This document shows, piece by piece, positions 1-64,000 of a DNA stretch of 64,000 nt (positions within the stretch are counted from its first letter, which is position 1; each line of letters opens with the position of its first letter). Source of the stretch: an uncultured Sphingomonadaceae bacterium. Lineage in GTDB: Bacteria; Pseudomonadota; Alphaproteobacteria; Sphingomonadales; Sphingomonadaceae. The DNA lies in the NCBI GenBank assembly GCA_947497455.1, contig CANMGU010000001.1:1550001-1614000 (forward strand), read 5' to 3'. The notes below the pieces were generated by a model. The model was not told the DNA's origin, ran no database searches, and saw only the letters and a list, made by a program, of their open reading frames with translations. The position numbers and the translations under genes are program-made.

Positions 1-407
1 ACCAGATTGTCAGCCGTAACCAGCATCAACATCGCGAAGGTAAAGAGGGACAAATAAGCGAAAAAGCGCGGCTGATCAGGATCTTCATCCATATAGCCCC
101 AGCTATAGAGATGAACGAGAGCCGATACCGTTGTCACAACAACCAACATAACGGCAGTTAGCGCATCTACGCGCAGGGCCCATTCAAAATTAAGATCGCC
201 CGACTGCACCCATGTCAGAACCGGCACCACTTCGGCGGCGCGGGACAACAAGATATAATCGATAAAGACCGGCCAACTGAGCGCACAAGATACGAACAGA
301 GCGGCGGTTGTCACAAATTTGGCCGGCACATTGCCAATCATGCGATTGCCAAAACCTGCGACTATTGCTGCCAGCAAGGGCAGGAAAACGATAAGCTGGA
401 TCGTCAA
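1..407 (-). CDS. nuoL: NADH-quinone oxidoreductase subunit L, N-terminal part (cut by window edge)
   Basis: Membrane-arm, proton-pumping subunit of respiratory complex I. Reading the minus strand from a TTG at 407 gives MTIQLIVFLPLLAAIVAGFG, followed by a hydrophobic N-terminus and then a stretch with VDALTAVMLVVVTTVSALVH and HLYSWGYMDEDP, which match the start of NuoL (first helices and the conserved HxYSxGYM element). About 135 codons are visible and the rest lies beyond position 1. The TTG start is 4 nt after the nuoK stop; no ATG fits, so the start is inferred from spacing. It belongs to the nuo operon. Confidence 0.9.
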   Translation of the reverse strand, partial: MTIQLIVFLPLLAAIVAGFGNRMIGNVPAKFVTTAALFVSCALSWPVFIDYILLSRAAEVVPVLTWVQSGDLNFEWALRVDALTAVMLVVVTTVSALVHLYSWGYMDEDPDQPRFFAYLSLFTFAMLMLVTADNL

Positions 408-411
408 GTCC

Positions 412-717
412 CTAACCCTTCATCCGATTGACATCATCCACGGCGATTGTGCCGCGCTGACGGAAATAAATAACCAATATCGCAAGACCGATGGCCGCTT
501 CACCCGCAGCAACCGTCAGCACGAACATCGCAAATATCTGCCCGGTCATGTCACCCAGAAATGCGCTAAACGCGACCAGGTTCAGATTGACCGAGAGCAA
601 GATCAACTCGATCGCCATCAGGATGATGATGATATTCTTGCGGTTCAGGAAGATGCCCAGCATGCCCATCACAAACAGGATGGAACTGACCACCAGATAA
701 TGTTCAATGCCGATCAT
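412..717 (-). CDS. nuoK: NADH-quinone oxidoreductase subunit K
   Basis: Small membrane subunit of complex I, 101 residues, the usual family length. Three transmembrane helices are evident. The second carries the conserved membrane glutamate in the [20 protein letters not shown] region, which belongs to the proton-translocation path in this family. The start codon overlaps the nuoJ stop by 4 nt (ATGA), so translation is probably coupled. It sits between nuoJ and nuoL as in most alphaproteobacteria. Confidence 0.97.
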
Positions 718-1325
718 AGCTCGACCCCCTTGCCGACTTCAGGCTGTTCATTGCGTGTCGCGTCTTCAGGACGCCTTCTCACCTGTTCCTGAATGCTCTG
801 GATCCGAACGCCGCCGCGTTTGCGGTTGGTGAGAACAATCGCGCCAACCATGGCGACCAGCAGAACCAAGCCAGCGGCTTCGAAAAGGAATACATATTTG
901 GTGTAGAGCAATGTGCCCAGCGCTTCGATGTTGGAAGGTCCGCCTGCTGGTGGCCCAACGACGGCAGTCGCTTCGCCCATGCCGCCCGCGCTCCATGCGC
1001 CGATGCCGAAAATAATCTCGGCCAGCAATACAAGTGCCAGCAACAGCCCCAGCGGCAGGTTCTTCATGAAACCGGCCCGTAGTTCGGCAAAATCAATATC
1101 GAGCATCATCACGACGAACAGGAAGAGAACCGCCACTGCGCCGACATAGACGATGACCAGCAAGGCCGCGATAAACTCTGCACCAACCAAAAGCATTAAG
1201 CCCGCAGCGTTAAAAAAGGCCAGAATTAGCCACAAAACACTATGCACGGGATTGCGCGCAAAGATGCAAAACGCACCGCTGGCGATCACGATCGATGCGA
1301 ATAGATAGAAAGCGAATATTTGCAT
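714..1325 (-). CDS. nuoJ: NADH-quinone oxidoreductase subunit J
   Basis: Membrane subunit of complex I, 203 residues. It has five predicted helices and the conserved NuoJ core around [20 protein letters not shown], the helix that contains the pi-bulge in solved structures. A polar C-terminal tail of about 35 residues ([20 protein letters not shown]) extends into the cytoplasm. A purine-rich AAGGGGG lies upstream of the start in the 41-nt gap after nuoI. It overlaps nuoK by 4 nt. Confidence 0.96.
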
Positions 1326-1366
1326 GTTTACGGTTTCTGCAACCCCCTTAGAATCTTGTCAGCGCC

Positions 1367-1852
1367 TTAACGATAGGGCGCGTCGGCGGCAAGGTTGGAT
1401 GCGATGGCTCGCTCCCATTTGTCACCATTTTCAAGCAATTTTGCCTTGTCGTAAATAAGTTCTTCGCGTGTCTCGGTCGAATATTCGAAATTCGGCCCTT
1501 CGACCACCGCATCCACCGGACAGGCTTCCTGACAGAAACCACAATAGATGCATTTGGTCATATCGATGTCATAGCGTGTCGTCCGGCGGCTGCCATCCTC
1601 GCGCGGTTCGGCTTCAATCGTAATCGCCTGTGCCGGGCAAACCGCTTCGCAGAGCTTGCACGCAATGCAGCGCTCTTCGCCATTGGGATAACGGCGCAAC
1701 ACATGCTCCCCTCGGAACCGCGGTGAAATCGGGTTCTTCTCATAGGGATAGTTGATCGTTTTCTTCTTCTTGAAGAAATATTTAAACGTCAAAGCATGTG
1801 CCTTCAATATTTCCCAAAGCGTGAAGGCCTTTATGGTTTGTGCGATGCTCAT
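1367..1852 (-). CDS. nuoI: NADH-quinone oxidoreductase subunit I (2 x 4Fe-4S)
   Basis: Peripheral-arm ferredoxin-like subunit, 161 residues, carrying the two tetranuclear clusters (N6a/N6b) that pass electrons towards NuoB. Both CxxCxxCxxxCP motifs are intact: [12 protein letters not shown] and [12 protein letters not shown]. Length and order match alphaproteobacterial NuoI. Its ATG overlaps the stop of the upstream accessory gene by 4 nt, so nuoI is translationally coupled to a non-nuo gene rather than directly to nuoH. Confidence 0.97.
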
Positions 1853-2400
1853 TTGGCAAACTCTCTAAACATTCTAAATGCGTTTTCATCGTCGGCAATA
1901 TCGCATTTTACATGGTAAACCCGCTCCAACAGGATATTTGAGTTTCGATCTCGTTCCTCTTGAATGACCGACATCAACGCCACCGGATGATCAGTCACTT
2001 TGTGATAGAAGCTAATCCTGTCCCAGTGGGTGTGATCGGCAATATGCCCATCTGACAATGCACCAATGACCCATTGGCCATTATTTTCACCTTCGAAAAA
2101 GGAATTGCCTTCACTATCGTTGAACATGTCCTTGGGAGCGTTGGTCATATGCTTCCACCGGATATCTCTGTAACTCGGTGTCTCAGCGCTTTTATCGAAT
2201 TCAAACCAGATCAGAATACCCATTTTCCGGTCACCAAATTCATCCGTGCTCTTCGGACCCTTAGTTTCTGTAAACTGAGCGCCGCCATAGCTGCTGCAGT
2301 CGTAGAAAGTGGCATCCAGATGTTTTTGGGAGTCATAGCCTTCAAGCGACGTGGCGGCTGTTCCCAAAAGGGCTGCGGTGGCAAGAGCGCTCATGATCAT
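1849..2400 (-). CDS. Uncharacterised exported protein encoded between nuoH and nuoI
   Basis: Not recognised. 183 residues starting [18 protein letters not shown], a short hydrophobic N-terminus that reads as a weak Sec signal or membrane anchor, then a polar domain rich in aromatic and acidic residues ([45 protein letters not shown]). Two cysteines are present in the mature part (YDCSS and HVKCD). An upstream in-frame start exists, but the ATG at 2400 shares its A with the nuoH TGA (TGATG). That, plus the 4-nt overlap with nuoI, argues for this start and for co-translation. It is not one of the 14 standard complex I subunits. It may be a periplasmic accessory factor or simply an operon passenger. 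Confidence 0.75.
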
Positions 2401-3443
2401 CACCCGTACCTCGTGACCATGAGATAACCACTCACCAGGACGACCCAGAAAATGCTGATTGGCAGGAACACTTTCCAACCCAGACGCATGAGCTGATCAT
2501 AGCGATAGCGCGGAACAGTGGCCCAGGCCAAGCTGAAGATGAAGAAAATCAGGAACATCTTCAGGAACAGCCAGATGATGCCTGGTACAGCGTAAAGCGG
2601 CTCCCAATCCACTGGTGGCAGCCATCCGCCCCAGAACAGGATCACGTTGAGCGCGCACATCAGTAGGATATTGGCATATTCCCCGAGCCAGAACAGCGCA
2701 AAGGACATGGACGAATATTCGGTCTGATAGCCCGCGACCAACTCACTTTCCGCTTCGGTCAAATCGAATGGCGCACGCGCCGTCTCTGCCATCGAACTGA
2801 TCAGGAACATCACCGCCATCGGGAAAAGCAATGGATTCAGACCGTAAGCGCTTATGGTCCCGAAAACATGCCCTTCCTGGGCCTTGATAATATCATTCAG
2901 ATTGAATGTACCTGCGAACAGAACCACTGAAATCAGGATGAAGCCAATGGAGACTTCATAAGAAATCATCTGCGCGGCGGCACGCATGGCCGAGAAAAAC
3001 GGATATTTCGAGTTACTCGCCCAACCGGAAATCACTACGCCATAGACCCCGAGCGAACTGATCGCGAGTATATAAAGCACACCGATATTGATGTTCGCGA
3101 GAACCATTTCCTCGCTGAATGGAATGACGGCCCAGGCCAGCAAAGCCACGGTAAAGGTGATTATCGGAGCCAGCAGGAACAGGCCTTTATTGGCTCCGGA
3201 CGGGATGATCGTTTCCTGCAGAAACACCTTCAATCCATCGGCAAAACTTTGCAGCAACCCGAAGGGGCCAACCACATTGGGACCGCGGCGCAGTGCAACA
3301 GCGGCAATAATCTTGCGATCAACATAGATAATCATCGCCACAGCCAGCATTAACGGCAGAGCGATAAGCAGGATCAAGGCGAGCGTGGAAACAAGCCAGC
3401 CCAACTCTGGTCCAAGAAAAGTGGATTGGAGATATTCGGTCAT
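2400..3443 (-). CDS. nuoH: NADH-quinone oxidoreductase subunit H
   Basis: Membrane subunit at the junction of the two arms of complex I, forming part of the ubiquinone chamber; 347 residues with eight or more helices. Family signatures are clear: [20 protein letters not shown] near the N-terminus and [20 protein letters not shown] in the loop facing the quinone site. It starts with a 4-nt overlap (ATGA) with nuoG. The stop overlaps the following accessory gene by one base. Confidence 0.98.
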
Positions 3444-5452
3444 TCTGCCGCCTCCAGCATATCTTCACCGTGTAGCAATTCTGCCGAACAGCGCTGCATC
3501 GTCGCGCTCGCGCGGGCGATGCTGTTGGTGAGGTAGAAATCCTTGATCGGATGCACGCCCTGCCCTTTAGGCTTGTCGGGCAATCCCGATGGCGGTGCCC
3601 ATTCAAAGGACACAAGGCCTTCCTCAGCCATTGCGGGATGATCCTTATACATTTTTCCGCGCAGCTCTTCAAAGCTGTCAAACGGCAGCGTCTTGCCCAT
3701 CACATCGGACAGAGCTCGCAAAATGCTCCAGTCTTCCCGCGCATCGCCAGGGGCGAAAATCGCCTTATTGGAGCGCTGCACACGGCCTTCCAAATTGACA
3801 TAAGTGCCGTTTTTCTCGGTATAGGCTGCCGCCGGCAAGATGACATCCGCTGCATGGGCACCGGCATCGCCATGATGGCCGATATAGACTTTGAAGCTCT
3901 TATCAAACGCCACATAATCCATCTCGTCCGCGCCAAGCGAGAAGAGCAGCTTCGGTTTCTTCGCCGCAATGGCCTTGATCCCGCCATCATAAGCGTAGCC
4001 GAGCATCAACCCACCCGTGCGCGAAGCACCGATATGGAGCACGTTGAAACCATTCCAGTCATCTCGGACCAGCTTATATTTTGCTGCCAGTTTCAATGCT
4101 GCGCCATGCGCGCCTTCGACGCTCAATGCGCCGCCACCTAGAATAAGTGCCGGTTTCTCGGCATTTTTCAAAGCATCCGAGGCTGCCTTGGGTAACTTGG
4201 CCAGCAAACCCATATCATCACCGAGCCACTCCACCGGATAGGTCTGATCCGCCTCTGGTCCGATGCCAAAGACTTTCGCACCGCCCTTGCGCACAGCTTT
4301 ACGAATACGCGTGTTGACCAGTGACGCTTCCCAGCGCGGGTTGGTCGACACCAGCACGATCACATCGGCATCTTCAATGCCGGCAATGGTCGTGTTGAAA
4401 TTGACTGAAGCCAGATTGGACACATCATAAGACAAGCCGGTCTGGCGCCCTTCGAGCATATCGGACCGCATGGATTTCAGCAGCCGCTTGGTCGCATACA
4501 TGGTTTCGCAATCCACCAGGTCACCGGCAATGGCCGCGACCGAACTGCCTGCTTTTACTGCCGCAATAGCTTCAAAGGCTTCGTTCCAGTTCGCGGGAAC
4601 CAGTTTGCCATTCTGCCGAATATAAGGCTGGTCGAGACGGCGCTTCATCAGACCGTCAATCGCATGGCGTGTCTTGTCGGTTGCCCACTCCTCGTTCACA
4701 TCGTCATTGACCCGCGGCAAGGCACGCAGCACTTCACGACCACGGCTGTCGATGCGGATATTCGTACCGACGCCATCCATAACGTCGATACCCATAGTCT
4801 TGGTCAGCTCCCAAGGGCGCGCTTCAAACGCATAAGGCTTGCTGGTCAGCGCGCCAACGGGGCAAAGATCAACGACATTGCCTGAAAGCTCGCTATGCAC
4901 TGCGCCTTCAAGATAGGAGGTAATCTCCATCCCCTCGCCGCGACCAATGGCTCCGATTTCCTCAACGCCAGCCACTTCTTCGGCAAAGCGAACACAGCGG
5001 GTGCAATGGATACAGCGGGTCATGATCGTCTTAACCACTGGCCCCATATATTTTTCGGTTACGGCGCGCTTATTCTCGTCATAACGCGATCCGCCCTTGC
5101 CATAGGCCATGGCCTGATCCTGCAAATCACATTCGCCGCCCTGATCGCAAATTGGACAATCGAGCGGATGATTGATGAGAAGAAATTCCATCACCCCTTC
5201 GCGGGCCTTTTTAACCATTTCGCTGTCGGTGCGGATTTCCTGACCATCAGCAGCGGGTAGCGCGCAGCTGGCTTGCGGCTTTGGCGGCCCCGGTTTGACT
5301 TCAACCAGACACATGCGGCAATTACCAGCGATGCTCAGCCGCTCATGATAACAGAAACGAGGGATTTCCTTACCGGCAAGCTCAGCGGCCTGCAGCACAG
5401 TTGCGCCTTGGGGCACTTCCAGTTCGACGCCATCTACGGTGACTTTAGGCAT
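3440..5452 (-). CDS. nuoG: NADH-quinone oxidoreductase subunit G
   Basis: Large peripheral-arm iron-sulfur subunit, 670 residues. In order: a 2Fe-2S ferredoxin domain ([15 protein letters not shown], then CALPA), the His-ligated cluster region ([18 protein letters not shown]), a 4Fe-4S motif ([16 protein letters not shown]), then a molybdopterin-oxidoreductase-like domain without an evident cofactor role. The C-terminus ends GEDMLEAAE; its codons include GGAGG just before the nuoH ATG, so the tail doubles as the next gene's ribosome binding site. Confidence 0.97.
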
Positions 5453-6159
5453 TACGATTCAGCCTCAAGCATTTCAGCATGTTGGTAGACCGAGCGATAG
5501 AGACCATAAGCCAGTATTGCCCGTAACGAAGTTTTATCAAAGGAAACCTCCAGTCCGTCTGTCACACAAGGGCCCAAGGCCGGCACGATCGATTTTATTG
5601 CTGCACTTTCGTCGGCGGTATCTGGCACAGTATTGATCAAGGCATAGACCTTGTCCGTTTCTTTCCGCACGACGCAACGCCCAAATAATTCATTCGCATT
5701 TCGCGGCAACATAATATCATTTTGCCATTCCAAATCGGTCAATTTGGATAAATGCACAACGTCGGATTGACTATATTTACGCAACAAAAAAAATTCTGAA
5801 AATGCACCAACAATCGGAGCCGTTGAGTAACCAAATTTGATGTCTTTTGCCAAGCTACACCGGTCATCATAGCTGATTTTTTTAAAAATCACTTTAAGTG
5901 ACTTTGCTTGCTCATCACTCAAGTAGCGATAGGATAGGGTTTTCATAGCGCGGGCGCGCTGGTTTTCCGCACGACATTTTGCCAAAGCGTTTATACCGGC
6001 ACGAGCCGACTTTTGCGCTTTCGGATCATGATAGCCCGTCATCCCTTCCCGGCTTCGATCAATGCGACTACCGGTTTCTGGTTGAGCAATCGCTAAATTT
6101 GAACTCGCCATCAAAAGGATAGCGAAACAGCTACTGAATATGGTCTTGAGCAGGCTCAT
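5452..6159 (-). CDS. Uncharacterised exported protein encoded between nuoF and nuoG
   Basis: Not recognised. 235 residues with a convincing signal peptide ([20 protein letters not shown], cleavage likely after NLAIA). The mature part is polar and probably helical, with cysteines at [22 protein letters not shown] and GPCVTDG that could form two disulfides. It overlaps nuoF by 4 nt (ATGA) and nuoG by 1 nt (TAATG), so it is embedded in the operon by translational coupling. The C-terminus (HAEMLEAES) resembles that of NuoG (GEDMLEAAE) because both encode a similar coupling sequence. A periplasmic location conflicts with a direct role in the cytoplasmic NuoF/NuoG module, so any functional link is unproven. 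Confidence 0.78.
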
Positions 6160-7466
6160 TCCGCAGCCTCCATCACCGGTTCTGAGCCAGCATTCTCACG
6201 AATGCGCCGCTCCAGCTCTGGTCGGAAATGCCTGATTAGCCCTTGGATGGGCCAAGCGGCCGCGTCGCCAAGCGCACATATCGTGTGACCTTCAACCTGC
6301 TTTGTGACTTCGTGAAGCGTATCGATTTCTTCAATCGTCGCATCGCCATCACGCAGCCGTTCCATGACGCGCCACATCCAGCCAGTACCCTCACGGCATG
6401 GTGTACACTGGCCGCAACTTTCATGCTTATAGAAATAGCTAAGCCGTGAAATTGCGCGGACGATATCAGTGCTCTTGTCCATCACGATGACCGCCGCTGT
6501 GCCGAGGCCGGACTTGAGTGCGCTCAATCCGTCAAAATCCATCGGTGCGTCCATGATTTGCTCGGCAGGCACCAAAGGCACGGAAGATCCACCGGGAATA
6601 ACCGCAAGCAGATTGTCCCACCCGCCGGTAATGCCACCGCAATGCTTTTCTATCATGTCCTTGAACGGAATCGACATGGCTTCTTCGAAAACTGCCGGTT
6701 TTTCAACATGGCCTGAAACCTGAAACAGTTTCGTGCCATGGTTATTTTCACGCCCGAAGCTTGCAAACCAGCTGGCTCCGCGCCGCAATATTGTCGGAAC
6801 AACAGCGATGGATTCGACATTATTGACCGTCGTCGGGCAACCATAGAGCCCTGCCCCGGCGGGAAATGGTGGCTTAAGACGAGGCTGGCCTTTTTTGCCT
6901 TCGAGACTTTCGATCATCGCGGTTTCTTCACCGCAAATATAAGCGCCCGCGCCGCGATGGACGAATACGTCGAAATCATAGCCGGATTTGGCGGCATTCT
7001 TACCGATCAGGCCAGCGTCATAGGCTTCCTTGACGGCCGCCTCCATGACCTTGGCTTCGATGATATATTCGCCGCGAATATAGATATAGGCCGCCCGCGC
7101 CCGCATGGCGAACCCAGCAATCAGCGCGCCTTCGATCAGCTTGTGCGGATCATTGCGCAGGATTTCTCGGTCCTTACAAGAACCAGGCTCGGATTCATCG
7201 GCATTGATGACCAGGAAGCTCGGACGCCCATCCGGCGACTCTTTCGGCATAAAGGACCATTTCAGGCCAGTCGGGAAACCAGCACCGCCGCGACCACGCA
7301 GGCCGCTTTCCTTCATCTCGTTGATAATCTTGTCATTACCGCGCTTGATAATATCGGCGGTATTATCCCAATCACCGCGTTTCTGCGCAGCCTTCAGGTC
7401 CCATGACTGAAAGCCATAGACATTGGTAAAGATCCGGTCTTTGTCCTGGAGAAAGTCAAAAGCCAT
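6156..7466 (-). CDS. nuoF: NADH-quinone oxidoreductase subunit F (NADH/FMN)
   Basis: NADH-oxidising flavoprotein subunit of complex I, 436 residues. The FMN/NADH glycine-rich segment is [18 protein letters not shown], the second nucleotide-binding part is [20 protein letters not shown], and the N3 4Fe-4S cluster is bound by [15 protein letters not shown] plus a later cysteine in [13 protein letters not shown]. All catalytic elements are present. It starts one base inside the stop of a 30-codon microgene (TAATG) and ends in a GGAGGC-containing VMEAAE tail that overlaps the next start. Confidence 0.98.
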
Positions 7467-7558
7467 TATTTCTTACTCCTGCGGCCCCAAAGACCGCCTG
7501 CCACTGCGATTGCAACGACCGCCAGTGCAACCCATCCTGCATATCCGTCGAGCAGCAT
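7466..7558 (-). CDS. 30-residue single-span membrane microprotein between nuoE and nuoF
   Basis: Reading [20 protein letters not shown] followed by [10 protein letters not shown] and a stop. It has a hydrophobic helix of about 18 residues then a basic RRSKK tail, the classical stop-transfer (C-in) arrangement. The ATG follows the nuoE TAA after one base (TAAGATG) and the stop overlaps the nuoF ATG (TAATG), which leaves no room for chance. The reading frame exactly fills the gap between two nuo genes. Too short for most gene callers. Function unknown; a complex I assembly or stability microprotein is a guess. Confidence 0.7.
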
Positions 7559-7559
7559 C

Positions 7560-8225
7560 TTACCACTCCTTCCGATAGTCATGATTGGCCTTCACCATCT
7601 CTTTCAAAACAACCGGACCGCCTTTGGGTTCACTGGTCTTGCGACCTATCTGTGAACCGACAGAAATCTCTTTACCGTCAGCGAGGTCTTCCAAAATTCG
7701 GGTCATGATGTCGTAGTCGAGATCTTCGTAATTATCGTCGTTAATCTGGACCATTGGCGCGTTGGAGCAATTGCCCATGCACTCGACTTCAGTCAGCGTG
7801 AACAGACCATCCGGCGTAGTCTTGCCCTTGGCCATGCCTTTGTTCTTGCAGGCCGCCATCACGTCGTCGCTGCCGCGCAACATGCACGGTGTTGTGCCGC
7901 AAACCTGTACATGGAAACGGCCAACCGGCGCGAGGTTATACATGGTGTAAAAGGTCGCGACTTCATAGGCGCGCATATAGGGCATGTCCAAATAGGCCGC
8001 GACATATTCGATCACCGGAACCGGCAGCCAGCCCTGCGTCTCTGTATCCGCACCAACTTGTCGCTGGGCGAGATCAAGCAAAGCCATAACCGCCGATTTC
8101 TGACGACCTTCCGGATATTTCGCAATCTGCCATTTCGCGAGTTTTTCGTTCGCTGGCGTGAACTTGAAATCGCCCCATTTGGCGCGCACTTCAAGTTCAT
8201 CAGGTATATTTGGAGCTTCAGCCAT
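7560..8225 (-). CDS. nuoE: NADH-quinone oxidoreductase subunit E (2Fe-2S)
   Basis: Thioredoxin-fold 2Fe-2S (N1a) subunit of the NADH dehydrogenase module, 221 residues from the chosen start. The four cluster cysteines are in CGTTPCMLRG and CMGNCSNAPMVQIND. Alternative starts exist 9 codons upstream and two codons upstream. The ATG at 8225 is preferred because it reproduces the 8-nt ATGGCTGA overlap also seen between the two preceding small genes. The C-terminal tail beyond the cluster domain (GSQIGRKTSEPKGGPVVLKE) is typical of alphaproteobacteria. Confidence 0.96.
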   Translation of the reverse strand: MAEAPNIPDELEVRAKWGDFKFTPANEKLAKWQIAKYPEGRQKSAVMALLDLAQRQVGADTETQGWLPVPVIEYVAAYLDMPYMRAYEVATFYTMYNLAPVGRFHVQVCGTTPCMLRGSDDVMAACKNKGMAKGKTTPDGLFTLTEVECMGNCSNAPMVQINDDNYEDLDYDIMTRILEDLADGKEISVGSQIGRKTSEPKGGPVVLKEMVKANHDYRKEW

Positions 8226-8469
8226 CTGCATCACTTTTGTTTCGCGTATCAAAACGCGCTTCCCCGATTTCGTCCCAATGCTTTGAGAAATAGATATTCA
8301 ACCAGAATCCAGCGACGATGATGCCCACCGTCATGGTCAACAAGATGATGTTCCACAGCATATTTGCTGGCTGCCATAACTCCCACAGCAGCATAATAGC
8401 GACGATCACGAACACCGTCGCACCTCCACCGAGGCGCCATCTTTTCGATGTGTCAGGAGCATCAGCCAT
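8218..8469 (-). CDS. Small two-helix membrane protein between nuoD and nuoE
   Basis: 83 residues: a charged start ([16 protein letters not shown]), helix 1 (ATVFVIVAIMLLWELW), a short loop, helix 2 (MLWNIILLTMTVGIIVAGFW), then an amphipathic acidic tail. Unrecognised family. The start is at 8469, where ATGGCTGA overlaps the stop of the preceding 60-codon gene by 8 nt, and the same overlap links it to nuoE. Another in-frame start lies 11 codons upstream. Inner-membrane location is inferred from the helices. Confidence 0.72.
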   Translation of the reverse strand: MADAPDTSKRWRLGGGATVFVIVAIMLLWELWQPANMLWNIILLTMTVGIIVAGFWLNIYFSKHWDEIGEARFDTRNKSDADG

Positions 8470-8644
8470 GGCGCAATTTCCGTTCGAGATAACGCCCGGC
8501 ATATAACCCCATAACCGCCGCGAAGGCGGTCGACAGCGTTTCCTTGAGACTCACCTCTCCGTGGAACGCGGCAAGGTAAGCCGCCACAAGCGAAGCAAAA
8601 CCAGCGAACGCGGCAACAAAAATGATGATCTCGCGACCTATCAC
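8462..8644 (-). CDS. Small membrane protein directly after nuoD
   Basis: 60 residues beginning at a GTG that overlaps the nuoD TGA by 4 nt (GTGA). Helix 1 spans roughly residues 5-25 ([20 protein letters not shown]), then [11 protein letters not shown] and a second hydrophobic stretch ([20 protein letters not shown]) with a basic end. Not a recognised family. Tight coupling on both sides supports it as a real gene of the nuo operon. Confidence 0.68.
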
Positions 8645-9873
8645 CGGTCACACTCCCCGAACACGACATCCATCGCGCCCAAAATGGCGGTGGCATCGGG
8701 AAGCATATGACCCTTGGTCATGAAATCCATCGCCTGCAGATGCGAGAAGGCAGTGGGCCTGATCTTGCAGCGATAGGGCTTGTTGCTGCCATCGCTGACC
8801 AGATAGACGCCAAATTCTCCTTTCGGACTTTCGGTCGCGACATAGACTTCGCCCGCAGGAACGTGGAAGCCTTCGGTGTAAAGTTTGAAGTGATGGATTA
8901 GTGCTTCCATCGACTGTTTCATCTCACCGCGTTTGGGTGGAACAACCTTGCGGTCGCTGCTCGCGACAGGACCGTCCGGCATTTCGTTCAGGCACTGGCG
9001 CATGATCCGTGCAGACTGGCGCACTTCCTCGACCCGGACCATGAAACGGTCATAACAATCGCCACGCGTTCCCACCGGCACGTCAAATTCCATACGGTCA
9101 TAGACGTCATAAGGCTGAGACTTACGAAGGTCCCAGGCAATACCGCTGCCGCGGATCATTGGGCCGGAAAAGCCCCAGCGCACGGCATCATCCTTGGACA
9201 CCGTGGCAATATCGACATTGCGCTGTTTAAAAATGCGGTTGTCGATGACCAGGCTCATCGCATCTTCGAAAAAGGATGGAAACTCGTCCAGCCAATCGGC
9301 CATGTCGGTGAGCAGTTTCAGCGGCACATCCTGATGCACGCCGCCGGGCCGGAACCAGGCGCTGTGCATCCGTGCACCGCTTGCGCGCTCAAAAAAGGCC
9401 AGACATTGCTCGCGAATTTCGAACACCCAGATATTGGGTGTCATCGCGCCAACATCCATCACATGCGCACCGATGTTGAGCATATGGTTACAGATGCGCG
9501 TCAGCTCTGCGAACAAAACCCGCAGATATTGGCCACGCAAAGGCACTTCGATATCGAGCAGCTTCTCGATCGCCAGCACATAGCTATATTCCATCGCCAG
9601 CGGAGAACAATAATCTAGCCGGTCAAAATAGGGCAAAGCCTGCAAATAGGTCTTATGCTCGATCAGCTTTTCGGTACCGCGGTGGAGCAGACCAACATGG
9701 GGATCCACTCTTTCAACAACTTCGCCGTCCAGCTCCATGACTAGCCGCAAAACACCATGCGCTGCGGGATGCTGGGGGCCGAAGTTGATTGTGTAATTCT
9801 GGATTTCCAGATCACCAACCGTGGGATCAGCCTCGTCTGCAATACCATCCATTTCGTCGAGATAATCAGCCAT
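8641..9873 (-). CDS. nuoD: NADH-quinone oxidoreductase subunit D
   Basis: 49-kDa-type subunit of complex I that, with NuoB, lines the ubiquinone-binding site; 410 residues. Diagnostic stretches are [20 protein letters not shown] (the quinone-site loop containing the conserved HPAAHG), [20 protein letters not shown] and CDPxD-like ends replaced by [14 protein letters not shown]. Separate nuoC and nuoD genes here (no CD fusion), as in other alphaproteobacteria. The ATG is one base from the end of nuoC. Confidence 0.98.
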
Positions 9874-10511
9874 CAGCTTTTGGCTCCCTTATCATCACCG
9901 TCTTCCGACTTTTCATCGCCAGGCAGGATATAGTCCGCGCCCTCCCAGGGCGACATGAAATCGAAGCTGCGGAAATCCTGTGCCAGTTTTACCGGCTCGT
10001 AGACCACACGCTTCGCTTCCTCGGAATAGCGCATCTCCACATAGCCAGTGAGCGGAAAATCCTTGCGGAAGGGATGACCCTGAAAACCATAGTCCGTCAG
10101 GATGCGCCGCAGATCCGCATTGCCATCGAACAGCACGCCGTAAAGATCAAAGACTTCACGCTCGAGCCAGCCCGCCACTTCCCAAATATGGGTTACCGTT
10201 GGCACCGGCATATCTTCGTCGGTTGTCACTTTTACACGAATGCGATGATTCTTGGTCAAGCTGAGCAGGTGATAGCAGACCTCGAACCGCTCTGGCCGAT
10301 CCGGATAGTCAACTCCGGCAATCTCGACCAGTTGCTGATATTCATGCTTGCTCCGCAACTTTTCCATCACAGCAGGCAATTTCTTGCGATCAACGGTGAA
10401 GCTGATCTCATCATAGGCTTCGACCGTATCGAGGACGGCCGCACCCAAGGATTTCGCGAGAGTGGCAGCAACGCCTTCGTTGCTGGACATTGTTGGAGCC
10501 CCGTTTGCCAT
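9873..10511 (-). CDS. nuoC: NADH-quinone oxidoreductase subunit C
   Basis: 30-kDa-type peripheral subunit, 212 residues. The family signature is intact around [20 protein letters not shown] and [20 protein letters not shown]. The C-terminus ends in an acidic/lysine tail ([13 protein letters not shown]). Starts two bases after the nuoB stop and overlaps the nuoD start by one base. An alternative start at the second Met (MSSNEG) is possible. Confidence 0.97.
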
Positions 10512-10512
10512 A

Positions 10513-11100
10513 TTAACGCTCTAACGTCCCGATGCGGCGGATCTTCCGCTGCAACTGCATGACACCGTATAGCAATGCTTCGGCCGTTGGCGGGCATCCG
10601 GGCACATAGATATCAACCGGCACGATCCGGTCGCAGCCGCGCACAACCGAATAGCTATAATGGTAGTAGCCGCCGCCATTGGCACAGCTGCCCATCGAAA
10701 TCACATATTTCGGTTCTGACATCTGGTCGTAAACTTTGCGCAGCGCCGGCGCCATCTTGTTGCACAGCGTACCAGCAACAATCATCACATCCGACTGACG
10801 CGGACTGGCGCGCGGTGCAGCACCGAAACGTTCCATGTCATAGCGCGGCATGTTGACGTGAATCATCTCCACCGCGCAGCAAGCCAGACCGAAAGTCATC
10901 CACCAGAGCGAACCTGTACGCGCCCACTGGAACAGATCTTCGGTGGACGTGACAAGAAAGCCCTTGTCATTCACCTCTGAATTCAGGTCTTTAAAAAACG
11001 CCTCATCTGGCTGCGTATTTGGGGCCATTGGCGTACCATCAGCATTCAGAATAACATTGCTGCCAGTTTCTACTCCCAATCGAGCGCTCCCATTTTCCAT
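10513..11100 (-). CDS. nuoB: NADH-quinone oxidoreductase subunit B
   Basis: Subunit carrying the terminal 4Fe-4S cluster N2 that reduces ubiquinone. The cluster residues are the tandem cysteines in [13 protein letters not shown], plus [14 protein letters not shown] and [17 protein letters not shown]. The frame is open for another 30 codons upstream, but those lie inside nuoA. The ATG at 11100 gives [20 protein letters not shown] and 195 residues and overlaps nuoA by 31 nt; an ATG at 11028 (MAPNTQPDE) would give no overlap. The start is therefore uncertain; the core is not. Confidence 0.96.
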
Positions 11101-11444
11101 TCGTAGATAAAGCCGACGGTCAGGATAAACAGAAAGACCATCATCGCAGACCATCCCGCCCAGCCGATCTGGCCAAGCGATACGGCCCAAGGAAACAGGA
11201 ATGCTGCCTCCAGATCAAAAATAATAAACAGGATAGCGACCAGATAAAAGCGCACATCAAACTGACTGCGCGAATCTTCAAACGCAGGAAAACCACATTC
11301 ATATTCGGACAATTTCTCGGGGTCCGGACTGTGCGTTCCCGTCAATCGCGATACGCCCATGGGAAGGAAAACAAACAATGCAGAGAGGCCAAGGGCCACT
11401 GCCAGGAAAAGCAGTATTGGCGCATATTCGGATAGATCGACCAC
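11070..11444 (-). CDS. nuoA: NADH-quinone oxidoreductase subunit A
   Basis: First gene of the complex I operon; small three-helix membrane subunit of 124 residues. Conserved parts are [20 protein letters not shown] (the cysteine-containing loop at the quinone entrance) and [20 protein letters not shown]. The 104-nt gap upstream separates it from the inositol-phosphatase-family gene and is the only place for a nuo-specific promoter on this side. Confidence 0.97.
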
Positions 11445-11502
11445 AAAAGACTCGTTTCTCTAAAATTCAGGCCGCTTTTAGGGATAGGCTCGCCAAGCTG
11501 CA

Positions 11503-11528
11503 AGGGCCAAATGGCTCGAATTGGCCCT
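11503..11528 (-). terminator. Hairpin between the inositol-phosphatase-family gene and nuoA
   Basis: A perfect 8-bp inverted repeat (AGGGCCAA, 10-nt loop, TTGGCCCT) lies about 20 nt beyond the upstream gene's stop and about 60 nt before nuoA. It is not followed by a T-run on the minus strand, so it may be a weak terminator, an RNA-processing stem or a regulator site rather than a classical Rho-independent terminator. Confidence 0.4.
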
Positions 11529-11548
11529 ATCTATTGCTGATTGCGACG

Positions 11549-12367
11549 CTACAGCAGCGACCGCGCCAGAATTTTGTGCAACTTGCTGTGCAATGCCTCG
11601 TTCGCGGCCAATATTTCGCGCTGTCCGATCGGCTGATCGCCACCGGTATAATCGCTCACAAAACCGCCTGCCTCACGGACCATCAATATGCCCGCCGCTA
11701 CATCCCAAACCTGAAGATCTGCTTCCCAGAAACCGTCATAGCGGCCAGCGGCCAGCCACGCGAGGTCAAGCGATGCCGCACCGTTCCGACGAATTCCGGC
11801 CACTTGCGGAGCGATCGAACCGAATATCCGTGACCACTCAGCCAAATCGCCATGGCCTTTGAACGGGATGCCGGTAGCGATAAGTGCCTCGGACAAATCC
11901 CGCCGCGCCGAGACCCGGAGTCTTTTGTCACCAAGATAAGCACCTTTATCCATTTCCGCCCACCAAGTCTGATCGGAGACCGGCTCGTAAATCAAGCCGC
12001 TGGTAATCTTGCCCCAACCTTGGCCGTCATAGGCTCGTTCTTGCACAGCAATGGATATTGCAAAATGCGGAATGCCATGCAAAAAATTGGTCGTTCCGTC
12101 CAACGGGTCGACAATCCAGCGCGGTTTGCCTTCCTCGCCCTCGATCATGCCACCTTCTTCCAGCACGAAACCCCAACCCGGACGAACTTTCATCAGTTCG
12201 TCATAGAGGGTCCGTTCGGAGCGCATATCCGCCTTGGATACAAAATCAGCCGGTCCTTTTTTCGACACCTGAAGATGTTCGACCTCACCAAAGTCCCTGC
12301 GCAGACGGGACCCCGCCTTGCGAGCGGCGCGTTCCATAACGGTAATAAGGGCGGAATGTGCTGGCAT
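11549..12367 (-). CDS. suhB: Inositol monophosphatase family phosphatase (SuhB-like)
   Basis: 272 residues. Lithium-sensitive Mg-dependent phosphatase fold: the metal-binding WIVDPLDGTTNFLHGIPHFA motif and the second signature WDVAAGILMVREAGG are both intact, with the E of FVLEEGG as the third ligand region. Such enzymes hydrolyse myo-inositol-1-phosphate or related sugar phosphates in the cytosol; in some bacteria SuhB also acts on RNA processing. Substrate cannot be told from sequence. Lies between efp and nuoA on the same strand. Confidence 0.88.
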   Translation of the reverse strand: MPAHSALITVMERAARKAGSRLRRDFGEVEHLQVSKKGPADFVSKADMRSERTLYDELMKVRPGWGFVLEEGGMIEGEEGKPRWIVDPLDGTTNFLHGIPHFAISIAVQERAYDGQGWGKITSGLIYEPVSDQTWWAEMDKGAYLGDKRLRVSARRDLSEALIATGIPFKGHGDLAEWSRIFGSIAPQVAGIRRNGAASLDLAWLAAGRYDGFWEADLQVWDVAAGILMVREAGGFVSDYTGGDQPIGQREILAANEALHSKLHKILARSLL

Positions 12368-12447
12368 TTAAATTTCCAAATTCAACAGTTTTAGGTCCAG
12401 AACCACCAGTTCTGAGCCTGTTACAGGACGGCATTCGTCCAGTAAAT

Positions 12448-12474
12448 GTGGTTCGACAAGCTAACCACTAACGG
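12448..12474. repeat. Sphingomonad-type palindromic (REP-like) intergenic repeat
   Basis: The intergenic stretch after efp contains GTGGTTCGACAAGCTAACCAC followed by TAACGG. The arms GTGGTT and AACCAC are inverted around CGACAAGCT. The core GTTCGACAAGCT matches, from memory, the very common dispersed palindrome of sphingomonad genomes (reverse form AGCTTGTCGAAC). One degenerate copy is seen here. It may act as a transcript-end stem for efp. Confidence 0.6.
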
Positions 12475-12490
12475 CAACAATCTATACGAA

Positions 12491-13051
12491 CTACGCCTTA
12501 CCGACATATTCGCGGGCATAAACATCGACAATGATCCGTGTACCGGCAGAGATAAAGGGAGGCACCATGACGCGCACGCCATTATCGAGAACCGCTGGCT
12601 TGTAGCTAGACGAAGCTGTCTGGCCCTTAACAACCGCATCGGCTTCAACAATTTCGGCTTCAATCTGATCTGGCAATTGCACTGAAATCGGCTTCTCTTC
12701 GTATAGCTCCAGCATCACATCCATGCCGTCTTGCAAAAACTCGGCTGCGTCACCCAGCAAGTCACTTGGCAAAGTGATCTGCTCATAATTTTCCTTATCC
12801 ATGAAGGTCAGCATATCGCCATCGGCAAACAGATATTGAAACTCCTTGGTATCGAGACGAACTTTCTCGACCGTATCGGCGCTGCGGAACCGCACATTTG
12901 TTTTGCGACCATCAACCAGGTTTTTCATCTCCACCTGCATATAGGCGCCGCCTTTGCCAGGCTGGGTATGCTGAATCTTCGCCACCTTCCACAGGCCGTT
13001 TTCATAATCCAATATGTTGCCGGGACGGATATCTACGCCGCTGATTTTCAT
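12491..13051 (-). CDS. efp: Translation elongation factor P
   Basis: 186 residues, the usual length. Rescues ribosomes stalled on polyproline stretches. Domain I starts [20 protein letters not shown] and carries the loop [20 protein letters not shown], with lysine at the tip (PGKGGA) where E. coli EF-P is beta-lysylated; no modification gene is in the window. Domain III ends with [17 protein letters not shown]. An 80-nt region upstream separates it from a divergent small gene and should contain the promoter. Confidence 0.97.
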
Positions 13052-13132
13052 GAAACATCTCGCTTTCGGAAATCTTGTGTTGCGGCCCTCTATAGCGATG
13101 GACGCAGATAGGCAAGCACAGCGCTGATCGAA

Positions 13133-13408
13133 ATGGCGATTTCATACAATACATTTCCCTATGCGCAATTTACCCCAAATTTAATGGAAGATATCCCGGA
13201 TCTGGTGTCGCCTGAAGAAAACACTCCGCCTGCTGTTGGCCTTTTCAGCGGGACCATTACTCGTGCGCCTTTGCCAACCGCTCCCATCTCTGTCGGTTTT
13301 TTGAGTGAGATAGAACGCAGTATGCCTCATTTCGGCATACCGTCAGAGGAAAGTTTCGTCCGTAATTTTCTGCAGGGGCGCAAGGGTCTCTTTCTCATAG
13401 ATGGCTAA
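13133..13408 (+). CDS. Small uncharacterised protein, paralogue 1
   Basis: 91 residues, no signal peptide, no recognised domain. The C-terminal half ([12 protein letters not shown], then [20 protein letters not shown], then VRNFLQG) aligns with the next gene (AGLFGYSIADGK, then YVRELEQLPNFPAPSIDRFM, then AQYVRST). This suggests a tandem duplication. No clear Shine-Dalgarno is visible before the ATG at 13133; an internal ATG at 13184 (MEDIPDLV) is the alternative start. It is divergent from efp. Confidence 0.6.
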
Positions 13409-13449
13409 ACCTGTTCCCTGGGCCGGGCGCCCTCGGATGTCTCAACCAC

Positions 13450-13483
13450 AAAAAGACAATCAATATCCGCCCGTTGTCTTTTT
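13450..13483. terminator. A/T-rich perfect hairpin between the two small paralogues
   Basis: AAAAAGACAA, a 14-nt spacer, then TTGTCTTTTT: a perfect 10-bp stem whose right arm ends in five T and whose left arm starts with five A. It would work as a terminator-like stem in either direction and lies 40 nt after the first paralogue and 40 nt before the second. It could instead be an operator. Confidence 0.5.
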
Positions 13484-13523
13484 CGTACAATACGTTGCAC
13501 TGACACCAGTGTAATTAACGGTC

Positions 13524-13769
13524 ATGAGCGAAACAGATCTTATTGAGCCGGAAAAAAATTCAATATTGTCGGACAGTTTCCAGCCGGAAGCTGCTGCGGC
13601 AGGACTGTTCGGCTATTCTATAGCCGACGGGAAAATCCGATCTGTTATCCCCCTACCCAGCTATGTCAGGGAATTGGAACAATTGCCAAACTTCCCCGCG
13701 CCTTCCATTGACCGGTTTATGGCTCAATATGTCCGTTCGACCATCGGAGTGACCAAAAGCTCTTCCTAA
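13524..13769 (+). CDS. Small uncharacterised protein, paralogue 2
   Basis: 81 residues with an acidic N-terminus (MSETDLIEPEKNS) and the same C-terminal pattern as the preceding gene: an AAGLFG element, then roughly 20 residues on, L-P-N-F-x-x-P-S-x-x-x-F. No membrane segment or signal. The stop is 5 nt from the thiE stop (convergent). Family unknown; the similarity to its neighbour is the best evidence that both are expressed genes. Confidence 0.6.
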   Translation: MSETDLIEPEKNSILSDSFQPEAAAAGLFGYSIADGKIRSVIPLPSYVRELEQLPNFPAPSIDRFMAQYVRSTIGVTKSSS

Positions 13770-13774
13770 AGCCG

Positions 13775-14404
13775 TCAATCAGTTGATAATATCTCGGTAA
13801 ATTGCGATACTGCATGGGCCGGACCTTGCGGATCCTTCCATACCGATCCGCTGACCGCTAGAAAATCGGCACCGGCTTCCACCAGTGGCTTGCAATTGTC
13901 TGGCGTTATGCCGCCAATCGCAACGCAGGGAATTTCCATAACCGCAGACCACCATTGCAGCAGATCCGCTTCGGGTCGGTGATGTGTTTCCTTCGTCTGC
14001 GTTGGATAAAAGGCACCGAAGGCAACATAATTTGCACCACCCTCACCGGCTTCCATGGCCAGATGGCGGCTGTCATGACAGGTTATACCAATCTGCGCTT
14101 GATCTCCCAGTTCGGCCCGTGCGTCTTTCAGGTCATCATCGCCCTGCCCCAAATGCACGCCATCGGCCGAGAGGCGCTTGGCAAGAGCAACGTCGTCGTT
14201 CACGATAAAGGCGACATCATGCGCATCGCATATTGCTTTCAGGGGTTCAGCCAATTTCGCTGCCTCGTCTCGATCAATGTCTTTCACCCGAAACTGGAAA
14301 GCCGCAACCGGCCCTGCTTCCAGTGCAGATTGCAATTGCTGAGGAAAATCGCCGCCTGTTTCGAGCGGTGAAATCAAATATAGCTGGCAAGAAGGTATCG
14401 TCAT
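13775..14404 (-). CDS. thiE: Thiamine phosphate synthase
   Basis: 209 residues, TIM-barrel enzyme joining hydroxymethylpyrimidine diphosphate and thiazole phosphate. Motifs: AFQFRVKDIDRDEA near the N-terminus (the family's QxRxK), FIVNDDVALAKRLSADGVHLGQGDDDL (given in parts: FIVNDD, DGVHLGQGD), IGITCHD, NYVAFGAFYPTQTK and VAIGGITPDN. It is the last gene of the central-carbon operon and encodes the cofactor pathway for the transketolase at the operon's head. There is no TPP riboswitch directly upstream. Confidence 0.88.
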   Translation of the reverse strand: MTIPSCQLYLISPLETGGDFPQQLQSALEAGPVAAFQFRVKDIDRDEAAKLAEPLKAICDAHDVAFIVNDDVALAKRLSADGVHLGQGDDDLKDARAELGDQAQIGITCHDSRHLAMEAGEGGANYVAFGAFYPTQTKETHHRPEADLLQWWSAVMEIPCVAIGGITPDNCKPLVEAGADFLAVSGSVWKDPQGPAHAVSQFTEILSTD

Positions 14405-14423
14405 AATCGCCGCCTCTTAAACG

Positions 14424-15098
14424 TCATGCATGCACGACGGCAAGAAGGAACCCGTCCCAGTTCTTGCTGCCCACCGTCTGTATCGCGGTTGCGTCAACTT
14501 TGGGATGATTTTGCAGAGCCGCGTACAACGCTCTTGTTCCCGGCACTTTCGGGTCATCGCTGTCCGGATCGATCACGCCACCTTCCCGTACAACATTGTC
14601 GAACACGAGCATCGCACCTGTTCGAGACAGGCGGATTGCATGGTCCAGATAGGCCGCATAATTTTCCTTGTCGGCATCGACAAAAACAAAGTCGAAAGGC
14701 GGCGCTTTATTTGCCTCCATTGCCGATAATGAGTTTACGGCTTTTCCCACAATTATTTCGACCTTGTCGCTCTGTCCTGCTCTTTCCAGATTGGAACGCG
14801 CTATCGCTGCATAGTGCGGCTCGAGCTCTAATGACACAAGACGACCGTCGTCTGAAAGGGCTCGAGCCAGCCAAATCGCTGAGTATCCACCCAGCGTCCC
14901 AATTTCTAATATGCGCCGCGCACTAACACCGCGCGCCAACAGCTCCAGCATACGTCCTTGGGCTGGCGAGACATCAATTGCCGGAAGACCGGCTTTTTCA
15001 TTGGCGGCCAGACAGGCATCGAGCGCCTCATCCTTACCGATCAGGTGCCGGACGATATAATCATCCACATCTGACCAATTGGGATCGGACTTCGCCAA
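14424..15098 (-). CDS. SAM-dependent O-methyltransferase (methyltransferase family 3)
   Basis: 224 residues, class I Rossmann methyltransferase of the catechol/caffeoyl-CoA O-methyltransferase type. SAM-binding motif I is RRILEIGTLGGYSAIWLARA; the acidic residue after strand 2 is in LVSLELEPHYA; the metal-site region is FDFVFVDADKENYAAYL and the second metal part is GAMLVFDNVVREGGV. Probably Mg-dependent. The natural acceptor is unknown. It sits between aldolase and thiE with short gaps, so it is likely co-transcribed. Confidence 0.85.
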   Translation of the reverse strand: MAKSDPNWSDVDDYIVRHLIGKDEALDACLAANEKAGLPAIDVSPAQGRMLELLARGVSARRILEIGTLGGYSAIWLARALSDDGRLVSLELEPHYAAIARSNLERAGQSDKVEIIVGKAVNSLSAMEANKAPPFDFVFVDADKENYAAYLDHAIRLSRTGAMLVFDNVVREGGVIDPDSDDPKVPGTRALYAALQNHPKVDATAIQTVGSKNWDGFLLAVVHA

Positions 15099-15110
15099 AT
15101 GCCTTATTCC

Positions 15111-16004
15111 TTATGCCTTAACCGTCGACGCCTTGTGAATCTGGTCAATGGCACCACCAAGCGAAGCATCAAATTCTGCATCGGTCATCGGGTGCCGCAG
15201 ATCCTGCAATAGCGCACGCGAGAAACTGGCAATCATGCCACGGTTCTTGGCGAGTTCGCTGCAAGCCTCGTCACGGGAGAAGCCTCCCGAAAGAGCCACA
15301 ACACGGGCGACACGGGGATGATCCACCAATGGTGCATAGAGATTCGCTTCCGTCGGGATCGACAATTTCAGCATGACCTTGCGATCTGCTGGCAGCGCAT
15401 CGAGCTGCTTTGTGATCTCCGTGAGCAAAATGGCGTCGCACTCTGCCCGCTCGGCGCTCTTGATGTTCACTTCTGGTTCGATCATCGGCATCAGGCCATG
15501 ATCCAGAATTTGACCGGCAACGTCAAACTGCTGCTTTACAATCGCCGCAATACCGGTGGGAGATGCCAGATTGATAACCGAGCGCATTTTGGTGCCGAAA
15601 ACGCCTTTTGCCTTGGCGCGCTCCAGCAACGCGCCGAGTTCCGGCATCGGCTTCATCATCTGCACACCGTCAGCTTCGTCTTCCAGCCCCTTGTCCACTT
15701 TCAGGAAGGGCACAACACCCCGTTCCCAAAGCAAGGTCGGCACAGGCTTTCCGTCTGCATCACCATCCATCGTTTTTTCGAACAGGATCGCGCCGATGAC
15801 CTTTCCGCTGCCGAAGCTCGGTGCGGTCACGATGCGGCTGCGCATGCCGTGGATCAGGGCGAACATCTCGTCATCATTCGAATAGGCATCCTCTTCGACA
15901 CCATAGCCCCGGAGCGCCTTTGGAGTAGAACCACCACTCTGGTCCAAGGCGGCAATGAAGCCTGCGCCATTTTCGATTTTGTCCATCATCTTCGGATCAT
16001 GCAT
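15111..16004 (-). CDS. fda: Fructose-bisphosphate aldolase, class I
   Basis: 297 residues, Schiff-base aldolase splitting fructose-1,6-bisphosphate to DHAP and glyceraldehyde-3-phosphate. It closely follows the pattern of the Staphylococcus class I enzyme Fda (296 residues): KIENGAGFIAALDQSGGSTP, GAILFEKTMD, VPFLKVDKGL, EPEVNI, the lysine segment VMLKLSIPTEANLY and VVALSGGFSRDEAC. It lies in an operon with gap and pgk, as expected for glycolysis/gluconeogenesis. Confidence 0.93.
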   Translation of the reverse strand: MHDPKMMDKIENGAGFIAALDQSGGSTPKALRGYGVEEDAYSNDDEMFALIHGMRSRIVTAPSFGSGKVIGAILFEKTMDGDADGKPVPTLLWERGVVPFLKVDKGLEDEADGVQMMKPMPELGALLERAKAKGVFGTKMRSVINLASPTGIAAIVKQQFDVAGQILDHGLMPMIEPEVNIKSAERAECDAILLTEITKQLDALPADRKVMLKLSIPTEANLYAPLVDHPRVARVVALSGGFSRDEACSELAKNRGMIASFSRALLQDLRHPMTDAEFDASLGGAIDQIHKASTVKA

Positions 16005-16019
16005 GAAATTCGTCCTCGT

Positions 16020-16523
16020 TTAGTTAGATTGCTCGGCAAGAATATCGATATCCCGCCATATGATACGTTCATTGGGGACCGTGGCCCCATAAAGATCTTT
16101 ATCTTCAACCCCGTCAGCTATGCCGCCAAGCCGGGTATACAGGTTTCTCGCGCGATCATTTCCGACGACAACATGCAGCCAGATTGATTTTCGACCATTT
16201 TCCTTGGCCGTACGAGCGGCTGCAGCAAGCAATTTGCGGCCAATGCCCTTCGAGCGGCAGTCACTGCGCACATGGAGGTTGTCGAGATAGACCATCTCGT
16301 CGTCCCAGGCTGCAACAAAGCCCTGAATCTGATCATCTTCGGCAACCAGCACAATGTCTTGCGCGCCAATCTCCGCATTATTCCAGCGTTCGGCCATCTT
16401 TTCGGGCAACTGCTTATCGAGCAGATCGGCGGACAGATAGTCGCGATAGTTTTCCTGCCAGCTGCGCGCATGGATTTCGGCAATTATCGGCCTGTCCTTG
16501 TCTTCTGCAGGCCGAATATTCAT
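16020..16523 (-). CDS. GNAT-family N-acetyltransferase
   Basis: 167 residues from the ATG that overlaps the pgk stop by 4 nt (ATGA); a longer frame of 15 more codons lies inside pgk and is rejected. The acetyl-CoA binding motif A is [20 protein letters not shown] (R/Q-x-x-G-x-G/A form), and the C-terminal element is [13 protein letters not shown]. Acetylates an unknown amine. Translational coupling to pgk suggests a housekeeping or regulatory link, but that is inference. Confidence 0.85.
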
Positions 16524-17710
16524 TGCTGAAGAGCCTTTACACCCGGCAGCTCTTTGCCTTCCATCCATTCCAGAAAAGCACCGCCGGCGGTAGATATAAA
16601 GCTGAAGTCTTCCGCGACACCGGCATGATTGAGCGCGGCAACCGTATCGCCGCCGCCTGCTACCGATAGCAAAGAGCCCTCTTTGGTCAGTGCCGCCGCT
16701 GTTCTGGCCAACGCAACCGTTGCCATATCAAAGGGCGGTGTCTCGAACGCCCCCATCGGACCGTTCCAGACCAGCGTTTTGCAAGTTTTCAGGACGTCGG
16801 ACAGGGCCTCAACCGCCGCGGGACCAACATCGAGGATCATTTCATCCTCCGCCACCTCGTGGACATTGACCGTCCGGGTCGGCGGATTGGGCGCAAATTC
16901 CTTCGCGACCACGACATCATAGGGCAGATGCACGGTGCAATCGGCTTTATCCGCCGCATCTAGGATCGCATTGGCGGTATCGGTCAAATCATGCTCACAT
17001 AGCGATTTGCCAACATCGACGCCGCGAGCCGCCAGGAACGTATTGGCCATGCCACCGCCGATGATCAGATGATCTACTTTCTCGACCATTTGCCGCAAAA
17101 CATCAAGTTTGCTGGAGACTTTCGCGCCGCCTACGACAGCAACCACCGGATGCTCAGGATCGCCGAGCGCCTTGTTAAGGGCACTTAGCTCACGTTCCAT
17201 GGAACGCCCTGCATAAGCAGGCAAATGGTCGGCCAAGCCTGCTGTCGTCACGTGTGCTCGGTGGGCAGCGGAGAACGCGTCATTGACATAAAATTCGCCA
17301 AAGGATGCGATGGCCTTGGCCATCGCCGGGTCATTTTTCTCTTCACCGGGAGCAAACCGGCTATTTTCGACCACGACAATGCTGCCATTTGGCAGAGCAT
17401 CAATCGTATCCCGGTCGGGCATCTGCATGAAGCCGACGTCGCGGCCCAGCACCTTGGCCAACGGTGCGACCACAGGCTCAAGCGAATATTTCATATCCGC
17501 TTGTCCCTTCGGTCGTCCGAAATGAGCCAGCAACAACACTTTGGCACCGCGATCCGCCAGTTCCGTGACTGTCGGGACGACGGCTTTCAGCCGCGTATCG
17601 TCCGTGACCCTCCCTTCCGCCATCGGAACATTCAGGTCTACCCGGACAAGTCCGGGCTTTCCTGTCACGTCACCAAGATCATCCAGCGTTTTGAAATTGT
17701 TGTCAGCCAT
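16520..17710 (-). CDS. pgk: Phosphoglycerate kinase
   Basis: 396 residues, makes ATP from 1,3-bisphosphoglycerate (reversible). Signature [20 protein letters not shown] for the phosphoglycerate site, [26 protein letters not shown], and the nucleotide-binding end [10 protein letters not shown] plus [16 protein letters not shown]. Follows gap with an 18-nt gap. Confidence 0.97.
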
Positions 17711-17728
17711 TGCTCAAAACCTCTCTGT

Positions 17729-18733
17729 TTAGAGCAAACCCGCCATGACGCCAGCAGTGTCGATCATCCGGTTGGAGAAGCCCCATTCGTTGTCATACCA
17801 GCTGACTACGCGGACCAATTTGCCGTCCATAACCGTTGTTTCCAGGCTATCCACTGACGAACTCGCGGGCTGATGATTGAAATCGCTGGAAACAAGCGGT
17901 TTGTCTTCAAAAACCAGAACACCGTTCATGGGCCCGTCAGCCGCGGCTTTCAGCGCTGCGTTAATTTCTTCCACGCTGGTGTCGCGATTAGGCGTGAAGA
18001 CCAGATCTACGAGGCTCACATTCGGTGTCGGCACGCGAACCGAAGAGCCGTCCAGCTTGCCATTCAGTTCCGGCAATACCAAGCCAACAGCCCGGGCAGC
18101 GCCTGTGGTGGTCGGAATCATGTTGACCGCACCGGCACGGGCACGGCGCATATCGCTATGCATCTGATCAAGCATACGCTGATCATTGGTGTAGCTGTGG
18201 ATCGTGGTCATGAAACCACGTTCGATACCAACCGCATCGTTCAGCACCTTGGCTACAGGTGCGAGGCAGTTTGTCGTACAAGATGCATTAGAAACAATGA
18301 CATCCGCTGACGTCAAAACGTCATGGTTGACCCCATAGACGACTGTTTTCAAGTCACCCTTTGCCGGTGCAGAGATCAAAACGCGTTTTGCGCCTGCATC
18401 AATATGAGGCTGCGCCGCTTCGACCGATTGGAAGAAGCCCGTGCATTCCAAAACGATATCAATGCCCATTTCGCCATGGGGCAGATCGCCAGGGTTACGC
18501 TCTGACGTTACCGCGATTTTCTTGCCATTGACGGAGATGCTGTCGCCATCGGCCGTAACTTCGCCTGGAAAACGGCCATGGACGCTGTCATAACCGAAAA
18601 GCAGCGCATTAGCCTCTGCATCGGCAAGGTCGTTAATAGCAACCAGCTCCAGTCCGCAATCTGGACGCTCGAGAATTGCCCGAGCCACCAAACGGCCGAT
18701 ACGGCCAAATCCGTTAATTGCTACTTTTGTCAT
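17729..18733 (-). CDS. gap: Glyceraldehyde-3-phosphate dehydrogenase, type I
   Basis: 334 residues. NAD(P)-binding N-terminus [16 protein letters not shown]; catalytic cysteine in [20 protein letters not shown]; the C-terminal [16 protein letters not shown] is the family end. Converts glyceraldehyde-3-phosphate to 1,3-bisphosphoglycerate, the substrate of the next gene product. The residue after the second strand (LVAINDLAD) is Asp, compatible with NAD preference. Confidence 0.97.
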
Positions 18734-18770
18734 AAATGTTGCTCCTTTGAATTCGAGTTTCTAGCTGTTT

Positions 18771-20750
18771 TCAGCCCAGTTTTGTCATTATTTGCGGCGT
18801 AATCGCACTTGCGGTGAGACCAAAATGTTCGAACAGATCGTTAATCGGTGCCGAGGCGCCGAAACTATCTATGCCGAAACGCAGGCCATTCAACCCAGTA
18901 TAACGCTCCCAGCCAAATGTTGTGCCAGCTTCAATGGAAACCCTCAAAACGTCATCACCGCCTAGCAGTTCGGTCTTGTAACCATCGGACTGTGCATCGA
19001 ACAATTCAGTACAAGGCATGGATACCACTTCGGCACCAACCCCATTGGTTTCCAATTGGGCCGCCACATCCATTGCCAAGGACACTTCAGAACCTGTGGC
19101 AACAAGGACAACGCGTTTTGCGTTCTCGGCCGATTTAATAGAATAAGCGCCTTTTTCACAATGGTTTATGCTGACGTCATGGCGTAACGGCGGCAGGCCC
19201 TGACGGGTCAAAGCCAGTGTCGAGGGACCCTCAGAACGCTTGATCGCCAACGCCCAACATTCTGCTGTTTCAATCGCATCAGCGGGGCGGAAGACTTGCA
19301 TGTTCGGCATGGCCCGCAGGCTTTGCAAATGCTCAATCGGCTGGTGCGTTGGTCCATCTTCGCCCAAACCGATGCTGTCATGGGTCATGACATAGATCGC
19401 GCGCGTGTTCTGAATGGCGGAAAGCCGCATTGCACCGCGACAATAGTCGGTAAAGACCAGAAATGTGCCGCCATAAGGTATGATACCGCCGTGCAATGCC
19501 ATTCCATTCATCGCCGCAGCCATGCCAAATTCACGGATGCCATAATAGATATAACGCCCAGAATAATCATCTTTAGTCAAAGGCTTAGTGGATGAAGTTT
19601 TGGTATTGTTTGAACCTGTTAAATCAGCACTGCCGCCAACCATTTCTGGTAACGCTGCGGTAATGGCGCCCAGCGCCATTTCAGAAGCCTTTCGGGTAGC
19701 AACTTTCGGCGGATCCTGGGCCAGACCGTTGAGATAGTCCTGCATCGCGTTGTTGTCCGGCAAGGCGCCTGCCATCCGGCGTTCAAATTCCGCTTTGTCG
19801 CTATGTCCAGAAAGCCGAGCATTCCAGGCCTCATGCGCCGCTGCGCCCTTTTCCCCCAATGCCGACCAAGCCGCCCGCACATTATCTGGAACGACGAAAG
19901 GCTCGTGATCCCATCCCAGCGCTGCACGGGTTCCTGCAATTTCCTCATCCCCCAGCGGTGCGCCATGGGTTGCGGAAGTGCCCTGCTTTGTAGGCGCTCC
20001 ATAACCGATCACGGTTTTGCACGCGATGAGTGAAGGCCGCGGATCCGCTTCCGCTTCTTTCAACGCTTTGCGGATATCTTCAAAATCATGACCGTCACAA
20101 GACACGACATGCCAGCCAGAAGCCCGGTAACGCGCCGGAATATCCTCGCTGGTGGACAATTCCGTGCCGCCATCAATGGTGATACCATTATCATCCCACA
20201 GCACGTTCAGGCGGCCAAGGCCGAGATGGCCGGCCAAACCCACGGCTTCATGGTTGATTGCCTCCATAAGGCAGCCATCACCCGCTATAACCCAGGTTTT
20301 GTGATCCACCAGATCGTCGTCAAAATGCGCGTTCAAATGCCGCTCGGCAATTGCCATACCGACCGCCATGGCAAATCCTTGTCCCAAAGGTCCGGTTGTC
20401 GCTTCTACGCCTGCCAGCTTAAAATTCTCAGGGTGGCCAGCACAAGGCGATGATAATTGCCTGAAATCCTTGATATCCTGAAGCGTCGGCCGCTCATATC
20501 CGGTCAGGTGGAGCAAGGAATATATCAACATAGACCCATGGCCGGCAGACAGGACAAACCGGTCGCGATCCGCCCATTTCGGTGCTTTCGGGTCAAATTT
20601 CAGAAAATCGCTGAACAACACGGTCGCGACATCAGCCATCCCCATGGGCATCCCTGGATGTCCACTATTGGCGGCCTGCACCGCATCCATGGATAGCGCA
20701 CGAATGGCATTTGCCATGGTTTTTTCAGTTATATTATCGGAAACGGTCAT
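18771..20750 (-). CDS. tkt: Transketolase
   Basis: 659 residues from the ATG at 20750 (MTVSDNITEKTMANAIRALS), chosen over an upstream frame start because GGGGGA precedes it. Thiamine-diphosphate enzyme of the pentose phosphate cycle. Visible: ANSGHPGMPMGMADVATVLF, the TPP/Mg motif GDGCLMEAINHEAVGLAGHL with WDDNGITIDG, the pyrimidine domain DSIGLGEDGPTHQPIEHLQ and ALTRQGLP. It heads the tkt-gap-pgk-GNAT-fda-OMT-thiE run. Confidence 0.96.
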   Translation of the reverse strand: MTVSDNITEKTMANAIRALSMDAVQAANSGHPGMPMGMADVATVLFSDFLKFDPKAPKWADRDRFVLSAGHGSMLIYSLLHLTGYERPTLQDIKDFRQLSSPCAGHPENFKLAGVEATTGPLGQGFAMAVGMAIAERHLNAHFDDDLVDHKTWVIAGDGCLMEAINHEAVGLAGHLGLGRLNVLWDDNGITIDGGTELSTSEDIPARYRASGWHVVSCDGHDFEDIRKALKEAEADPRPSLIACKTVIGYGAPTKQGTSATHGAPLGDEEIAGTRAALGWDHEPFVVPDNVRAAWSALGEKGAAAHEAWNARLSGHSDKAEFERRMAGALPDNNAMQDYLNGLAQDPPKVATRKASEMALGAITAALPEMVGGSADLTGSNNTKTSSTKPLTKDDYSGRYIYYGIREFGMAAAMNGMALHGGIIPYGGTFLVFTDYCRGAMRLSAIQNTRAIYVMTHDSIGLGEDGPTHQPIEHLQSLRAMPNMQVFRPADAIETAECWALAIKRSEGPSTLALTRQGLPPLRHDVSINHCEKGAYSIKSAENAKRVVLVATGSEVSLAMDVAAQLETNGVGAEVVSMPCTELFDAQSDGYKTELLGGDDVLRVSIEAGTTFGWERYTGLNGLRFGIDSFGASAPINDLFEHFGLTASAITPQIMTKLG

Positions 20751-20947
20751 AATATATTCGGATCCCCCAGCAGTGATCAATTTATGACAACGGTGGACTT
20801 CGGAAATCTACCGATTCGCCAATTTGACACACCCTTTGCTGGCCTGCGCTCATATCGTCAAGGCTGCGCTTCACCGATCTGTTGTTTACGCAGCGGCTAT
20901 TGATTGTTACCAATGAAACACAAGAACTTATATGTCGGAACCAAGTC

Positions 20948-21139
20948 ATGGAAAACGAACGAGTGATCCTAGCGATCGGCCGAATAGAACGAGCGCTCAG
21001 TCGCATAGAAACGGCCAAAGAAACCGCGACCAACCATCAGCCTGATGCAGCGCTGGAAAAACGCCACGCGGCCCTGAAAGAAGAAATGAAACAAGCTATC
21101 CATACGATTGACGGGCTGATCGCCCGTCAGGAGCGCTAA
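20948..21139 (+). CDS. Small coiled-coil protein upstream of zapA
   Basis: 63 residues from ATG 20948 (MENERVILAIGRIERALSRI); the longer frame starting at a TTG is unlikely. Almost entirely charged and helical with heptad-like spacing of Ile/Leu/Ala, consistent with a coiled coil. The zapA ATG follows after one base. Position suggests a cell-division partner of ZapA, perhaps analogous to ZapB, but there is no sequence proof. Confidence 0.72.
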   Translation: MENERVILAIGRIERALSRIETAKETATNHQPDAALEKRHAALKEEMKQAIHTIDGLIARQER

Positions 21140-21140
21140 T

Positions 21141-21506
21141 ATGGCACAGGTAAAGCTGGAAATTGGCGGACGGTCGTTCATGGTCACCTGTCAGGATGGC
21201 GAAGAAGAGCATCTTGGCAAATTGGGTGCCATGGTTGATGCAAAAGCAGGTGAAGCAGGCGATCCTGCCGGACTGACCGAAAGCCGTATGCTGCTGTTTA
21301 CATCGCTTTTGCTGGCCGATGAGCTACATGGTACAAAGGCTGTGCGAGGCAATAGCCCGACACCGCAAGCTGCGATCCCTCCAGCAGCTAAACCCCAGAA
21401 AACTAACGATGCCGAAGATGAACGGATATTGCTGGCGCTTGAAAAACTGGCTGATCGTGCAGAAGCCTTTGCGAACAGCCTTGAGCAGAGCAGCAATAAC
21501 CCCTAG
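21141..21506 (+). CDS. zapA: Cell division protein ZapA
   Basis: 121 residues. The N-terminal ZapA head is VKLEIGGRSFMVTCQDGEEE followed by HLGKLGAMVDAKAGE; a central linker (TPQAAIPPAAKPQKT) precedes a C-terminal helix (DERILLALEKLADRAEAFAN). ZapA binds FtsZ and bundles protofilaments at midcell. The 6S RNA begins about 10 nt after the stop, the order common in proteobacteria. Confidence 0.88.
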   Translation: MAQVKLEIGGRSFMVTCQDGEEEHLGKLGAMVDAKAGEAGDPAGLTESRMLLFTSLLLADELHGTKAVRGNSPTPQAAIPPAAKPQKTNDAEDERILLALEKLADRAEAFANSLEQSSNNP

Positions 21507-21515
21507 ATAGCAGTG

Positions 21516-21692
21516 GACGGGTACTGCCTGGCACGAGCCAGAAGCGAACATCCCTGAGGCGATATAACATCCAAGGGAGCTGTCCCTGCTCGGATTGCGG
21601 ACTTTTCGGAAGTCGGGTTCGAAGCATATGGCGCCCACCTGACGTAATTGGCGTCAGAGGATTTTCCGGCAAACGACCCTGGTGGTCCCGTC
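21516..21692 (+). ncRNA. ssrS: 6S RNA
   Basis: The segment between zapA and the 5-FTHF cyclo-ligase gene closes with a terminal stem, GACGGG at 21516-21521 against CCCGTC at 21687-21692, extended by partial pairing (TACTGCC with GGTGGT). Inside are CATCCCTGAGGCGATATAAC and GAGCTGTCCCTGCTCGGATT, typical of the region beside the open-promoter bubble in alphaproteobacterial 6S RNAs. The zapA-ssrS-ygfA synteny is the strongest support. 6S RNA sequesters housekeeping RNA polymerase in stationary phase. Ends are set by the stem and may shift by a few bases. Confidence 0.82.
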
Positions 21693-21717
21693 ACCTTTCT
21701 TCAAGAAAGACTTATTT

Positions 21718-22302
21718 TTGAACTACTTATCAGATAATAAGAAGAAATTACGTAAAGAGTATCGGCGACAGCGTGATGCTTTTTACAGCCAATTGGATGC
21801 GGCTACAAAGGGCTTGGCCTTTCGCCGTCCCCCCTCGCCTTTGGCGAAGCTGATCGAGCAGAGCGAAGTCATCGCACTTTATAGCGCCATGGGGTCAGAA
21901 GCACCAACCGCGAGACTCGCTGAATATTGTATCGATATCGGAAAAACATTGGCTTTTCCCGTAGTTACTGGCGATTCTCCATTGGAATTCCGCCAAGTCG
22001 ATAATATCGAATTGCTGGAAACCGGATATCAGAATATCTCTGAGCCTGGAGCCAACTGTCCCGTTGTAACACCAGATCTTATCATCACACCGATGATTGC
22101 CTTTGACCGATCGATGGGACGACTCGGACAGGGCAAAGGCCATTATGACAGAAGCTTTGCGGTGCACCCAGATGCAATCCGAATAGGGCTCGCATGGTCG
22201 GTGCAGGAAGCGGAAAATATCCCGATGCAGCCCCATGACGTCACTTTGGATATGATTGTCACAGAATCTGAAATAATTCAAAGAGTTGAACCGACGTCAT
22301 GA
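21718..22302 (+). CDS. 5-formyltetrahydrofolate cyclo-ligase
   Basis: About 194 residues. ATP-dependent conversion of 5-formyl-THF to 5,10-methenyl-THF. Motifs: KKLRKEYRRQRDAFYSQLD near the N-terminus and the loop DRSMGRLGQGKGHYDRSFAV (family GxGxGxYDR). The frame is open from a GTG at 21682, but that lies inside the 3' arm of 6S RNA. A TTG at 21718, preceded by AAGAAAGA, is the more credible start though not certain. Called ygfA/fau in E. coli. The stop overlaps the next gene by 4 nt. Confidence 0.9.
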   Translation: MNYLSDNKKKLRKEYRRQRDAFYSQLDAATKGLAFRRPPSPLAKLIEQSEVIALYSAMGSEAPTARLAEYCIDIGKTLAFPVVTGDSPLEFRQVDNIELLETGYQNISEPGANCPVVTPDLIITPMIAFDRSMGRLGQGKGHYDRSFAVHPDAIRIGLAWSVQEAENIPMQPHDVTLDMIVTESEIIQRVEPTS

Positions 22303-22550
22303 CGGCAGAACCAGATAAAAATACGCCCCATAATCCACCGGATGCACCCAATTGGCGCGCACCTGTGGGTGTCATCTTGATACTGGTGTTCATTTTGATC
22401 TGGAGTGGAATAGTGGTCAGCCTGATCGACTGGATCAGCGATTTGAATTTCTGGCTACAATTGCCGATTTACATAATCGCCGGGATTATCTGGATATACC
22501 CGATCAAACCCTTGCTGCTTTGGATAAATACCGGGAAATTCCGTTCCTGA
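22299..22550 (+). CDS. DUF2842 family membrane protein
   Basis: 83 residues: a polar N-terminus (MTAEPDKNTPHNPPDAPNWR), helix 1 (VGVILILVFILIWSGIVVSL) and helix 2 (LPIYIIAGIIWIYPIKPLLL), ending WINTGKFRS. The PIYxxAGxxWxxPxxPLLxW pattern is that of DUF2842, a small alphaproteobacterial inner-membrane family of unknown function. Start overlaps the upstream stop by 4 nt (ATGA), so it is co-translated with the folate enzyme. Confidence 0.85.
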   Translation: MTAEPDKNTPHNPPDAPNWRAPVGVILILVFILIWSGIVVSLIDWISDLNFWLQLPIYIIAGIIWIYPIKPLLLWINTGKFRS

Positions 22551-22559
22551 ACCGCCAAA

Positions 22560-22575
22560 TGCCTCGATTGAGGCA
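22560..22575 (-). terminator. Hairpin after tRNA-Asp
   Basis: TGCCTC-GATT-GAGGCA is a perfect 6-bp stem with a 4-nt loop, starting 2 nt beyond the encoded CCA end of tRNA-Asp and followed on the minus strand by ATTTGG. It also lies about 10 nt after the DUF2842 stop, so it may serve both converging transcripts. Confidence 0.5.
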
Positions 22576-22576
22576 A

Positions 22577-22653
<77 letters not shown>

Positions 22654-22697
22654 TTATGCACCGGCATGTTCGCCGGGATATGCAGTGGAGAAGCGCA

Positions 22698-22724
22698 AGT
22701 ATAAGAGCTCTGCCTGACTGTCAA
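22698..22724 (-). promoter_or_regulatory. Probable sigma-70-type promoter of tRNA-Asp
   Basis: On the minus strand TTGACA (22724-22719) and TATACT (22703-22698) are separated by 15 nt and lie about 45 nt before the tRNA. Both hexamers are near consensus; the spacer is 2 nt shorter than usual. Confidence 0.5.
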
Positions 22725-22910
22725 CAACACTCTTGCAAAGATTCAAAGAAAATTTGTCTGACGTTGAATTGCTTGGGAATTTGTCGCGAAATAGATAGGC
22801 CATTTTGACGTCGAATTGACGAGAACGGCCAGTTCGCCCCTTGCGCCCGCCAGGCGAAGATTTGTGCATGCGCATTTTACACCAATGTACCCATGTTACT
22901 ACTTGTTACA

Positions 22911-22926
22911 GTTAACAGAGCATTAA
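22911..22926 (-). promoter_or_regulatory. Perfect CtrA-binding box
   Basis: Minus strand reads TTAATGCTCTGTTAAC, i.e. TTAA-N7-TTAAC, the full consensus for the alphaproteobacterial cell-cycle regulator CtrA. It is 131 nt upstream of the first gene of the surface cluster. The match is seen directly; binding is inferred. Confidence 0.6.
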
Positions 22927-23057
22927 GCAAAACCCAAAAAACGCACATATTCAACCTCATAAATGGCTGATTTCAGGGATATTTTCTAATGGTGCCGTCA
23001 ACCAGTTTCTGACGTCATCTTTACGAAATATTTGCCTTTTTCGTGCATATCCAATCT

Positions 23058-24092
23058 ATGAATTACGCATCAAAAGCAAATTTGACCGGCCCAAAACGGT
23101 CCTCTGGACTATTCGCAATGCGTGCCGCCATGACTTTGGTTGCGGCCTGCTCTGCCATGGCGTTCGGTGCGTCAACAGCTCGGGCTGCTGGGACAATTGC
23201 CGGAACCGATATTCTCAACACTGCGCAGGCGACCTATGATGGCCCTAGCGGACCGGTGGTCATTGACTCCAACACGGTAACGATCACGGTTGATGAATTG
23301 CTTGATGTCACGGTAGCTTCCGGCGATCCCGGCGATATTGCATCCGATAGCGGTGCGACACAGCAGGTGACATCCTATCAGGTTACCAATACCGGTAATG
23401 GCAACGAAGCATTCGCTCTGACGGCGGATACCGCCAAAGGTGGCGATGACTTCGACACCAGCAATGCGGTCATTTATATCGATACAAACGATAATGGTGT
23501 TTTTGATGTCGGCGTCGACACATTATACTCTCCCGGCTCCAATGATCCAGTCCTGGCGCCTGATGCCAGCGTCAATATCTTCATTCTTTCCGACATTCCT
23601 GTCACTGCCACTGATGGCCAGCGCGCGGAAGTTGAACTTTCCGCTGCAGCAATTACCGGCAGCGGCACTCCTGGCACCAGCTTCGCCGGACAAGGAGATG
23701 GCGGCGGGGACGCCGTTGTTGGTTCAACCGGAGCGGATGGAGAAGCGAGCAGTTTCTTCCTGATTCAGGCCGCGCAGGTCGCGTTGGTCAAAAGCGCGAC
23801 GATCGTCGATCAGTTTGGTGGAAGCCAACCTGTGCCAGGCGCTACCATTACCTATCAATTGGTAGCGACGATTACCGGATCGGGCAGTTTGATCAATCTG
23901 AATATCACTGACGATATCCCGGCAGACACTACTTACACGGCAGAAAGCATCACATTGGAAGGCGCAGGCCTGACCGATAGCGATGCTGACCCTGATGCCG
24001 GCTCTTTTGATGGGAGCGCAATAGCAGTCACCCTTGGGACCGTTCCCGGAGGCCAGACCCGCACCATCACCTTTCAAGTAACGATAGACTAA
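23058..24092 (+). CDS. Exported beta-strand-rich repeat protein (DUF11-like), first of the surface cluster
   Basis: 344 residues from ATG 23058; a GTG five codons earlier is possible. Long signal peptide with cleavage after STARA (AAGTIAGTD follows). The mature protein opens with a motif, ILNTAQATYDG then SNTVTITV, that recurs in two other proteins of this cluster. A segment YIDTNDNGVFDVGVDTLY resembles a calcium-binding D-x-N-D-N-G loop. The C-terminal third (VALVKSATIVDQ to the end TITFQVTID) has the layout of a DUF11/isopeptide-like beta sandwich. No membrane anchor is seen, so it is secreted or periplasmic. Likely a structural surface protein; exact role unknown. Confidence 0.75.
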   Translation: MNYASKANLTGPKRSSGLFAMRAAMTLVAACSAMAFGASTARAAGTIAGTDILNTAQATYDGPSGPVVIDSNTVTITVDELLDVTVASGDPGDIASDSGATQQVTSYQVTNTGNGNEAFALTADTAKGGDDFDTSNAVIYIDTNDNGVFDVGVDTLYSPGSNDPVLAPDASVNIFILSDIPVTATDGQRAEVELSAAAITGSGTPGTSFAGQGDGGGDAVVGSTGADGEASSFFLIQAAQVALVKSATIVDQFGGSQPVPGATITYQLVATITGSGSLINLNITDDIPADTTYTAESITLEGAGLTDSDADPDAGSFDGSAIAVTLGTVPGGQTRTITFQVTID

Positions 24093-24098
24093 GGAATA

Positions 24099-24590
24099 AT
24101 GATGAAAATCAATCTATTCAAACGCTTAGCGATCCTTGCCGCTGCGGCTATTCCCGGAATTATGCCCGGCATGGCTCTCGCTGCCAATAATGTTGCGCTG
24201 TCGAGCGACGTTTTCGTCGAGCGCAAGGTCCAGAATCCGAACGGAAAAACGTCCGTCATGCTGGAAGAGCCAAAAACGGTAATTCCAGGCGATAATCTCG
24301 TCTTCGTTCTCAAATATAAAAATGTTGGCAGCACGCCAGCGACCGATTTCTCTGTCACCAATCCGCTCCCCAAGGCGGTTGCGTTCAACGGAACGTCTGA
24401 TGGCACCGAAATTGTCTCCATTGATGGAGGCAAAAACTGGGGGCCGCTTTCGGCTCTTAAATATACGCGCGCAGACGGGGAGGTTCGCCCTGCCCTGATG
24501 AGCGACGTAACGCATATCAAGTGGAAATTTAATCGTTCCCTTTCAGTGGGTTCAGAAGGAAAACTTGTATTTCGCGGGACAGTAAAATGA
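24099..24590 (+). CDS. Small exported DUF11-like protein, second of the surface cluster
   Basis: 163 residues, signal peptide MMKINLFKRLAILAAAAIPG with cleavage after GMALA. The mature part is one beta-sandwich-like domain: VFVERKVQNPNGK, TVIPGDNLVFVLKYKNVGST, DFSVTNPLPKAVAFNGTS and the terminal strand GKLVFRGTVK. The pattern (x-PGD-x-V-x-Y-x-N-x-G-x-T-x-A then NPLP) is the DUF11 domain. Starts 6 nt after the previous stop, with AAGGA ahead of two adjacent ATGs. A cytoplasmic chaperone role is excluded by the signal peptide; a pilus- or fibre-subunit-like role is a guess. Confidence 0.78.
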   Translation: MMKINLFKRLAILAAAAIPGIMPGMALAANNVALSSDVFVERKVQNPNGKTSVMLEEPKTVIPGDNLVFVLKYKNVGSTPATDFSVTNPLPKAVAFNGTSDGTEIVSIDGGKNWGPLSALKYTRADGEVRPALMSDVTHIKWKFNRSLSVGSEGKLVFRGTVK

Positions 24591-24604
24591 CCGCAAACCG
24601 TATC

Positions 24605-24631
24605 GGATCGCCGCGGGGGTGAAGGCGATCC
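24605..24631 (+). other. Intercistronic hairpin in the surface cluster
   Basis: GGATCGCC, an 11-nt G-rich loop, GGCGATCC: a perfect 8-bp stem in the 68-nt gap between the second and third genes. No T-run follows, so it is more likely an RNA-stabilising or processing stem than a terminator. Confidence 0.5.
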
Positions 24632-24658
24632 ACAGTTGAGTGAAACAGGAGATCAGTA

Positions 24659-25756
24659 ATGACCAGTAAACTGAAACTTCTCGTTGCCACAAGCGCTGTT
24701 ACTGCCGCAATGCTGGGTGCAAACCCGGCTTTTGCTGCAGGAACAACCGCAGGCGACGCGATTACCAATAATGTTACCGTAAACTATCAGGTTGGCGGCG
24801 TGGCACAGACGGCGGAAACCGATTCTGACACGTTCACGGTTGACCGTAAGCTAGACCTGACCGTTTCGGAAGCCAATGGCGCGGCCCAATCGGTGACGCC
24901 AGGCCAGACTGCAGGCGCGCCGAACCCGGCTTTCCTGACCTACACGGTGACCAACGATTCCAACGATGTGGTTGACTTTGAACTGAGCGCTGCTCAGCAG
25001 ACCACCGGCACAGCAACGCCATTTAGTGGCACCGATGACTTTGATGTCACGGGCTTGCTGATATTCGTAGAATCCGGCGCAACTCCTGGCTATCAGCCAG
25101 CGGAAGACACCGCGACGTTCATCGACGAGCTGGCTGAAGACGCCAATGCAACCGTCTATGTTGTGGGCAATATTCCTCTTGGACTAGCCACTGGCGACGC
25201 CGCAGGTATAACGCTGACTGCAGACATCAAAGAAGGTGCTACAGGCGGAAGTCTTGGTGGTGACTACACCGTCAGCGCGACCAACACCGAAGATGGTACA
25301 GTCAACGCAGCGAATATCGATAACGTATTCGTCAATGCGTCAGCATCCGACACGGATAACTTCGTGATTTCCGCCGCTAATGTCAGCGTCGTGAAGTCTA
25401 GCGCAGTCTTGTGGGATCCGGTAAACGGCAGCAGCAACCCGAAATCAATCCCGGGTGCGGTTATCGAATATTGTATCGCCGTAACCAACGCGACCGGCAG
25501 TGCAACCGCTACCAGCGTCAACATCTCGGATGATATTTCAACCCTGGACCTCTCGTTCTACGCGACGGCTCCAGTAACGGGACCGGCTACCATTCCAGTG
25601 GCTAACGGTGTCCGTTCTGCTCTGGCCTGTGATGGCACCGGCACCAATGCCGATGCCAGCGGTCTCGGCGAGTCCGGCGGCATAATCAGTGGTAACCTCG
25701 GCGATGTCGCCGCGGGCGTCACCGAAACGCTGCTCTTCCGGGCAACGGTTGACTAA
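24659..25756 (+). CDS. Exported beta-strand-rich repeat protein, third of the surface cluster (paralogue of the first)
   Basis: 365 residues, signal peptide MTSKLKLLVATSAVTAAMLG with cleavage after PAFA. It resembles the first gene product: N-terminal AGTTAGDAITNNVTVNYQVG then DTFTVDRKLDLTV; a middle domain with TYTVTNDSNDVVDFELSA; a final DUF11-like domain from VSVVKSSAVLWDP to LLFRATVD. Two cysteines near the C-terminus (EYCIAV and LACDGT) could form a disulfide. GGAGATCAGTA precedes the ATG. Probably secreted or cell-surface. Confidence 0.75.
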   Translation: MTSKLKLLVATSAVTAAMLGANPAFAAGTTAGDAITNNVTVNYQVGGVAQTAETDSDTFTVDRKLDLTVSEANGAAQSVTPGQTAGAPNPAFLTYTVTNDSNDVVDFELSAAQQTTGTATPFSGTDDFDVTGLLIFVESGATPGYQPAEDTATFIDELAEDANATVYVVGNIPLGLATGDAAGITLTADIKEGATGGSLGGDYTVSATNTEDGTVNAANIDNVFVNASASDTDNFVISAANVSVVKSSAVLWDPVNGSSNPKSIPGAVIEYCIAVTNATGSATATSVNISDDISTLDLSFYATAPVTGPATIPVANGVRSALACDGTGTNADASGLGESGGIISGNLGDVAAGVTETLLFRATVD

Positions 25757-25770
25757 GAATTGAGGAATGC

Positions 25771-25815
25771 GGCGGCTTTCCGGTACTTTCGGAAAGTCGC
25801 CGCCTCCCCTTTTTT
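25771..25815 (+). terminator. Rho-independent-type terminator/attenuator before the 1699-residue gene
   Basis: GGCGGCTTTCCG and CGGAAAGTCGCCGCC form a G/C-rich stem (12 bp with a 3-nt bulge, 7-nt loop) followed by TCCCC and six T. It begins 15 nt after the third gene's stop and ends 2 nt before the ATG at 25818. This is a textbook intrinsic terminator placed so that only read-through transcripts reach the large gene. Confidence 0.72.
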
Positions 25816-25817
25816 GG

Positions 25818-28800
25818 ATGCGTTGGTTAACCAATCTCATTAAGCCAGTCAGTCTGGCGCTTGCTGCAGGAGCGATGATCGCGCCTGCCTCTATGATTCC
25901 TGCGCATGCCCAAAGCTTCCCAATCATAACCAATGTCGCGGAGGCCGAATGGGATGTGGGCAGTAGCCGCCTGCAAACCCCGTCCAATCGCGTCGACATT
26001 CAGATCGTAGCACCCCCAACAGTGCCGCCTGAGATCACTTTATACCATTTTGATGATCCGCCAGGCGCGGAACAGCTTCGCCTTCCAGGCACCATCTGCA
26101 GAGGCTCCGGCGGCAATGTCCCCGTAGAGCTTCGCGGTGTGTTTGCCGGAACCAATACCGATCCGGCTGCTATCGCCCCAACCGATAGCATCCGTGCCGG
26201 AGAGCCATTAATTGTCTCAGTTCTTGCCCCAAACAAGAATTTGAGTAGCGCCGCTATCGACAGTTTCGATATTGTCCTCACCACGCCTTCTGGCGACCGT
26301 GAGACGATCAATATCGTCGAAACTGAGGTAAATAGCGGCCGTTTCGTTGGCATGATCAATACCGCAGCGATACCGCCTGCGCCGGTTCAGGGCGATTGTG
26401 TCCTGTCCGTGCAGCCCGGCGATCAGCTTAATGTCGGTATTGATGAGGTCAGCGGTAGTGCCATTGGCACAGTCGAACTGGGGATTTTGATCGATCCCTT
26501 TGGTGAAACTTTCGACAGCGGCGATGGTGCTCCTGTCGACGGCACACGGGTGACGCTCATAAACGTCGCCACAGGCCTGCCAGCAGAAGTTTTCGGCGAC
26601 GACGGCGTTTCTGTGTTCCCCAGCACGGTGATTTCCGGAGGATCCGTGACCGATAGCGGCGGCAATGTGTATGACTTCACTGAAGGCTTCTATCGCTTCC
26701 CGTTTGCCCGTCCTGGCCAGTATAGGCTGCTGATAGAGCCACCAGCGCCCTATACAGCGCCATCAGCGGCCACGCCCGAGGAGCTCGCAGGCTTCCAACG
26801 CACGGACGGTTTGCCTTTCACCATTGTGGATGGCTCCTATGGCGGCATCATCACGCTGGATGATCCGGCACCCGTGCGTGTAGATGTTCCACTGGACAGG
26901 CCCGGCGTACCGATAACCATCACCAAGGAGGCTTCCACCGCGATTGCCGTGCCGGGTGATGCCATTCAGTATCGGGTCACCGTCCAGAACAGCGATCCGG
27001 TGCGCACAACCGGCGCGATTACGATCGAGGACCAACTGCCGAACGCGATGCGCCTGCGCATCGATACGGTTCGCTATAACGGATCTCTCGTAACACCCAT
27101 TGTGCAGCCCAACGGACAGGAATTTTCTGTCAACGTGCCCGCTCTTGCGCCCGCAGGCAGCGGATTACTCACTTATTTGGCTGAAGTCCGTCAGGATGCC
27201 CAGCCTGGAGATGCTATAAACATCGCTCAAGCCCGCGATAATCGTGGTGCCGAAAGCCTTGTCGCCAGTGTGCCCGTGCGTATTGAAAGGGACGGCATCT
27301 CCGAAAGATTCACGATTATCGGTCGTATTACCGACGGCGGATGCAATGTAGATCCTCGTAAAGCCTCAGGAATTGGCGGAATTCGGGTGATGCTGCAGGA
27401 CGGGACCTATACCGTCACCGATGAAGACGGTCGTTATCATTTTGAGGGGATCAGGCCCGGATTGCACGTCGTGCAGGTCGATCCGTCGACTTTCCCGGCT
27501 GATATGGCGCCGATCAACTGTGCGCAGAACACACGCGCAGCCGGTAGCGACATCTCCCGCTTTGTCGAAGGCCGTGGCGGCGCGCTGAAACGCGCGGATT
27601 TCCGTGCTCACAAAGTGGCAGCACGGGAAGTACAGGCTGTCGAAGCCTATCAGAAACCCGAGATCCCTTCGGATGCAAAAGCCGCCGGTGCCGAGCGCAA
27701 CTGGTTAGCGGGACAGGCCCCTGGGATCGCATTTATTTTCCCGGAAACCGGCTATAACCCCCGGGTTAAGTCGCTTCGAGCAGCGGTAAAACATGGCAAA
27801 GGCCAGCGCGTGGAACTCTCCCTGAATGGCGAGAAGGTCAATCCGTTGTCCTTTGAAGGCAAAGAGAAAAGCGCCAATGGGTCGGTACAGATCAGCATTT
27901 GGCGCGGTCTGGACATTAAAAACCGCAAAAACACGCTCGTAGCGCGGGTTTTGGACAAGAATGGCAAGCTGGTCGAGGAATTGACACGCGAAGTCCATTA
28001 TTCTGCCAGCCCGCTCAATGCGGAACTGCTCAAAGATAAATCCGTTTTGATCGCAGACGGCGTAACACGGCCCATTTTGGCCGTACGCCTGACTGATCGT
28101 GACGGTCGCCCTGCCCATCACGGCGCAACCGGTGATTTCAGCGTTCCTGCCCCCTATGCTCCCGCCATCGAAGTCGATGCGCAGCAGGCGAACCAGCTTT
28201 CCGGCCTAGAACGCGGCGCCCCAGTATGGCGTATCGAGGGCGACGAGGGCATTGCCTATATCGAACTCGCACCAACAACCGCATCTGGCTCTGTCAGCGT
28301 AACCTTCCCGTTCCGTGACGGCGAAGTAACGCGCGAGCAGCGTATCGAAACCTGGCTTGATCCCGGCAATCGTCCGTGGACAGTGGTCGGTTTCGCCGCA
28401 GGTACCGTCGGTTTCAATACCCTCGACGAGCGTCTGGAAGATCTCACGGAGGATGATGACAATATCAATCTTGATGGTCGCGTCGCACTCTACGCCAAAG
28501 GCCGTGTTACGGGCAAATGGCTAATGACGCTCGCTTACGACACCGACAAGGAAGAAGATGAAACACGTTTTGCTGGGGTGATCGACCCGCGCCGTTACTA
28601 TACTGTTTACGCCGACCGTTCCGAGCAACGCTACGATGCCGCATCGGTCCGCCGCCTGTATCTCAAGCTCGAACGACCACAATTTTATGCACTGTTCGGT
28701 GATTATGAGACCGGCATCAACGAACCGGAACTGGCCCGTTACCAACGCGCCTTTAATGGCGTGAAAGTCGAATATCGCAGCGATCAGGTCAGCGCGCTCG

Positions 28801-30917
28801 CCTTTGGCGCGGATGCCGCCAATCGTTTCCGTCGTGAGGAAATTCAGGGCAACGGCCTGTCGGGCCCTTATGCCCTCTCCACCCGTGATATCATCGCTAA
28901 CAGCGAGCGTATCACGCTGGAAACCCGCGATCGCCTGCGCTCTGACCGGATTGTCGAGCGCAAGGAACTAACGCGTCATATCGATTATGATATCGACTAT
29001 CTCGCCGGCACCTTGCGTTTCCGGGAGCCGATTTTGAGCCGCAGCAGCGGTCTCGATCCGCAATTCATCATCGCCGAATATGAAGTGCTTGGCGTCGGTG
29101 GCCGTGATCTCAACGCCGGTGGCCGTCTAACTTACGAGTCCAAGGACAAGAAGTTTAAAATCGGCGCAACCGCGATCCATGACGAGAATGAAAGCGTTAA
29201 AAGCGATCTTGTCGGCGTGGATGTACGCTATCGGCCCAATCTGAAGACGGAATTGCGTGCAGAAGTCGCTTCCAGCGACAGCGAAGACAAAACCGCCGAC
29301 GTGCTGAATGGTGAACCGCGCGGCTCGGATAGCGCCGTCGCTTGGCTGGTGGAAGCCGAGCATCATGGCTCCAATTTCGACATTCTCGCCTATGTGCGTC
29401 AGCAATCCGCCGGCTTTGGCCTGGGGCAGCTCAATGCAGCAGAAAGCAGCACACGCAAATTCGGCATCGATACGCGCGTGCGTCTAAGCGATAAACTCTC
29501 GCTCTCCGCCAGCGGTTATCAGGAGAATTTTCTGACCACCGATGCCCGCCGGCGTTCGGGAACAGCAGAGATTGAATATCGCAGCGATGATACCGCCCTG
29601 CGCGCCGGTGTCGTCCATGCGGAAGACAGATTGTCCGACGGCAGCGTCAATCGTTCTACACTCGCACGGCTTGGTGCGACGCAAAGACTGTTTGACGGCA
29701 AGCTGGAACTGGATGCGCAAACCGAATTCGCGCTTGGCGGTCAGGATGAAAGCATCGACTTCCCTGCCCGTCACAGTGTGACCGCACGCTATGCGATCAC
29801 CAACGATATCAAATTGGTCGGTACCTATGAGATTGCTGATGGCGAAAATATCGATGCGCGCACCGCTCGTGTCGGTGTCGATGTCGCGCCGTGGGATGGG
29901 GCTCGCGCCGTGGTTAGCGCCAATCAACAGGAAATTACCGAATTTGGCCCGCGCACCTTTGCAGCTTACGGTCTAACCCAATCCATACCGCTGGATGACA
30001 AGTGGACGATCGATTTCTCACTCGATGGCAACGAAACCTTGGGGGGTTTTGACCGCAGCGATGTGATTAACGACGATCAGCCTGTCGCTTCCGGCGGTTT
30101 CCTCGGCAATGATGGTAGTTTGACGGAAGATTTCGTCGCCGTCACCGCCGGTGCAACCTTCCGCACCGATGATTGGAGCTGGGTATCGCGCGCCGAATAT
30201 CGCGACGGTGATATTTCAGAACGCTATGGCTTCACCTCGGCGGTTTTGAAACAGATCGGTGAAGGCAGTGCTTTGGGGGCATTGGGCAGTATCTTTGTAG
30301 CCGAAGACGAAACCGGCACCAGCACCAGGGTAATAGAAGCGGAAGCCAGCTGGGCCCATCGTCCAGCCGACAGCCGTTGGTCGTGGCTTGAAAAGCTCGA
30401 GTTCCGCGAGGATCGGGTCCGCAATGCGACGGCGGGTACGTCCGGACCGATTGGCGGCGCGCCGCTTCTCGTTAACGGGGATGTTACTTCTCGTAGAATT
30501 ATCAATAGTTTAAGCGTCAATTATACGCCGATTGACGCGGATGACGGAATTTTCACTGAATCCGGAGAATATAGCTTCTTTTGGGGAAGCCGCTATGTTT
30601 TCGATAAATTTGGTGAAGATGACGTCAAAGGCTGGAGCAATGTGGTCGGGGCGGACGTCAAGTTCGACCTTTCCGACACCATTGACATCGGCGGACAGGC
30701 GACTGCGCGCATAGGCACGGATTTCGATACGATTGCCTATAGCGGGGGACCGAGCATCGGAATTACACCGTTTAAGAATGGATACATCTCGCTCGGCTAT
30801 AATGTGGTGGGTTTTGAAGACCGCGACTTTGAAGAAAGCCGCTATACCAGAGATGGGCCCTTCATCACCTTCCGCCTGAAATTTGACCAGCAAACCTTAG
30901 GAAGTTTGGGGCTTTAA
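25818..30917 (+). CDS. Giant surface / outer-membrane protein with DUF11, SdrB-like and beta-strand C-terminal regions
   Basis: 1699 residues from ATG 25818. A frame start 17 codons upstream is rejected because those codons form the terminator hairpin; the chosen start gives a proper signal peptide (MRWLTNLIKPVSLALAAGAM, cleavage after PAHA). In order: an N-terminal segment matching its neighbours (ITNVAEAEWDVG, SNRVDIQIV); a DUF11 domain at about 362-492 (VPITITKEASTAIAVPGDAI, IEDQLPNAMRLRID); an SdrD-B/carboxypeptidase-regulatory-like domain at about 515-560 (GIRVMLQDG, VTDEDGRYHFEGIRPG); Ig-like segments; a region at about 855-1094 with paired strands and the element HIDYDIDYLAGTLRFREPIL; and a long alternating beta-strand region to the end (FITFRLKFDQ near the C-terminus) that looks like an outer-membrane barrel. 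Probably an outer-membrane scaffold or exporter for the three preceding proteins; this is inference. Confidence 0.8.
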   Translation: MRWLTNLIKPVSLALAAGAMIAPASMIPAHAQSFPIITNVAEAEWDVGSSRLQTPSNRVDIQIVAPPTVPPEITLYHFDDPPGAEQLRLPGTICRGSGGNVPVELRGVFAGTNTDPAAIAPTDSIRAGEPLIVSVLAPNKNLSSAAIDSFDIVLTTPSGDRETINIVETEVNSGRFVGMINTAAIPPAPVQGDCVLSVQPGDQLNVGIDEVSGSAIGTVELGILIDPFGETFDSGDGAPVDGTRVTLINVATGLPAEVFGDDGVSVFPSTVISGGSVTDSGGNVYDFTEGFYRFPFARPGQYRLLIEPPAPYTAPSAATPEELAGFQRTDGLPFTIVDGSYGGIITLDDPAPVRVDVPLDRPGVPITITKEASTAIAVPGDAIQYRVTVQNSDPVRTTGAITIEDQLPNAMRLRIDTVRYNGSLVTPIVQPNGQEFSVNVPALAPAGSGLLTYLAEVRQDAQPGDAINIAQARDNRGAESLVASVPVRIERDGISERFTIIGRITDGGCNVDPRKASGIGGIRVMLQDGTYTVTDEDGRYHFEGIRPGLHVVQVDPSTFPADMAPINCAQNTRAAGSDISRFVEGRGGALKRADFRAHKVAAREVQAVEAYQKPEIPSDAKAAGAERNWLAGQAPGIAFIFPETGYNPRVKSLRAAVKHGKGQRVELSLNGEKVNPLSFEGKEKSANGSVQISIWRGLDIKNRKNTLVARVLDKNGKLVEELTREVHYSASPLNAELLKDKSVLIADGVTRPILAVRLTDRDGRPAHHGATGDFSVPAPYAPAIEVDAQQANQLSGLERGAPVWRIEGDEGIAYIELAPTTASGSVSVTFPFRDGEVTREQRIETWLDPGNRPWTVVGFAAGTVGFNTLDERLEDLTEDDDNINLDGRVALYAKGRVTGKWLMTLAYDTDKEEDETRFAGVIDPRRYYTVYADRSEQRYDAASVRRLYLKLERPQFYALFGDYETGINEPELARYQRAFNGVKVEYRSDQVSALAFGADAANRFRREEIQGNGLSGPYALSTRDIIANSERITLETRDRLRSDRIVERKELTRHIDYDIDYLAGTLRFREPILSRSSGLDPQFIIAEYEVLGVGGRDLNAGGRLTYESKDKKFKIGATAIHDENESVKSDLVGVDVRYRPNLKTELRAEVASSDSEDKTADVLNGEPRGSDSAVAWLVEAEHHGSNFDILAYVRQQSAGFGLGQLNAAESSTRKFGIDTRVRLSDKLSLSASGYQENFLTTDARRRSGTAEIEYRSDDTALRAGVVHAEDRLSDGSVNRSTLARLGATQRLFDGKLELDAQTEFALGGQDESIDFPARHSVTARYAITNDIKLVGTYEIADGENIDARTARVGVDVAPWDGARAVVSANQQEITEFGPRTFAAYGLTQSIPLDDKWTIDFSLDGNETLGGFDRSDVINDDQPVASGGFLGNDGSLTEDFVAVTAGATFRTDDWSWVSRAEYRDGDISERYGFTSAVLKQIGEGSALGALGSIFVAEDETGTSTRVIEAEASWAHRPADSRWSWLEKLEFREDRVRNATAGTSGPIGGAPLLVNGDVTSRRIINSLSVNYTPIDADDGIFTESGEYSFFWGSRYVFDKFGEDDVKGWSNVVGADVKFDLSDTIDIGGQATARIGTDFDTIAYSGGPSIGITPFKNGYISLGYNVVGFEDRDFEESRYTRDGPFITFRLKFDQQTLGSLGL

Positions 30918-30933
30918 GGGTAGTTGCGTCTAA

Positions 30934-30960
30934 TATTCGCTGCCTTTCAGTCAGCGAATA
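30934..30960. terminator. Bidirectional hairpin between converging genes
   Basis: TATTCGCTG, 9-nt loop, CAGCGAATA: a perfect 9-bp stem between the giant surface gene and the E2 gene. Its right arm covers the last codons and stop of the E2 gene. It is flanked by ATAAAA on one side and TTAGACG on the other, so T-runs are weak in both directions. Confidence 0.5.
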
Positions 30961-32257
30961 ATAAAACAGGTGTCTCGAGCAAATGCTTGAGCGCTTGCAC
31001 ATAACTGGCGGCATCATAGCCGTCCACGACCCTGTGATCACACGAGATCGACAGATTCATGAGCTTGCGCGCCTGAATCTCGCCGTCAATGATCATGGGG
31101 CGCTCGACGATCTTGTTAGGGCCGATAATGGCGACCTGCGGCCGTTGAATCACAGGTGTGGTCGCAATGCCGCCCAAAGGCCCCAGAGACGTCAATGTCA
31201 GCGTAGATCCCGACAACTCGTCCGCTTTTGCGCTGCCATCACGGGCAGCAGCCGATAAACGGCCGATATCTGCGGCCAATTGCCAGATATTCTTGTCCTG
31301 TGCATCCCTTATAACGGGCACCATAAGCCCCTGATCGGTCTGTGTGGCCATCCCCAGGTGTACAGCGCCGTGACGCGTCACCAGGCCTGCTTCGTCGTCA
31401 TAGGTGGCGTTGAGCATCGGAAATTGCGGCAATGATTTGCAAATCGCAACGATCATCAGAGGCAACATGGTCAGCTTGGGCCGATCGCCGCGATTGGCAT
31501 TAAGGTCCGCACGCATGTCTTCCAGCGCTGTCATATCGATCTCGTCGACATAGGAGAAATGCGGAATATGGCGTTTTGATTCCGCCATGTTCTGAGCGAT
31601 CTTGCGGCGCATGCCGATCACTTTGATCGTCTCGTCATCACGCTTCTGAGAGGCCCCTGCAGGACGATAGCCCTGCCCGCTGCCATAGCTCAGATAAGCG
31701 TCCAGATCACTGTGCCGGATATGCTCGCCCTGGGCCTTGACCTGGCTGAGATCGACGCCCAGATCCGCGGCGCGTTTGCGCACGGCCGGGGTCGCGAGAA
31801 CCTTTGCCAATGGTGCATTATCTGCTGCCATGACGTCAGTTGGTGGTTGTTCCGGTGCGGGGTCCGGCGCTGGCGGCGGGGCAACAGCCGCTTTCGGTTC
31901 TTCGTTATTTTTCTCTTTTCTATCAGATGCTTGTCCTGCCGCCACGACGTCATCTTTGGACGCAATTGCCGCTGCCTTGCCCTGTCCTTCTTCCGCTTCG
32001 GGCGCTGCGCCTGCATCTTCAGACTCTATCTGAACCAGCATCGAACCAATCGCAATAATGTCGCCTTCTTCTCCGGCAACAGCAACAACCGTTCCCGATA
32101 CCGGCGCTTCCATTTCAACCGTCGCCTTGTCGGTCATCATGTCGGCAATCTGGTCATCTTCCTCAACCTGGTCACCAACCTTCACGTGCCACGCAACGAT
32201 CTCTGCCTCGGCAATGCCTTCGCCGATATCCGGCAGATTGAAAGTGTAAATGCTCAT
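30947..32257 (-). CDS. bkdB: Branched-chain 2-oxoacid dehydrogenase E2 (lipoyl acyltransferase)
   Basis: 436 residues. Lipoyl domain at the N-terminus (FNLPDIGEGIAEAEIVAWHV) with the lipoylated lysine in MMTDKATVEME (K44); an Ala/Pro/acidic linker; the peripheral-subunit-binding domain (LATPAVRKRAADLGVDLSQV); and the catalytic domain ending in SCDHRVVDGYDAASY with the active-site His and Asp. A single lipoyl domain and the IGEGIAEAE start favour the branched-chain complex over pyruvate dehydrogenase. It overlaps the E1-beta stop by 4 nt. No E3 (lpd) follows, so that subunit must come from elsewhere. Confidence 0.92.
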   Translation of the reverse strand: MSIYTFNLPDIGEGIAEAEIVAWHVKVGDQVEEDDQIADMMTDKATVEMEAPVSGTVVAVAGEEGDIIAIGSMLVQIESEDAGAAPEAEEGQGKAAAIASKDDVVAAGQASDRKEKNNEEPKAAVAPPPAPDPAPEQPPTDVMAADNAPLAKVLATPAVRKRAADLGVDLSQVKAQGEHIRHSDLDAYLSYGSGQGYRPAGASQKRDDETIKVIGMRRKIAQNMAESKRHIPHFSYVDEIDMTALEDMRADLNANRGDRPKLTMLPLMIVAICKSLPQFPMLNATYDDEAGLVTRHGAVHLGMATQTDQGLMVPVIRDAQDKNIWQLAADIGRLSAAARDGSAKADELSGSTLTLTSLGPLGGIATTPVIQRPQVAIIGPNKIVERPMIIDGEIQARKLMNLSISCDHRVVDGYDAASYVQALKHLLETPVLLFAD

Positions 32258-33276
32258 GATGTCAGCTCCCCGACTATCTTTTCCAATGCTTCACCAATCC
32301 GGACCGGACCTGGGAAGTAAGCCCATTCCAGCGAATGGGGATAAGGTGTATCAAATCCGGTAACCCGCTCAATCGGTGCTTCCAGGTGATAGAAACAGCG
32401 CTCTTGAACCAGCGCTGAGAGTTCAGCACCAAAACCGCTCGTGCGGGTTGCCTCATGAATGATCAGGCAGCGCCCGGTTTTCTTGACCGATGCTTCAATC
32501 GTCTCGATATCCAGCGGGACCAGTGTGCGCAAATCAATGACTTCCGCATCAATGCCATGTTCTTCTACCACTGCGTTGGCAACATGCACCATCGTACCGT
32601 AAGCCAGAACCGTCACCGCTTCGCCCTCCCGCACGATGTTCGCTTTGCCAAGCGGTATCTTGTAATAATCCTCAGGGACTTCTGAGGCCTCAAATTTCGA
32701 CCATGGTTCCACTGGCTTGTCATAATAGCCAGTGAACGGACCATTATAGATCCGCTTAGGTTCAAAGAACATTACCGGGTCATTGTCTTCAATCGCCGAA
32801 ATCAGCAATCCCTTGGCATCATATGGCGTTGAAGGAATGACTGTCTTTAGCCCACAGACATGGGTAAACATACTCTCCGGCGACTGGCTGTGTGTCTGAC
32901 CACCAAATATGCCCCCACCAAAAGGAGAGCGCACAGTGATGGCACTGGTGAATTCAGCCGCCGATCGATAGCGCAGACGCGCGGCTTCTGACACAAGCTG
33001 ATCGAGCCCAGGATAGATATAATCGGCAAACTGGATTTCCGGAACAGGCCGCATCCCATAAGCCGCCATGCCCACAGCCACGCCGATAATTCCGCATTCA
33101 CTAATCGGCGTATCGAAGCAGCGCGTCTTGCCGTGCTTTTCTTGCAGACCAGCCGTCGCGCGGAAAACGCCGCCAAAATAGCCGACATCTTCGCCCATGA
33201 TGACAACATCATCATCGCGCGCCATCATATTGTCTAGGCCACTGTTAATGGCTTCTATCATATTCATGGTTGTCAT
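32254..33276 (-). CDS. bkdA2: 2-oxoisovalerate dehydrogenase E1 beta subunit
   Basis: 340 residues, transketolase-like pyrimidine domain (MIEAINSGLDNMMARDDDVV, IMGEDVGYFGGVFRATAGLQ) and C-terminal domain (IIHEATRTSGFGAELSALVQ). With E1 alpha it decarboxylates branched 2-oxoacids from Val, Leu and Ile and passes the acyl group to E2-lipoyl. The products can prime branched fatty acid synthesis. It begins on the last base of the E1-alpha gene. Confidence 0.94.
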   Translation of the reverse strand: MTTMNMIEAINSGLDNMMARDDDVVIMGEDVGYFGGVFRATAGLQEKHGKTRCFDTPISECGIIGVAVGMAAYGMRPVPEIQFADYIYPGLDQLVSEAARLRYRSAAEFTSAITVRSPFGGGIFGGQTHSQSPESMFTHVCGLKTVIPSTPYDAKGLLISAIEDNDPVMFFEPKRIYNGPFTGYYDKPVEPWSKFEASEVPEDYYKIPLGKANIVREGEAVTVLAYGTMVHVANAVVEEHGIDAEVIDLRTLVPLDIETIEASVKKTGRCLIIHEATRTSGFGAELSALVQERCFYHLEAPIERVTGFDTPYPHSLEWAYFPGPVRIGEALEKIVGELTS

Positions 33277-34565
33277 TATTTGGATGCCTCCGCATCAGGC
33301 CATTTAATTTCCCGTTCCTTGTTGGCTTGTTTGCTTTGCTCTTCCAGATGCCAAGGCATTTCTTCAAACACATCCTGGAACATTGTTTCAAATGGTTGGT
33401 GAAGTCCGTGACCCAATATGCCATTTTTCTCGGCTTCCTTGGTCGCCACTTTCACAGCCTCGATACATTCCTTGTCGAGCGCTTCATGCTGTTCCTTGCT
33501 CCATACACCACGATGGATCAGGTGCCGCTTCAGCCGGGTTATCGGATCACCCAAGGGCCATTCTTCACGCTCTTGCGCACTGCGATAAGCGCTCGGATCA
33601 TCGGAGGTACTGTGTGCCTCCGCGCGATAAGTGAAATGTTCAATCAAGGTTGGACCATTGTTGGTGCGTGCACGTTCGGCCGCCCATTGGGTCGCAGCAT
33701 AGACCGCTAGCGGATCATTGCCGTCCACCCGCAAACCGGCAATGCCATAGCCTGCTGCCCGCGCAGCAAAAGTTGTTCGCTCTCCCCCGGCAAAGCCGGA
33801 AAAAGAAGATATGGCCCACTGGTTATTGACCACATTCATGATAATTGGTGCATTATACACCGTCGCAAAGGTCATGGCGCTATGGAAGTCGCCCTCAGCT
33901 GTGGAACCTTCACCACACCAGGTCGCTGCAATACGCGTATCACCTTTGGCAGCGCTAGCCATCGCCCATCCGACAGCTTGCGGATATTGTGTCGCAAGAT
34001 TGCCGGAAATGGAAAAGAAACCTAGTCGCCGCGAACAATACATGATGGGAAGTTGACGGCCTTTCAACTTGTCTTCCCGATTGGAAAAAATCTGGTTGAT
34101 CATATCGACCATTGGATAGCCGCGGACAAAAAGAATGCCCTGCTGCCGATAGCTTGGAAAACACATATCATCGCTATGCAAAGCCATGGCCGCCGCCACT
34201 GACGTCGCTTCCTCGCCTGTCGATTTCATATAGAAGCTGGTCTTGCCCTGGCGCTGCATTCGGTGCAACCGATCGTCAAAGGCGCGCACTTGCGCCATTG
34301 TTTTCAGCATTTTGAGAAGCGTGTCGTCAGACAGTTTCGGATCCCATGGACCAACCGCTTTATAGTCTTCATCCAGCACGCGTACCATGTCGTACACCAT
34401 ATCGCGCATGCTCGCAGGTTCGCTGTTCACATCTGGCCTTGGTTGGTCACCGGCTTTAGGAATTTCGACATCGCTATAGTCAACTGCGTCGCCTGGGCGA
34501 TATTTGGGTTCGGGAACATGCAAGGACAGTGGCGGCAAATTGGTTTTGCTATTTTCGTCAGCCAT
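33276..34565 (-). CDS. bkdA1: 2-oxoisovalerate dehydrogenase E1 alpha subunit
   Basis: 429 residues from ATG 34565 (MADENSKTNLPPLSLHVPEP), which AGGAGAT precedes; the frame is open 16 codons further up. Contains the TPP-binding segment CGEGSTAEGDFHSAMTFATV ending VVNNQWAIS, and the phosphorylation-loop-like HFTYRAEAHSTSDDPSAYR found in branched-chain E1 alpha. First gene of the bkd operon; the 110-nt space upstream, to the terminator of the autotransporter gene, should hold its promoter. Confidence 0.94.
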   Translation of the reverse strand: MADENSKTNLPPLSLHVPEPKYRPGDAVDYSDVEIPKAGDQPRPDVNSEPASMRDMVYDMVRVLDEDYKAVGPWDPKLSDDTLLKMLKTMAQVRAFDDRLHRMQRQGKTSFYMKSTGEEATSVAAAMALHSDDMCFPSYRQQGILFVRGYPMVDMINQIFSNREDKLKGRQLPIMYCSRRLGFFSISGNLATQYPQAVGWAMASAAKGDTRIAATWCGEGSTAEGDFHSAMTFATVYNAPIIMNVVNNQWAISSFSGFAGGERTTFAARAAGYGIAGLRVDGNDPLAVYAATQWAAERARTNNGPTLIEHFTYRAEAHSTSDDPSAYRSAQEREEWPLGDPITRLKRHLIHRGVWSKEQHEALDKECIEAVKVATKEAEKNGILGHGLHQPFETMFQDVFEEMPWHLEEQSKQANKEREIKWPDAEASK

Positions 34566-34674
34566 CCAAAATCTCCTGTTTAGCCAATTGCTGCAGCGCA
34601 ATAATTGTTTCAATCAGTTGTTATATTATTTCAAATCGTCAAAAAGGTCAATGTCGCTGTCCTATGCACGTTCA

Positions 34675-34702
34675 ACAAAAAAGAGGAGCAGATCTCTGCT
34701 CC
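34675..34702 (-). terminator. Rho-independent terminator of the autotransporter protease gene
   Basis: On the minus strand GGAGCAG-AGAT-CTGCTCC (7-bp G/C stem, 4-nt loop) is followed by TCTTTTTTG. It lies about 35 nt after the stop codon of the autotransporter gene. On the plus strand the same stem is followed by CCTTTT, so weaker action the other way is possible. Confidence 0.85.
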
Positions 34703-34735
34703 CCTTTTCCACGTTATCTCAGGAGATGTCTATAT

Positions 34736-37700
34736 TCAGAAACGCACTGCCATATTCACGACTGCACGATCATCTCGATAGACCTGCTGACCTAGACGGC
34801 TTTCAACAGCAGCACCAAAACTCAACGGGCCATTAGTCAGTTTGAAACCGCCTTTCATCTCACCATAAGACGCATCCTGCAATCCAATGGGTAGCGCGAA
34901 GGGTAGGTTTTCCGCATCCAGGAATCTCACGCTGAAGTCGGTGTCATTCCCTGAAATTCGGTTTACATAATCGACTTTCATTTCAGGCTGGAACGACCAT
35001 CCTGACGCGAAACCCATTTTTGTGCTTCCGGATATTTTAAGCCCCACTTTGGCTTCCAAGCCCGCCCGGCTTATCTCATCTACAGCCATAGCAAGACTAC
35101 CGGCATTATCGCGAAAGCCATCTACGCTATAGGACGAATAGCCGATACTGGCGCGCGGCGTGAGCAGCAAACCATCAACATCGATATTGTAGCCAGCTTC
35201 GATTTCGCTCGCAAAAGTCAAGGAACTGGTGTCCAGACTGCTGAGCGCAGTTCCACTGCTTATCCGGCTATCAGAACCAATCCGGGAATGAGACATTGAC
35301 GCTTGGCCACCAATGTAGAAATTACCGCCGAGACGATAGTTTCCGTAAACCGATGCCTGGTTGGTCTCGACATTCGCCAAACTACCACTGACCTGCTGGG
35401 CGCCGTCGGCATAGCCAAAGGCCGTCCCAAATGTGGTGCGATCATCCAGGCCAAATTCCAGCCCCATCGCGATATGCCAGCTTCCTTGCCTGTCCTGCGC
35501 ACTATTGCCGCCGAACGCCAATGCTGACTGGTTATATCCAGCCGACATAAATCCGCTCATATTTTCTGGCAACTGAACCGCATTCCAGTTTGAGGACTGA
35601 TAGTTACCTGCAAAGCTGAGCTGTGACGCCGAGCTATTGGTGAGTTGTCGGCTATTCAAAACTCCCGGAGCACCAATAATCTTGATCTTGCCTTTAACCC
35701 CTTCGCTGGCGCCAAGTAACGACAGACGGTCTGTCACAAGATTACGCATAGTAGCGCCTTGTTGTTGATCGAGTGTCGTCGTTCTACCAGCTTGCGACGC
35801 TGAGAGGCTTTGGAACGTTGCACTTAACTGATCAGCTTCCATCACATCAATCAAGCCGAAGACATTTGACAGGTCCGCGTATGAATTGCCTCGAGCACCG
35901 TCCAACGCACTGCCAAATGCCAGTGAGAAGGGATCAGTGACACCGCTACTGCTGAAGAAGTCTGAGAAGCGGATAGCTCGCATCCGTGCGGTCACGTTAT
36001 TCGGACCATAAATCAGCTCCGGATAAAGGACACCAATCCGGCCAACGACATCGTCAAAGGTTTCTTCCACCCCGCCTTCCGCAGTAATTATCTCAAATGT
36101 TTGACCAAATCGGGCGCTGTTACGACCAAAGGCATTTACCACCGCCGCAGTACCACCCAGCGAAATAATGCCGGAGTTATCGGCATCGCCGATTACAGCC
36201 AGCTTGTCGTTGCCGCGTCGGCTGACATCAAAAATAGCCAATGTTCCTGAAGCCAATATGACATCGCCAGCGATTGTTAGAGTACCTCTGTCTCCAAAAT
36301 TACGACCCGGTGCTATTGAACCGTTAACAGACGTGAGGAATGTCGGATCGAACAAACCGTTGCCCGTTATAAGGCCTACACCAAGGAAGGCTTCTCCCGT
36401 TGTAAGGGTACCCCGAAGATCAAGCCAACCCCCGGTCTGCGTATAGTCGCCCCAGACTTTAAGATTCCCTCGCCTGCGGATGTCGAGGCGGGCTGCCCCT
36501 TCTATATTGAGGCGGTCGATGGTCACATCATCGCGCAGTCTTGTCGCCCCGCTCGCGGCCAATGTCACTTCATAATAACGCGCGCGAATGTCCGCGGACG
36601 GATCGGCGACCACATTGTTCGGAACAAAATTTCGGCTGCCTGGACCACCTTCGATGAACACGCTGTTCGGCGTCCCTTCATCAAGCTCCACACTGAGCGT
36701 TGAAAGATCGAGGCAGTCGTCCAGAAAACAGACATTCCCGAATTTAGGCGTGTCACCGGTAACGCCTGGTGCCTCAAATCCTGGCAGGGCGTTGACGAGT
36801 TCGCCATCGACACTGATGCCATAGTTCGGGTCCATGTCCTGAACCCAATGGTTCGGATTCATCCAATTGCGTGTCCCGGCGCGACTGGACGCATAAACAT
36901 AGCTGTTATTCGCTACGATTTGGTCCCAGAACAAGTAAAGCGGCTGATAGAAGCTTTGGGTGCCATAAGATGAAAAGGGTTGGAATGTGAGTTCCGGATT
37001 GGGATCGTCTTCGCTACCGAAAAACCGCGAACCGCCTGACAAGACCGAAGTGATAACCGGTTTATCAAACAGCTCATCCGCTACCAGTGCGCTTCCAGAA
37101 TCGCCGCCCGCCGTAGTTCCTTCACGTGGCAGTGCAGCTCCATCATATAAATCGAAATCGAAGCGGCCATTTTCTGAATCAAAAACCGCTTCGCCTTCGG
37201 GGCTGTCAAAGTCCGTGTTGTAGAGCGTTTGCGGTAAATTCGGATCGTCAGGACCGAACAAAAAATTGTTTCTATCGTCAAGAGAACTGGCTGACGAAAT
37301 CATATTCTCGGCAATACGCCGACGAAAATCGATACCGAGATTGGATCCATCCGGTCCCAGCCCTCGAGCACCATAACCATTTATAACACCATGAGTTTCT
37401 TCTCTTAATGGTGAGAATAATAGCGTCCAAGTCGGAACACCATCAGCATGTGTATCAAGTGTTGCAAGTGCGACATCCGCCTCCAGAAAACTGAGGGCCT
37501 GTCCTAAAGCCAGAGAGCGTTCGTCATACCAGACCTGCTCGACATTGTAGATGTTGAAATCCACGTCCGTTTCATTTGCGACGCCATCATCCAAACCAAC
37601 CCAACGCCGTACAGCTGGCAGATTATCAGCACTGAAACCAAAGGCGATCGCTGTACCTCCCGAGGCAAATCCGTAATCGCTGGCCGCTTGACTATTGACG

Positions 37701-38035
37701 CAATGGGCCGCGAAAATGACGGTGCGCGGGTTGATCAGAGTACCGGTACAAAGACCAAGTCCAAAAGAACCCTGATCAGGGCGAACGGTCATTTGTCCAA
37801 CGCCAGTTACATCAACCGTGTTGTCAAAAACACCGACTGGGGGCGGGTCGTCTAAAGTCAGATCATCGCGAATGACAATATTTGGAGTATTTTCAACCAT
37901 CACGGGACGGGACTGAGCGCTATTTTCCGCTGTAACCTCGGAAGTCTGGGCATGAGCAGATACTGCCAACCCTGCCACGCAAGCTATTGAAGATGCAGTA
38001 ATAAATAAAGAACGGCTTATGATAGAATTTGACAT
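34736..38035 (-). CDS. Trypsin-fold serine protease autotransporter
   Basis: 1099 residues. Signal peptide (cleavage after VSAHA), then an S1-type protease domain with the complete triad: His111 in VIFAAHCVN, Asp187 in EADVALATLD and Ser313 in GGDSGSALV. A passenger region with beta-helix-like repeats and PEP/autotransporter features follows (VTLAASGATRLRDDVTIDRL, LTIAGDVILASGTLAIFDVS). The C-terminal ~270 residues form an autotransporter barrel (GMSAG-like strands, NYRLGGNFYIGGQASMSHSR) ending in the canonical aromatic VNMAVRF. It is an outer-membrane, surface-displayed or self-cleaved protease; the target is unknown. Monocistronic, with a strong terminator. Confidence 0.88.
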   Translation of the reverse strand: MSNSIISRSLFITASSIACVAGLAVSAHAQTSEVTAENSAQSRPVMVENTPNIVIRDDLTLDDPPPVGVFDNTVDVTGVGQMTVRPDQGSFGLGLCTGTLINPRTVIFAAHCVNSQAASDYGFASGGTAIAFGFSADNLPAVRRWVGLDDGVANETDVDFNIYNVEQVWYDERSLALGQALSFLEADVALATLDTHADGVPTWTLLFSPLREETHGVINGYGARGLGPDGSNLGIDFRRRIAENMISSASSLDDRNNFLFGPDDPNLPQTLYNTDFDSPEGEAVFDSENGRFDFDLYDGAALPREGTTAGGDSGSALVADELFDKPVITSVLSGGSRFFGSEDDPNPELTFQPFSSYGTQSFYQPLYLFWDQIVANNSYVYASSRAGTRNWMNPNHWVQDMDPNYGISVDGELVNALPGFEAPGVTGDTPKFGNVCFLDDCLDLSTLSVELDEGTPNSVFIEGGPGSRNFVPNNVVADPSADIRARYYEVTLAASGATRLRDDVTIDRLNIEGAARLDIRRRGNLKVWGDYTQTGGWLDLRGTLTTGEAFLGVGLITGNGLFDPTFLTSVNGSIAPGRNFGDRGTLTIAGDVILASGTLAIFDVSRRGNDKLAVIGDADNSGIISLGGTAAVVNAFGRNSARFGQTFEIITAEGGVEETFDDVVGRIGVLYPELIYGPNNVTARMRAIRFSDFFSSSGVTDPFSLAFGSALDGARGNSYADLSNVFGLIDVMEADQLSATFQSLSASQAGRTTTLDQQQGATMRNLVTDRLSLLGASEGVKGKIKIIGAPGVLNSRQLTNSSASQLSFAGNYQSSNWNAVQLPENMSGFMSAGYNQSALAFGGNSAQDRQGSWHIAMGLEFGLDDRTTFGTAFGYADGAQQVSGSLANVETNQASVYGNYRLGGNFYIGGQASMSHSRIGSDSRISSGTALSSLDTSSLTFASEIEAGYNIDVDGLLLTPRASIGYSSYSVDGFRDNAGSLAMAVDEISRAGLEAKVGLKISGSTKMGFASGWSFQPEMKVDYVNRISGNDTDFSVRFLDAENLPFALPIGLQDASYGEMKGGFKLTNGPLSFGAAVESRLGQQVYRDDRAVVNMAVRF

Positions 38036-38223
38036 TCTAGTTCTCCCTTGGAACTGGTTGAACTAATCTGCACTACTGTTTTAGGAACCGATGCGACTCG
38101 CCAAGACAGTATTAATATCACATTTTATTGTAAACTTACATTCCCGACCCGCAATAAAGTTGCACAGCCTTGTCCGGCAGTAACCGGCTGGCGCAATATT
38201 TTGACTTTTCTAGAACTGGTCTT

Positions 38224-39204
38224 TTAGACAGCTACAGGCGCAGAAATATGGGCCTGTGGAGTGTAATCCTCAACTTCAAAATCGGTGATCTGATAGTGAA
38301 AAATGGATTCAGGTTTGCGTAATATCTTGAACTTCGGCTCTCCTGATGGCTGACGTGATAGCTGCTCTTCAACGAGCTGAGCGTGATTCAAGTAGAGGTG
38401 AACATCTCCGCCGTTCCAAATCAGTTCACCAGGCTCAAGTTCGCATTGCTGTGCAATCATGCGGGCCAACAAGGCTGCTGAATAGACATTAAATGCAAAG
38501 CCCAACCCAAGATCGCAACTGCGCTGGTAAAGGACCGCAGACAATTTGCCATCAGCCACATAAAATTGATAGGTTTTATGACAGGGCGGAAGTGCCATCT
38601 GATCAAGCTCAGCAACGTTCCAACCCGTAAAGATGTGACGTCGCGATCCCGGATTGTGCTTCAATCCGTCAATCAGCAGTTTGATTTGATTGATCCCCTT
38701 CTCTTCTCTGCGATAAAGCCCCTCACCCGCCGGGGTATAGCGAGGCCAGTTCACCCATTGTGTTCCGTAAACCGGTCCTAAATCACCCCACTGTTTTGCA
38801 AACTGATCATCTTCAATTATCCGCTGCTCAAAAGCATCACGATCAATATCTTCGCCGGTTTCTTTCCGATATTTATCCAATGGCCAGTCCGTCCAAATAT
38901 GAACCTTCTGCTCCACCAGTGATCGGATATTAGTATCTCCAGTCAGAAACCAAAGCATCTCCCGAGTGGCTGTTTTCCAGAACACCCGTTTGGTTGTAAG
39001 GAGCGGAATCGAGTCATTTGCCAGATCAAAGCGCATTGTCGCTCCAAAAATTGATCTCGTTCCAACGCCGGTGCGATCCGTCCGCTCATCACCATGAGTC
39101 CAAATGTGACGCATTAGATCGAGATATTGCTGCTCATAATGCTCGCCAAGAATCACAACTCTTACTCCAAATAGGTCTGGTGCGACGCTATACCGCTCAG
39201 CCAT
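38224..39204 (-). CDS. thyA: Thymidylate synthase
   Basis: 326 residues from ATG 39204 (MAERYSVAPDLFGVRVVILG), chosen because GAGG sits 4 nt before it; a GTG five codons upstream is the alternative. Converts dUMP to dTMP with methylene-THF. Catalytic cysteine in MALPPCHKTYQFYVADG, dUMP-binding RRHIFTGWNVAELD, and QRSCDLGLGFAFNVYSAALL. Longer than the 264-residue E. coli enzyme owing to a 28-residue N-terminal extension and an insertion near residue 115, both usual for the longer ThyA subgroup. Confidence 0.96.
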   Translation of the reverse strand: MAERYSVAPDLFGVRVVILGEHYEQQYLDLMRHIWTHGDERTDRTGVGTRSIFGATMRFDLANDSIPLLTTKRVFWKTATREMLWFLTGDTNIRSLVEQKVHIWTDWPLDKYRKETGEDIDRDAFEQRIIEDDQFAKQWGDLGPVYGTQWVNWPRYTPAGEGLYRREEKGINQIKLLIDGLKHNPGSRRHIFTGWNVAELDQMALPPCHKTYQFYVADGKLSAVLYQRSCDLGLGFAFNVYSAALLARMIAQQCELEPGELIWNGGDVHLYLNHAQLVEEQLSRQPSGEPKFKILRKPESIFHYQITDFEVEDYTPQAHISAPVAV

Positions 39205-39294
39205 TATCCTCAACCTCACAATTGGCTTGGATCAATCGGTTTTCAAGATAATGGCCTGAATATGTAATCGGAACGTCGTCAAAGCCGCAGGTGA

Positions 39295-39879
39295 TTATTC
39301 CGCTTGCTCGACCGCCCAAGCCTTGAGATCACTCAAGATCCTTTTCTTCGACCGGTCGGTACAGCCAAAAACACCATTCAATATTGCCGCCAGAAATTGC
39401 CGCAAATCTATCAGTGCATAAGGCGAACGGTAGGCATCCAGCCCCTCAGGAGAGAGAATCTCCATCATATTTTTGTGAGAAAGCAGCTTCACGGTCTGGC
39501 TCCAGTCTTTTTCCTCTTTTAAGGACATCAGGTTGGACAATTCCACAATCAGGAAGCATCGAAAATCTTCATTTTCCTCCTCTGAATTGCCAATAGCGAC
39601 ACTTGCAACCGCCGACAAAAAAACATCCTCAAATTTTATGATTTCATTCACGCTTCGATCAGGGGTCGAACCGATCTCCAAACAGTCCAAGGCCAGACCA
39701 ATTAAAAATAACTCCGGCCAGGAGTAGGAGGCCACCCTTCCCTTTCCTGTGTTGGCGCCAGCGGGGAAACCAAGGCGCTGAAAATGCTGCAACCTTCCCC
39801 GAAAAGCGACTTGCTTGGTTTCAATCACTTTATGTTTGATGGATAATATTTCCAGTATCTCGGCATGCGTGAATTCCAT
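39295..39879 (-). CDS. Uncharacterised protein with a possible MerR-like DNA-binding N-terminus
   Basis: 194 residues from ATG 39879 (MEFTHAEILEILSIKHKVIE). The first 65 residues read like a helix-turn-helix of the MerR kind: an initial helix, then RGRLQHFQRLGFPAGANTGK and a wing-like GRVASYSWPELFLIGLAL. The remainder is helical and has no recognised domain (MSLKEEKDWSQTVKLLSHKN). Not close to any regulator I can name. A GAACA-TCAT-TGTTC palindrome lies about 40 nt upstream and could be its own operator. thyA lies downstream on the same strand with a 90-nt gap. Confidence 0.6.
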   Translation of the reverse strand: MEFTHAEILEILSIKHKVIETKQVAFRGRLQHFQRLGFPAGANTGKGRVASYSWPELFLIGLALDCLEIGSTPDRSVNEIIKFEDVFLSAVASVAIGNSEEENEDFRCFLIVELSNLMSLKEEKDWSQTVKLLSHKNMMEILSPEGLDAYRSPYALIDLRQFLAAILNGVFGCTDRSKKRILSDLKAWAVEQAE

Positions 39880-39917
39880 AGCCAGCCCCCTCAGCAGCAA
39901 GTGTCACAGAACCTGAT

Positions 39918-39931
39918 GAACATCATTGTTC
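39918..39931. promoter_or_regulatory. Palindromic site upstream of the putative regulator
   Basis: GAACATCATTGTTC is a perfect 5+5 inverted repeat with a 4-nt spacer, 39 nt upstream of the ATG at 39879. Position fits an autoregulatory operator; no binding evidence. Confidence 0.35.
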
Positions 39932-40053
39932 TTGTCTTGATTCTGTTCACCGACTGCTCAATTCCACAAGTTTTAACAAGGAACATTAAAACCAATTTGG
40001 ACTAATCTCGGGACGGTGACTCTGGCGACAGGAAAACCAATCTTCGCAAATAA

Positions 40054-40536
40054 TTATATCTGTCCGCTAAGATCTACACCCAGGCTCCGCTTTACCTCTT
40101 CCATAACCGGAAAGGTCGTTGTCTGGTAAACACCGGGAAGACTGTTGATATCATCGGTGAGGATGATGCGATACTCCTCCATGTTGCGGCAGCGGACCTT
40201 CAACAGATAATCGAAACCGCCAGCCATCATGTAACAGGATTGGATTGCATCCATCTTGCTCACTGCAATATTAAACTGCTCCAAATGGCGGCGGCTGGTT
40301 GCTTCCAGTTTTACCTGAATGAATACAACATAATTTCTCCGGATTTTGCGCATATTGAGACGCCCATGATAGCCCGTTATATAGCCTTCTTGTTCCAGGC
40401 GCTTGAGGCGGATTTGGCAAGGCGTTTTCGACAAGCCTACATGTGCCGATAGCGCAGAAAGCGAAAGCCGTCCGTCATTCTGAACAGCCTCCAATATACG
40501 CCAATCAAATTTGTCGAGGCCCCTCACATCATTCAT
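40054..40536 (-). CDS. putR: Lrp/AsnC-family transcriptional regulator of proline use
   Basis: 160 residues: N-terminal winged helix-turn-helix (LDKFDWRILEAVQNDGRLSL, then LSAHVGLSKTPCQIRLKRLE) and C-terminal RAM effector domain (VVFIQVKLEATSRR, CYMMAGGFDYLLKVRCRNME). Divergent from putA with a 105-nt A/T-rich gap, the arrangement of the proline-responsive activator PutR in alphaproteobacteria. The ligand is therefore inferred to be proline; the family itself is certain. Confidence 0.88.
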   Translation of the reverse strand: MNDVRGLDKFDWRILEAVQNDGRLSLSALSAHVGLSKTPCQIRLKRLEQEGYITGYHGRLNMRKIRRNYVVFIQVKLEATSRRHLEQFNIAVSKMDAIQSCYMMAGGFDYLLKVRCRNMEEYRIILTDDINSLPGVYQTTTFPVMEEVKRSLGVDLSGQI

Positions 40537-40641
40537 TTAATGGTCCACACGTTCTATTTTTTCTCACTATTTAGTTCTTTGTTCTACAATAACTCAAATA
40601 TCAACCTCTGAATTCCTGTGCCTCAATGATAAATTCGTCCG

Positions 40642-43600
40642 ATGAATCAACAGCTCGCTATCGCCAAGGTCGATAATAATCTCCGAACAAACATGGCCTC
40701 CGCTACATGGCGGAGCGAGCGTGATTTGCATGAGCAGATGCAAAAGGAACTGAATCTCGACCAAGCTGCATGGAACCGGATAGCAGAGGCCAGCACCTTG
40801 CTGATTGAGCAGCTCCGTCATTCTCAAAACCGTCCTTTGATCGATCAGTTTTTAACCGAATATGGTTTGTCGAGTGATGAAGGGGTGCAGCTGATGCGGC
40901 TGGCCGAAGCGCTATCGCGGACCACCAATGCGACCACGGCTGACGAGCTTATCCAAGACAAGCTAATCGGCCGCGACTGGTTGTCTCATAGCGGCGCCGG
41001 ACATACGCTTGCGATGAGACTGTCAGGGCGAATCCTCTATCTGACCGATCGCTGGTTACACTGGAACAAAAGCGCCAGTAATCCGCTCACAAAACTCATT
41101 GCCAAAATAGGCAACGTAAAATTACGCTTCGGTATCCGCACAGCAATCAAAGTGCTTTCTTCACAGTTTGTATTCGCAGAAACATTGGATAGCGCAATCA
41201 GGCGAGGAGAAAAATATAGTCGCAAGGGCTATGTTTTTTCTTTTGATATGCTCGGAGAAGCAGCCCGTACGGCAACCGATGCACAAAAATACCATAAATC
41301 ATATGCCGATGCATTGGATCGGGTTGCGGCCCACGCAAAATCCGATGACCCAGGCAGAAACCATAGCATCTCTATCAAATTATCTGCGCTTCACCCGCGT
41401 TATGAATTTGCACAGGCAGAGCGTGCTGTTCCGGAAATAGCGGCAATGCTGGTTCCATTAGCCATTAAAGCACGAGCGGCCAACATCCAGATCACGATCG
41501 ATGCCGAAGAGACTGAACGGCTCGACATATCGATGGATGTCCTTGCAACGCTTGTCGCGGCCCCCGAGCTGAAAGGCTGGAAAGGTTTGGGGTTCGTAGT
41601 TCAAGCTTATCAAAGGCGTGCACTGCCGTTGATTGATTGGTTGGCCGAGCAAGCAGTTCGATTAGAGGCTCCGCTTTTCATTCGCCTGGTTAAAGGCGCC
41701 TATTGGGACAGTGAAATAAAACGCGCGCAGGAAATGGGGCTCGACAGCTACCCGGTTTTTACCCGCAAGGAGATGACTGATCTCAGCTATCTCACCTGCG
41801 CGCAAAAATTATTGGCCAGCCCAGATCACTTTGTCGCTCAATTCGCCACACATAATGCCCATAGCATTGCCGCTGTGAAGGAACTCGCAGGCCCCGAGCG
41901 CCCCATCGAAATACAACGGCTGTTTGGCATGGGGCAAGAACTGCATGATGGACTTTTGGATCAGCCCCAAATCCTCAGTCGAATATATGCGCCGGTGGGC
42001 ACCCAGAAAGACTTGCTCTCTTATCTCATTCGACGATTGCTGGAGAACGGAGCCAACAGTTCGTTTGTGCACAAGCTGGCCGATCCAAATATTAAACTGT
42101 CAACATTGGTCCGTGATCCGATAACAGCATTGGAACAACATTCGACGATTGCAAATCAGAGAATTCCGCCGCCGAAACAGTATCTGAGCAGTGCACGAAA
42201 AACCGCAAAAGGTTGGGATCTAGCGAACCCGATGCACCGCATGAGATTTCAAGAAGAACTCAATATCGCGGCAAAACAAACATATCTCTCCGCCCCGATC
42301 ATCGCAGGTGAGGAAGTTCAAGGCGATGAAGCACCTGTATTTAATCCAGCGATAACCTCAGAACAGATCGGTTCTGTTGTTGTCGCTGACGAGAATGCGG
42401 CCGAAATTGCTATAGTTACAGCTCAGGAAGCATTTGCAAGCTGGTCCTGTCGCTCTGCAGCAGAGCGCGCCCGCTTACTTGAAAATGCTGCCGATCTTTT
42501 GGAAGAACGATCCGGTCTTTTTCATTATCTTACGATCAAAGAAGCAGGAAAAACATGGAGTGACGCAATTGACGAAGTTCGCGAGGCAGTGGATTTCTGT
42601 CGCTACTATGCCGAGCAGGCAAAAGCACCGTCTTTCAGCAAACGCCACCCTCTGGGCGTAACAATATGTATTTCGCCCTGGAATTTTCCACTTGCGATTT
42701 TTCTAGGCCAGATCACCGCAGCTCTAGCCGCAGGCAATACGGTGGTTGCCAAACCTGCAGAACAGACCCCGCTTATTGCTGCGGAAGCCATACGCTTACT
42801 GCATGATGCAGGAATTGATGCAGCAGCCGTCAATCTGCTGCCGGGTTCTGGCGCACTGATAGGCGAGGCATTGGTTTCCCATTCGCTGGCCGCTGCCGTC
42901 TGCTTTACCGGATCCACGGCCACAGCCAAACGCATCACGAGGCGATTGGCCCAAGTCCATCGACCGTTGACACCGTTAATTGCCGAAACGGGTGGAATCA
43001 ACGCCATGATTGTCGATTCATCGGCACTCCCGGAGCAAACTGTAGACGCCGTTATTTCATCTGCTTTTCAAAGCGCCGGGCAGCGTTGCTCAGCCTTGCG
43101 AATATTGTGCATACAAGAGGACATCGCCGACCAATTTATCGAATTGCTTTGCGGAGCGATGCAGGCCCTCGAAGTTGGCGATCCTTGGCATATATCCAAT
43201 GACGTTGGTCCGGTTATTGATGCAGCCGCCAAACAGAATATCACCAGTCATGTGAACCGCCTCGATGAGATAGGTCGAAAGATCGGCAGCACCTCTGACC
43301 TGAATGTGGAAGATGGCCAGCCCAACACAGGACATTTTGTTTTTCCGGTCGCATATGAACTCAATGACATTTCCGATCTTGATCGCGAGATTTTTGGCCC
43401 GGCACTTCATGTTGTCCGCTTTAAAGCAGATGAGAAAATGGCTGTGATTGATAAAATCAACAATAGTGGATTTGGCCTGACCCTGGGAATTCACAGTCGC
43501 ATTGATGGACTCTCTCAAGACATGGCGGAGCGCGCCCAAGTGGGTAACATATATATCAACCGCAATCAGATTGGCGCCGTCGTTGGCGTTCAACCGTTCG

Positions 43601-44379
43601 GTGGCCAAGGGCTGTCAGGTACCGGGCCAAAAGCTGGAGGACCACTATATTTGCTAAGGCTTTCCAAAAGTGAAAGGCTTGATGAAAATATGATGGTAAA
43701 AGAGTCCATCACAGGACCAATGGGGCATCAACATGTTCCCTCTGTCAATCTTGCGGACTCGATCGCAGCAGGTATCAAGTCGCATGATCAGTGGAGTGCA
43801 GGTTCGGCTGACGACAATGGCCTGACTCTTTTAACGGAAGCTGCACCGGATAATTTCGGGCAAATCCTAAGTCGCGAACTCTCACTTCGAGATGAGATCC
43901 TAACCACGAATATCTCCCTTGCCTCTCCTGCGGGGGAAACGAATGCCTATGATATTAAAGGGCGCGGTCTTATTGTTTCGATGCTTCAAGATAAAACGGC
44001 TATCTTTACTGCCTGCGCTCGTGCCTTGGTCACGGGAAACAGTTTCATGCAAATTGACCTGCAACAATCCAACGGGAATATGGAACAACTGATCAATACG
44101 ATCGATAAGATAACCGGCATTGATAATTTGGTACAGCAATCTGTTATCTCCGAACCGGAAGATATTTTCCGGCAGCTCCAGGCTGGATCAATCGGCGGTA
44201 TTATCGTTGACCCGACTGATCCAGCTATGATGGGCCTGGGAGCTGCAATTGCTGAGAGAAACGGAGCAATATTGCCAATTCTCACATTGCAGGATTCACA
44301 TGATCGTTTCGTCCACGAAAAGACAGTGACATGCAATACAGCCGCTGCTGGCGGGGACGTTTCTCTACTTAACGCTTGA
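40642..44379 (+). CDS. putA: Bifunctional proline dehydrogenase / glutamate-semialdehyde dehydrogenase
   Basis: 1245 residues. Oxidises proline to glutamate at the membrane, feeding electrons to the quinone pool. There is no N-terminal ribbon-helix-helix, so it is not the self-regulating E. coli type; control is by the divergent Lrp regulator. PRODH barrel: SIKLSALHPRYEFAQAERAV, IDAEETERLDI, VVQAYQRRALPLIDWL, RLVKGAYWDSEIKRAQ and RRLLENGANSSFVHKL. ALDH domain: SPWNFPLAIFLGQ, FTGSTATAKRI, ETGGINAMIVDSSAL and catalytic Cys816 in SAGQRCSALRI. After the ALDH core a C-terminal extension of about 200 residues follows, typical of the long PutA class. Confidence 0.97.
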   Translation: MNQQLAIAKVDNNLRTNMASATWRSERDLHEQMQKELNLDQAAWNRIAEASTLLIEQLRHSQNRPLIDQFLTEYGLSSDEGVQLMRLAEALSRTTNATTADELIQDKLIGRDWLSHSGAGHTLAMRLSGRILYLTDRWLHWNKSASNPLTKLIAKIGNVKLRFGIRTAIKVLSSQFVFAETLDSAIRRGEKYSRKGYVFSFDMLGEAARTATDAQKYHKSYADALDRVAAHAKSDDPGRNHSISIKLSALHPRYEFAQAERAVPEIAAMLVPLAIKARAANIQITIDAEETERLDISMDVLATLVAAPELKGWKGLGFVVQAYQRRALPLIDWLAEQAVRLEAPLFIRLVKGAYWDSEIKRAQEMGLDSYPVFTRKEMTDLSYLTCAQKLLASPDHFVAQFATHNAHSIAAVKELAGPERPIEIQRLFGMGQELHDGLLDQPQILSRIYAPVGTQKDLLSYLIRRLLENGANSSFVHKLADPNIKLSTLVRDPITALEQHSTIANQRIPPPKQYLSSARKTAKGWDLANPMHRMRFQEELNIAAKQTYLSAPIIAGEEVQGDEAPVFNPAITSEQIGSVVVADENAAEIAIVTAQEAFASWSCRSAAERARLLENAADLLEERSGLFHYLTIKEAGKTWSDAIDEVREAVDFCRYYAEQAKAPSFSKRHPLGVTICISPWNFPLAIFLGQITAALAAGNTVVAKPAEQTPLIAAEAIRLLHDAGIDAAAVNLLPGSGALIGEALVSHSLAAAVCFTGSTATAKRITRRLAQVHRPLTPLIAETGGINAMIVDSSALPEQTVDAVISSAFQSAGQRCSALRILCIQEDIADQFIELLCGAMQALEVGDPWHISNDVGPVIDAAAKQNITSHVNRLDEIGRKIGSTSDLNVEDGQPNTGHFVFPVAYELNDISDLDREIFGPALHVVRFKADEKMAVIDKINNSGFGLTLGIHSRIDGLSQDMAERAQVGNIYINRNQIGAVVGVQPFGGQGLSGTGPKAGGPLYLLRLSKSERLDENMMVKESITGPMGHQHVPSVNLADSIAAGIKSHDQWSAGSADDNGLTLLTEAAPDNFGQILSRELSLRDEILTTNISLASPAGETNAYDIKGRGLIVSMLQDKTAIFTACARALVTGNSFMQIDLQQSNGNMEQLINTIDKITGIDNLVQQSVISEPEDIFRQLQAGSIGGIIVDPTDPAMMGLGAAIAERNGAILPILTLQDSHDRFVHEKTVTCNTAAAGGDVSLLNA

Positions 44380-44401
44380 TCGCTGTTTTTCCCATCTGGG
44401 T

Positions 44402-44438
44402 ACATAGAATTCAGAGCGTTACAAAGCCAATTCTATGT
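44402..44438. promoter_or_regulatory. Inverted repeat between putA and the GGDEF-EAL gene
   Basis: ACATAGAATT and AATTCTATGT are perfect 10-bp arms around a 17-nt spacer, beginning 22 nt after the putA stop and ending 38 nt before the next ATG. The arms are A/T-rich with no T-run after them, so an operator is as likely as a transcript-end stem. Confidence 0.45.
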
Positions 44439-44475
44439 TAACCTTATTTTGATCATCGCGGCCTATTGCATCTCT

Positions 44476-46632
44476 ATGACCACGCGTGTTCTTATCGTTG
44501 ATGACCGGCCAACAAATCTCAGGATTTATGCCCAGTTCGTAACAATCATGGGGGAGAAATACTCTTCCGTGACATTTGCTGATCCTGTCGAAGCGCTAGA
44601 CTGGCTGCATAAAAATACGGCTGAATTGCTGGTTGTGGACTATCGCATGCCCAAAATGAATGGTGCTGAGTTCATCAAAAAAGTCCGCAAAATGTCTAAT
44701 TGCAGTGATGTACCGGCGATCGTCATTACGGCGCATCAGGATCGTGAATGTCGACTGTCCGCACTCGATGCCGGAGCCACCGACTTTCTTCAAAGCCCGG
44801 TTTCGCATGTAGAATTTTGCAAAAGAGCGATGTCACTGCTCACCAAAAGTGAGAAAAGTGTCAATCTGCGTAAGCGCGCCTCCGAGATTGAGCGCAAGCA
44901 TGCGTCGGTAACTGACAATACCGAACATAGCGCTCCAACAAACAAGAGCATGCTGGAACAGATCATCGATACGATTCCAATCATGATCAATGCTACGGAT
45001 CGTTCGGGACGATGCCTGTTCACCAACGCTTATCAGTCGGCGCTGTTTGATAAAACGCCAGATGAAATGGTTGGCAGAGACTTTGGTGATTTGCTGGGAC
45101 CAGAACTAGCGAAAAATTCTGATCGCCGAAACAAGATCGTTCTGAGGTCTGAACAACCCATCCCTCACTATGAAGAGAAGTTCACCAGTGACGGTGTGGA
45201 GCTTATTTTCCATTGTAACAAGTCTCCCCTGCTCAATCACAAGGGTGAAACTATCGGTGTGTTGACAACAGCGGTTGACATCACAGCCCGTAAATTTGCG
45301 GAAGAGCATCGCACCCATCTGGCCTTGCATGATATGCTAACCGGGCTTCCCAATCGCGCCTTGCTTGCAGAAAAAGTTCGCAAGGCAATCGACACCTGCC
45401 AAAAGTCAGGAAAAGAGGCCGCGCTTCTTTTGCTTGATCTCGACCGGTTCAAGGTGATTAACGACACAAGAGGCCATCATAGCGGCGACACTCTTTTACG
45501 GGAAGTTGCAGAGAGACTGTTGGATATTATCGGCCCCGATGATTTTGCTGCACGGATTGGTGGGGACGAATTTGCGATAATTCTCGGCGAGGTTGATGGT
45601 GCTGATACAATCAATTCGCGTTGCACCAAAATTCTGAAAGCGATCAACGAGCCTTATTCGATCAGCGGCATTGAACAGGTAATCGGCGCCAGCATCGGTG
45701 TCAGCTTAATCCCTTCAGACGGCAATGAATATGAAGAGCTGCTAAGGCTGGCTGATCTGGCCATGTATGATGCAAAAGCCAATGGCCGCAATTGCCATCG
45801 CTTCTTCTCTGAGGGAATGAACCAGATTGCACAGGCCGACGCTGCGCTAGAGATAGAATTGCGTGATGCGCTGAGTCAAAATCAGTTCGTCCTAGAATAT
45901 CAGCCGATAGTGGATGCAAAAACATTAAATTATGTCGGGCTGGAAGCCTTGATCCGCTGGGATCATCCCACCCGCGGACGTCTACTGCCGGTTCAGTTCA
46001 TTCGCGTAGCCGATGATACCGGGATTATGGATACTCTGGGCAAATGGGTTATCGCAGAGGTTTGCAGCCAGATTCGGCGATCAGCGGATGAGGGCGTCGA
46101 GCTTCCCCGCGTTGCCATAAACGTGTCTCCAAGACAGTTTCAGAACCAGAATGTTTGTGAAGACATTCTCAAAAATATCGAACTCAATAATATTGATCCG
46201 TCGAAAATTGTGGTGGAGATTACCGAAGAGCTCTTGCTCCATAATAATGATCACGTGAGCCAGACATTACATCGGCTGCGTAACGCCGGTGTCGGCATTT
46301 CTATTGATGATTTCGGAACCGGGTATTCGTCGCTGCAATATCTGCGTGACCTACCAGCAAACTGCCTCAAGATTGACCGCACTTTTATATCGCGGATTGA
46401 ACATTCAGCCGCTGATCGGGCCATTATTGGGACGATCTCGCATCTTGCCCACGCGCTAGATATGCGGGTGATAGCCGAAGGTGTTGAGAATGACGCTCAA
46501 CTTGATCTGCTGCAGGTATCGGGATGCGACGAAATCCAGGGCTTTAAAATTGCCCGGCCACAACGTGCGGAGGATTTGCCCAAGCTGTTTCAAATGCAAC
46601 GCAAACATGTTTCTAGCTCGGCCGAAGGATAG
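44476..46632 (+). CDS. Response regulator with PAS, GGDEF and EAL domains
   Basis: 718 residues from ATG 44476 (MTTRVLIVDDRPTNLRIYAQ). The receiver domain has phospho-acceptor Asp55 in LLVVDYRMPKMNG; a PAS domain lies at about 165-280 (LEQIIDTIPIMINATDRSGR); the diguanylate cyclase motif is intact at 362-366 in RIGGDEFAII, with no RxxD inhibitory site in front; the phosphodiesterase motif is EAL 490-492 in GLEALIRWDHPTRG, with metal and loop residues preserved (INVSPRQFQN, ITEELL, SIDDFGTGYSSLQYL, IAEGVEN). Both halves look active, so net c-di-GMP effect depends on the receiver/PAS input. Six bases separate it from the RpfC-like kinase gene, implying one operon and a likely cognate pair. Confidence 0.93.
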   Translation: MTTRVLIVDDRPTNLRIYAQFVTIMGEKYSSVTFADPVEALDWLHKNTAELLVVDYRMPKMNGAEFIKKVRKMSNCSDVPAIVITAHQDRECRLSALDAGATDFLQSPVSHVEFCKRAMSLLTKSEKSVNLRKRASEIERKHASVTDNTEHSAPTNKSMLEQIIDTIPIMINATDRSGRCLFTNAYQSALFDKTPDEMVGRDFGDLLGPELAKNSDRRNKIVLRSEQPIPHYEEKFTSDGVELIFHCNKSPLLNHKGETIGVLTTAVDITARKFAEEHRTHLALHDMLTGLPNRALLAEKVRKAIDTCQKSGKEAALLLLDLDRFKVINDTRGHHSGDTLLREVAERLLDIIGPDDFAARIGGDEFAIILGEVDGADTINSRCTKILKAINEPYSISGIEQVIGASIGVSLIPSDGNEYEELLRLADLAMYDAKANGRNCHRFFSEGMNQIAQADAALEIELRDALSQNQFVLEYQPIVDAKTLNYVGLEALIRWDHPTRGRLLPVQFIRVADDTGIMDTLGKWVIAEVCSQIRRSADEGVELPRVAINVSPRQFQNQNVCEDILKNIELNNIDPSKIVVEITEELLLHNNDHVSQTLHRLRNAGVGISIDDFGTGYSSLQYLRDLPANCLKIDRTFISRIEHSAADRAIIGTISHLAHALDMRVIAEGVENDAQLDLLQVSGCDEIQGFKIARPQRAEDLPKLFQMQRKHVSSSAEG

Positions 46633-46637
46633 TTTCC

Positions 46638-49223
46638 ATGCTGTCCTTCACGCCAAGTACGCATAAAAACAAGCATAAAAAAGGTCATAAACACAAACGG
46701 TCCGGGCACCATCATCACCGGCACCACAATGATGTGATCACTCGTGGCCGTGATCGCGAGCGAGAGATGATTATCAATCGCCTCGTACTGATTATCATCG
46801 CCCTCACCATCACGTTCTTTCTTGATGCAGCGCCCCATCTTGTGTTCGGTTTCCAATTGCACCTCATGGGTAGTTTGGCGATCATGATCGCTTATCGATT
46901 CAACCCCCAGCCAAGCAATCCCAGGCGGCTCGCGGGACTGATCGTAGATTTTGGTGTTGCAACCTATTTGTTCGACATTGGCGGCGGCGCAGTGGCAGCG
47001 CTCTATCCTTTATATCTCTGGGTCATACTGGGATACGGTTTTCGTTTTGGGGTCAAATGGCTCGGCATTGCCGCTACTTTGGGGACAATCTCCTTTGGCT
47101 GGACCGTCTACAATGATCCCTTTTGGCATCAGAACATGTCGCTATCTTCAGGCCTTTTAATCGGATTGATTGTCGTGCCGGCCTATTGCTCGACGCTAAT
47201 CATAAAAATTTCAAAAGCGACGAAAGAAGCCGAGGAAGCCAATAAAGCAAAGAGTCTTTTTCTCGCCAGCATCAGTCACGAGCTGCGGACCCCCCTCAAT
47301 GCGATCATCGGCTATGGTACGCATCTGCTTGATATGAAGTTGCCAGAGGCACAGCAACAGATGGTAGGAACGAGCGTTTCTGCCGGTCAGCATCTGCTCC
47401 ATTTAATCAACCAGCTTTTAAGTTTTGCCCAATCGGATACGCAGGAAGAATTGCCTGTACCGAAGGAGTTTAGTGTTGTGGATGTCTTGACTGACGTCAG
47501 AGACATCATGCAACTGGCGGCAACCGAGAAAGGTTTGCAAATCCACCTGCAAGCTGAAGCCATGAGTGATCAGTTGATAGCGGGTCAGTTGGATTATATT
47601 CGAAACATTCTGATCAACCTTACCAGTAATGCGGTGAAGTTCACGGAAACCGGAGCAATTGTTCTTAAATGCGGCATAGATGACAGTGAAGAAGTGCCGC
47701 AACTATGGTGTTCCGTTACCGACACCGGTCCAGGTATCGCGGCCGAAGCTCATGAGAAAATCTTTGGCGTTTTTCAACAAGCGGACGACAGTATCCTCGA
47801 TACTTTCGGTGGCACAGGATTGGGACTTGCCATCTGCCAACAGTTGGCGAGGCAGATGGGAGGCGACATTGGCTTGGAAAGTGCGATTGGAGAAGGCAGC
47901 ACCTTTACCTTAAACTGTCCCATTGATCTCGTCGCCAGCATCGAAGAAGCACCTGCCGAAGATAGTTTTAAGATACTGTCATTAGGCTTTGGATTGAACG
48001 GACCAGATATCTCTAAAAAAGAAAGCAACAACGCTCGGGTCAATCATATCCAATGTGCTAAAGATGACCGGTTGGAAACGATCCTCAAAAACCATCCCCT
48101 CTCTTCCTATGATTTGGCGCTGCTTGATGAAGAAATAGCTGAGCAGCACAAGGATGATGAGATATTCTGGAATCACTTCCGTGAGGCCAATCTTCCTCCA
48201 GTTCTTCTATCCAGAAACAGCAGCAAAAGTCTGGACGAAATCAAACTGCGTGCGGCCTTTGCGTCAGTCCTACCAGCGTCTCCCGATTTCGACACGGTGC
48301 GTAGTGTCATTCAAATTGGATGTTCTTTCAATCGCGTTGGCAAGAAGACTGATATTGATCCCAACCAGATAATTCGGACATCGGTCAGCTTGAACGTCCT
48401 GGTTGCGGACGATAACCGCACGAACCAGATGGTATTGCAAACGATATTGGTCAATGCAGGTCACCAGGTGGTTGTGGTTTCCGATGGCGAGCAAGCATTG
48501 GATGAGCTCGAGCAACAGGCATTCGATATCGTGTTTCTCGACGTGAACATGCCCAATATGGGAGGCGTAGAGTGCTGTAAGCTATGGCGGCAAATTGAAG
48601 GTCCCCGAAATCATGTTCCGATCATTGGCTTGACCGCAGACTCAACGGTTGAAACCGAGAAGAGATGCCTCGACGCCGGAATGGATTTACGCTTGACCAA
48701 ACCTATAGAGGCCGGCCTTCTGTTGGACACAGTCGCTGAACAAACCGGTAATTTTTTGACTGCAGACGAGGTGCAAACCAACGGTGACGCAGATCCGTTT
48801 AACGTCGTTCGCTCGATAAACGCGAAATCAGAGGATGAACTGGAACCACCGATTGACAACGAGCAAATGGCTTATCTCAGATCAATAGGCGACGACACCT
48901 TCGTGCAGTCTATTATTGATGCCTATCTCGATGACACGTTAGAAGTTATGGCTGCGTTTGAAGAGTCAATAAAGAACCATGATGTTGCTGACTTCCGTTT
49001 TCAGGCACATGCTTTCAAGAGCGGCGCCAATAATGTTGGAGCCTGCAGACTAGCGCAGATGTGCGGCAAGCTCGAAGTTGTCACAGAAGATGACTTCAAC
49101 GAGAATGGCTTCGAATATCTTGCTCAAATTGAAAAAGAATTGTCACGCATTACCGCATTCCTGAATGGTCAGAAAAAGCACACAGGTGGTGAATCCAACG
49201 AAGACGTCAGTGCAGCGGGATAA
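46638..49223 (+). CDS. rpfC: RpfC-like hybrid sensor histidine kinase
   Basis: 861 residues. Starts with a basic, very His-rich stretch (residues 8-32: HKNKHKKGHKHKRSGHHHHR), then five or six transmembrane segments up to about residue 195, the HisKA domain with phospho-His214 in ASISHELRTPLNAI, a HATPase domain (ITNLTSNAVKF-like NLTSNAVKFTETG, DTGPGIAAEAHEKIF, GGTGLGLAICQQLAR), a receiver domain with Asp635 in IVFLDVNMPNMGG, and a C-terminal Hpt domain with His791 in RFQAHAFKSGANNVGA. This is the RpfC order (TM5-HK-REC-HPT). The adjacent rpfF-like gene supports a role as DSF sensor. It ends one base from the convergent rpfF stop. Confidence 0.88.
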   Translation: MLSFTPSTHKNKHKKGHKHKRSGHHHHRHHNDVITRGRDREREMIINRLVLIIIALTITFFLDAAPHLVFGFQLHLMGSLAIMIAYRFNPQPSNPRRLAGLIVDFGVATYLFDIGGGAVAALYPLYLWVILGYGFRFGVKWLGIAATLGTISFGWTVYNDPFWHQNMSLSSGLLIGLIVVPAYCSTLIIKISKATKEAEEANKAKSLFLASISHELRTPLNAIIGYGTHLLDMKLPEAQQQMVGTSVSAGQHLLHLINQLLSFAQSDTQEELPVPKEFSVVDVLTDVRDIMQLAATEKGLQIHLQAEAMSDQLIAGQLDYIRNILINLTSNAVKFTETGAIVLKCGIDDSEEVPQLWCSVTDTGPGIAAEAHEKIFGVFQQADDSILDTFGGTGLGLAICQQLARQMGGDIGLESAIGEGSTFTLNCPIDLVASIEEAPAEDSFKILSLGFGLNGPDISKKESNNARVNHIQCAKDDRLETILKNHPLSSYDLALLDEEIAEQHKDDEIFWNHFREANLPPVLLSRNSSKSLDEIKLRAAFASVLPASPDFDTVRSVIQIGCSFNRVGKKTDIDPNQIIRTSVSLNVLVADDNRTNQMVLQTILVNAGHQVVVVSDGEQALDELEQQAFDIVFLDVNMPNMGGVECCKLWRQIEGPRNHVPIIGLTADSTVETEKRCLDAGMDLRLTKPIEAGLLLDTVAEQTGNFLTADEVQTNGDADPFNVVRSINAKSEDELEPPIDNEQMAYLRSIGDDTFVQSIIDAYLDDTLEVMAAFEESIKNHDVADFRFQAHAFKSGANNVGACRLAQMCGKLEVVTEDDFNENGFEYLAQIEKELSRITAFLNGQKKHTGGESNEDVSAAG

Positions 49224-49224
49224 C

Positions 49225-50184
49225 CTATATCTGAACGCTGCGAAGGGAGCGTTCGATTCTGCGTTCCTGAGCCATAGCTAGACGTTCCATTTTGCGCACG
49301 TCGGCTTCTTCCAGATGCAACGCCGTTTCTGCCCACATATCAGTAATCTCGAGCAGCTCATCAATGGTTACGGGATTGGCAAGGCGCCGCGCCTTGTAGA
49401 CTGCGCGTTCGGCATGAAAGCGCTTACGATTCTGTTTGGTATATTCAACAATCGCAGCTTCACCCTTGCCATCTTCAGCGAGTATATCGACTACGCCCAT
49501 GTCATAGAGTTCTTCGGCCGAGAACAACTTTCCTTCGAGAATAAACTGCTCTGTCTCACGCCGGCTCAATCGTTGCCGGAGATAGCTATAGGCACCCATC
49601 CCTGGGAAAAGATTGAACAAAATTTCAGGTAAACCCAATCGTGCACTTTTCTCGGCAACCAAAATGTCAAAGGCCAAGGCATGCTCAAATCCACCACCTA
49701 AAGCATCACCCTGCACCAATGCCATGGTGATGATTGGAGCTCCAAAGCCGGTGCTATTGGCATATTGCATGTGAACACATGTGCGTGCGTATTTTTTTAG
49801 AGCGCCTAGATCACGCCGTCTTATACAATCCGCAAAATGCTTCAGATCACCACCCAGATTATATATTCCAGGCGTATGTGAACCGCATACAAAATATCTT
49901 AGGGGATCAACTGCGTGGCTTGCGTCCATGGCGTAATTTGTATGCACCCAATCCTGAACCAGCTGGATTTCATCGCCTAACTCATAAGTATAACTGGGCC
50001 GGGATTTCTGGTTCATATAACACCAGAAAATTTCATCGGATTTGTCGAACCGCAGGTCTATCTCGTTGAATTTTTGAGTAAGAATATCCTGACCAAAACC
50101 ATGCTGCGATGTGATCAATGCATCGGTCCCATCAATGACCAGATCGGCATCAATATCATTCACGGCTTGGCTTCTTAAATCCAT
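49225..50184 (-). CDS. rpfF: RpfF-like DSF synthase (crotonase family)
   Basis: 319 residues from ATG 50184 (MDLRSQAVNDIDADLVIDGT); chosen because GGAGAG lies 7 nt before it, although the frame is open 37 codons further. Crotonase fold that, in the RpfF subfamily, makes cis-2-unsaturated fatty-acid signals from acyl-ACP by dehydration and thioester cleavage. The two essential glutamates are present with the subfamily spacing of 20: Glu167 in LGGGFEHALAFD and Glu187 in LGLPEILFNLFPGMGAYS. NLGGDLKHFADCI is the oxyanion-hole region. Ordinary enoyl-CoA hydratases lack the LFPGMGAYS extension. Convergent with, and touching, the rpfC-like gene. Confidence 0.87.
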   Translation of the reverse strand: MDLRSQAVNDIDADLVIDGTDALITSQHGFGQDILTQKFNEIDLRFDKSDEIFWCYMNQKSRPSYTYELGDEIQLVQDWVHTNYAMDASHAVDPLRYFVCGSHTPGIYNLGGDLKHFADCIRRRDLGALKKYARTCVHMQYANSTGFGAPIITMALVQGDALGGGFEHALAFDILVAEKSARLGLPEILFNLFPGMGAYSYLRQRLSRRETEQFILEGKLFSAEELYDMGVVDILAEDGKGEAAIVEYTKQNRKRFHAERAVYKARRLANPVTIDELLEITDMWAETALHLEEADVRKMERLAMAQERRIERSLRSVQI

Positions 50185-50473
50185 ATATACTCTCCACATA
50201 ATCGGGGTTACGTCGAAACTCTGGCGTAACAATTTCCGAAGTGCTTGGGACATATTTTTATGGCACGCCCCAAAAAGAAGCAAGTAAAAGTCCAAAAGTT
50301 AACTATTGGCCTTAATCACCCTTTCAGATTCCCAATCTTTTGCGGCACTTAATGGTAAATAACTGATTGTAAAATCTGGTAAAACTGGAAATAAATCGAA
50401 CAAATAGTGTCTCTAAATTTGCCCCTTTCAAATCTGGTTCTGTTGTTAAAAAAACAATTCTTATCGCTACTGG
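50185..50473. other. 289-nt intergenic region between rpfF and gpsA
   Basis: A/T-rich. It holds the rpfF ribosome binding site at the left edge and presumably its promoter, and the 3' end of the lipid operon at the right: minus strand AGAATTGTTTTTTTAACAAC shows a T-run just after gpsA but lacks a strong G/C stem. No reading frame I trust is present. Confidence 0.5.
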
Positions 50474-51490
50474 TTACCCTGCCTCTGCTTCAGATCCGGC
50501 AGATGCGCTGATCAAACCCCGATAAGCGCGTATTGCTGTTCTGGTGCCTTTGGTTACCTCGAAAACATCCTCGGCTATGGGCATGGCTACATTATATTTT
50601 TTGGCTAAAGCCATCACCGTTGGCGCACTCTTCACACCCTCAGCAACCATGAGCATTTCTTCTATGATTTCATCAATATTACGCCCCTTGCCCAGCTCGA
50701 CACCGACATGACGGTTCCGGCTAAGCGGACTTGTGCATGTAGCGATCATATCACCCATCCCGGTTAGACCCGCAAAAGTTTCGGGCCGCCCGCCCATTGC
50801 GACGCCAAGCCGCGTAATCTCTGCAAGCCCACGCGTGATCAGAGCAGAACGGGTATTGTCTCCAGCTCCCAATCCATCACCCATTCCAACAGCTATGGCG
50901 ATAATATTCTTGAGGACCCCGCCCAACTCACAACCCAGCAGGTCGGTATTGGTATACACTCGGAAGAGTCCCGAATGGAACAACTGCTGAAGCTGCTTGA
51001 CAATGATCTCATCTTCCATGGAGATCACACTCGCCGCCGCCTGGCCGGCCATGATCTCTCGCGCCAGATTGGGACCTGTCAACACGCCCACCGGATGACC
51101 CGGAAGAACATCCTCAATGACCTCTGTCATGCGTTTTCCAGTGGATAGCTCAAGGCCTTTTGTCAGGCTTATCACCGGCACCCAGGGGCGCAAATATGGC
51201 TTGGCTTCCTCAAGAACCTTTCGAAAATTATTTGATGGAATACCCATGACCAGGACATCGGCATCTGCGACAGCGTCACCAATTGCATCGGTCGCTTTTA
51301 GCGCTGCTGGCAATTCTGTGTCGGGAAGATATTTGCTGTTGCGATGGTTCTGGTTAATATCCTGAACAGTTTCCGCGTCTCGAGCCCATATCTTAATGGG
51401 AGCATTGCGCGATACCAGTGAGGCCACTGTTGTCCCCCACGAACCGCCGCCCAGTAGCCCAACTCGCAATTTCACAGCCTCATCCCCCAT
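50474..51490 (-). CDS. gpsA: Glycerol-3-phosphate dehydrogenase (NAD(P)+)
   Basis: 338 residues. Reduces DHAP to sn-glycerol-3-phosphate, the backbone for phospholipids and triacylglycerol. Rossmann motif LRVGLLGGGSWGTTVASLVS; VLTGPNLAREIMAGQAAASV; the catalytic region ELGGVLKNIIAIAVGMGDGL and AGDNTRSALITRGLAEITRL. The start at 51490 has GAGGA 5 nt upstream; a GTG five codons later is an alternative. Last gene after the lipid genes on the same strand, 56 nt beyond the preceding stop, so probably co-transcribed with them. Confidence 0.95.
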   Translation of the reverse strand: MGDEAVKLRVGLLGGGSWGTTVASLVSRNAPIKIWARDAETVQDINQNHRNSKYLPDTELPAALKATDAIGDAVADADVLVMGIPSNNFRKVLEEAKPYLRPWVPVISLTKGLELSTGKRMTEVIEDVLPGHPVGVLTGPNLAREIMAGQAAASVISMEDEIIVKQLQQLFHSGLFRVYTNTDLLGCELGGVLKNIIAIAVGMGDGLGAGDNTRSALITRGLAEITRLGVAMGGRPETFAGLTGMGDMIATCTSPLSRNRHVGVELGKGRNIDEIIEEMLMVAEGVKSAPTVMALAKKYNVAMPIAEDVFEVTKGTRTAIRAYRGLISASAGSEAEAG

Positions 51491-51546
51491 TTTTCCTCGC
51501 GACTCCCCTATTTGGGAAATTCTATCTGACTAAACTGGCGGGAAAA

Positions 51547-52476
51547 TTAGTGTTTGGCAAGAAATGCAAGATGTCGAGCAGCTGTTTCTTTAGGCTTCTC
51601 AATCATTGGAACATGCCCTGTTTCTTCGAAAATGATAGATTCACTGTTCCTGATCCCCTCCTCCAGGACCGAAACACAGCTAACATCAATCAGACGATCA
51701 TGGCGTCCCCAGATGATGAGAGTTGGCGCCGCAATTTCTCCAAGACGGTCATTAAGCGGGTGATTTATACCGGCGCCGGCGATCTGCCAAAATATCTTAT
51801 CGAGCAAGTCTCTATGTGCTTCTGCTTCTGCAAAGAAAATCTTCTTGAAATTTTTGGGCATGGGCACCGGTTTATACGATATAAACGCCATAAGCCGATC
51901 AACATCGGCCAGGTCGGCCAGTGCGAGCGAGTTTTCACCTTTTTCAGCTGCAATAGCCAATTCACTTTTGTCGGCGCCCATCACGCCGGCATTGTTGAAT
52001 AGAGTTAAGGATGAAACCTTATCCGGATATTCCATCGCAAACTGCAGCGCTATAAAACCGCCCATGCTGTTACCACCAATATGGCATTGCGGGATATTCA
52101 TGGCGTCGAGAAAAGCGCTCAAACGATGGACTTGAGACGCAATATCATAGTCACGATCAAGAGATCTGTCATTTTCACCAAAGCCAGGCAAATCCGGTGC
52201 GATTAGCCGGTGATATTTGGTAATATGCGGTGCGTAGATCGACCAGTTATCCTTGTCCCCACCAAAACCATGCAGCAAGACCATTGGCACGCCGTCGTGG
52301 CGGCCTCCTTCCAGATAAGGCCAGATATTATCTCCAACTTTGATCGACTTTTGCCGCATCCCCCCTCGAAAACGCAGTAGTGCCGTCATTAGGTCATAAA
52401 GAGCCTTCGGTAGAATGAAATATCCGGCGAGAAGCGCCAGAATAAAGGCTCCGAGAATATATAATATGATCATCAT
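51547..52476 (-). CDS. Membrane-anchored alpha/beta hydrolase
   Basis: 309 residues. The N-terminal hydrophobic segment (MMIILYILGAFILALLAGYF) likely anchors it to the membrane. The hydrolase core has HGFGGDKDNW, nucleophile Ser137 in IGGNSMGGFIAL, acid in LIIWGRHDRLIDV and His in FEETGHVPMIEKP. Related to the lipase/esterase group of LipA-like bacterial hydrolases. In this operon it may hydrolyse acylglycerols or esters. 31 nt after the monoglyceride-lipase-like gene. Confidence 0.85.
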   Translation of the reverse strand: MMIILYILGAFILALLAGYFILPKALYDLMTALLRFRGGMRQKSIKVGDNIWPYLEGGRHDGVPMVLLHGFGGDKDNWSIYAPHITKYHRLIAPDLPGFGENDRSLDRDYDIASQVHRLSAFLDAMNIPQCHIGGNSMGGFIALQFAMEYPDKVSSLTLFNNAGVMGADKSELAIAAEKGENSLALADLADVDRLMAFISYKPVPMPKNFKKIFFAEAEAHRDLLDKIFWQIAGAGINHPLNDRLGEIAAPTLIIWGRHDRLIDVSCVSVLEEGIRNSESIIFEETGHVPMIEKPKETAARHLAFLAKH

Positions 52477-52507
52477 TGCGAATTTCCCCCGTTCGCATGG
52501 TTCTGAA

Positions 52508-53362
52508 TTAGCGCGCCAATATGGATTCTATCCAGTTTGTCATGTCAGAAAGCACTGCATCTTTCTCAGGTTCGTTAAAAATCTCATGAAACAACTCAGG
52601 ATAGATTTTCAGCAATTTTGCTTCGGAGCCTATATTTTCATGCAGGAATACCGAACCTTCTGGAGCAGTCAGCCTGTCTTTTTCGCCATGTAACAAGAGC
52701 ATGGGCAATGTGATTTTTGTCGCCTGACTTTGAATTGTTTCCATATTTGTCATCATCTCAGCGGCCAACCGCGCGCTGATCTTCGTGCCAGAAACCAATG
52801 GGTCAGCAAGATAGTCTGCAACAACCGCCGGATCACGGCTCACACCATTCGCATCAAGTCCCAACACCCCCATTTTCGGTGCAATATTGGACAGAAATTT
52901 GCTCAATCCCTTCATGAATGATGATGGTTCTTCAGTCGCTTTTATCGCTGGTCCAGACAGGACCGCCGCGATAAATTGGTCTTGGTTTTTCAGCAAATAT
53001 GTGGCGCCGATCAGCCCCCCTAAACTATGACCGACCAGGACTATCGGTAACGACTTTTGTTCAGCCGGTAGTTCTGTAATCAGCGCATCTAGGCCGTCAT
53101 GATAGACCGAAAAATTGGGAACAAAGCCATTAACTCCATCCGATTTTCCGTGCCCCCAATGATCAAGGCTATGCACCGCAAAGCCATTTTTGGTGCAGTG
53201 TTCGGCGAAATGGGCGTAGCGCCCGCTATGTTCATCATAGCCGTGGACAAGAACAATAACTGCCTTCGGGGTCTGCTCGGGAGTCCAGCTTTGACAATAG
53301 AGCTTTGCTCCTGCCGCTTCAGACGATGCGGGTAATGTTAGTGCGCCTTCCTGGTGCTTCAA
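52508..53362 (-). CDS. Monoacylglycerol-lipase-like alpha/beta hydrolase
   Basis: 284 residues, cytosolic. The diagnostic VLVHGYDEHSGRYAHFAEHC and LDHWGHGKSDG are those of the monoglyceride lipase/lysophospholipase L2 group; nucleophile Ser113 in LVGHSLGGLIGA; acid in LLLHGEKDRLTAPEG and His near LFHEIFNEPEKD. Would release glycerol and fatty acid from monoacylglycerol as the last step of lipid-droplet breakdown. Start overlaps the patatin stop by 4 nt. Confidence 0.87.
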   Translation of the reverse strand: MKHQEGALTLPASSEAAGAKLYCQSWTPEQTPKAVIVLVHGYDEHSGRYAHFAEHCTKNGFAVHSLDHWGHGKSDGVNGFVPNFSVYHDGLDALITELPAEQKSLPIVLVGHSLGGLIGATYLLKNQDQFIAAVLSGPAIKATEEPSSFMKGLSKFLSNIAPKMGVLGLDANGVSRDPAVVADYLADPLVSGTKISARLAAEMMTNMETIQSQATKITLPMLLLHGEKDRLTAPEGSVFLHENIGSEAKLLKIYPELFHEIFNEPEKDAVLSDMTNWIESILAR

Positions 53363-54837
53363 GCGATTTTCCTTTTCATCGCAATCATATGATCATGCGC
53401 CAGTTCGGTTTCATACTCGAACAATATGCGGTCCAGTGTTTGACTAATTTTGGTTTGCGTACGGACCATTTCGATCTTCGGCCACGTCGTACGCTCTCCC
53501 AACTGAATAAGCTCGCCAATTTCCTCCACCGACAAATCGCTGAGTATTTTCGCAGGGCTCCAGAACATTGTCGGCCGAATGATGTTGATGTCACCGGTAT
53601 AGTCCTGGTTGATTACAGAAAGTGTCATATTGGCCATACTGTTCAGCCGCGGGAAATAGGACAACGGCTTCTGCATGATCTCGACATTGGCGTTGAGCCA
53701 TGCCTTCATCGTTGAGGTCGTCGCGTTTCTAATCGCGGAAATCGGTGTTCTTTGCTGTTTAACGTCGGTTGCAAAGGGTGTGATCAGCGGATTGGCCTGG
53801 CTAACAATGTGATGATTGACACCATATAGCCGGCCCAGTCGTTTGGCCGGCAGGTCATGGGTGACCGAACCATCCACCCATTTCCTGTTGGGCAGATAAG
53901 GTTTGCGTTCACCGGTATGATCTTTGGCTGCCAGTGTTACCGGCGGATATACACCCGGCACGGCACAGGATGCCATCACTGCTTCGCGAATATAGACATT
54001 GGGTGATGCAATCGCGTTCAAAAGACGTGATGTCTGATGCTTTTCCGCCGGTGCGATTGAAACATTCAGATGCCTGCCCGTTAGCTCATACGCTTCCTGG
54101 AAAGTGAGATCCGGAATCATTGTCGAAATTCGCTCTCGGATTTCGTCGACCTTAAGACGCCTTGTGGTTCCGAAGAGACCGATACCATTCTTCCCGGCCT
54201 CATCATCCCGGCCATCTGTGACCAGATTTTCAGGATCAAAAAAGGGAGGGATTTCATCGTCCATATGAGTACTGATCAATGCACCAACCACGGATCCACC
54301 GCTCGACCCAGACATGATATGTGGCAACAGACCTTCTGACCATAATGCCTTGACCACACCCATATGAAAATAGAGGAAGGCACCTGAGCCGCTCATTAGG
54401 AAAGCCGAACGACCGTAACAATGCTGCGCCCGGCGAAAGAAATCGAGCTTCTCTTCAAAAGGAATGTCATCAACTTTGTCGCTGGCCAGATATTCCAATG
54501 AGTTTACGATGGCGTCGACATAGTCTTGAATAAGCTGCTTGGTACCAAATCTTGCTTTCTGGTGCAGGCGATCATTGCCCATGCCATCCATGTTACCATG
54601 TATGCCCTCATTGAGCGCATAGAGCAGTCCGGCATTATCCTGGGCTTTCCAGAGCTTTGACAAGCGTTTCAACCGTCGACGTATGGAAACATTGTCGAAA
54701 TGCTTACTTTCGTCAGATGCCTTCCATTTGTCGACACCGGTTGAACGATCATGTGCGGCAGCTGCGTCGGACCAGTCGGAATAATTTTCCGCCTGGCTCA
54801 TCGCCTTTTCCATCTTCAAAGTGGTATTCAAAATCAT
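53359..54837 (-). CDS. Patatin-like triacylglycerol lipase with N-terminal DUF3336
   Basis: 492 residues (an ATG at 54801, 12 codons in, is also possible). The N-terminal ~140 residues match DUF3336 (RRRLKRLSKLWKAQDNAGLL), a domain paired with patatin in eukaryotic TGL3/4/5-type lipases. The patatin part has the oxyanion segment LMSGSGAFLYFHMGV, nucleophile Ser179 in IMSGSSGGSVVGAL, and the dyad Asp in KWVDGSVTHDLP. No signal peptide: acts in the cytosol, probably on stored triacylglycerol. Bacterial DUF3336-patatin proteins beside WS/DGAT genes are consistent with storage lipid turnover. Confidence 0.87.
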   Translation of the reverse strand: MILNTTLKMEKAMSQAENYSDWSDAAAAHDRSTGVDKWKASDESKHFDNVSIRRRLKRLSKLWKAQDNAGLLYALNEGIHGNMDGMGNDRLHQKARFGTKQLIQDYVDAIVNSLEYLASDKVDDIPFEEKLDFFRRAQHCYGRSAFLMSGSGAFLYFHMGVVKALWSEGLLPHIMSGSSGGSVVGALISTHMDDEIPPFFDPENLVTDGRDDEAGKNGIGLFGTTRRLKVDEIRERISTMIPDLTFQEAYELTGRHLNVSIAPAEKHQTSRLLNAIASPNVYIREAVMASCAVPGVYPPVTLAAKDHTGERKPYLPNRKWVDGSVTHDLPAKRLGRLYGVNHHIVSQANPLITPFATDVKQQRTPISAIRNATTSTMKAWLNANVEIMQKPLSYFPRLNSMANMTLSVINQDYTGDINIIRPTMFWSPAKILSDLSVEEIGELIQLGERTTWPKIEMVRTQTKISQTLDRILFEYETELAHDHMIAMKRKIA

Positions 54838-54924
54838 ATTTTACTCGCTTACTGAGAGACGGAATACACGCATCTTTGCAGAAAGACACCCGTTAACGGC
54901 AATATCTCGGTAGTTATCCACTGC

Positions 54925-56469
54925 TTATTTTGCCTTGTCCGGCTGCGCCCTTCTTGGCGTCTTGGACACCCGTCGGTACATTACGGATGCATCTTTGGGT
55001 TGTGCGGCCTTTTTGGCTGGTGGTACATTTGCCCTTGCTTTGCGCTTAGCGGCTGTTGGTTTTGCGTCTCTTAATTGAACAAAAGCGGCTTGAATGCACT
55101 CCCGGAAAAACTCGATATCCGGCATTATTCGTCTGTCGGTGGTAATCGCAAAAGACATGGTCCCATTATAGCTCGGAGTTGCAATAAACAGGCCCATTCC
55201 GTTGCCTAGCGGGGCCATTCCATATTGATGCGTAAGTTCTGCACCATTCATATACATAGACATTTGCGGTCCCGGCACGTTGGAAATGAATACATTACTC
55301 ATCTTCGGCGCAAAACGCTCACTGGTCAGGATTTTAGCCACCCCGGCCATCGTTGCACCGGGAATATGCTGGGTGAGGTCAGTCATAATCCGGGCACTAA
55401 GACCTGACTTCGCCGCCTTCGTCTCACGCGTGGTGTTGCGGACTGCTTCCAATCGTTCCAAAGGGTTGGCAATATTGGTCCAGAGCTTAACCGTCATGGC
55501 CGTAATCTTGTTGCCTGGTGTATTTTCCTGACCCGTCCGTTTGCGGGCATTAACAGGTGCCACGGCAACCAGTGTCTCTTTTGGCAACTCCTTGTGTTTC
55601 ATAAGATACTTACGCAACGCGCCGCTGCAAATCGTCAACACGACGTCATTGATCGTCGCGCCTTCCACTTTGGTCCGCATGGCTTTCAGGTCGTTGAGGT
55701 CAAAACTGATGGCCTCAAACATTTTATGCGGCGAAACGGCGCCATTAAATCGGGTTTCCGGGACTGTGAGACTGCCGCCCTCGCCATCTCCGGCAATATT
55801 CTTCTGCGTCGCATCCCACAGCGTTGGAGTCAGTTTTATTATCGCATTGGCGAGTTTAACGGGCGAGGAAAGGTTGCTCGAAACAGCTCTATTCATGACG
55901 TCCGACGATGAAGGTACATCGCCATAATCCCAGTCTGACGTCGGCACCTCAATCGCTGGCGTGCCTTTGTTGTCCATGTCACTGAGCGCAGTGAAAAAAT
56001 AGGCTGCAGAAGCGCCGTCTATCGCAGAATGATGAACCCGCGTCAAAATGGCATAGCTGCCTTTTCCGTAGCCTTTAACCCGGTCCAACCCCTCAACGAC
56101 ATACATATCCCAAAGCGGTCGATTCATATCCATCGGCTTGCTGAAGTGACGGGCAACATGGATACAAAATTGGCGCCAATCCCCGGGTTCGGGAAGTCTA
56201 CCATGCGAGATATGGGCTTCGATATCAAAATGTTGATCCTCCACCCAATAAGGATGATCGATATCAAACGGCAGGCGATAGAGCTTTCGCTTGAAAACCG
56301 GTGATATATGCAGCCGGCTCCGGACATGTTCGATAATATCCTTAAAGCGTACTTTCTTGCCAGGCGCCGTCGAGGGATCATAGACATATACCGCCATGAC
56401 ATGAGTCAAGTTTTCTGCAGTCTGAATATAAAGGAACTGGGCGTCTTGGGCACTGAGTTGATGCAACAT
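54925..56469 (-). CDS. Wax ester synthase / diacylglycerol O-acyltransferase (WS/DGAT)
   Basis: 514 residues. Acyl-CoA dependent acylation of diacylglycerol or fatty alcohol, the last step of bacterial neutral-lipid storage. The catalytic motif HHSAIDG is intact at 146-152; other family blocks are MNRPLWDMYVVEGL and FISNVPGPQMSMYMNGAELT. The C-terminal ~45 residues are basic and Ala/Pro-rich (AKRKARANVPPAKKAAQPKD), an unusual tail recalling the tail of the PlsC fusion in the same operon. Confidence 0.93.
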   Translation of the reverse strand: MLHQLSAQDAQFLYIQTAENLTHVMAVYVYDPSTAPGKKVRFKDIIEHVRSRLHISPVFKRKLYRLPFDIDHPYWVEDQHFDIEAHISHGRLPEPGDWRQFCIHVARHFSKPMDMNRPLWDMYVVEGLDRVKGYGKGSYAILTRVHHSAIDGASAAYFFTALSDMDNKGTPAIEVPTSDWDYGDVPSSSDVMNRAVSSNLSSPVKLANAIIKLTPTLWDATQKNIAGDGEGGSLTVPETRFNGAVSPHKMFEAISFDLNDLKAMRTKVEGATINDVVLTICSGALRKYLMKHKELPKETLVAVAPVNARKRTGQENTPGNKITAMTVKLWTNIANPLERLEAVRNTTRETKAAKSGLSARIMTDLTQHIPGATMAGVAKILTSERFAPKMSNVFISNVPGPQMSMYMNGAELTHQYGMAPLGNGMGLFIATPSYNGTMSFAITTDRRIMPDIEFFRECIQAAFVQLRDAKPTAAKRKARANVPPAKKAAQPKDASVMYRRVSKTPRRAQPDKAK

Positions 56470-56494
56470 ATGCGGTTCCTTTAAATCAGATTAT

Positions 56495-58840
56495 CTAGTC
56501 GAAAATCTTGTCAGCGAGGCTCAAAACCTCAAGGCGGGATTTTTCCATTCGCCTTGACAAGGCTCGGAATTTGCGAAGCAAGGCCTTGCGCTTGGCCGTG
56601 GTTTCTTCGGTTGTTTCGCCAGTCAAATCCTGGCTCGCTGCCATTTTAAAACCATTTTCGAATAGAATTTTGCCGATCGAAGCCTCGCTGGTAATCCGCC
56701 GCAGCAAATAGGCTTGACGCCCCTCCTTCAAGGCTTCTTCGACACAATGTTTCTTGTCAATAACCTGGCCGGGCTCCAAGCGAGACAATATATCTAGCAC
56801 CACCGTGTAGGATTCAACGAATGGTAGAAAAACTGCATGACCTATAAGGGGTTGAAACCGATTGGTCAGACTCTTTAGCAAGACGCCGCCCTGATCCAGT
56901 TTCATCTCCCAGTCAGGGCAAGCGCGCGTCAATTCAGCCTTCAGGTTTTCCCGGTATTCTTCCTTGGGAGGATAGAAAAATTCAAACTTGAACAAATCAC
57001 GCAGCCTATCCGTTTCCGCCCAGAATACGTCTGCTGCGACTTTATCTTTATCTTCCCGGGCCTTGAGCAGCGACAGCTCGATAATCGCCTTGTCGAGAAA
57101 ATGATGAATGATCGAATTCCGATAATAGCTCGCCAGCGGATGCTTTTCGGGCTGAATCGCATAAACAGTGCTCGAACCCTGATCATAGCGCACGAATAAT
57201 CCGCTATTGACCAGTGTATCGACAACCTTCTGGATGCCTTCGAGGTTTTGTTTGGTCAAATCATCGCTAAACCTGATGTTGCGCTCTTCCGCCCATTCGA
57301 CAAAAAAATTGATCACCGCTCGCAATTCTTCGGCAGTCATTGCACGCGGCGCGGTACCAAGCAGACTGAGGCACATTAGAGATGTCAGCGTTAACGGGGT
57401 TGCCCTGTTCGCTTCAACGGCTACCTCAAAGGCAATCTTGGATAGTCCTATGCGATCATCAGGTTCGGGGGCTTTTTTAACAACCACCGGTTTGCCAAAG
57501 TCGACATAGACTTTACCCATGGGCTCTCGCAGGCTCCGTAAATAGCCGACAAACCAGCTCAACGACTCTGCCTTTTTGACGCGCCCAGTTTGTTCGGTGG
57601 CATATTCCTCGACATCGCGGATCAGATCGAAACTGGTGACAACAGGAATGATATGGACATTTTCTATGTCATTCAGGTTGGCACTATCCATAACATATTT
57701 TAGCAAGCCATAACGCGGCGGCATGAGTTTACCGAGCCGAGAGCGCGTGCCTTCAAAGGCCCATGTCATCGGAAAGCGTTTTTCCAACAAATAGCTGACA
57801 TAATGGCGCAGCACGAGTTTGTAGACCGGATTATTTTCGAAGCTGCGGCGGATAAATATTGTTCCTGCACGACGCAAGACAAAGCCCAAACCAAAGAAAT
57901 CCAGATTAATCCCGCCAAAAACGTGGACCATCGGCAAATCATTTTGATAGGCGAGATCAGTTGGAGTTACCCCGTCAATATAGGTCTTGTGGGTGAAAAG
58001 AAGTAGCGTTGGGTGGTCGCGCATCGTTTTACGCAGCCGGGCCAGTTCATTTTTATTGAACACCACCTCATCTTCATAACCCTGCGACAGCATGAAGCGA
58101 TCCAGTCGTGCCTTCATATCAATGAAGAAAGCGCTCGGCCTAGCAATCAGCTCTTTCATATATTTGCCGGCTTGTTCGTAAAGCGCAGCTTCTGGTTTGT
58201 TCAGATCTGTTGACAATTCAGCCATTGCAGCGCGAAATTTCGGACTGGTGCGCAATCCATCTGCAACAAAACGAGGCACTTTATAGCGACGGCCACGAAG
58301 ACCACGTTCCTCAATGTCGAGGACAAGACTTGCTTGGCGAACCACAAATCCCGCAAATTCTTGTTTGTCATCGCCATGGATCTCGAGAGTATTTTGCTGC
58401 TCAAACCGCTGTTTCAGATCACCAATTGTCGCAGGTTTCCCAGTCAAGCAATGTGCCCGGCGCTTGTTGCGGAGCAAAATCATGCGTGCTCGAAAACTAC
58501 CGGGCGTTCGAGGATCGCCAAAAAGGGCGTGCCGCTTCTTCAGGGCCCTGCTCTTTTCAAAATTGGGTATCCGCCAAGCTATACGCACTGGTATGACCAG
58601 AGTGTCGGGCTCGGCATCCAGTTTGCGGCTCAACTCTTTTAACCGCAAACGCGCGCGTTCATCAGATATTGGCAGACTGATCCAGTTTATTTCCCTCCCG
58701 GGACCGCCCTCGGCAAGTGAGGTATGCAACCAATCTAGCAGATAGCGACGTTCGACGCGGTTGCGCGCATCGATGACAAATAGTTTTGGCCCCTGCGATA
58801 GCAGAGGCATCGTTTTTGCTATTGCCGTTGATTCATCCAT
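56495..58840 (-). CDS. plsB: Glycerol-3-phosphate 1-O-acyltransferase
   Basis: 781 residues, in the range of E. coli PlsB (about 807). Membrane-associated transfer of an acyl group to sn-1 of glycerol-3-phosphate. Block I HKTYIDG (His284, Asp289); block II-type HVFGGINLDFFGLGFVLRRA and GTIFIRRSF; block III AFEGTRSRLGKLMPPRYGLL. Sits between the HAD-PlsC gene (9 nt upstream) and WS/DGAT (25 nt downstream), linking it to storage as well as membrane lipid synthesis. Confidence 0.93.
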   Translation of the reverse strand: MDESTAIAKTMPLLSQGPKLFVIDARNRVERRYLLDWLHTSLAEGGPGREINWISLPISDERARLRLKELSRKLDAEPDTLVIPVRIAWRIPNFEKSRALKKRHALFGDPRTPGSFRARMILLRNKRRAHCLTGKPATIGDLKQRFEQQNTLEIHGDDKQEFAGFVVRQASLVLDIEERGLRGRRYKVPRFVADGLRTSPKFRAAMAELSTDLNKPEAALYEQAGKYMKELIARPSAFFIDMKARLDRFMLSQGYEDEVVFNKNELARLRKTMRDHPTLLLFTHKTYIDGVTPTDLAYQNDLPMVHVFGGINLDFFGLGFVLRRAGTIFIRRSFENNPVYKLVLRHYVSYLLEKRFPMTWAFEGTRSRLGKLMPPRYGLLKYVMDSANLNDIENVHIIPVVTSFDLIRDVEEYATEQTGRVKKAESLSWFVGYLRSLREPMGKVYVDFGKPVVVKKAPEPDDRIGLSKIAFEVAVEANRATPLTLTSLMCLSLLGTAPRAMTAEELRAVINFFVEWAEERNIRFSDDLTKQNLEGIQKVVDTLVNSGLFVRYDQGSSTVYAIQPEKHPLASYYRNSIIHHFLDKAIIELSLLKAREDKDKVAADVFWAETDRLRDLFKFEFFYPPKEEYRENLKAELTRACPDWEMKLDQGGVLLKSLTNRFQPLIGHAVFLPFVESYTVVLDILSRLEPGQVIDKKHCVEEALKEGRQAYLLRRITSEASIGKILFENGFKMAASQDLTGETTEETTAKRKALLRKFRALSRRMEKSRLEVLSLADKIFD

Positions 58841-58849
58841 TCTGCTTCA

Positions 58850-60658
58850 CTATTTTTTTGACACCGCTGTTTTCCTGGACGTCGTCTTAGGGACAACGGG
58901 TTTTTTTACCGAAGCTTTCTTTACCGCCGCTTTCCTCACCGCCGGTGATTTGCCCGCGGGCTTCTTGATGGCAGCCTTGGGCGACGCTGGTTTACGGGCC
59001 GTCCTTTTTTTGGTTGGACTTGAGCGGCTTGTTTTTGGCGCAGGAGTTGCTTTGCTGGCGGAAGCTTTTTTCCGCTGTACCGGTTTTCGAGCAGTCACAT
59101 TCGCTTTTTTGGGGCGACCCTTTGCCGCCACCCTTTTGGCCTTGGGCTTGGCAGGCGTCGTCTTTTTCGCGGGCGCTTGTCGAGATGGAGATGACTGCCC
59201 TTTAGCGACTTCGGCGATTTCAACCTGCTCGTCTGATTGCCCCAACGCTTCCATAAACATGTTGCGGACCTCGGCAACATGCTCATCTAAAGTTGCTCTC
59301 TTCCATTTGCTGGTATCGACCGGCGGGAGGATATCGACCTTCACAGTAGCAGACCGCATCACAAATTCATTTTTCGGTGCCACGTCGCCGGCATTGTGGA
59401 TCACAATCGGAACCATTGGCACACCCGCTTGCATGGCAAGGTGAAATGCGCCTTTCTTAAACGGGCCAATTTTTGGCGACAAAGTCCGTGTTCCTTCGGG
59501 CGCAATGCAGATTGATTTACCGTCAATCTTGATCGCATCAATAAGTGGTTCCATCGCTTTAATGGCATTTTTGCCGTCGGCGCGATCGACAAATACGGTT
59601 CCGGCCATCTCCATAACCTTGCCGATTATCGGAGTATCCTTCACTTCCTTCTTGGCAATTCCCCCGACATCTTTGCGCACGAGCTTAGCCATGATCATAA
59701 CATCAGCTTTGCTCTGATGATTGAAAACAAAAATACAGGGGCGGTTCACCCAGAGATTCTCTTCTCCATGCACGTCCAGCTCGACGCCCGTCAGAGCGGT
59801 CGCAACATCACCGAACAGGCCGGTTGAAAAGTTTGTCGCCTCACGCTGCGATCCGGTCAGCGCCCAGATAGGCAGTCCTGCGACAAAAGACGTCACAAGA
59901 GAACCTGTTGCATATATGGTTCTGAGATATTCAACTGGCTTGCCCTGCCCCCGGCTGTCGAACTTTTGCAACGGCCAACCGCGCTCCATGGCTACTTCCC
60001 GGAGCTTGCCATTCGGATTCAGCGGGCGAGGTTTGCCGACCCGTTCCAGCAATTCGATATCGTCATAACTATCTGAGTAAAAGTAGCTTTTTTTGAGATC
60101 GAGCTCATATTCCTCTGCCAGCTTTTCAGCAGCAATAACCTTGCCCTCGCCAAAGCACAGCGGACGGATAATATTTCCCGTAAACTCGCCATTTTCGACT
60201 TCATACTGAGAACATAAAACATGTTCGATATTCAGGTCGCGGGCTGTTGGTTCTATCTGATAGATAGTCGCAGAAGAAACGATCGCTACCGTATGTCCCT
60301 TTGCCATATGAGCTTCGATTAACGCCCGTGATTCCGGGTAAACCTTGCGGGCAATATGTTTTTGGTAAAGCTCTTCACCAAACTCAAAATAGCTGTCTTC
60401 GGTAACGCCTTTCATAAATTTCGAAGCCGCCATCATAAGGCCCGAAAATCCCATGCTTCCCATGCTATATTGCGCCATCACATTCGCGGTTTCGACAAGC
60501 TCCTCAGCAGTCATTTCCCGGCGTTTGATTTTTTCCCACAACATAGCCGTCGCGGAATATCCCGAAATGATTGTGCCATCAAAATCGAACAGGGCTGCGA
60601 TATGAGGTCCATTGGGTGCTTTGAGCACGTCCTGCAGATGAGAATCCTGGTCAGCCAT
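58850..60658 (-). CDS. plsC: HAD phosphatase - PlsC acyltransferase fusion with a lysine-rich tail
   Basis: 602 residues from ATG 60658 (MADQDSHLQDVLKAPNGPHI). N-terminal HAD-IB phosphatase (nucleophile DFDGTI at 25-30; VAIVSSATIYQIEP; YSDSYDDIELL). From about 300 a 1-acylglycerol-3-phosphate acyltransferase domain (NHQSKAD at 314-319/320; APEGTRTLSPKIGPFKKGAF). From about 488 to the end a Lys/Ala/Pro/Ser-rich tail like histone H1 (AKKTTPAKPKAKRVAAKGRP). The HAD plus PlsC architecture is known from mycobacterial PlsC (Rv2483c). It could both make phosphatidate and remove a phosphate; whether the HAD part acts on phosphatidate, lysophosphatidate or phosphoserine is unknown. First gene of the operon. 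Confidence 0.9.
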   Translation of the reverse strand: MADQDSHLQDVLKAPNGPHIAALFDFDGTIISGYSATAMLWEKIKRREMTAEELVETANVMAQYSMGSMGFSGLMMAASKFMKGVTEDSYFEFGEELYQKHIARKVYPESRALIEAHMAKGHTVAIVSSATIYQIEPTARDLNIEHVLCSQYEVENGEFTGNIIRPLCFGEGKVIAAEKLAEEYELDLKKSYFYSDSYDDIELLERVGKPRPLNPNGKLREVAMERGWPLQKFDSRGQGKPVEYLRTIYATGSLVTSFVAGLPIWALTGSQREATNFSTGLFGDVATALTGVELDVHGEENLWVNRPCIFVFNHQSKADVMIMAKLVRKDVGGIAKKEVKDTPIIGKVMEMAGTVFVDRADGKNAIKAMEPLIDAIKIDGKSICIAPEGTRTLSPKIGPFKKGAFHLAMQAGVPMVPIVIHNAGDVAPKNEFVMRSATVKVDILPPVDTSKWKRATLDEHVAEVRNMFMEALGQSDEQVEIAEVAKGQSSPSRQAPAKKTTPAKPKAKRVAAKGRPKKANVTARKPVQRKKASASKATPAPKTSRSSPTKKRTARKPASPKAAIKKPAGKSPAVRKAAVKKASVKKPVVPKTTSRKTAVSKK

Positions 60659-61012
60659 ATCGTCCCTCAAAATCATTCTGGCCCCATTGGCCGGAAGTCA
60701 TCCTGCCAAAAAAATGCCGGTCTTTACAGCCTTTATTGGCATTGGATCATATTAAGCCACTAACAATTACCACATGTCCAGCTTTGAGGCGGTCATAGCC
60801 TTTAACGAACTGCGCCCGAATCTCGGAAAATATATACAAAACTGTGCAATTTCTGGCCGTTAGACAGACAAAAATGACGTCATCGTTTTTTAACTTGGTT
60901 GGAAATCTGCGCCGCGACTTGGTTACAATGTTGTTAATCCATCTTTTTTCGCGCTGGTTAACAAACGACCCCTATTTCATTCATTATAAGTTCGTGGGTG
61001 AACGGGGAAAAA
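60659..61012. other. 354-nt divergent intergenic region between the lipid operon and the subtilase gene
   Basis: A/T-rich and without a credible reading frame. It must contain promoters in both directions. A TGACGTCA palindrome followed by TCG and a run of T is at 60875-60882, similar to that in the control region of the other surface cluster (23010-23017). Nothing else of note is seen. Confidence 0.5.
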
Positions 61013-64000
61013 ATGAAACGACCATCTAATCTTCGCTCTAGCAAATTGGCTATAGCAACAATCATATTCGGTACGGCTGTGCCGACGCTTGCACAGACAA
61101 CAGATTCTGTCGCCGACAGCGTCATGGCCGATACAACCGGTGCGCAAGAGTTTGTACAGGCTAGCAATGATGTACGCCCAATTGTCCCCATGGGTGGTAG
61201 CATTGATCCCTTCTCAGGCAGCATCGATCCATTTTCCGGTTCGCTTGATCCGTTCAGCGGTTCGATCGATCCCTTCGCAGGCAATATCAATCCGTTTGAA
61301 GGCAATATCGACCCGTTTGCTGGCAACCTGAACCCGTTTCACGGTGAAATTCGGGCACTTTGGGGCACCATAGATCCTTTTGGCGGCAATGTGGATCCAT
61401 TCGCGGGTAATGTTGACCCCTTTGCCGGCAATGTGGACCCTTTTTATGGCAACCTTGATCCATTTGAAGGTCAGATTGATCCTCTTTCCGGCACTGTACT
61501 GCCAAGCTATATCGAGACAAACAGCTTCTGGCATAGCTTTGGTACAACCTGGAGAGAAACCAATTTACAGCTAAATGATATCGCTACAAACGGGAATACT
61601 GGTGCAAAACGAGATGTACTGGAAGCCCAAATTGATAGCTTAATCAACCAATCCAGGAATCTTTGGGGCAACGCTATCCAAGCGCGCACTGGACAATCAT
61701 TCGAAACGAGCTTCCTCAATCCATTATTCGCAAAATTCGGTATCGGCGATAACCGGGTTTGGGGCTTCCGCTCTCTCAGCCAGGCGCAACGCGCCCAACT
61801 GGTTACCGAGTGGTTTGACGGCCTGATGCAATATAGCGGTCATGATCGCGTCGACCACTGGATGAGAACCATTAACTGGACTCCAGAACTGACCAAGATT
61901 CAGGGCAGCGGCGCCGATAGTGTTATCGGCATATTGGACTCGTCCATCGTCAATGATCCGGATCTCGAGGGTAATGTTTTCCATTCCGGGGGCTATCAAG
62001 CCCATGTTGGTGGGCATGGTACTGGCGTCGCCAGTTTGCTGATTGCCGATCATGATGGCTTTGGCGTCATGGGCATTGCACCCAACGCATCGGTTGCAAC
62101 CTATAATCCGTTTGATGATACAGGCAGCGCTTCTTGGGGTGACATTCGCGATGGTATCGTCTCATTGAAGAGCGTTAATGCCAGCGTGATTAACATGTCT
62201 CTAGGTGTGTCGGGCTGGACGTTGCATCCTGAATGGAACAATGTTTTCAATGACTTAAATGTCAAAGCGGTAGCCAAAGATACGGTGTTCGTTATCGCTG
62301 CCGGAAACGACGGTATGACACAAACGCAAAACGTTGAATTTCAACGTAACTCTGACTTTGGTTTGATTGTTGTCGGAGCCGTTGATCCATTGGGTGGTAT
62401 TTCCAGTTTGTCTAATAAGCCCGGTTCCGTTTGTTTAACGGATCAGGGCAAATGTGTTGGTGACAATCACCTTAGAGACATCTTCATCGTAGCACCAGGC
62501 GAACTGATCCTCATGTCTGACGGCAATGGGGGGGTCACTCGCCGATCAGGGACATCTTTTGCCGCACCGTTGGTATCAGGCGCGATCACGTTGCTCCATG
62601 ACCGGTGGCCTTGGCTTACCCAGCATCCAGAGGAAACCGTGCGCATTATTCTCGACTCCGCACAGGATTTGGGTGCGCCAGGTGTTGATGATGTTTATGG
62701 TGTAGGACTTTTGGATGTTGAAGCATCCCAATCACCACTCAACTTTGATAACCTGAGTTTTTATGAACATCGTGGCGGCCAGAGAGTTCAGCGAAGGGCT
62801 GTTGATTTACAACAAAATGGAGTCGGCGCAACATGGAATGCTGAAGGTGTTTTCCTGACAATGTTCGAGAAAATCGGTGATACTCACCGTGATTTCGTAG
62901 TGCCGTTTTCCAGCCAGCTTATTGGCCAGAAATCAAACGTCACAGGTTCAAATGAATATTTCCAATCCTACATCAGCCAGCGGTTCGTCGATTGGTCCAC
63001 CAACATTGCAGCAACCAATGCAACCGGCGGATTTACAGACATCGCAAGCTATGCAAGCCCGAAACGCGAAGGTTGGAACTTTGCAGTCTCGGCTGCCAAT
63101 CCGACTGCTTACTTGCGTAATGGCCGTCAGGGCGAAGTCCCGCACAGCGCTGTAAAGTTCGGTGATGCTGCCGGTAAATTCTCGTTCAATGCGGGCTATG
63201 GCCAAGGTGCCATTGCATTGCTTGGCCAGAATTCTTTCGGGCTTACGTCCGATTATGATACGGACACGGGCGGTTTGAACCCGGTATTGGGCCTCGCTTC
63301 GGGTGGCGGGTTTATGGACGCTGAGTTTGCGGTTTCCAAAAACACAAAAATCGCCTTTGGCCTGACCAGTCGCCGACTTGATCATTCGGAAAACCTCGCA
63401 CTGACCGAGGCAGAACGTGGCCAATTGCGCGGCGCTAAAGACTATCAGGCCAGCGCATTCAACCTGCGTATGACCCACAAGCCGCTAAAAGCTGCGACTG
63501 TAAGTGTAAGCTTTGCAACGCTGAATGAAAAAGACGGCTTGCTCGGCGTACAATCTGCGCTGGACAACGATCTTCGTCATGGATCAACGAGTAGAACCAT
63601 GACCGTCGGTGCGAGTTTTGATTTGCCGCACGGTATCAATATAGCGGCCTCTGCAACCGCGGCGCTCACCAAGTCAAATGGTGGTGCCGATCAAAACCTG
63701 CGGACCAGTGGGAATGTAAGAAGCTCAGCCTATGCGTTCTCGATCGGCAAACAGGGATTGATGCGCAAAGATGACCGTTTACGCTTATCTTTCACGCAGC
63801 CTCTGCATGTCGAAAACGGCACATTGGAATATAGCGCAGTTGAGGTAATTGATCGATCGACCGGCGAAATCGGGAATGTGACCCGTGATTTCCGTATCAC
63901 GGATCAAAGCCGCCGCTTTACTGGCGAGTTCCTCTACGCCACTCCGATAAAAGGTGGCGGTGAACTCTCCTTCTTTGGACGCGCTCAATATGATGCAAAT
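61013..64000 (+). CDS. Subtilisin-family (S8) autotransporter with heptapeptide repeats, 3' end beyond window
   Basis: 996 residues visible, no stop before the window end. GGGGAAAAA precedes the ATG. Signal peptide (cleavage after TLAQ or VPTLA), then residues 62-166 made of 15 tandem GxIDPFx units, a helical linker, and a peptidase S8 domain with Asp309 in IGILDSSIVND, His335 in GGHGTGVASLL, oxyanion Asn in IAAGNDG and Ser515 in GTSFAAPLVSGAI. From about residue 580 on, alternating strands in the style of an autotransporter barrel run to the window edge. Probably surface-exposed or secreted protease; the repeat may space the protease from the wall or bind a partner. Confidence 0.88.
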   Translation, partial: MKRPSNLRSSKLAIATIIFGTAVPTLAQTTDSVADSVMADTTGAQEFVQASNDVRPIVPMGGSIDPFSGSIDPFSGSLDPFSGSIDPFAGNINPFEGNIDPFAGNLNPFHGEIRALWGTIDPFGGNVDPFAGNVDPFAGNVDPFYGNLDPFEGQIDPLSGTVLPSYIETNSFWHSFGTTWRETNLQLNDIATNGNTGAKRDVLEAQIDSLINQSRNLWGNAIQARTGQSFETSFLNPLFAKFGIGDNRVWGFRSLSQAQRAQLVTEWFDGLMQYSGHDRVDHWMRTINWTPELTKIQGSGADSVIGILDSSIVNDPDLEGNVFHSGGYQAHVGGHGTGVASLLIADHDGFGVMGIAPNASVATYNPFDDTGSASWGDIRDGIVSLKSVNASVINMSLGVSGWTLHPEWNNVFNDLNVKAVAKDTVFVIAAGNDGMTQTQNVEFQRNSDFGLIVVGAVDPLGGISSLSNKPGSVCLTDQGKCVGDNHLRDIFIVAPGELILMSDGNGGVTRRSGTSFAAPLVSGAITLLHDRWPWLTQHPEETVRIILDSAQDLGAPGVDDVYGVGLLDVEASQSPLNFDNLSFYEHRGGQRVQRRAVDLQQNGVGATWNAEGVFLTMFEKIGDTHRDFVVPFSSQLIGQKSNVTGSNEYFQSYISQRFVDWSTNIAATNATGGFTDIASYASPKREGWNFAVSAANPTAYLRNGRQGEVPHSAVKFGDAAGKFSFNAGYGQGAIALLGQNSFGLTSDYDTDTGGLNPVLGLASGGGFMDAEFAVSKNTKIAFGLTSRRLDHSENLALTEAERGQLRGAKDYQASAFNLRMTHKPLKAATVSVSFATLNEKDGLLGVQSALDNDLRHGSTSRTMTVGASFDLPHGINIAASATAALTKSNGGADQNLRTSGNVRSSAYAFSIGKQGLMRKDDRLRLSFTQPLHVENGTLEYSAVEVIDRSTGEIGNVTRDFRITDQSRRFTGEFLYATPIKGGGELSFFGRAQYDAN
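61196..61510 (+). repeat. Fifteen tandem 21-bp repeats encoding GxIDPFx
   Basis: Each unit of 21 bp encodes G-[SNETQ]-[IVL]-[DN]-P-F-x. Units 8 (GEIRALW) and 15 (GTVLPSY) are degenerate and unit 14 has PL for PF. The DNA differs between copies, so it is an old expansion kept by protein-level selection, not a recent slippage tract. Confidence 0.9.

Follow-up and report, generated by a model that had tools for sequence, protein, structure and literature searches.

Two core modes of DSF perception, RpfC/RpfG and RpfR, are named in a 2015 review (PMC4504480), which also describes RpfR as a protein with PAS, GGDEF and EAL domains, and RpfS as perceiving DSF through a PAS_4 domain. For the RpfC sensor of Xanthomonas, a second article (PMC5391125) gives five residues needed for DSF sensing (R15, D17, S18, E19 and Q22), and reports that the substitutions tried at R15, S18 and Q22 lowered the DSF response, except R15K and S18T. 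Our search of the full-text literature, which worked from titles and the starts of abstracts and left subscription papers and preprints mostly outside, found no description of the arrangement that we report here.

The window (the whole stretch of 64,000 nucleotides analysed, from an uncultured Sphingomonadaceae bacterium) contains at 44476-50184 a REC-PAS_4-GGDEF-EAL response regulator in the rpfG position (44476-46632, plus strand, 718 aa; Pfam), an RpfC-type hybrid sensor kinase of TM sensor-HisKA-HATPase-REC-Hpt organisation (46638-49223, plus strand, 861 aa; Pfam, alignment and sensor tree) and a convergent RpfF-type synthase of the DSF family (49225-50184, minus strand, 319 aa; profiles, PDB search, tree and predicted fold). 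The sequence-only reading had described this three-gene locus, with the RpfC-like sensor adjoining the RpfF-like synthase, and its genes, domains and motif residues were all found again: Asp55, His791, His214, Asp635, GGDEF at 362 and EAL at 490 lie where they had been placed or were expected, and 1 nt separates the stop codons of sensor and rpfF, two genes that run towards each other. The partner upstream of the sensor likewise has the domains claimed for it, but the gap between them is 5 nt and not 6. Gene order, domains, conserved catalytic and relay residues, the kinship of synthase and sensor to RpfF and RpfC and of the regulator's receiver to that of RpfG, and the joint absence from one species are computed directly.

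The reading that we prefer, with a probability of roughly 60%, is that of a DSF-family cassette of the RpfF/RpfC kind with an exchanged output, in which a fatty-acid signal would act through a relay on c-di-GMP by way of a GGDEF-EAL protein. RpfF would make the signal (cis-2-unsaturated, DSF-family), the sensor would read it at its N-terminal membrane-proximal segment, the relay would run from His214 to Asp635 to His791 and on to Asp55 of the neighbouring regulator, and the GGDEF and EAL domains of the latter would then alter c-di-GMP. By analogy with what is reported for RpfG and RpfR, net breakdown of c-di-GMP upon the signal would be the likelier direction; in this chain of steps we infer the signal chemistry, the phosphotransfer and the direction of the enzyme. 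Counting against this reading are the altered DSF-sensing residues, the Ser in the receiver, the missed cut-off of the RpfF equivalog, the separated or non-convergent genes of some relatives, the scattered type-A rows of the RpfF tree and the many further GGDEF/EAL proteins of the genome.

The synthase, whose ECH_1 domain spans aa 143-240 (minus strand; Pfam), passes the broader NCBIfam model NF006452 (349.9 bits, the threshold being 177) and misses the cut-off of the RpfF equivalog NF053515 (223.8 against 550 bits), so we file it as a relative and not as an equivalog of RpfF. Its top PDB matches are four RpfF-type chains at 169-199 bits, followed by AUH at 55.9 bits; a Foldseek search with its AlphaFold2 model returned DSF-synthase chains at ranks 1-12 (E from 7.2e-22 to 9.7e-20) and crotonase at rank 13 (E 7.5e-13). 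In the RpfF tree the four hydratase-type rows, namely AUH and three of the five hydratase loci of the same genome (L002 and L005 yielded none), fall outside all 66 RpfF rows with support 99/96. The equivalents of catalytic Glu141 and Glu161 are E167 and E187, so the two glutamates claimed earlier at a spacing of 20 are indeed there; the pair was rejected as a proof of RpfF, and is not diagnostic by itself, because the hydratase-type AUH (PDB 1hzd) has both. The comparison with hydratases that had been proposed as a check thus comes out in favour of the earlier assignment, by sequence, tree and predicted fold, and on the last two we reject the identity of an ordinary hydratase. As judged from sequence and a structural model, the protein is kin to the DSF synthases of known structure, rather than to ordinary hydratases.

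To compare relatives, we call type A the loci with a REC-PAS-GGDEF-EAL regulator and type B those with a REC-PAS-kinase partner; the 64 type-A rows are related and partly near-copies, and their counts are not independent events. The window sensor has the traits of RpfC: an N-terminal segment with a TM input, HisKA with His214 (aa 204-268; 47247-47441), HATPase (aa 319-429; 47592-47924), an internal REC with Asp635 and its Lys kept (aa 587-699; 48396-48734) and Hpt with His791 (aa 759-837; 48912-49148), all on the plus strand and identified with Pfam, the residues being placed by alignment columns. The relay residues H214, D635 and H791 are invariant in all 64 type-A rows. The TM region aligns collinearly with that of RpfC; as to the five helices of RpfC, a simple hydropathy profile was too noisy for a clear count. 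Ahead of the first helix, the sensor also aligns collinearly with those of HD-GYP-type loci. Within this segment GRDREREM (46746-46769, plus strand), preceded by a His-rich tail, aligns with RpfC residues 15-22, and an RPDSEHE-like sequence recurs here across many alphaproteobacteria, sensors of the Acidocella type having RPDSEHEM. Two of the five DSF-sensing residues are kept (D17 and E19), and R15, S18 and Q22 are replaced by G, R and M. Since three of the five differ, DSF itself is unsupported as the signal, and we infer a ligand, or a recognition of it, that would differ from those of DSF.

The regulator's REC domain (aa 5-116; 44488-44823, plus strand; Pfam) has D9, D10, D55 and T85, and in the alignment S107 (codon 44794-44796, plus strand) takes the place of the conserved receiver Lys, a change that the sequence-only reading did not contain. 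It is followed by PAS_4 (aa 165-273; 44968-45294), a possible second, cytoplasmic input, by GGDEF (aa 283-439; 45322-45792), with its motif intact and Gly at the I-site Arg position, and by EAL (aa 461-695; 45856-46560), with all the catalytic residues checked present (all Pfam, plus strand). Across the 64 rows the checked GGDEF and EAL residues vary at only two places, the first G being S in four rows and the A of EAL being S in one, so that both c-di-GMP motifs are intact, as had been claimed, in the window and in nearly all the relatives examined; by its sequence the exchanged output protein may both make and break c-di-GMP. Its effect may be small or local, because GGDEF/EAL proteins are numerous elsewhere in the genome (counting its own locus, 18 places match it at E <= 1e-10). 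That this protein occupies the place of RpfG holds for its slot and for its receiver, which is the genome's best match to the receiver of an RpfG-type protein (76 bits, next 57.8); the output thus seems to have been exchanged on a kindred receiver. The regulator is also the genome's best match to the REC-PAS part of a REC-PAS-kinase partner (186.6 bits, next 41.5). An RpfG elsewhere in the genome was considered and rejected, as a profile search with the single Pfam HD model HD_5 (PF13487; HD-GYP) gave no match.

Of the 79 loci closest to a type-A query, a sample biased to relatives, 57 have the type-A arrangement, and related loci were found in Parasphingorhabdus, Acidocella, Roseomonas, Ancylobacter, Inquilinus, Microvirga and others, the trio being present in both P. 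flavimaris and P. marina. Among the closest loci with a name, most belong to alphaproteobacteria other than sphingomonads, and several different RpfF arrangements occur among sphingomonads themselves, so that the arrangement is no speciality of this group. The earlier interpretation stands in part, for the RpfF kinship, the regulator in the RpfG slot and the intact motifs; the phosphotransfer and the signal-dependent switching between making and breaking c-di-GMP would be proposals still. The regulator-sensor operon is convergent with rpfF in the window and in 58 of 63 other type-A loci (the exceptions being L205, L207, L215, L217 and L231), and more than 1 kb separates regulator and sensor in L222, L228 and L232. 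Of 32 genomes from the window's genus, 30 have RpfF, and among 20 loci fetched from this genus the trio is whole in 19 and cut by a contig end in one. One member (G1043) is without exactly these three genes, putA and gpsA abutting there; in another (G1038) neither RpfF nor the sensor was found, and this genome was left out of the absence count because it is only 73% complete. The conserved gene order and the joint absence in G1043 make it unlikely that the regulator is a chance neighbour.

A quick sensor tree of 82 rows (without 24 near-copy or fragment loci, and without L132 and L189), rooted on xanthomonad-like rows, places the type-A loci in one clade, which also takes in the type-B row L103, four rows classed as "other" and two that have no class; this topology suggests that type A may have arisen once within a REC-PAS-kinase grade. 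On RpfF sequences, by contrast, type A does not form a single clade and needs four changes, with a bootstrap not fully settled. This tree cannot tell which output is older, because the hydratases, on a branch of great length, place its root amid the type-A rows, with RpfR-like sphingomonad rows between them. The REC-PAS tree (29 rows) is unrooted. Classes were set by hand for L040, L041, L042 and L045 (type B; the contigs of L041 and L045 end before any sensor, and the regulator was run through Pfam on L042 only), L116 (type A) and L101 (other); L100, L111 and L146 were classed as contig ends, and "neither partner" was assigned where the three called genes to each side included none.

It could be argued that the cassette is as we describe it and that the sensor reads a different molecule made by RpfF, another or a modified fatty acid, with DSF and BDSF inactive. 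We take this seriously, at somewhat less than even odds. Gln at position 22 is kept in none of the 64 type-A rows, versus 20/22 type-B, 7/7 HD-GYP and 3/3 sensor-only rows; position 18 is Arg in 19 of the 64, the window among them; and the His-rich tail is present in sensors of the window's genus. Yet D17 is kept in 51 and E19 in 63 of the type-A rows, 33 have Ser or Thr at position 18, two of six "other" rows keep Gln at 22, and, the type-A sensors being in one clade, Q22 may have been changed just once and the counts are not independent. Far less probable, indeed hardly credible to us, is an RpfF-like protein that would serve lipid metabolism as an ordinary acyl-CoA hydratase or thioesterase and merely happen to lie next to a two-component pair, in the vicinity of a wax ester/phospholipid gene cluster. 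Its neighbours (gpsA, alpha/beta hydrolases, patatin-like, WS/DGAT and plsB-like genes), the missed equivalog cut-off and the glutamates common to AUH speak for it; however, predicted fold and tree place the protein with DSF synthases, the trio stays together in Novosphingopyxis, Acidocella, Roseomonas and others, and G1043 retains the lipid cluster despite the absent trio.

The receiver raises another doubt, since the replacement of its Lys by Ser, Thr or Ala may make activation by phosphorylation weak or altered. The position is Ser, Thr or Ala in 64/64 type-A receivers (Ser in 59) and Ser or Thr in 24/24 of type B (Ser in 23), versus K or R in 7/7 HD-GYP partners. One may thus imagine a receiver that is not switched by ordinary phosphorylation and is a weak or docking domain, for Hpt or RpfF, the PAS_4 domain being the true input of an RpfR-like receptor. 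The precedents of RpfS and RpfR lend this some weight, as do four relatives in which REC-PAS_4 is not followed in frame by any output (L230, L253, L255 and L256; Pfam on L230 and L256 only). We nevertheless think it unlikely: D55 and T85 are kept in 64/64 rows and D9 and D10 in 63/64 (with one gap), and this, together with the invariant sensor relay, is hard to explain without phosphotransfer.

If the preferred reading of an exchanged output is right, the series of outputs is natural material for asking how a sensor gets re-wired to a new c-di-GMP enzyme, the species without the cassette offers a comparison case, and the predicted change of ligand or of its recognition by the altered sensor residues is open to direct testing. 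The data suggest that alphaproteobacteria kept an RpfF/RpfC core, in which the place of HD-GYP was taken by REC-PAS-kinase or REC-PAS-GGDEF-EAL proteins.

Among known systems, RavS/RavA-RavR of Xanthomonas is not known to be encoded with an rpfF gene. It resembles the present locus in its GGDEF-EAL response regulator, there phosphorylated by sensor kinases, and differs in its type of sensor kinase and, as the same source describes it, in the degenerate GGDEF of RavR (PMC6707612). The RpfF/RpfR system of Burkholderia and Cronobacter, which responds to BDSF, shares an RpfF convergent with a PAS-GGDEF-EAL protein; the window protein, however, has a receiver domain and an adjoining membrane sensor kinase, whereas RpfR is itself the receptor and has neither, and in a quick tree, which holds six of the nine GGDEF-EAL loci tried from the window's genome, the GGDEF-EAL domains of ten type-A rows group together (96) in a clade apart from RpfR-like rows. 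With RpfF/RpfC/RpfG of Xanthomonas the locus has in common an RpfF-family synthase, an RpfC-type sensor whose N-terminal segment and TM region align collinearly and which has the same HisKA, HATPase, REC and Hpt domains, a regulator-sensor operon convergent with rpfF, and a receiver kin to that of RpfG. It differs in its PAS_4-GGDEF-EAL output, where RpfG has HD-GYP, in the Ser at the receiver Lys, in the three changed DSF-sensing residues, and in a neighbourhood where no rpfB-like or rpfH-like gene was found among the genes scanned (34736-60676). The Ser and the changed sensing residues speak against a simple copy of RpfC/RpfG. We would tentatively go further, at clearly less than even odds, and see here a third core mode, widespread in Alphaproteobacteria, by which DSF-family signals would be read. 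In it an RpfC-type kinase whose ligand site has changed, answering to a signal other than DSF itself, would act through an atypical receiver that lacks the lysine; the enzyme so addressed would have both c-di-GMP activities and a PAS_4 input of its own, so that one regulator would join the designs of RpfC and RpfR.

As the sequence-only reading had proposed, this is probably a three-gene DSF-family quorum-sensing locus with a GGDEF-EAL regulator in the place of RpfG; domain searches confirm its genes and their domains: a regulator (REC, PAS_4, GGDEF, EAL; 44476-46632, forward strand), an RpfC-like sensor (transmembrane sensor, HisKA, HATPase, REC, Hpt; 46638-49223, forward strand) and RpfF, a crotonase-fold enzyme (49225-50184, reverse strand). 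The gap between regulator and sensor is 5 nt; sensor and rpfF converge, with 1 nt between their stop codons. In what follows, loci that combine RpfF and an RpfC-type sensor are called type A if the regulator is a REC-PAS-GGDEF-EAL protein and type B if it is a REC-PAS-kinase; a locus with an RpfG-like partner is of HD-GYP type. The tail gap between sensor and rpfF runs from -25 to 35 nt across 26 type-A loci, and is wider among 63 loci. Some loci are arranged otherwise: rpfF lies on the regulator's side, not convergent with the sensor, in four Microvirga loci (L205, L215, L217, L231), rpfF and sensor share a strand in L207, and the regulator-sensor distance exceeds 1 kb in the Inquilinus-like L222, L228 and L232.

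That RpfF groups with ordinary hydratases had been named in advance as one of two findings that would refute the proposal, and the tree went against it: in a careful analysis of 70 rows the four hydratase-type rows fall outside all 66 RpfF rows (99/96, the bootstrap not being fully settled). The essential glutamates, E167 and E187, are both present, as first noted, and fit the DSF-synthase pattern, but AUH, a hydratase-type protein (PDB 1hzd), has both too, so that the pair does not separate the two families. The protein scores 349.9 bits against the broader model NF006452 (cut-off 177) and 223.8 bits, below the cut-off of 550, against the narrower RpfF model NF053515. Its top PDB matches are 7zq7, 3m6m (Xanthomonas RpfF), 6dgn and 5fus, at 169-199 bits, AUH following at 55.9. 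An AlphaFold2 model (nine sequences, mean pLDDT 72.9, pTM 0.73) points the same way, the top 12 matches of the predicted fold being DSF-synthase chains (E 9.7e-20 or better), with hydratases following from 7.5e-13. Among the matches listed, the closest species-named records are Parasphingorhabdus flavimaris (81% RpfF identity) and P. marina (80%), and identity reaches 91% in uncultured Sphingomonadaceae; the window therefore probably comes from Parasphingorhabdus or a near relative.

The window sensor aligns through its input region with the sensors of HD-GYP-type loci; one of these, L128, has an RpfF that is 100% identical to the 7zq7 fragment. In Xanthomonas RpfC, according to PMC5391125, R15, D17, S18, E19 and Q22, ahead of the first transmembrane helix, are required for DSF sensing. 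RPDSEHE is retained at this position in many alphaproteobacterial sensors; the residues of the window sensor at the five places are G, D, R, E and M. Among 64 type-A rows, which are related and partly near-copies, R15 is kept in 36, D17 in 51 and E19 in 63; the S18 place holds S in 23, R in 19, T in 10, G in 7, P in 4 and D in 1, and the Q22 place M in 50, I in 11, L in 2 and T in 1. Q is found at this last place in 20 of 22 type-B, 7/7 HD-GYP and 3/3 sensor-only rows. The relay residues H214, D635 and H791 are kept throughout (64/64 type-A, 22/22 type-B, 7/7 HD-GYP rows). The sensor also begins with a His-rich tail (46638-46745; 10 His within the first 45 residues), which recurs in many sensors of the genus and could bind metal.

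The REC-PAS part of the regulator is the genome's best match to that of a type-B partner (186.6 bits, the next at 41.5), and its receiver matches that of the L128 HD-GYP protein better than anything else in the genome (76 bits, the next at 57.8), on which grounds we consider this receiver to be kin of the RpfG receiver, with a different output. Receiver residues D55 and T85 are present in 64/64 type-A rows, D9 and D10 in 63 (one gap). A conserved Lys near the receiver end is required for normal receiver switching; its place is taken by Ser (59), Thr (4) or Ala (1) in type A and by Ser (23) or Thr (1) in 24 type-B rows, and seven HD-GYP partners have Lys (6) or Arg (1). Both c-di-GMP catalytic motifs, reported as intact from the sequence, are so in the window and in nearly all type-A relatives: in the GGDEF motif the second G, D, E and F occur in 64/64 rows and the first G in 60 (S in 4), in the EAL motif E and L in 64/64 and A in 63, and the EAL-domain residues N, E, D, D, K, E, E, Q in 64/64. 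This near-complete retention suggests that selection maintains both activities. The I-site Arg place is Gly in the window and variable among type-A rows. In four loci from Roseomonas and Crenalkalicoccus (L253, L255, L256, L230) the regulator frame is REC-PAS_4 only, of 253-286 aa, with no in-frame output (Pfam on L256 and L230).

An RpfF relative (E <= 1e-25) occurs in 60 of 296 genomes of the order. The 60 order loci (59 plus the window, classes hand-corrected) comprise 5 of type A, 4 of type B, 12 that have a GGDEF-EAL protein without a sensor kinase, and 39 (L051 and others) that lack both an RpfC-type sensor and a GGDEF-EAL neighbour; ten of these partnerless relatives, placed in a tree, form one clade (support 95), and they may play another role. 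The class sample gave matches in 24 of 385 genomes, counting the window's own and genome G012; 20 loci from the remaining 22 include 15 of type B, one with a REC-PAS-HisKA_2 regulator, two cut by contig ends and two without partner, type B thus being commoner than type A in this even sample. Matches occur in 63 of the 398 genomes of the phylum sample, and 20 chosen loci divide into 2 type A, 7 HD-GYP, 4 sensor only and 7 GGDEF-EAL without sensor. Finally, 79 named loci, drawn from the best 80 of 571 matches to a type-A query and so biased toward type A, comprise 57 of type A (Acidocella, Kaistia, Ancylobacter, Roseomonas, Microvirga, Inquilinus, Aureimonas and Gluconacetobacter among them), 5 of type B, 6 with another regulator and 11 in which no regulator was found, several of them from short contigs. 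Three loci close to alphaproteobacterial ones are titled Mycobacterium sp. KBS0706 (L232), Burkholderiales MAG (L219) and Terriglobia MAG (L220); since the sensor tree puts L232 together with Inquilinus, the likely explanations are mislabelling, mixed bins or transfer. Next to type-B regulators, RpfF of L042 (8019-9911) and L045 (1994-3880) carries a C-terminal Haem_oxygenas_2 fusion (iron-containing redox enzyme; Pfam on these two), possibly a signal-modifying tailoring enzyme; L040 and L041 have long RpfF frames too.

In a quick sensor tree rooted on xanthomonad-like rows, a single clade of 54 (support 100), nested in a grade of type-B rows, takes in all 47 type-A rows; its remaining members are one type-B row, four rows classed as other and two left unassigned. 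In a quick GGDEF-EAL tree ten type-A rows group together (support 96), and types A and B lie on opposite sides of a branch (94/96) in the unrooted REC-PAS tree; the RpfF tree did not recover type A as a single clade. Most simply, though without proof, the sensor tree can be read as one exchange of output followed by some later change.

In the window, whose genome is in two contigs and 99.99% complete, putA (40642-44379) lies upstream of the trio, and gpsA and a series of lipid genes on the far side of rpfF. RpfF is present in 30 of 32 genomes of the genus. In G1043, a 100% complete member, RpfF, sensor and regulator are all absent, and putA and gpsA abut and end on each other (locus L178); the trio thus comes or goes as one unit, which G1043 has either lost or never acquired. 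The lipid run (50474-60676: gpsA, two alpha/beta hydrolases, patatin-like, WS/DGAT, plsB-like and HAD-acyltransferase genes) is wholly present in G1043, and its first four genes adjoin rpfF in 20 loci of the genus.

We predict that RpfF would produce a fatty-acid signal, that the sensor would detect it and pass phosphate via His214, Asp635 and His791 to Asp55 of the regulator, and that the latter would then alter the c-di-GMP level. Breakdown is the likelier direction, since RpfG and RpfR are described as acting in this way in a review (PMC4504480). A second input may come through the PAS_4 domain; in the same review RpfS is said to sense DSF through a PAS_4 domain, and two core ways of DSF perception are distinguished, RpfC/RpfG and RpfR. 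We found no description of the window's arrangement in the open-access full-text literature, which misses most subscription papers. With RpfC/RpfG it shares the kind of synthase, the kind of sensor and the gene order, and with RpfR the GGDEF-EAL output; judged by its genes, it is a strict member of neither. We regard the trio as a genuine new form of DSF-family signalling that is fairly widespread, and its changed ligand site and changed receiver are testable.
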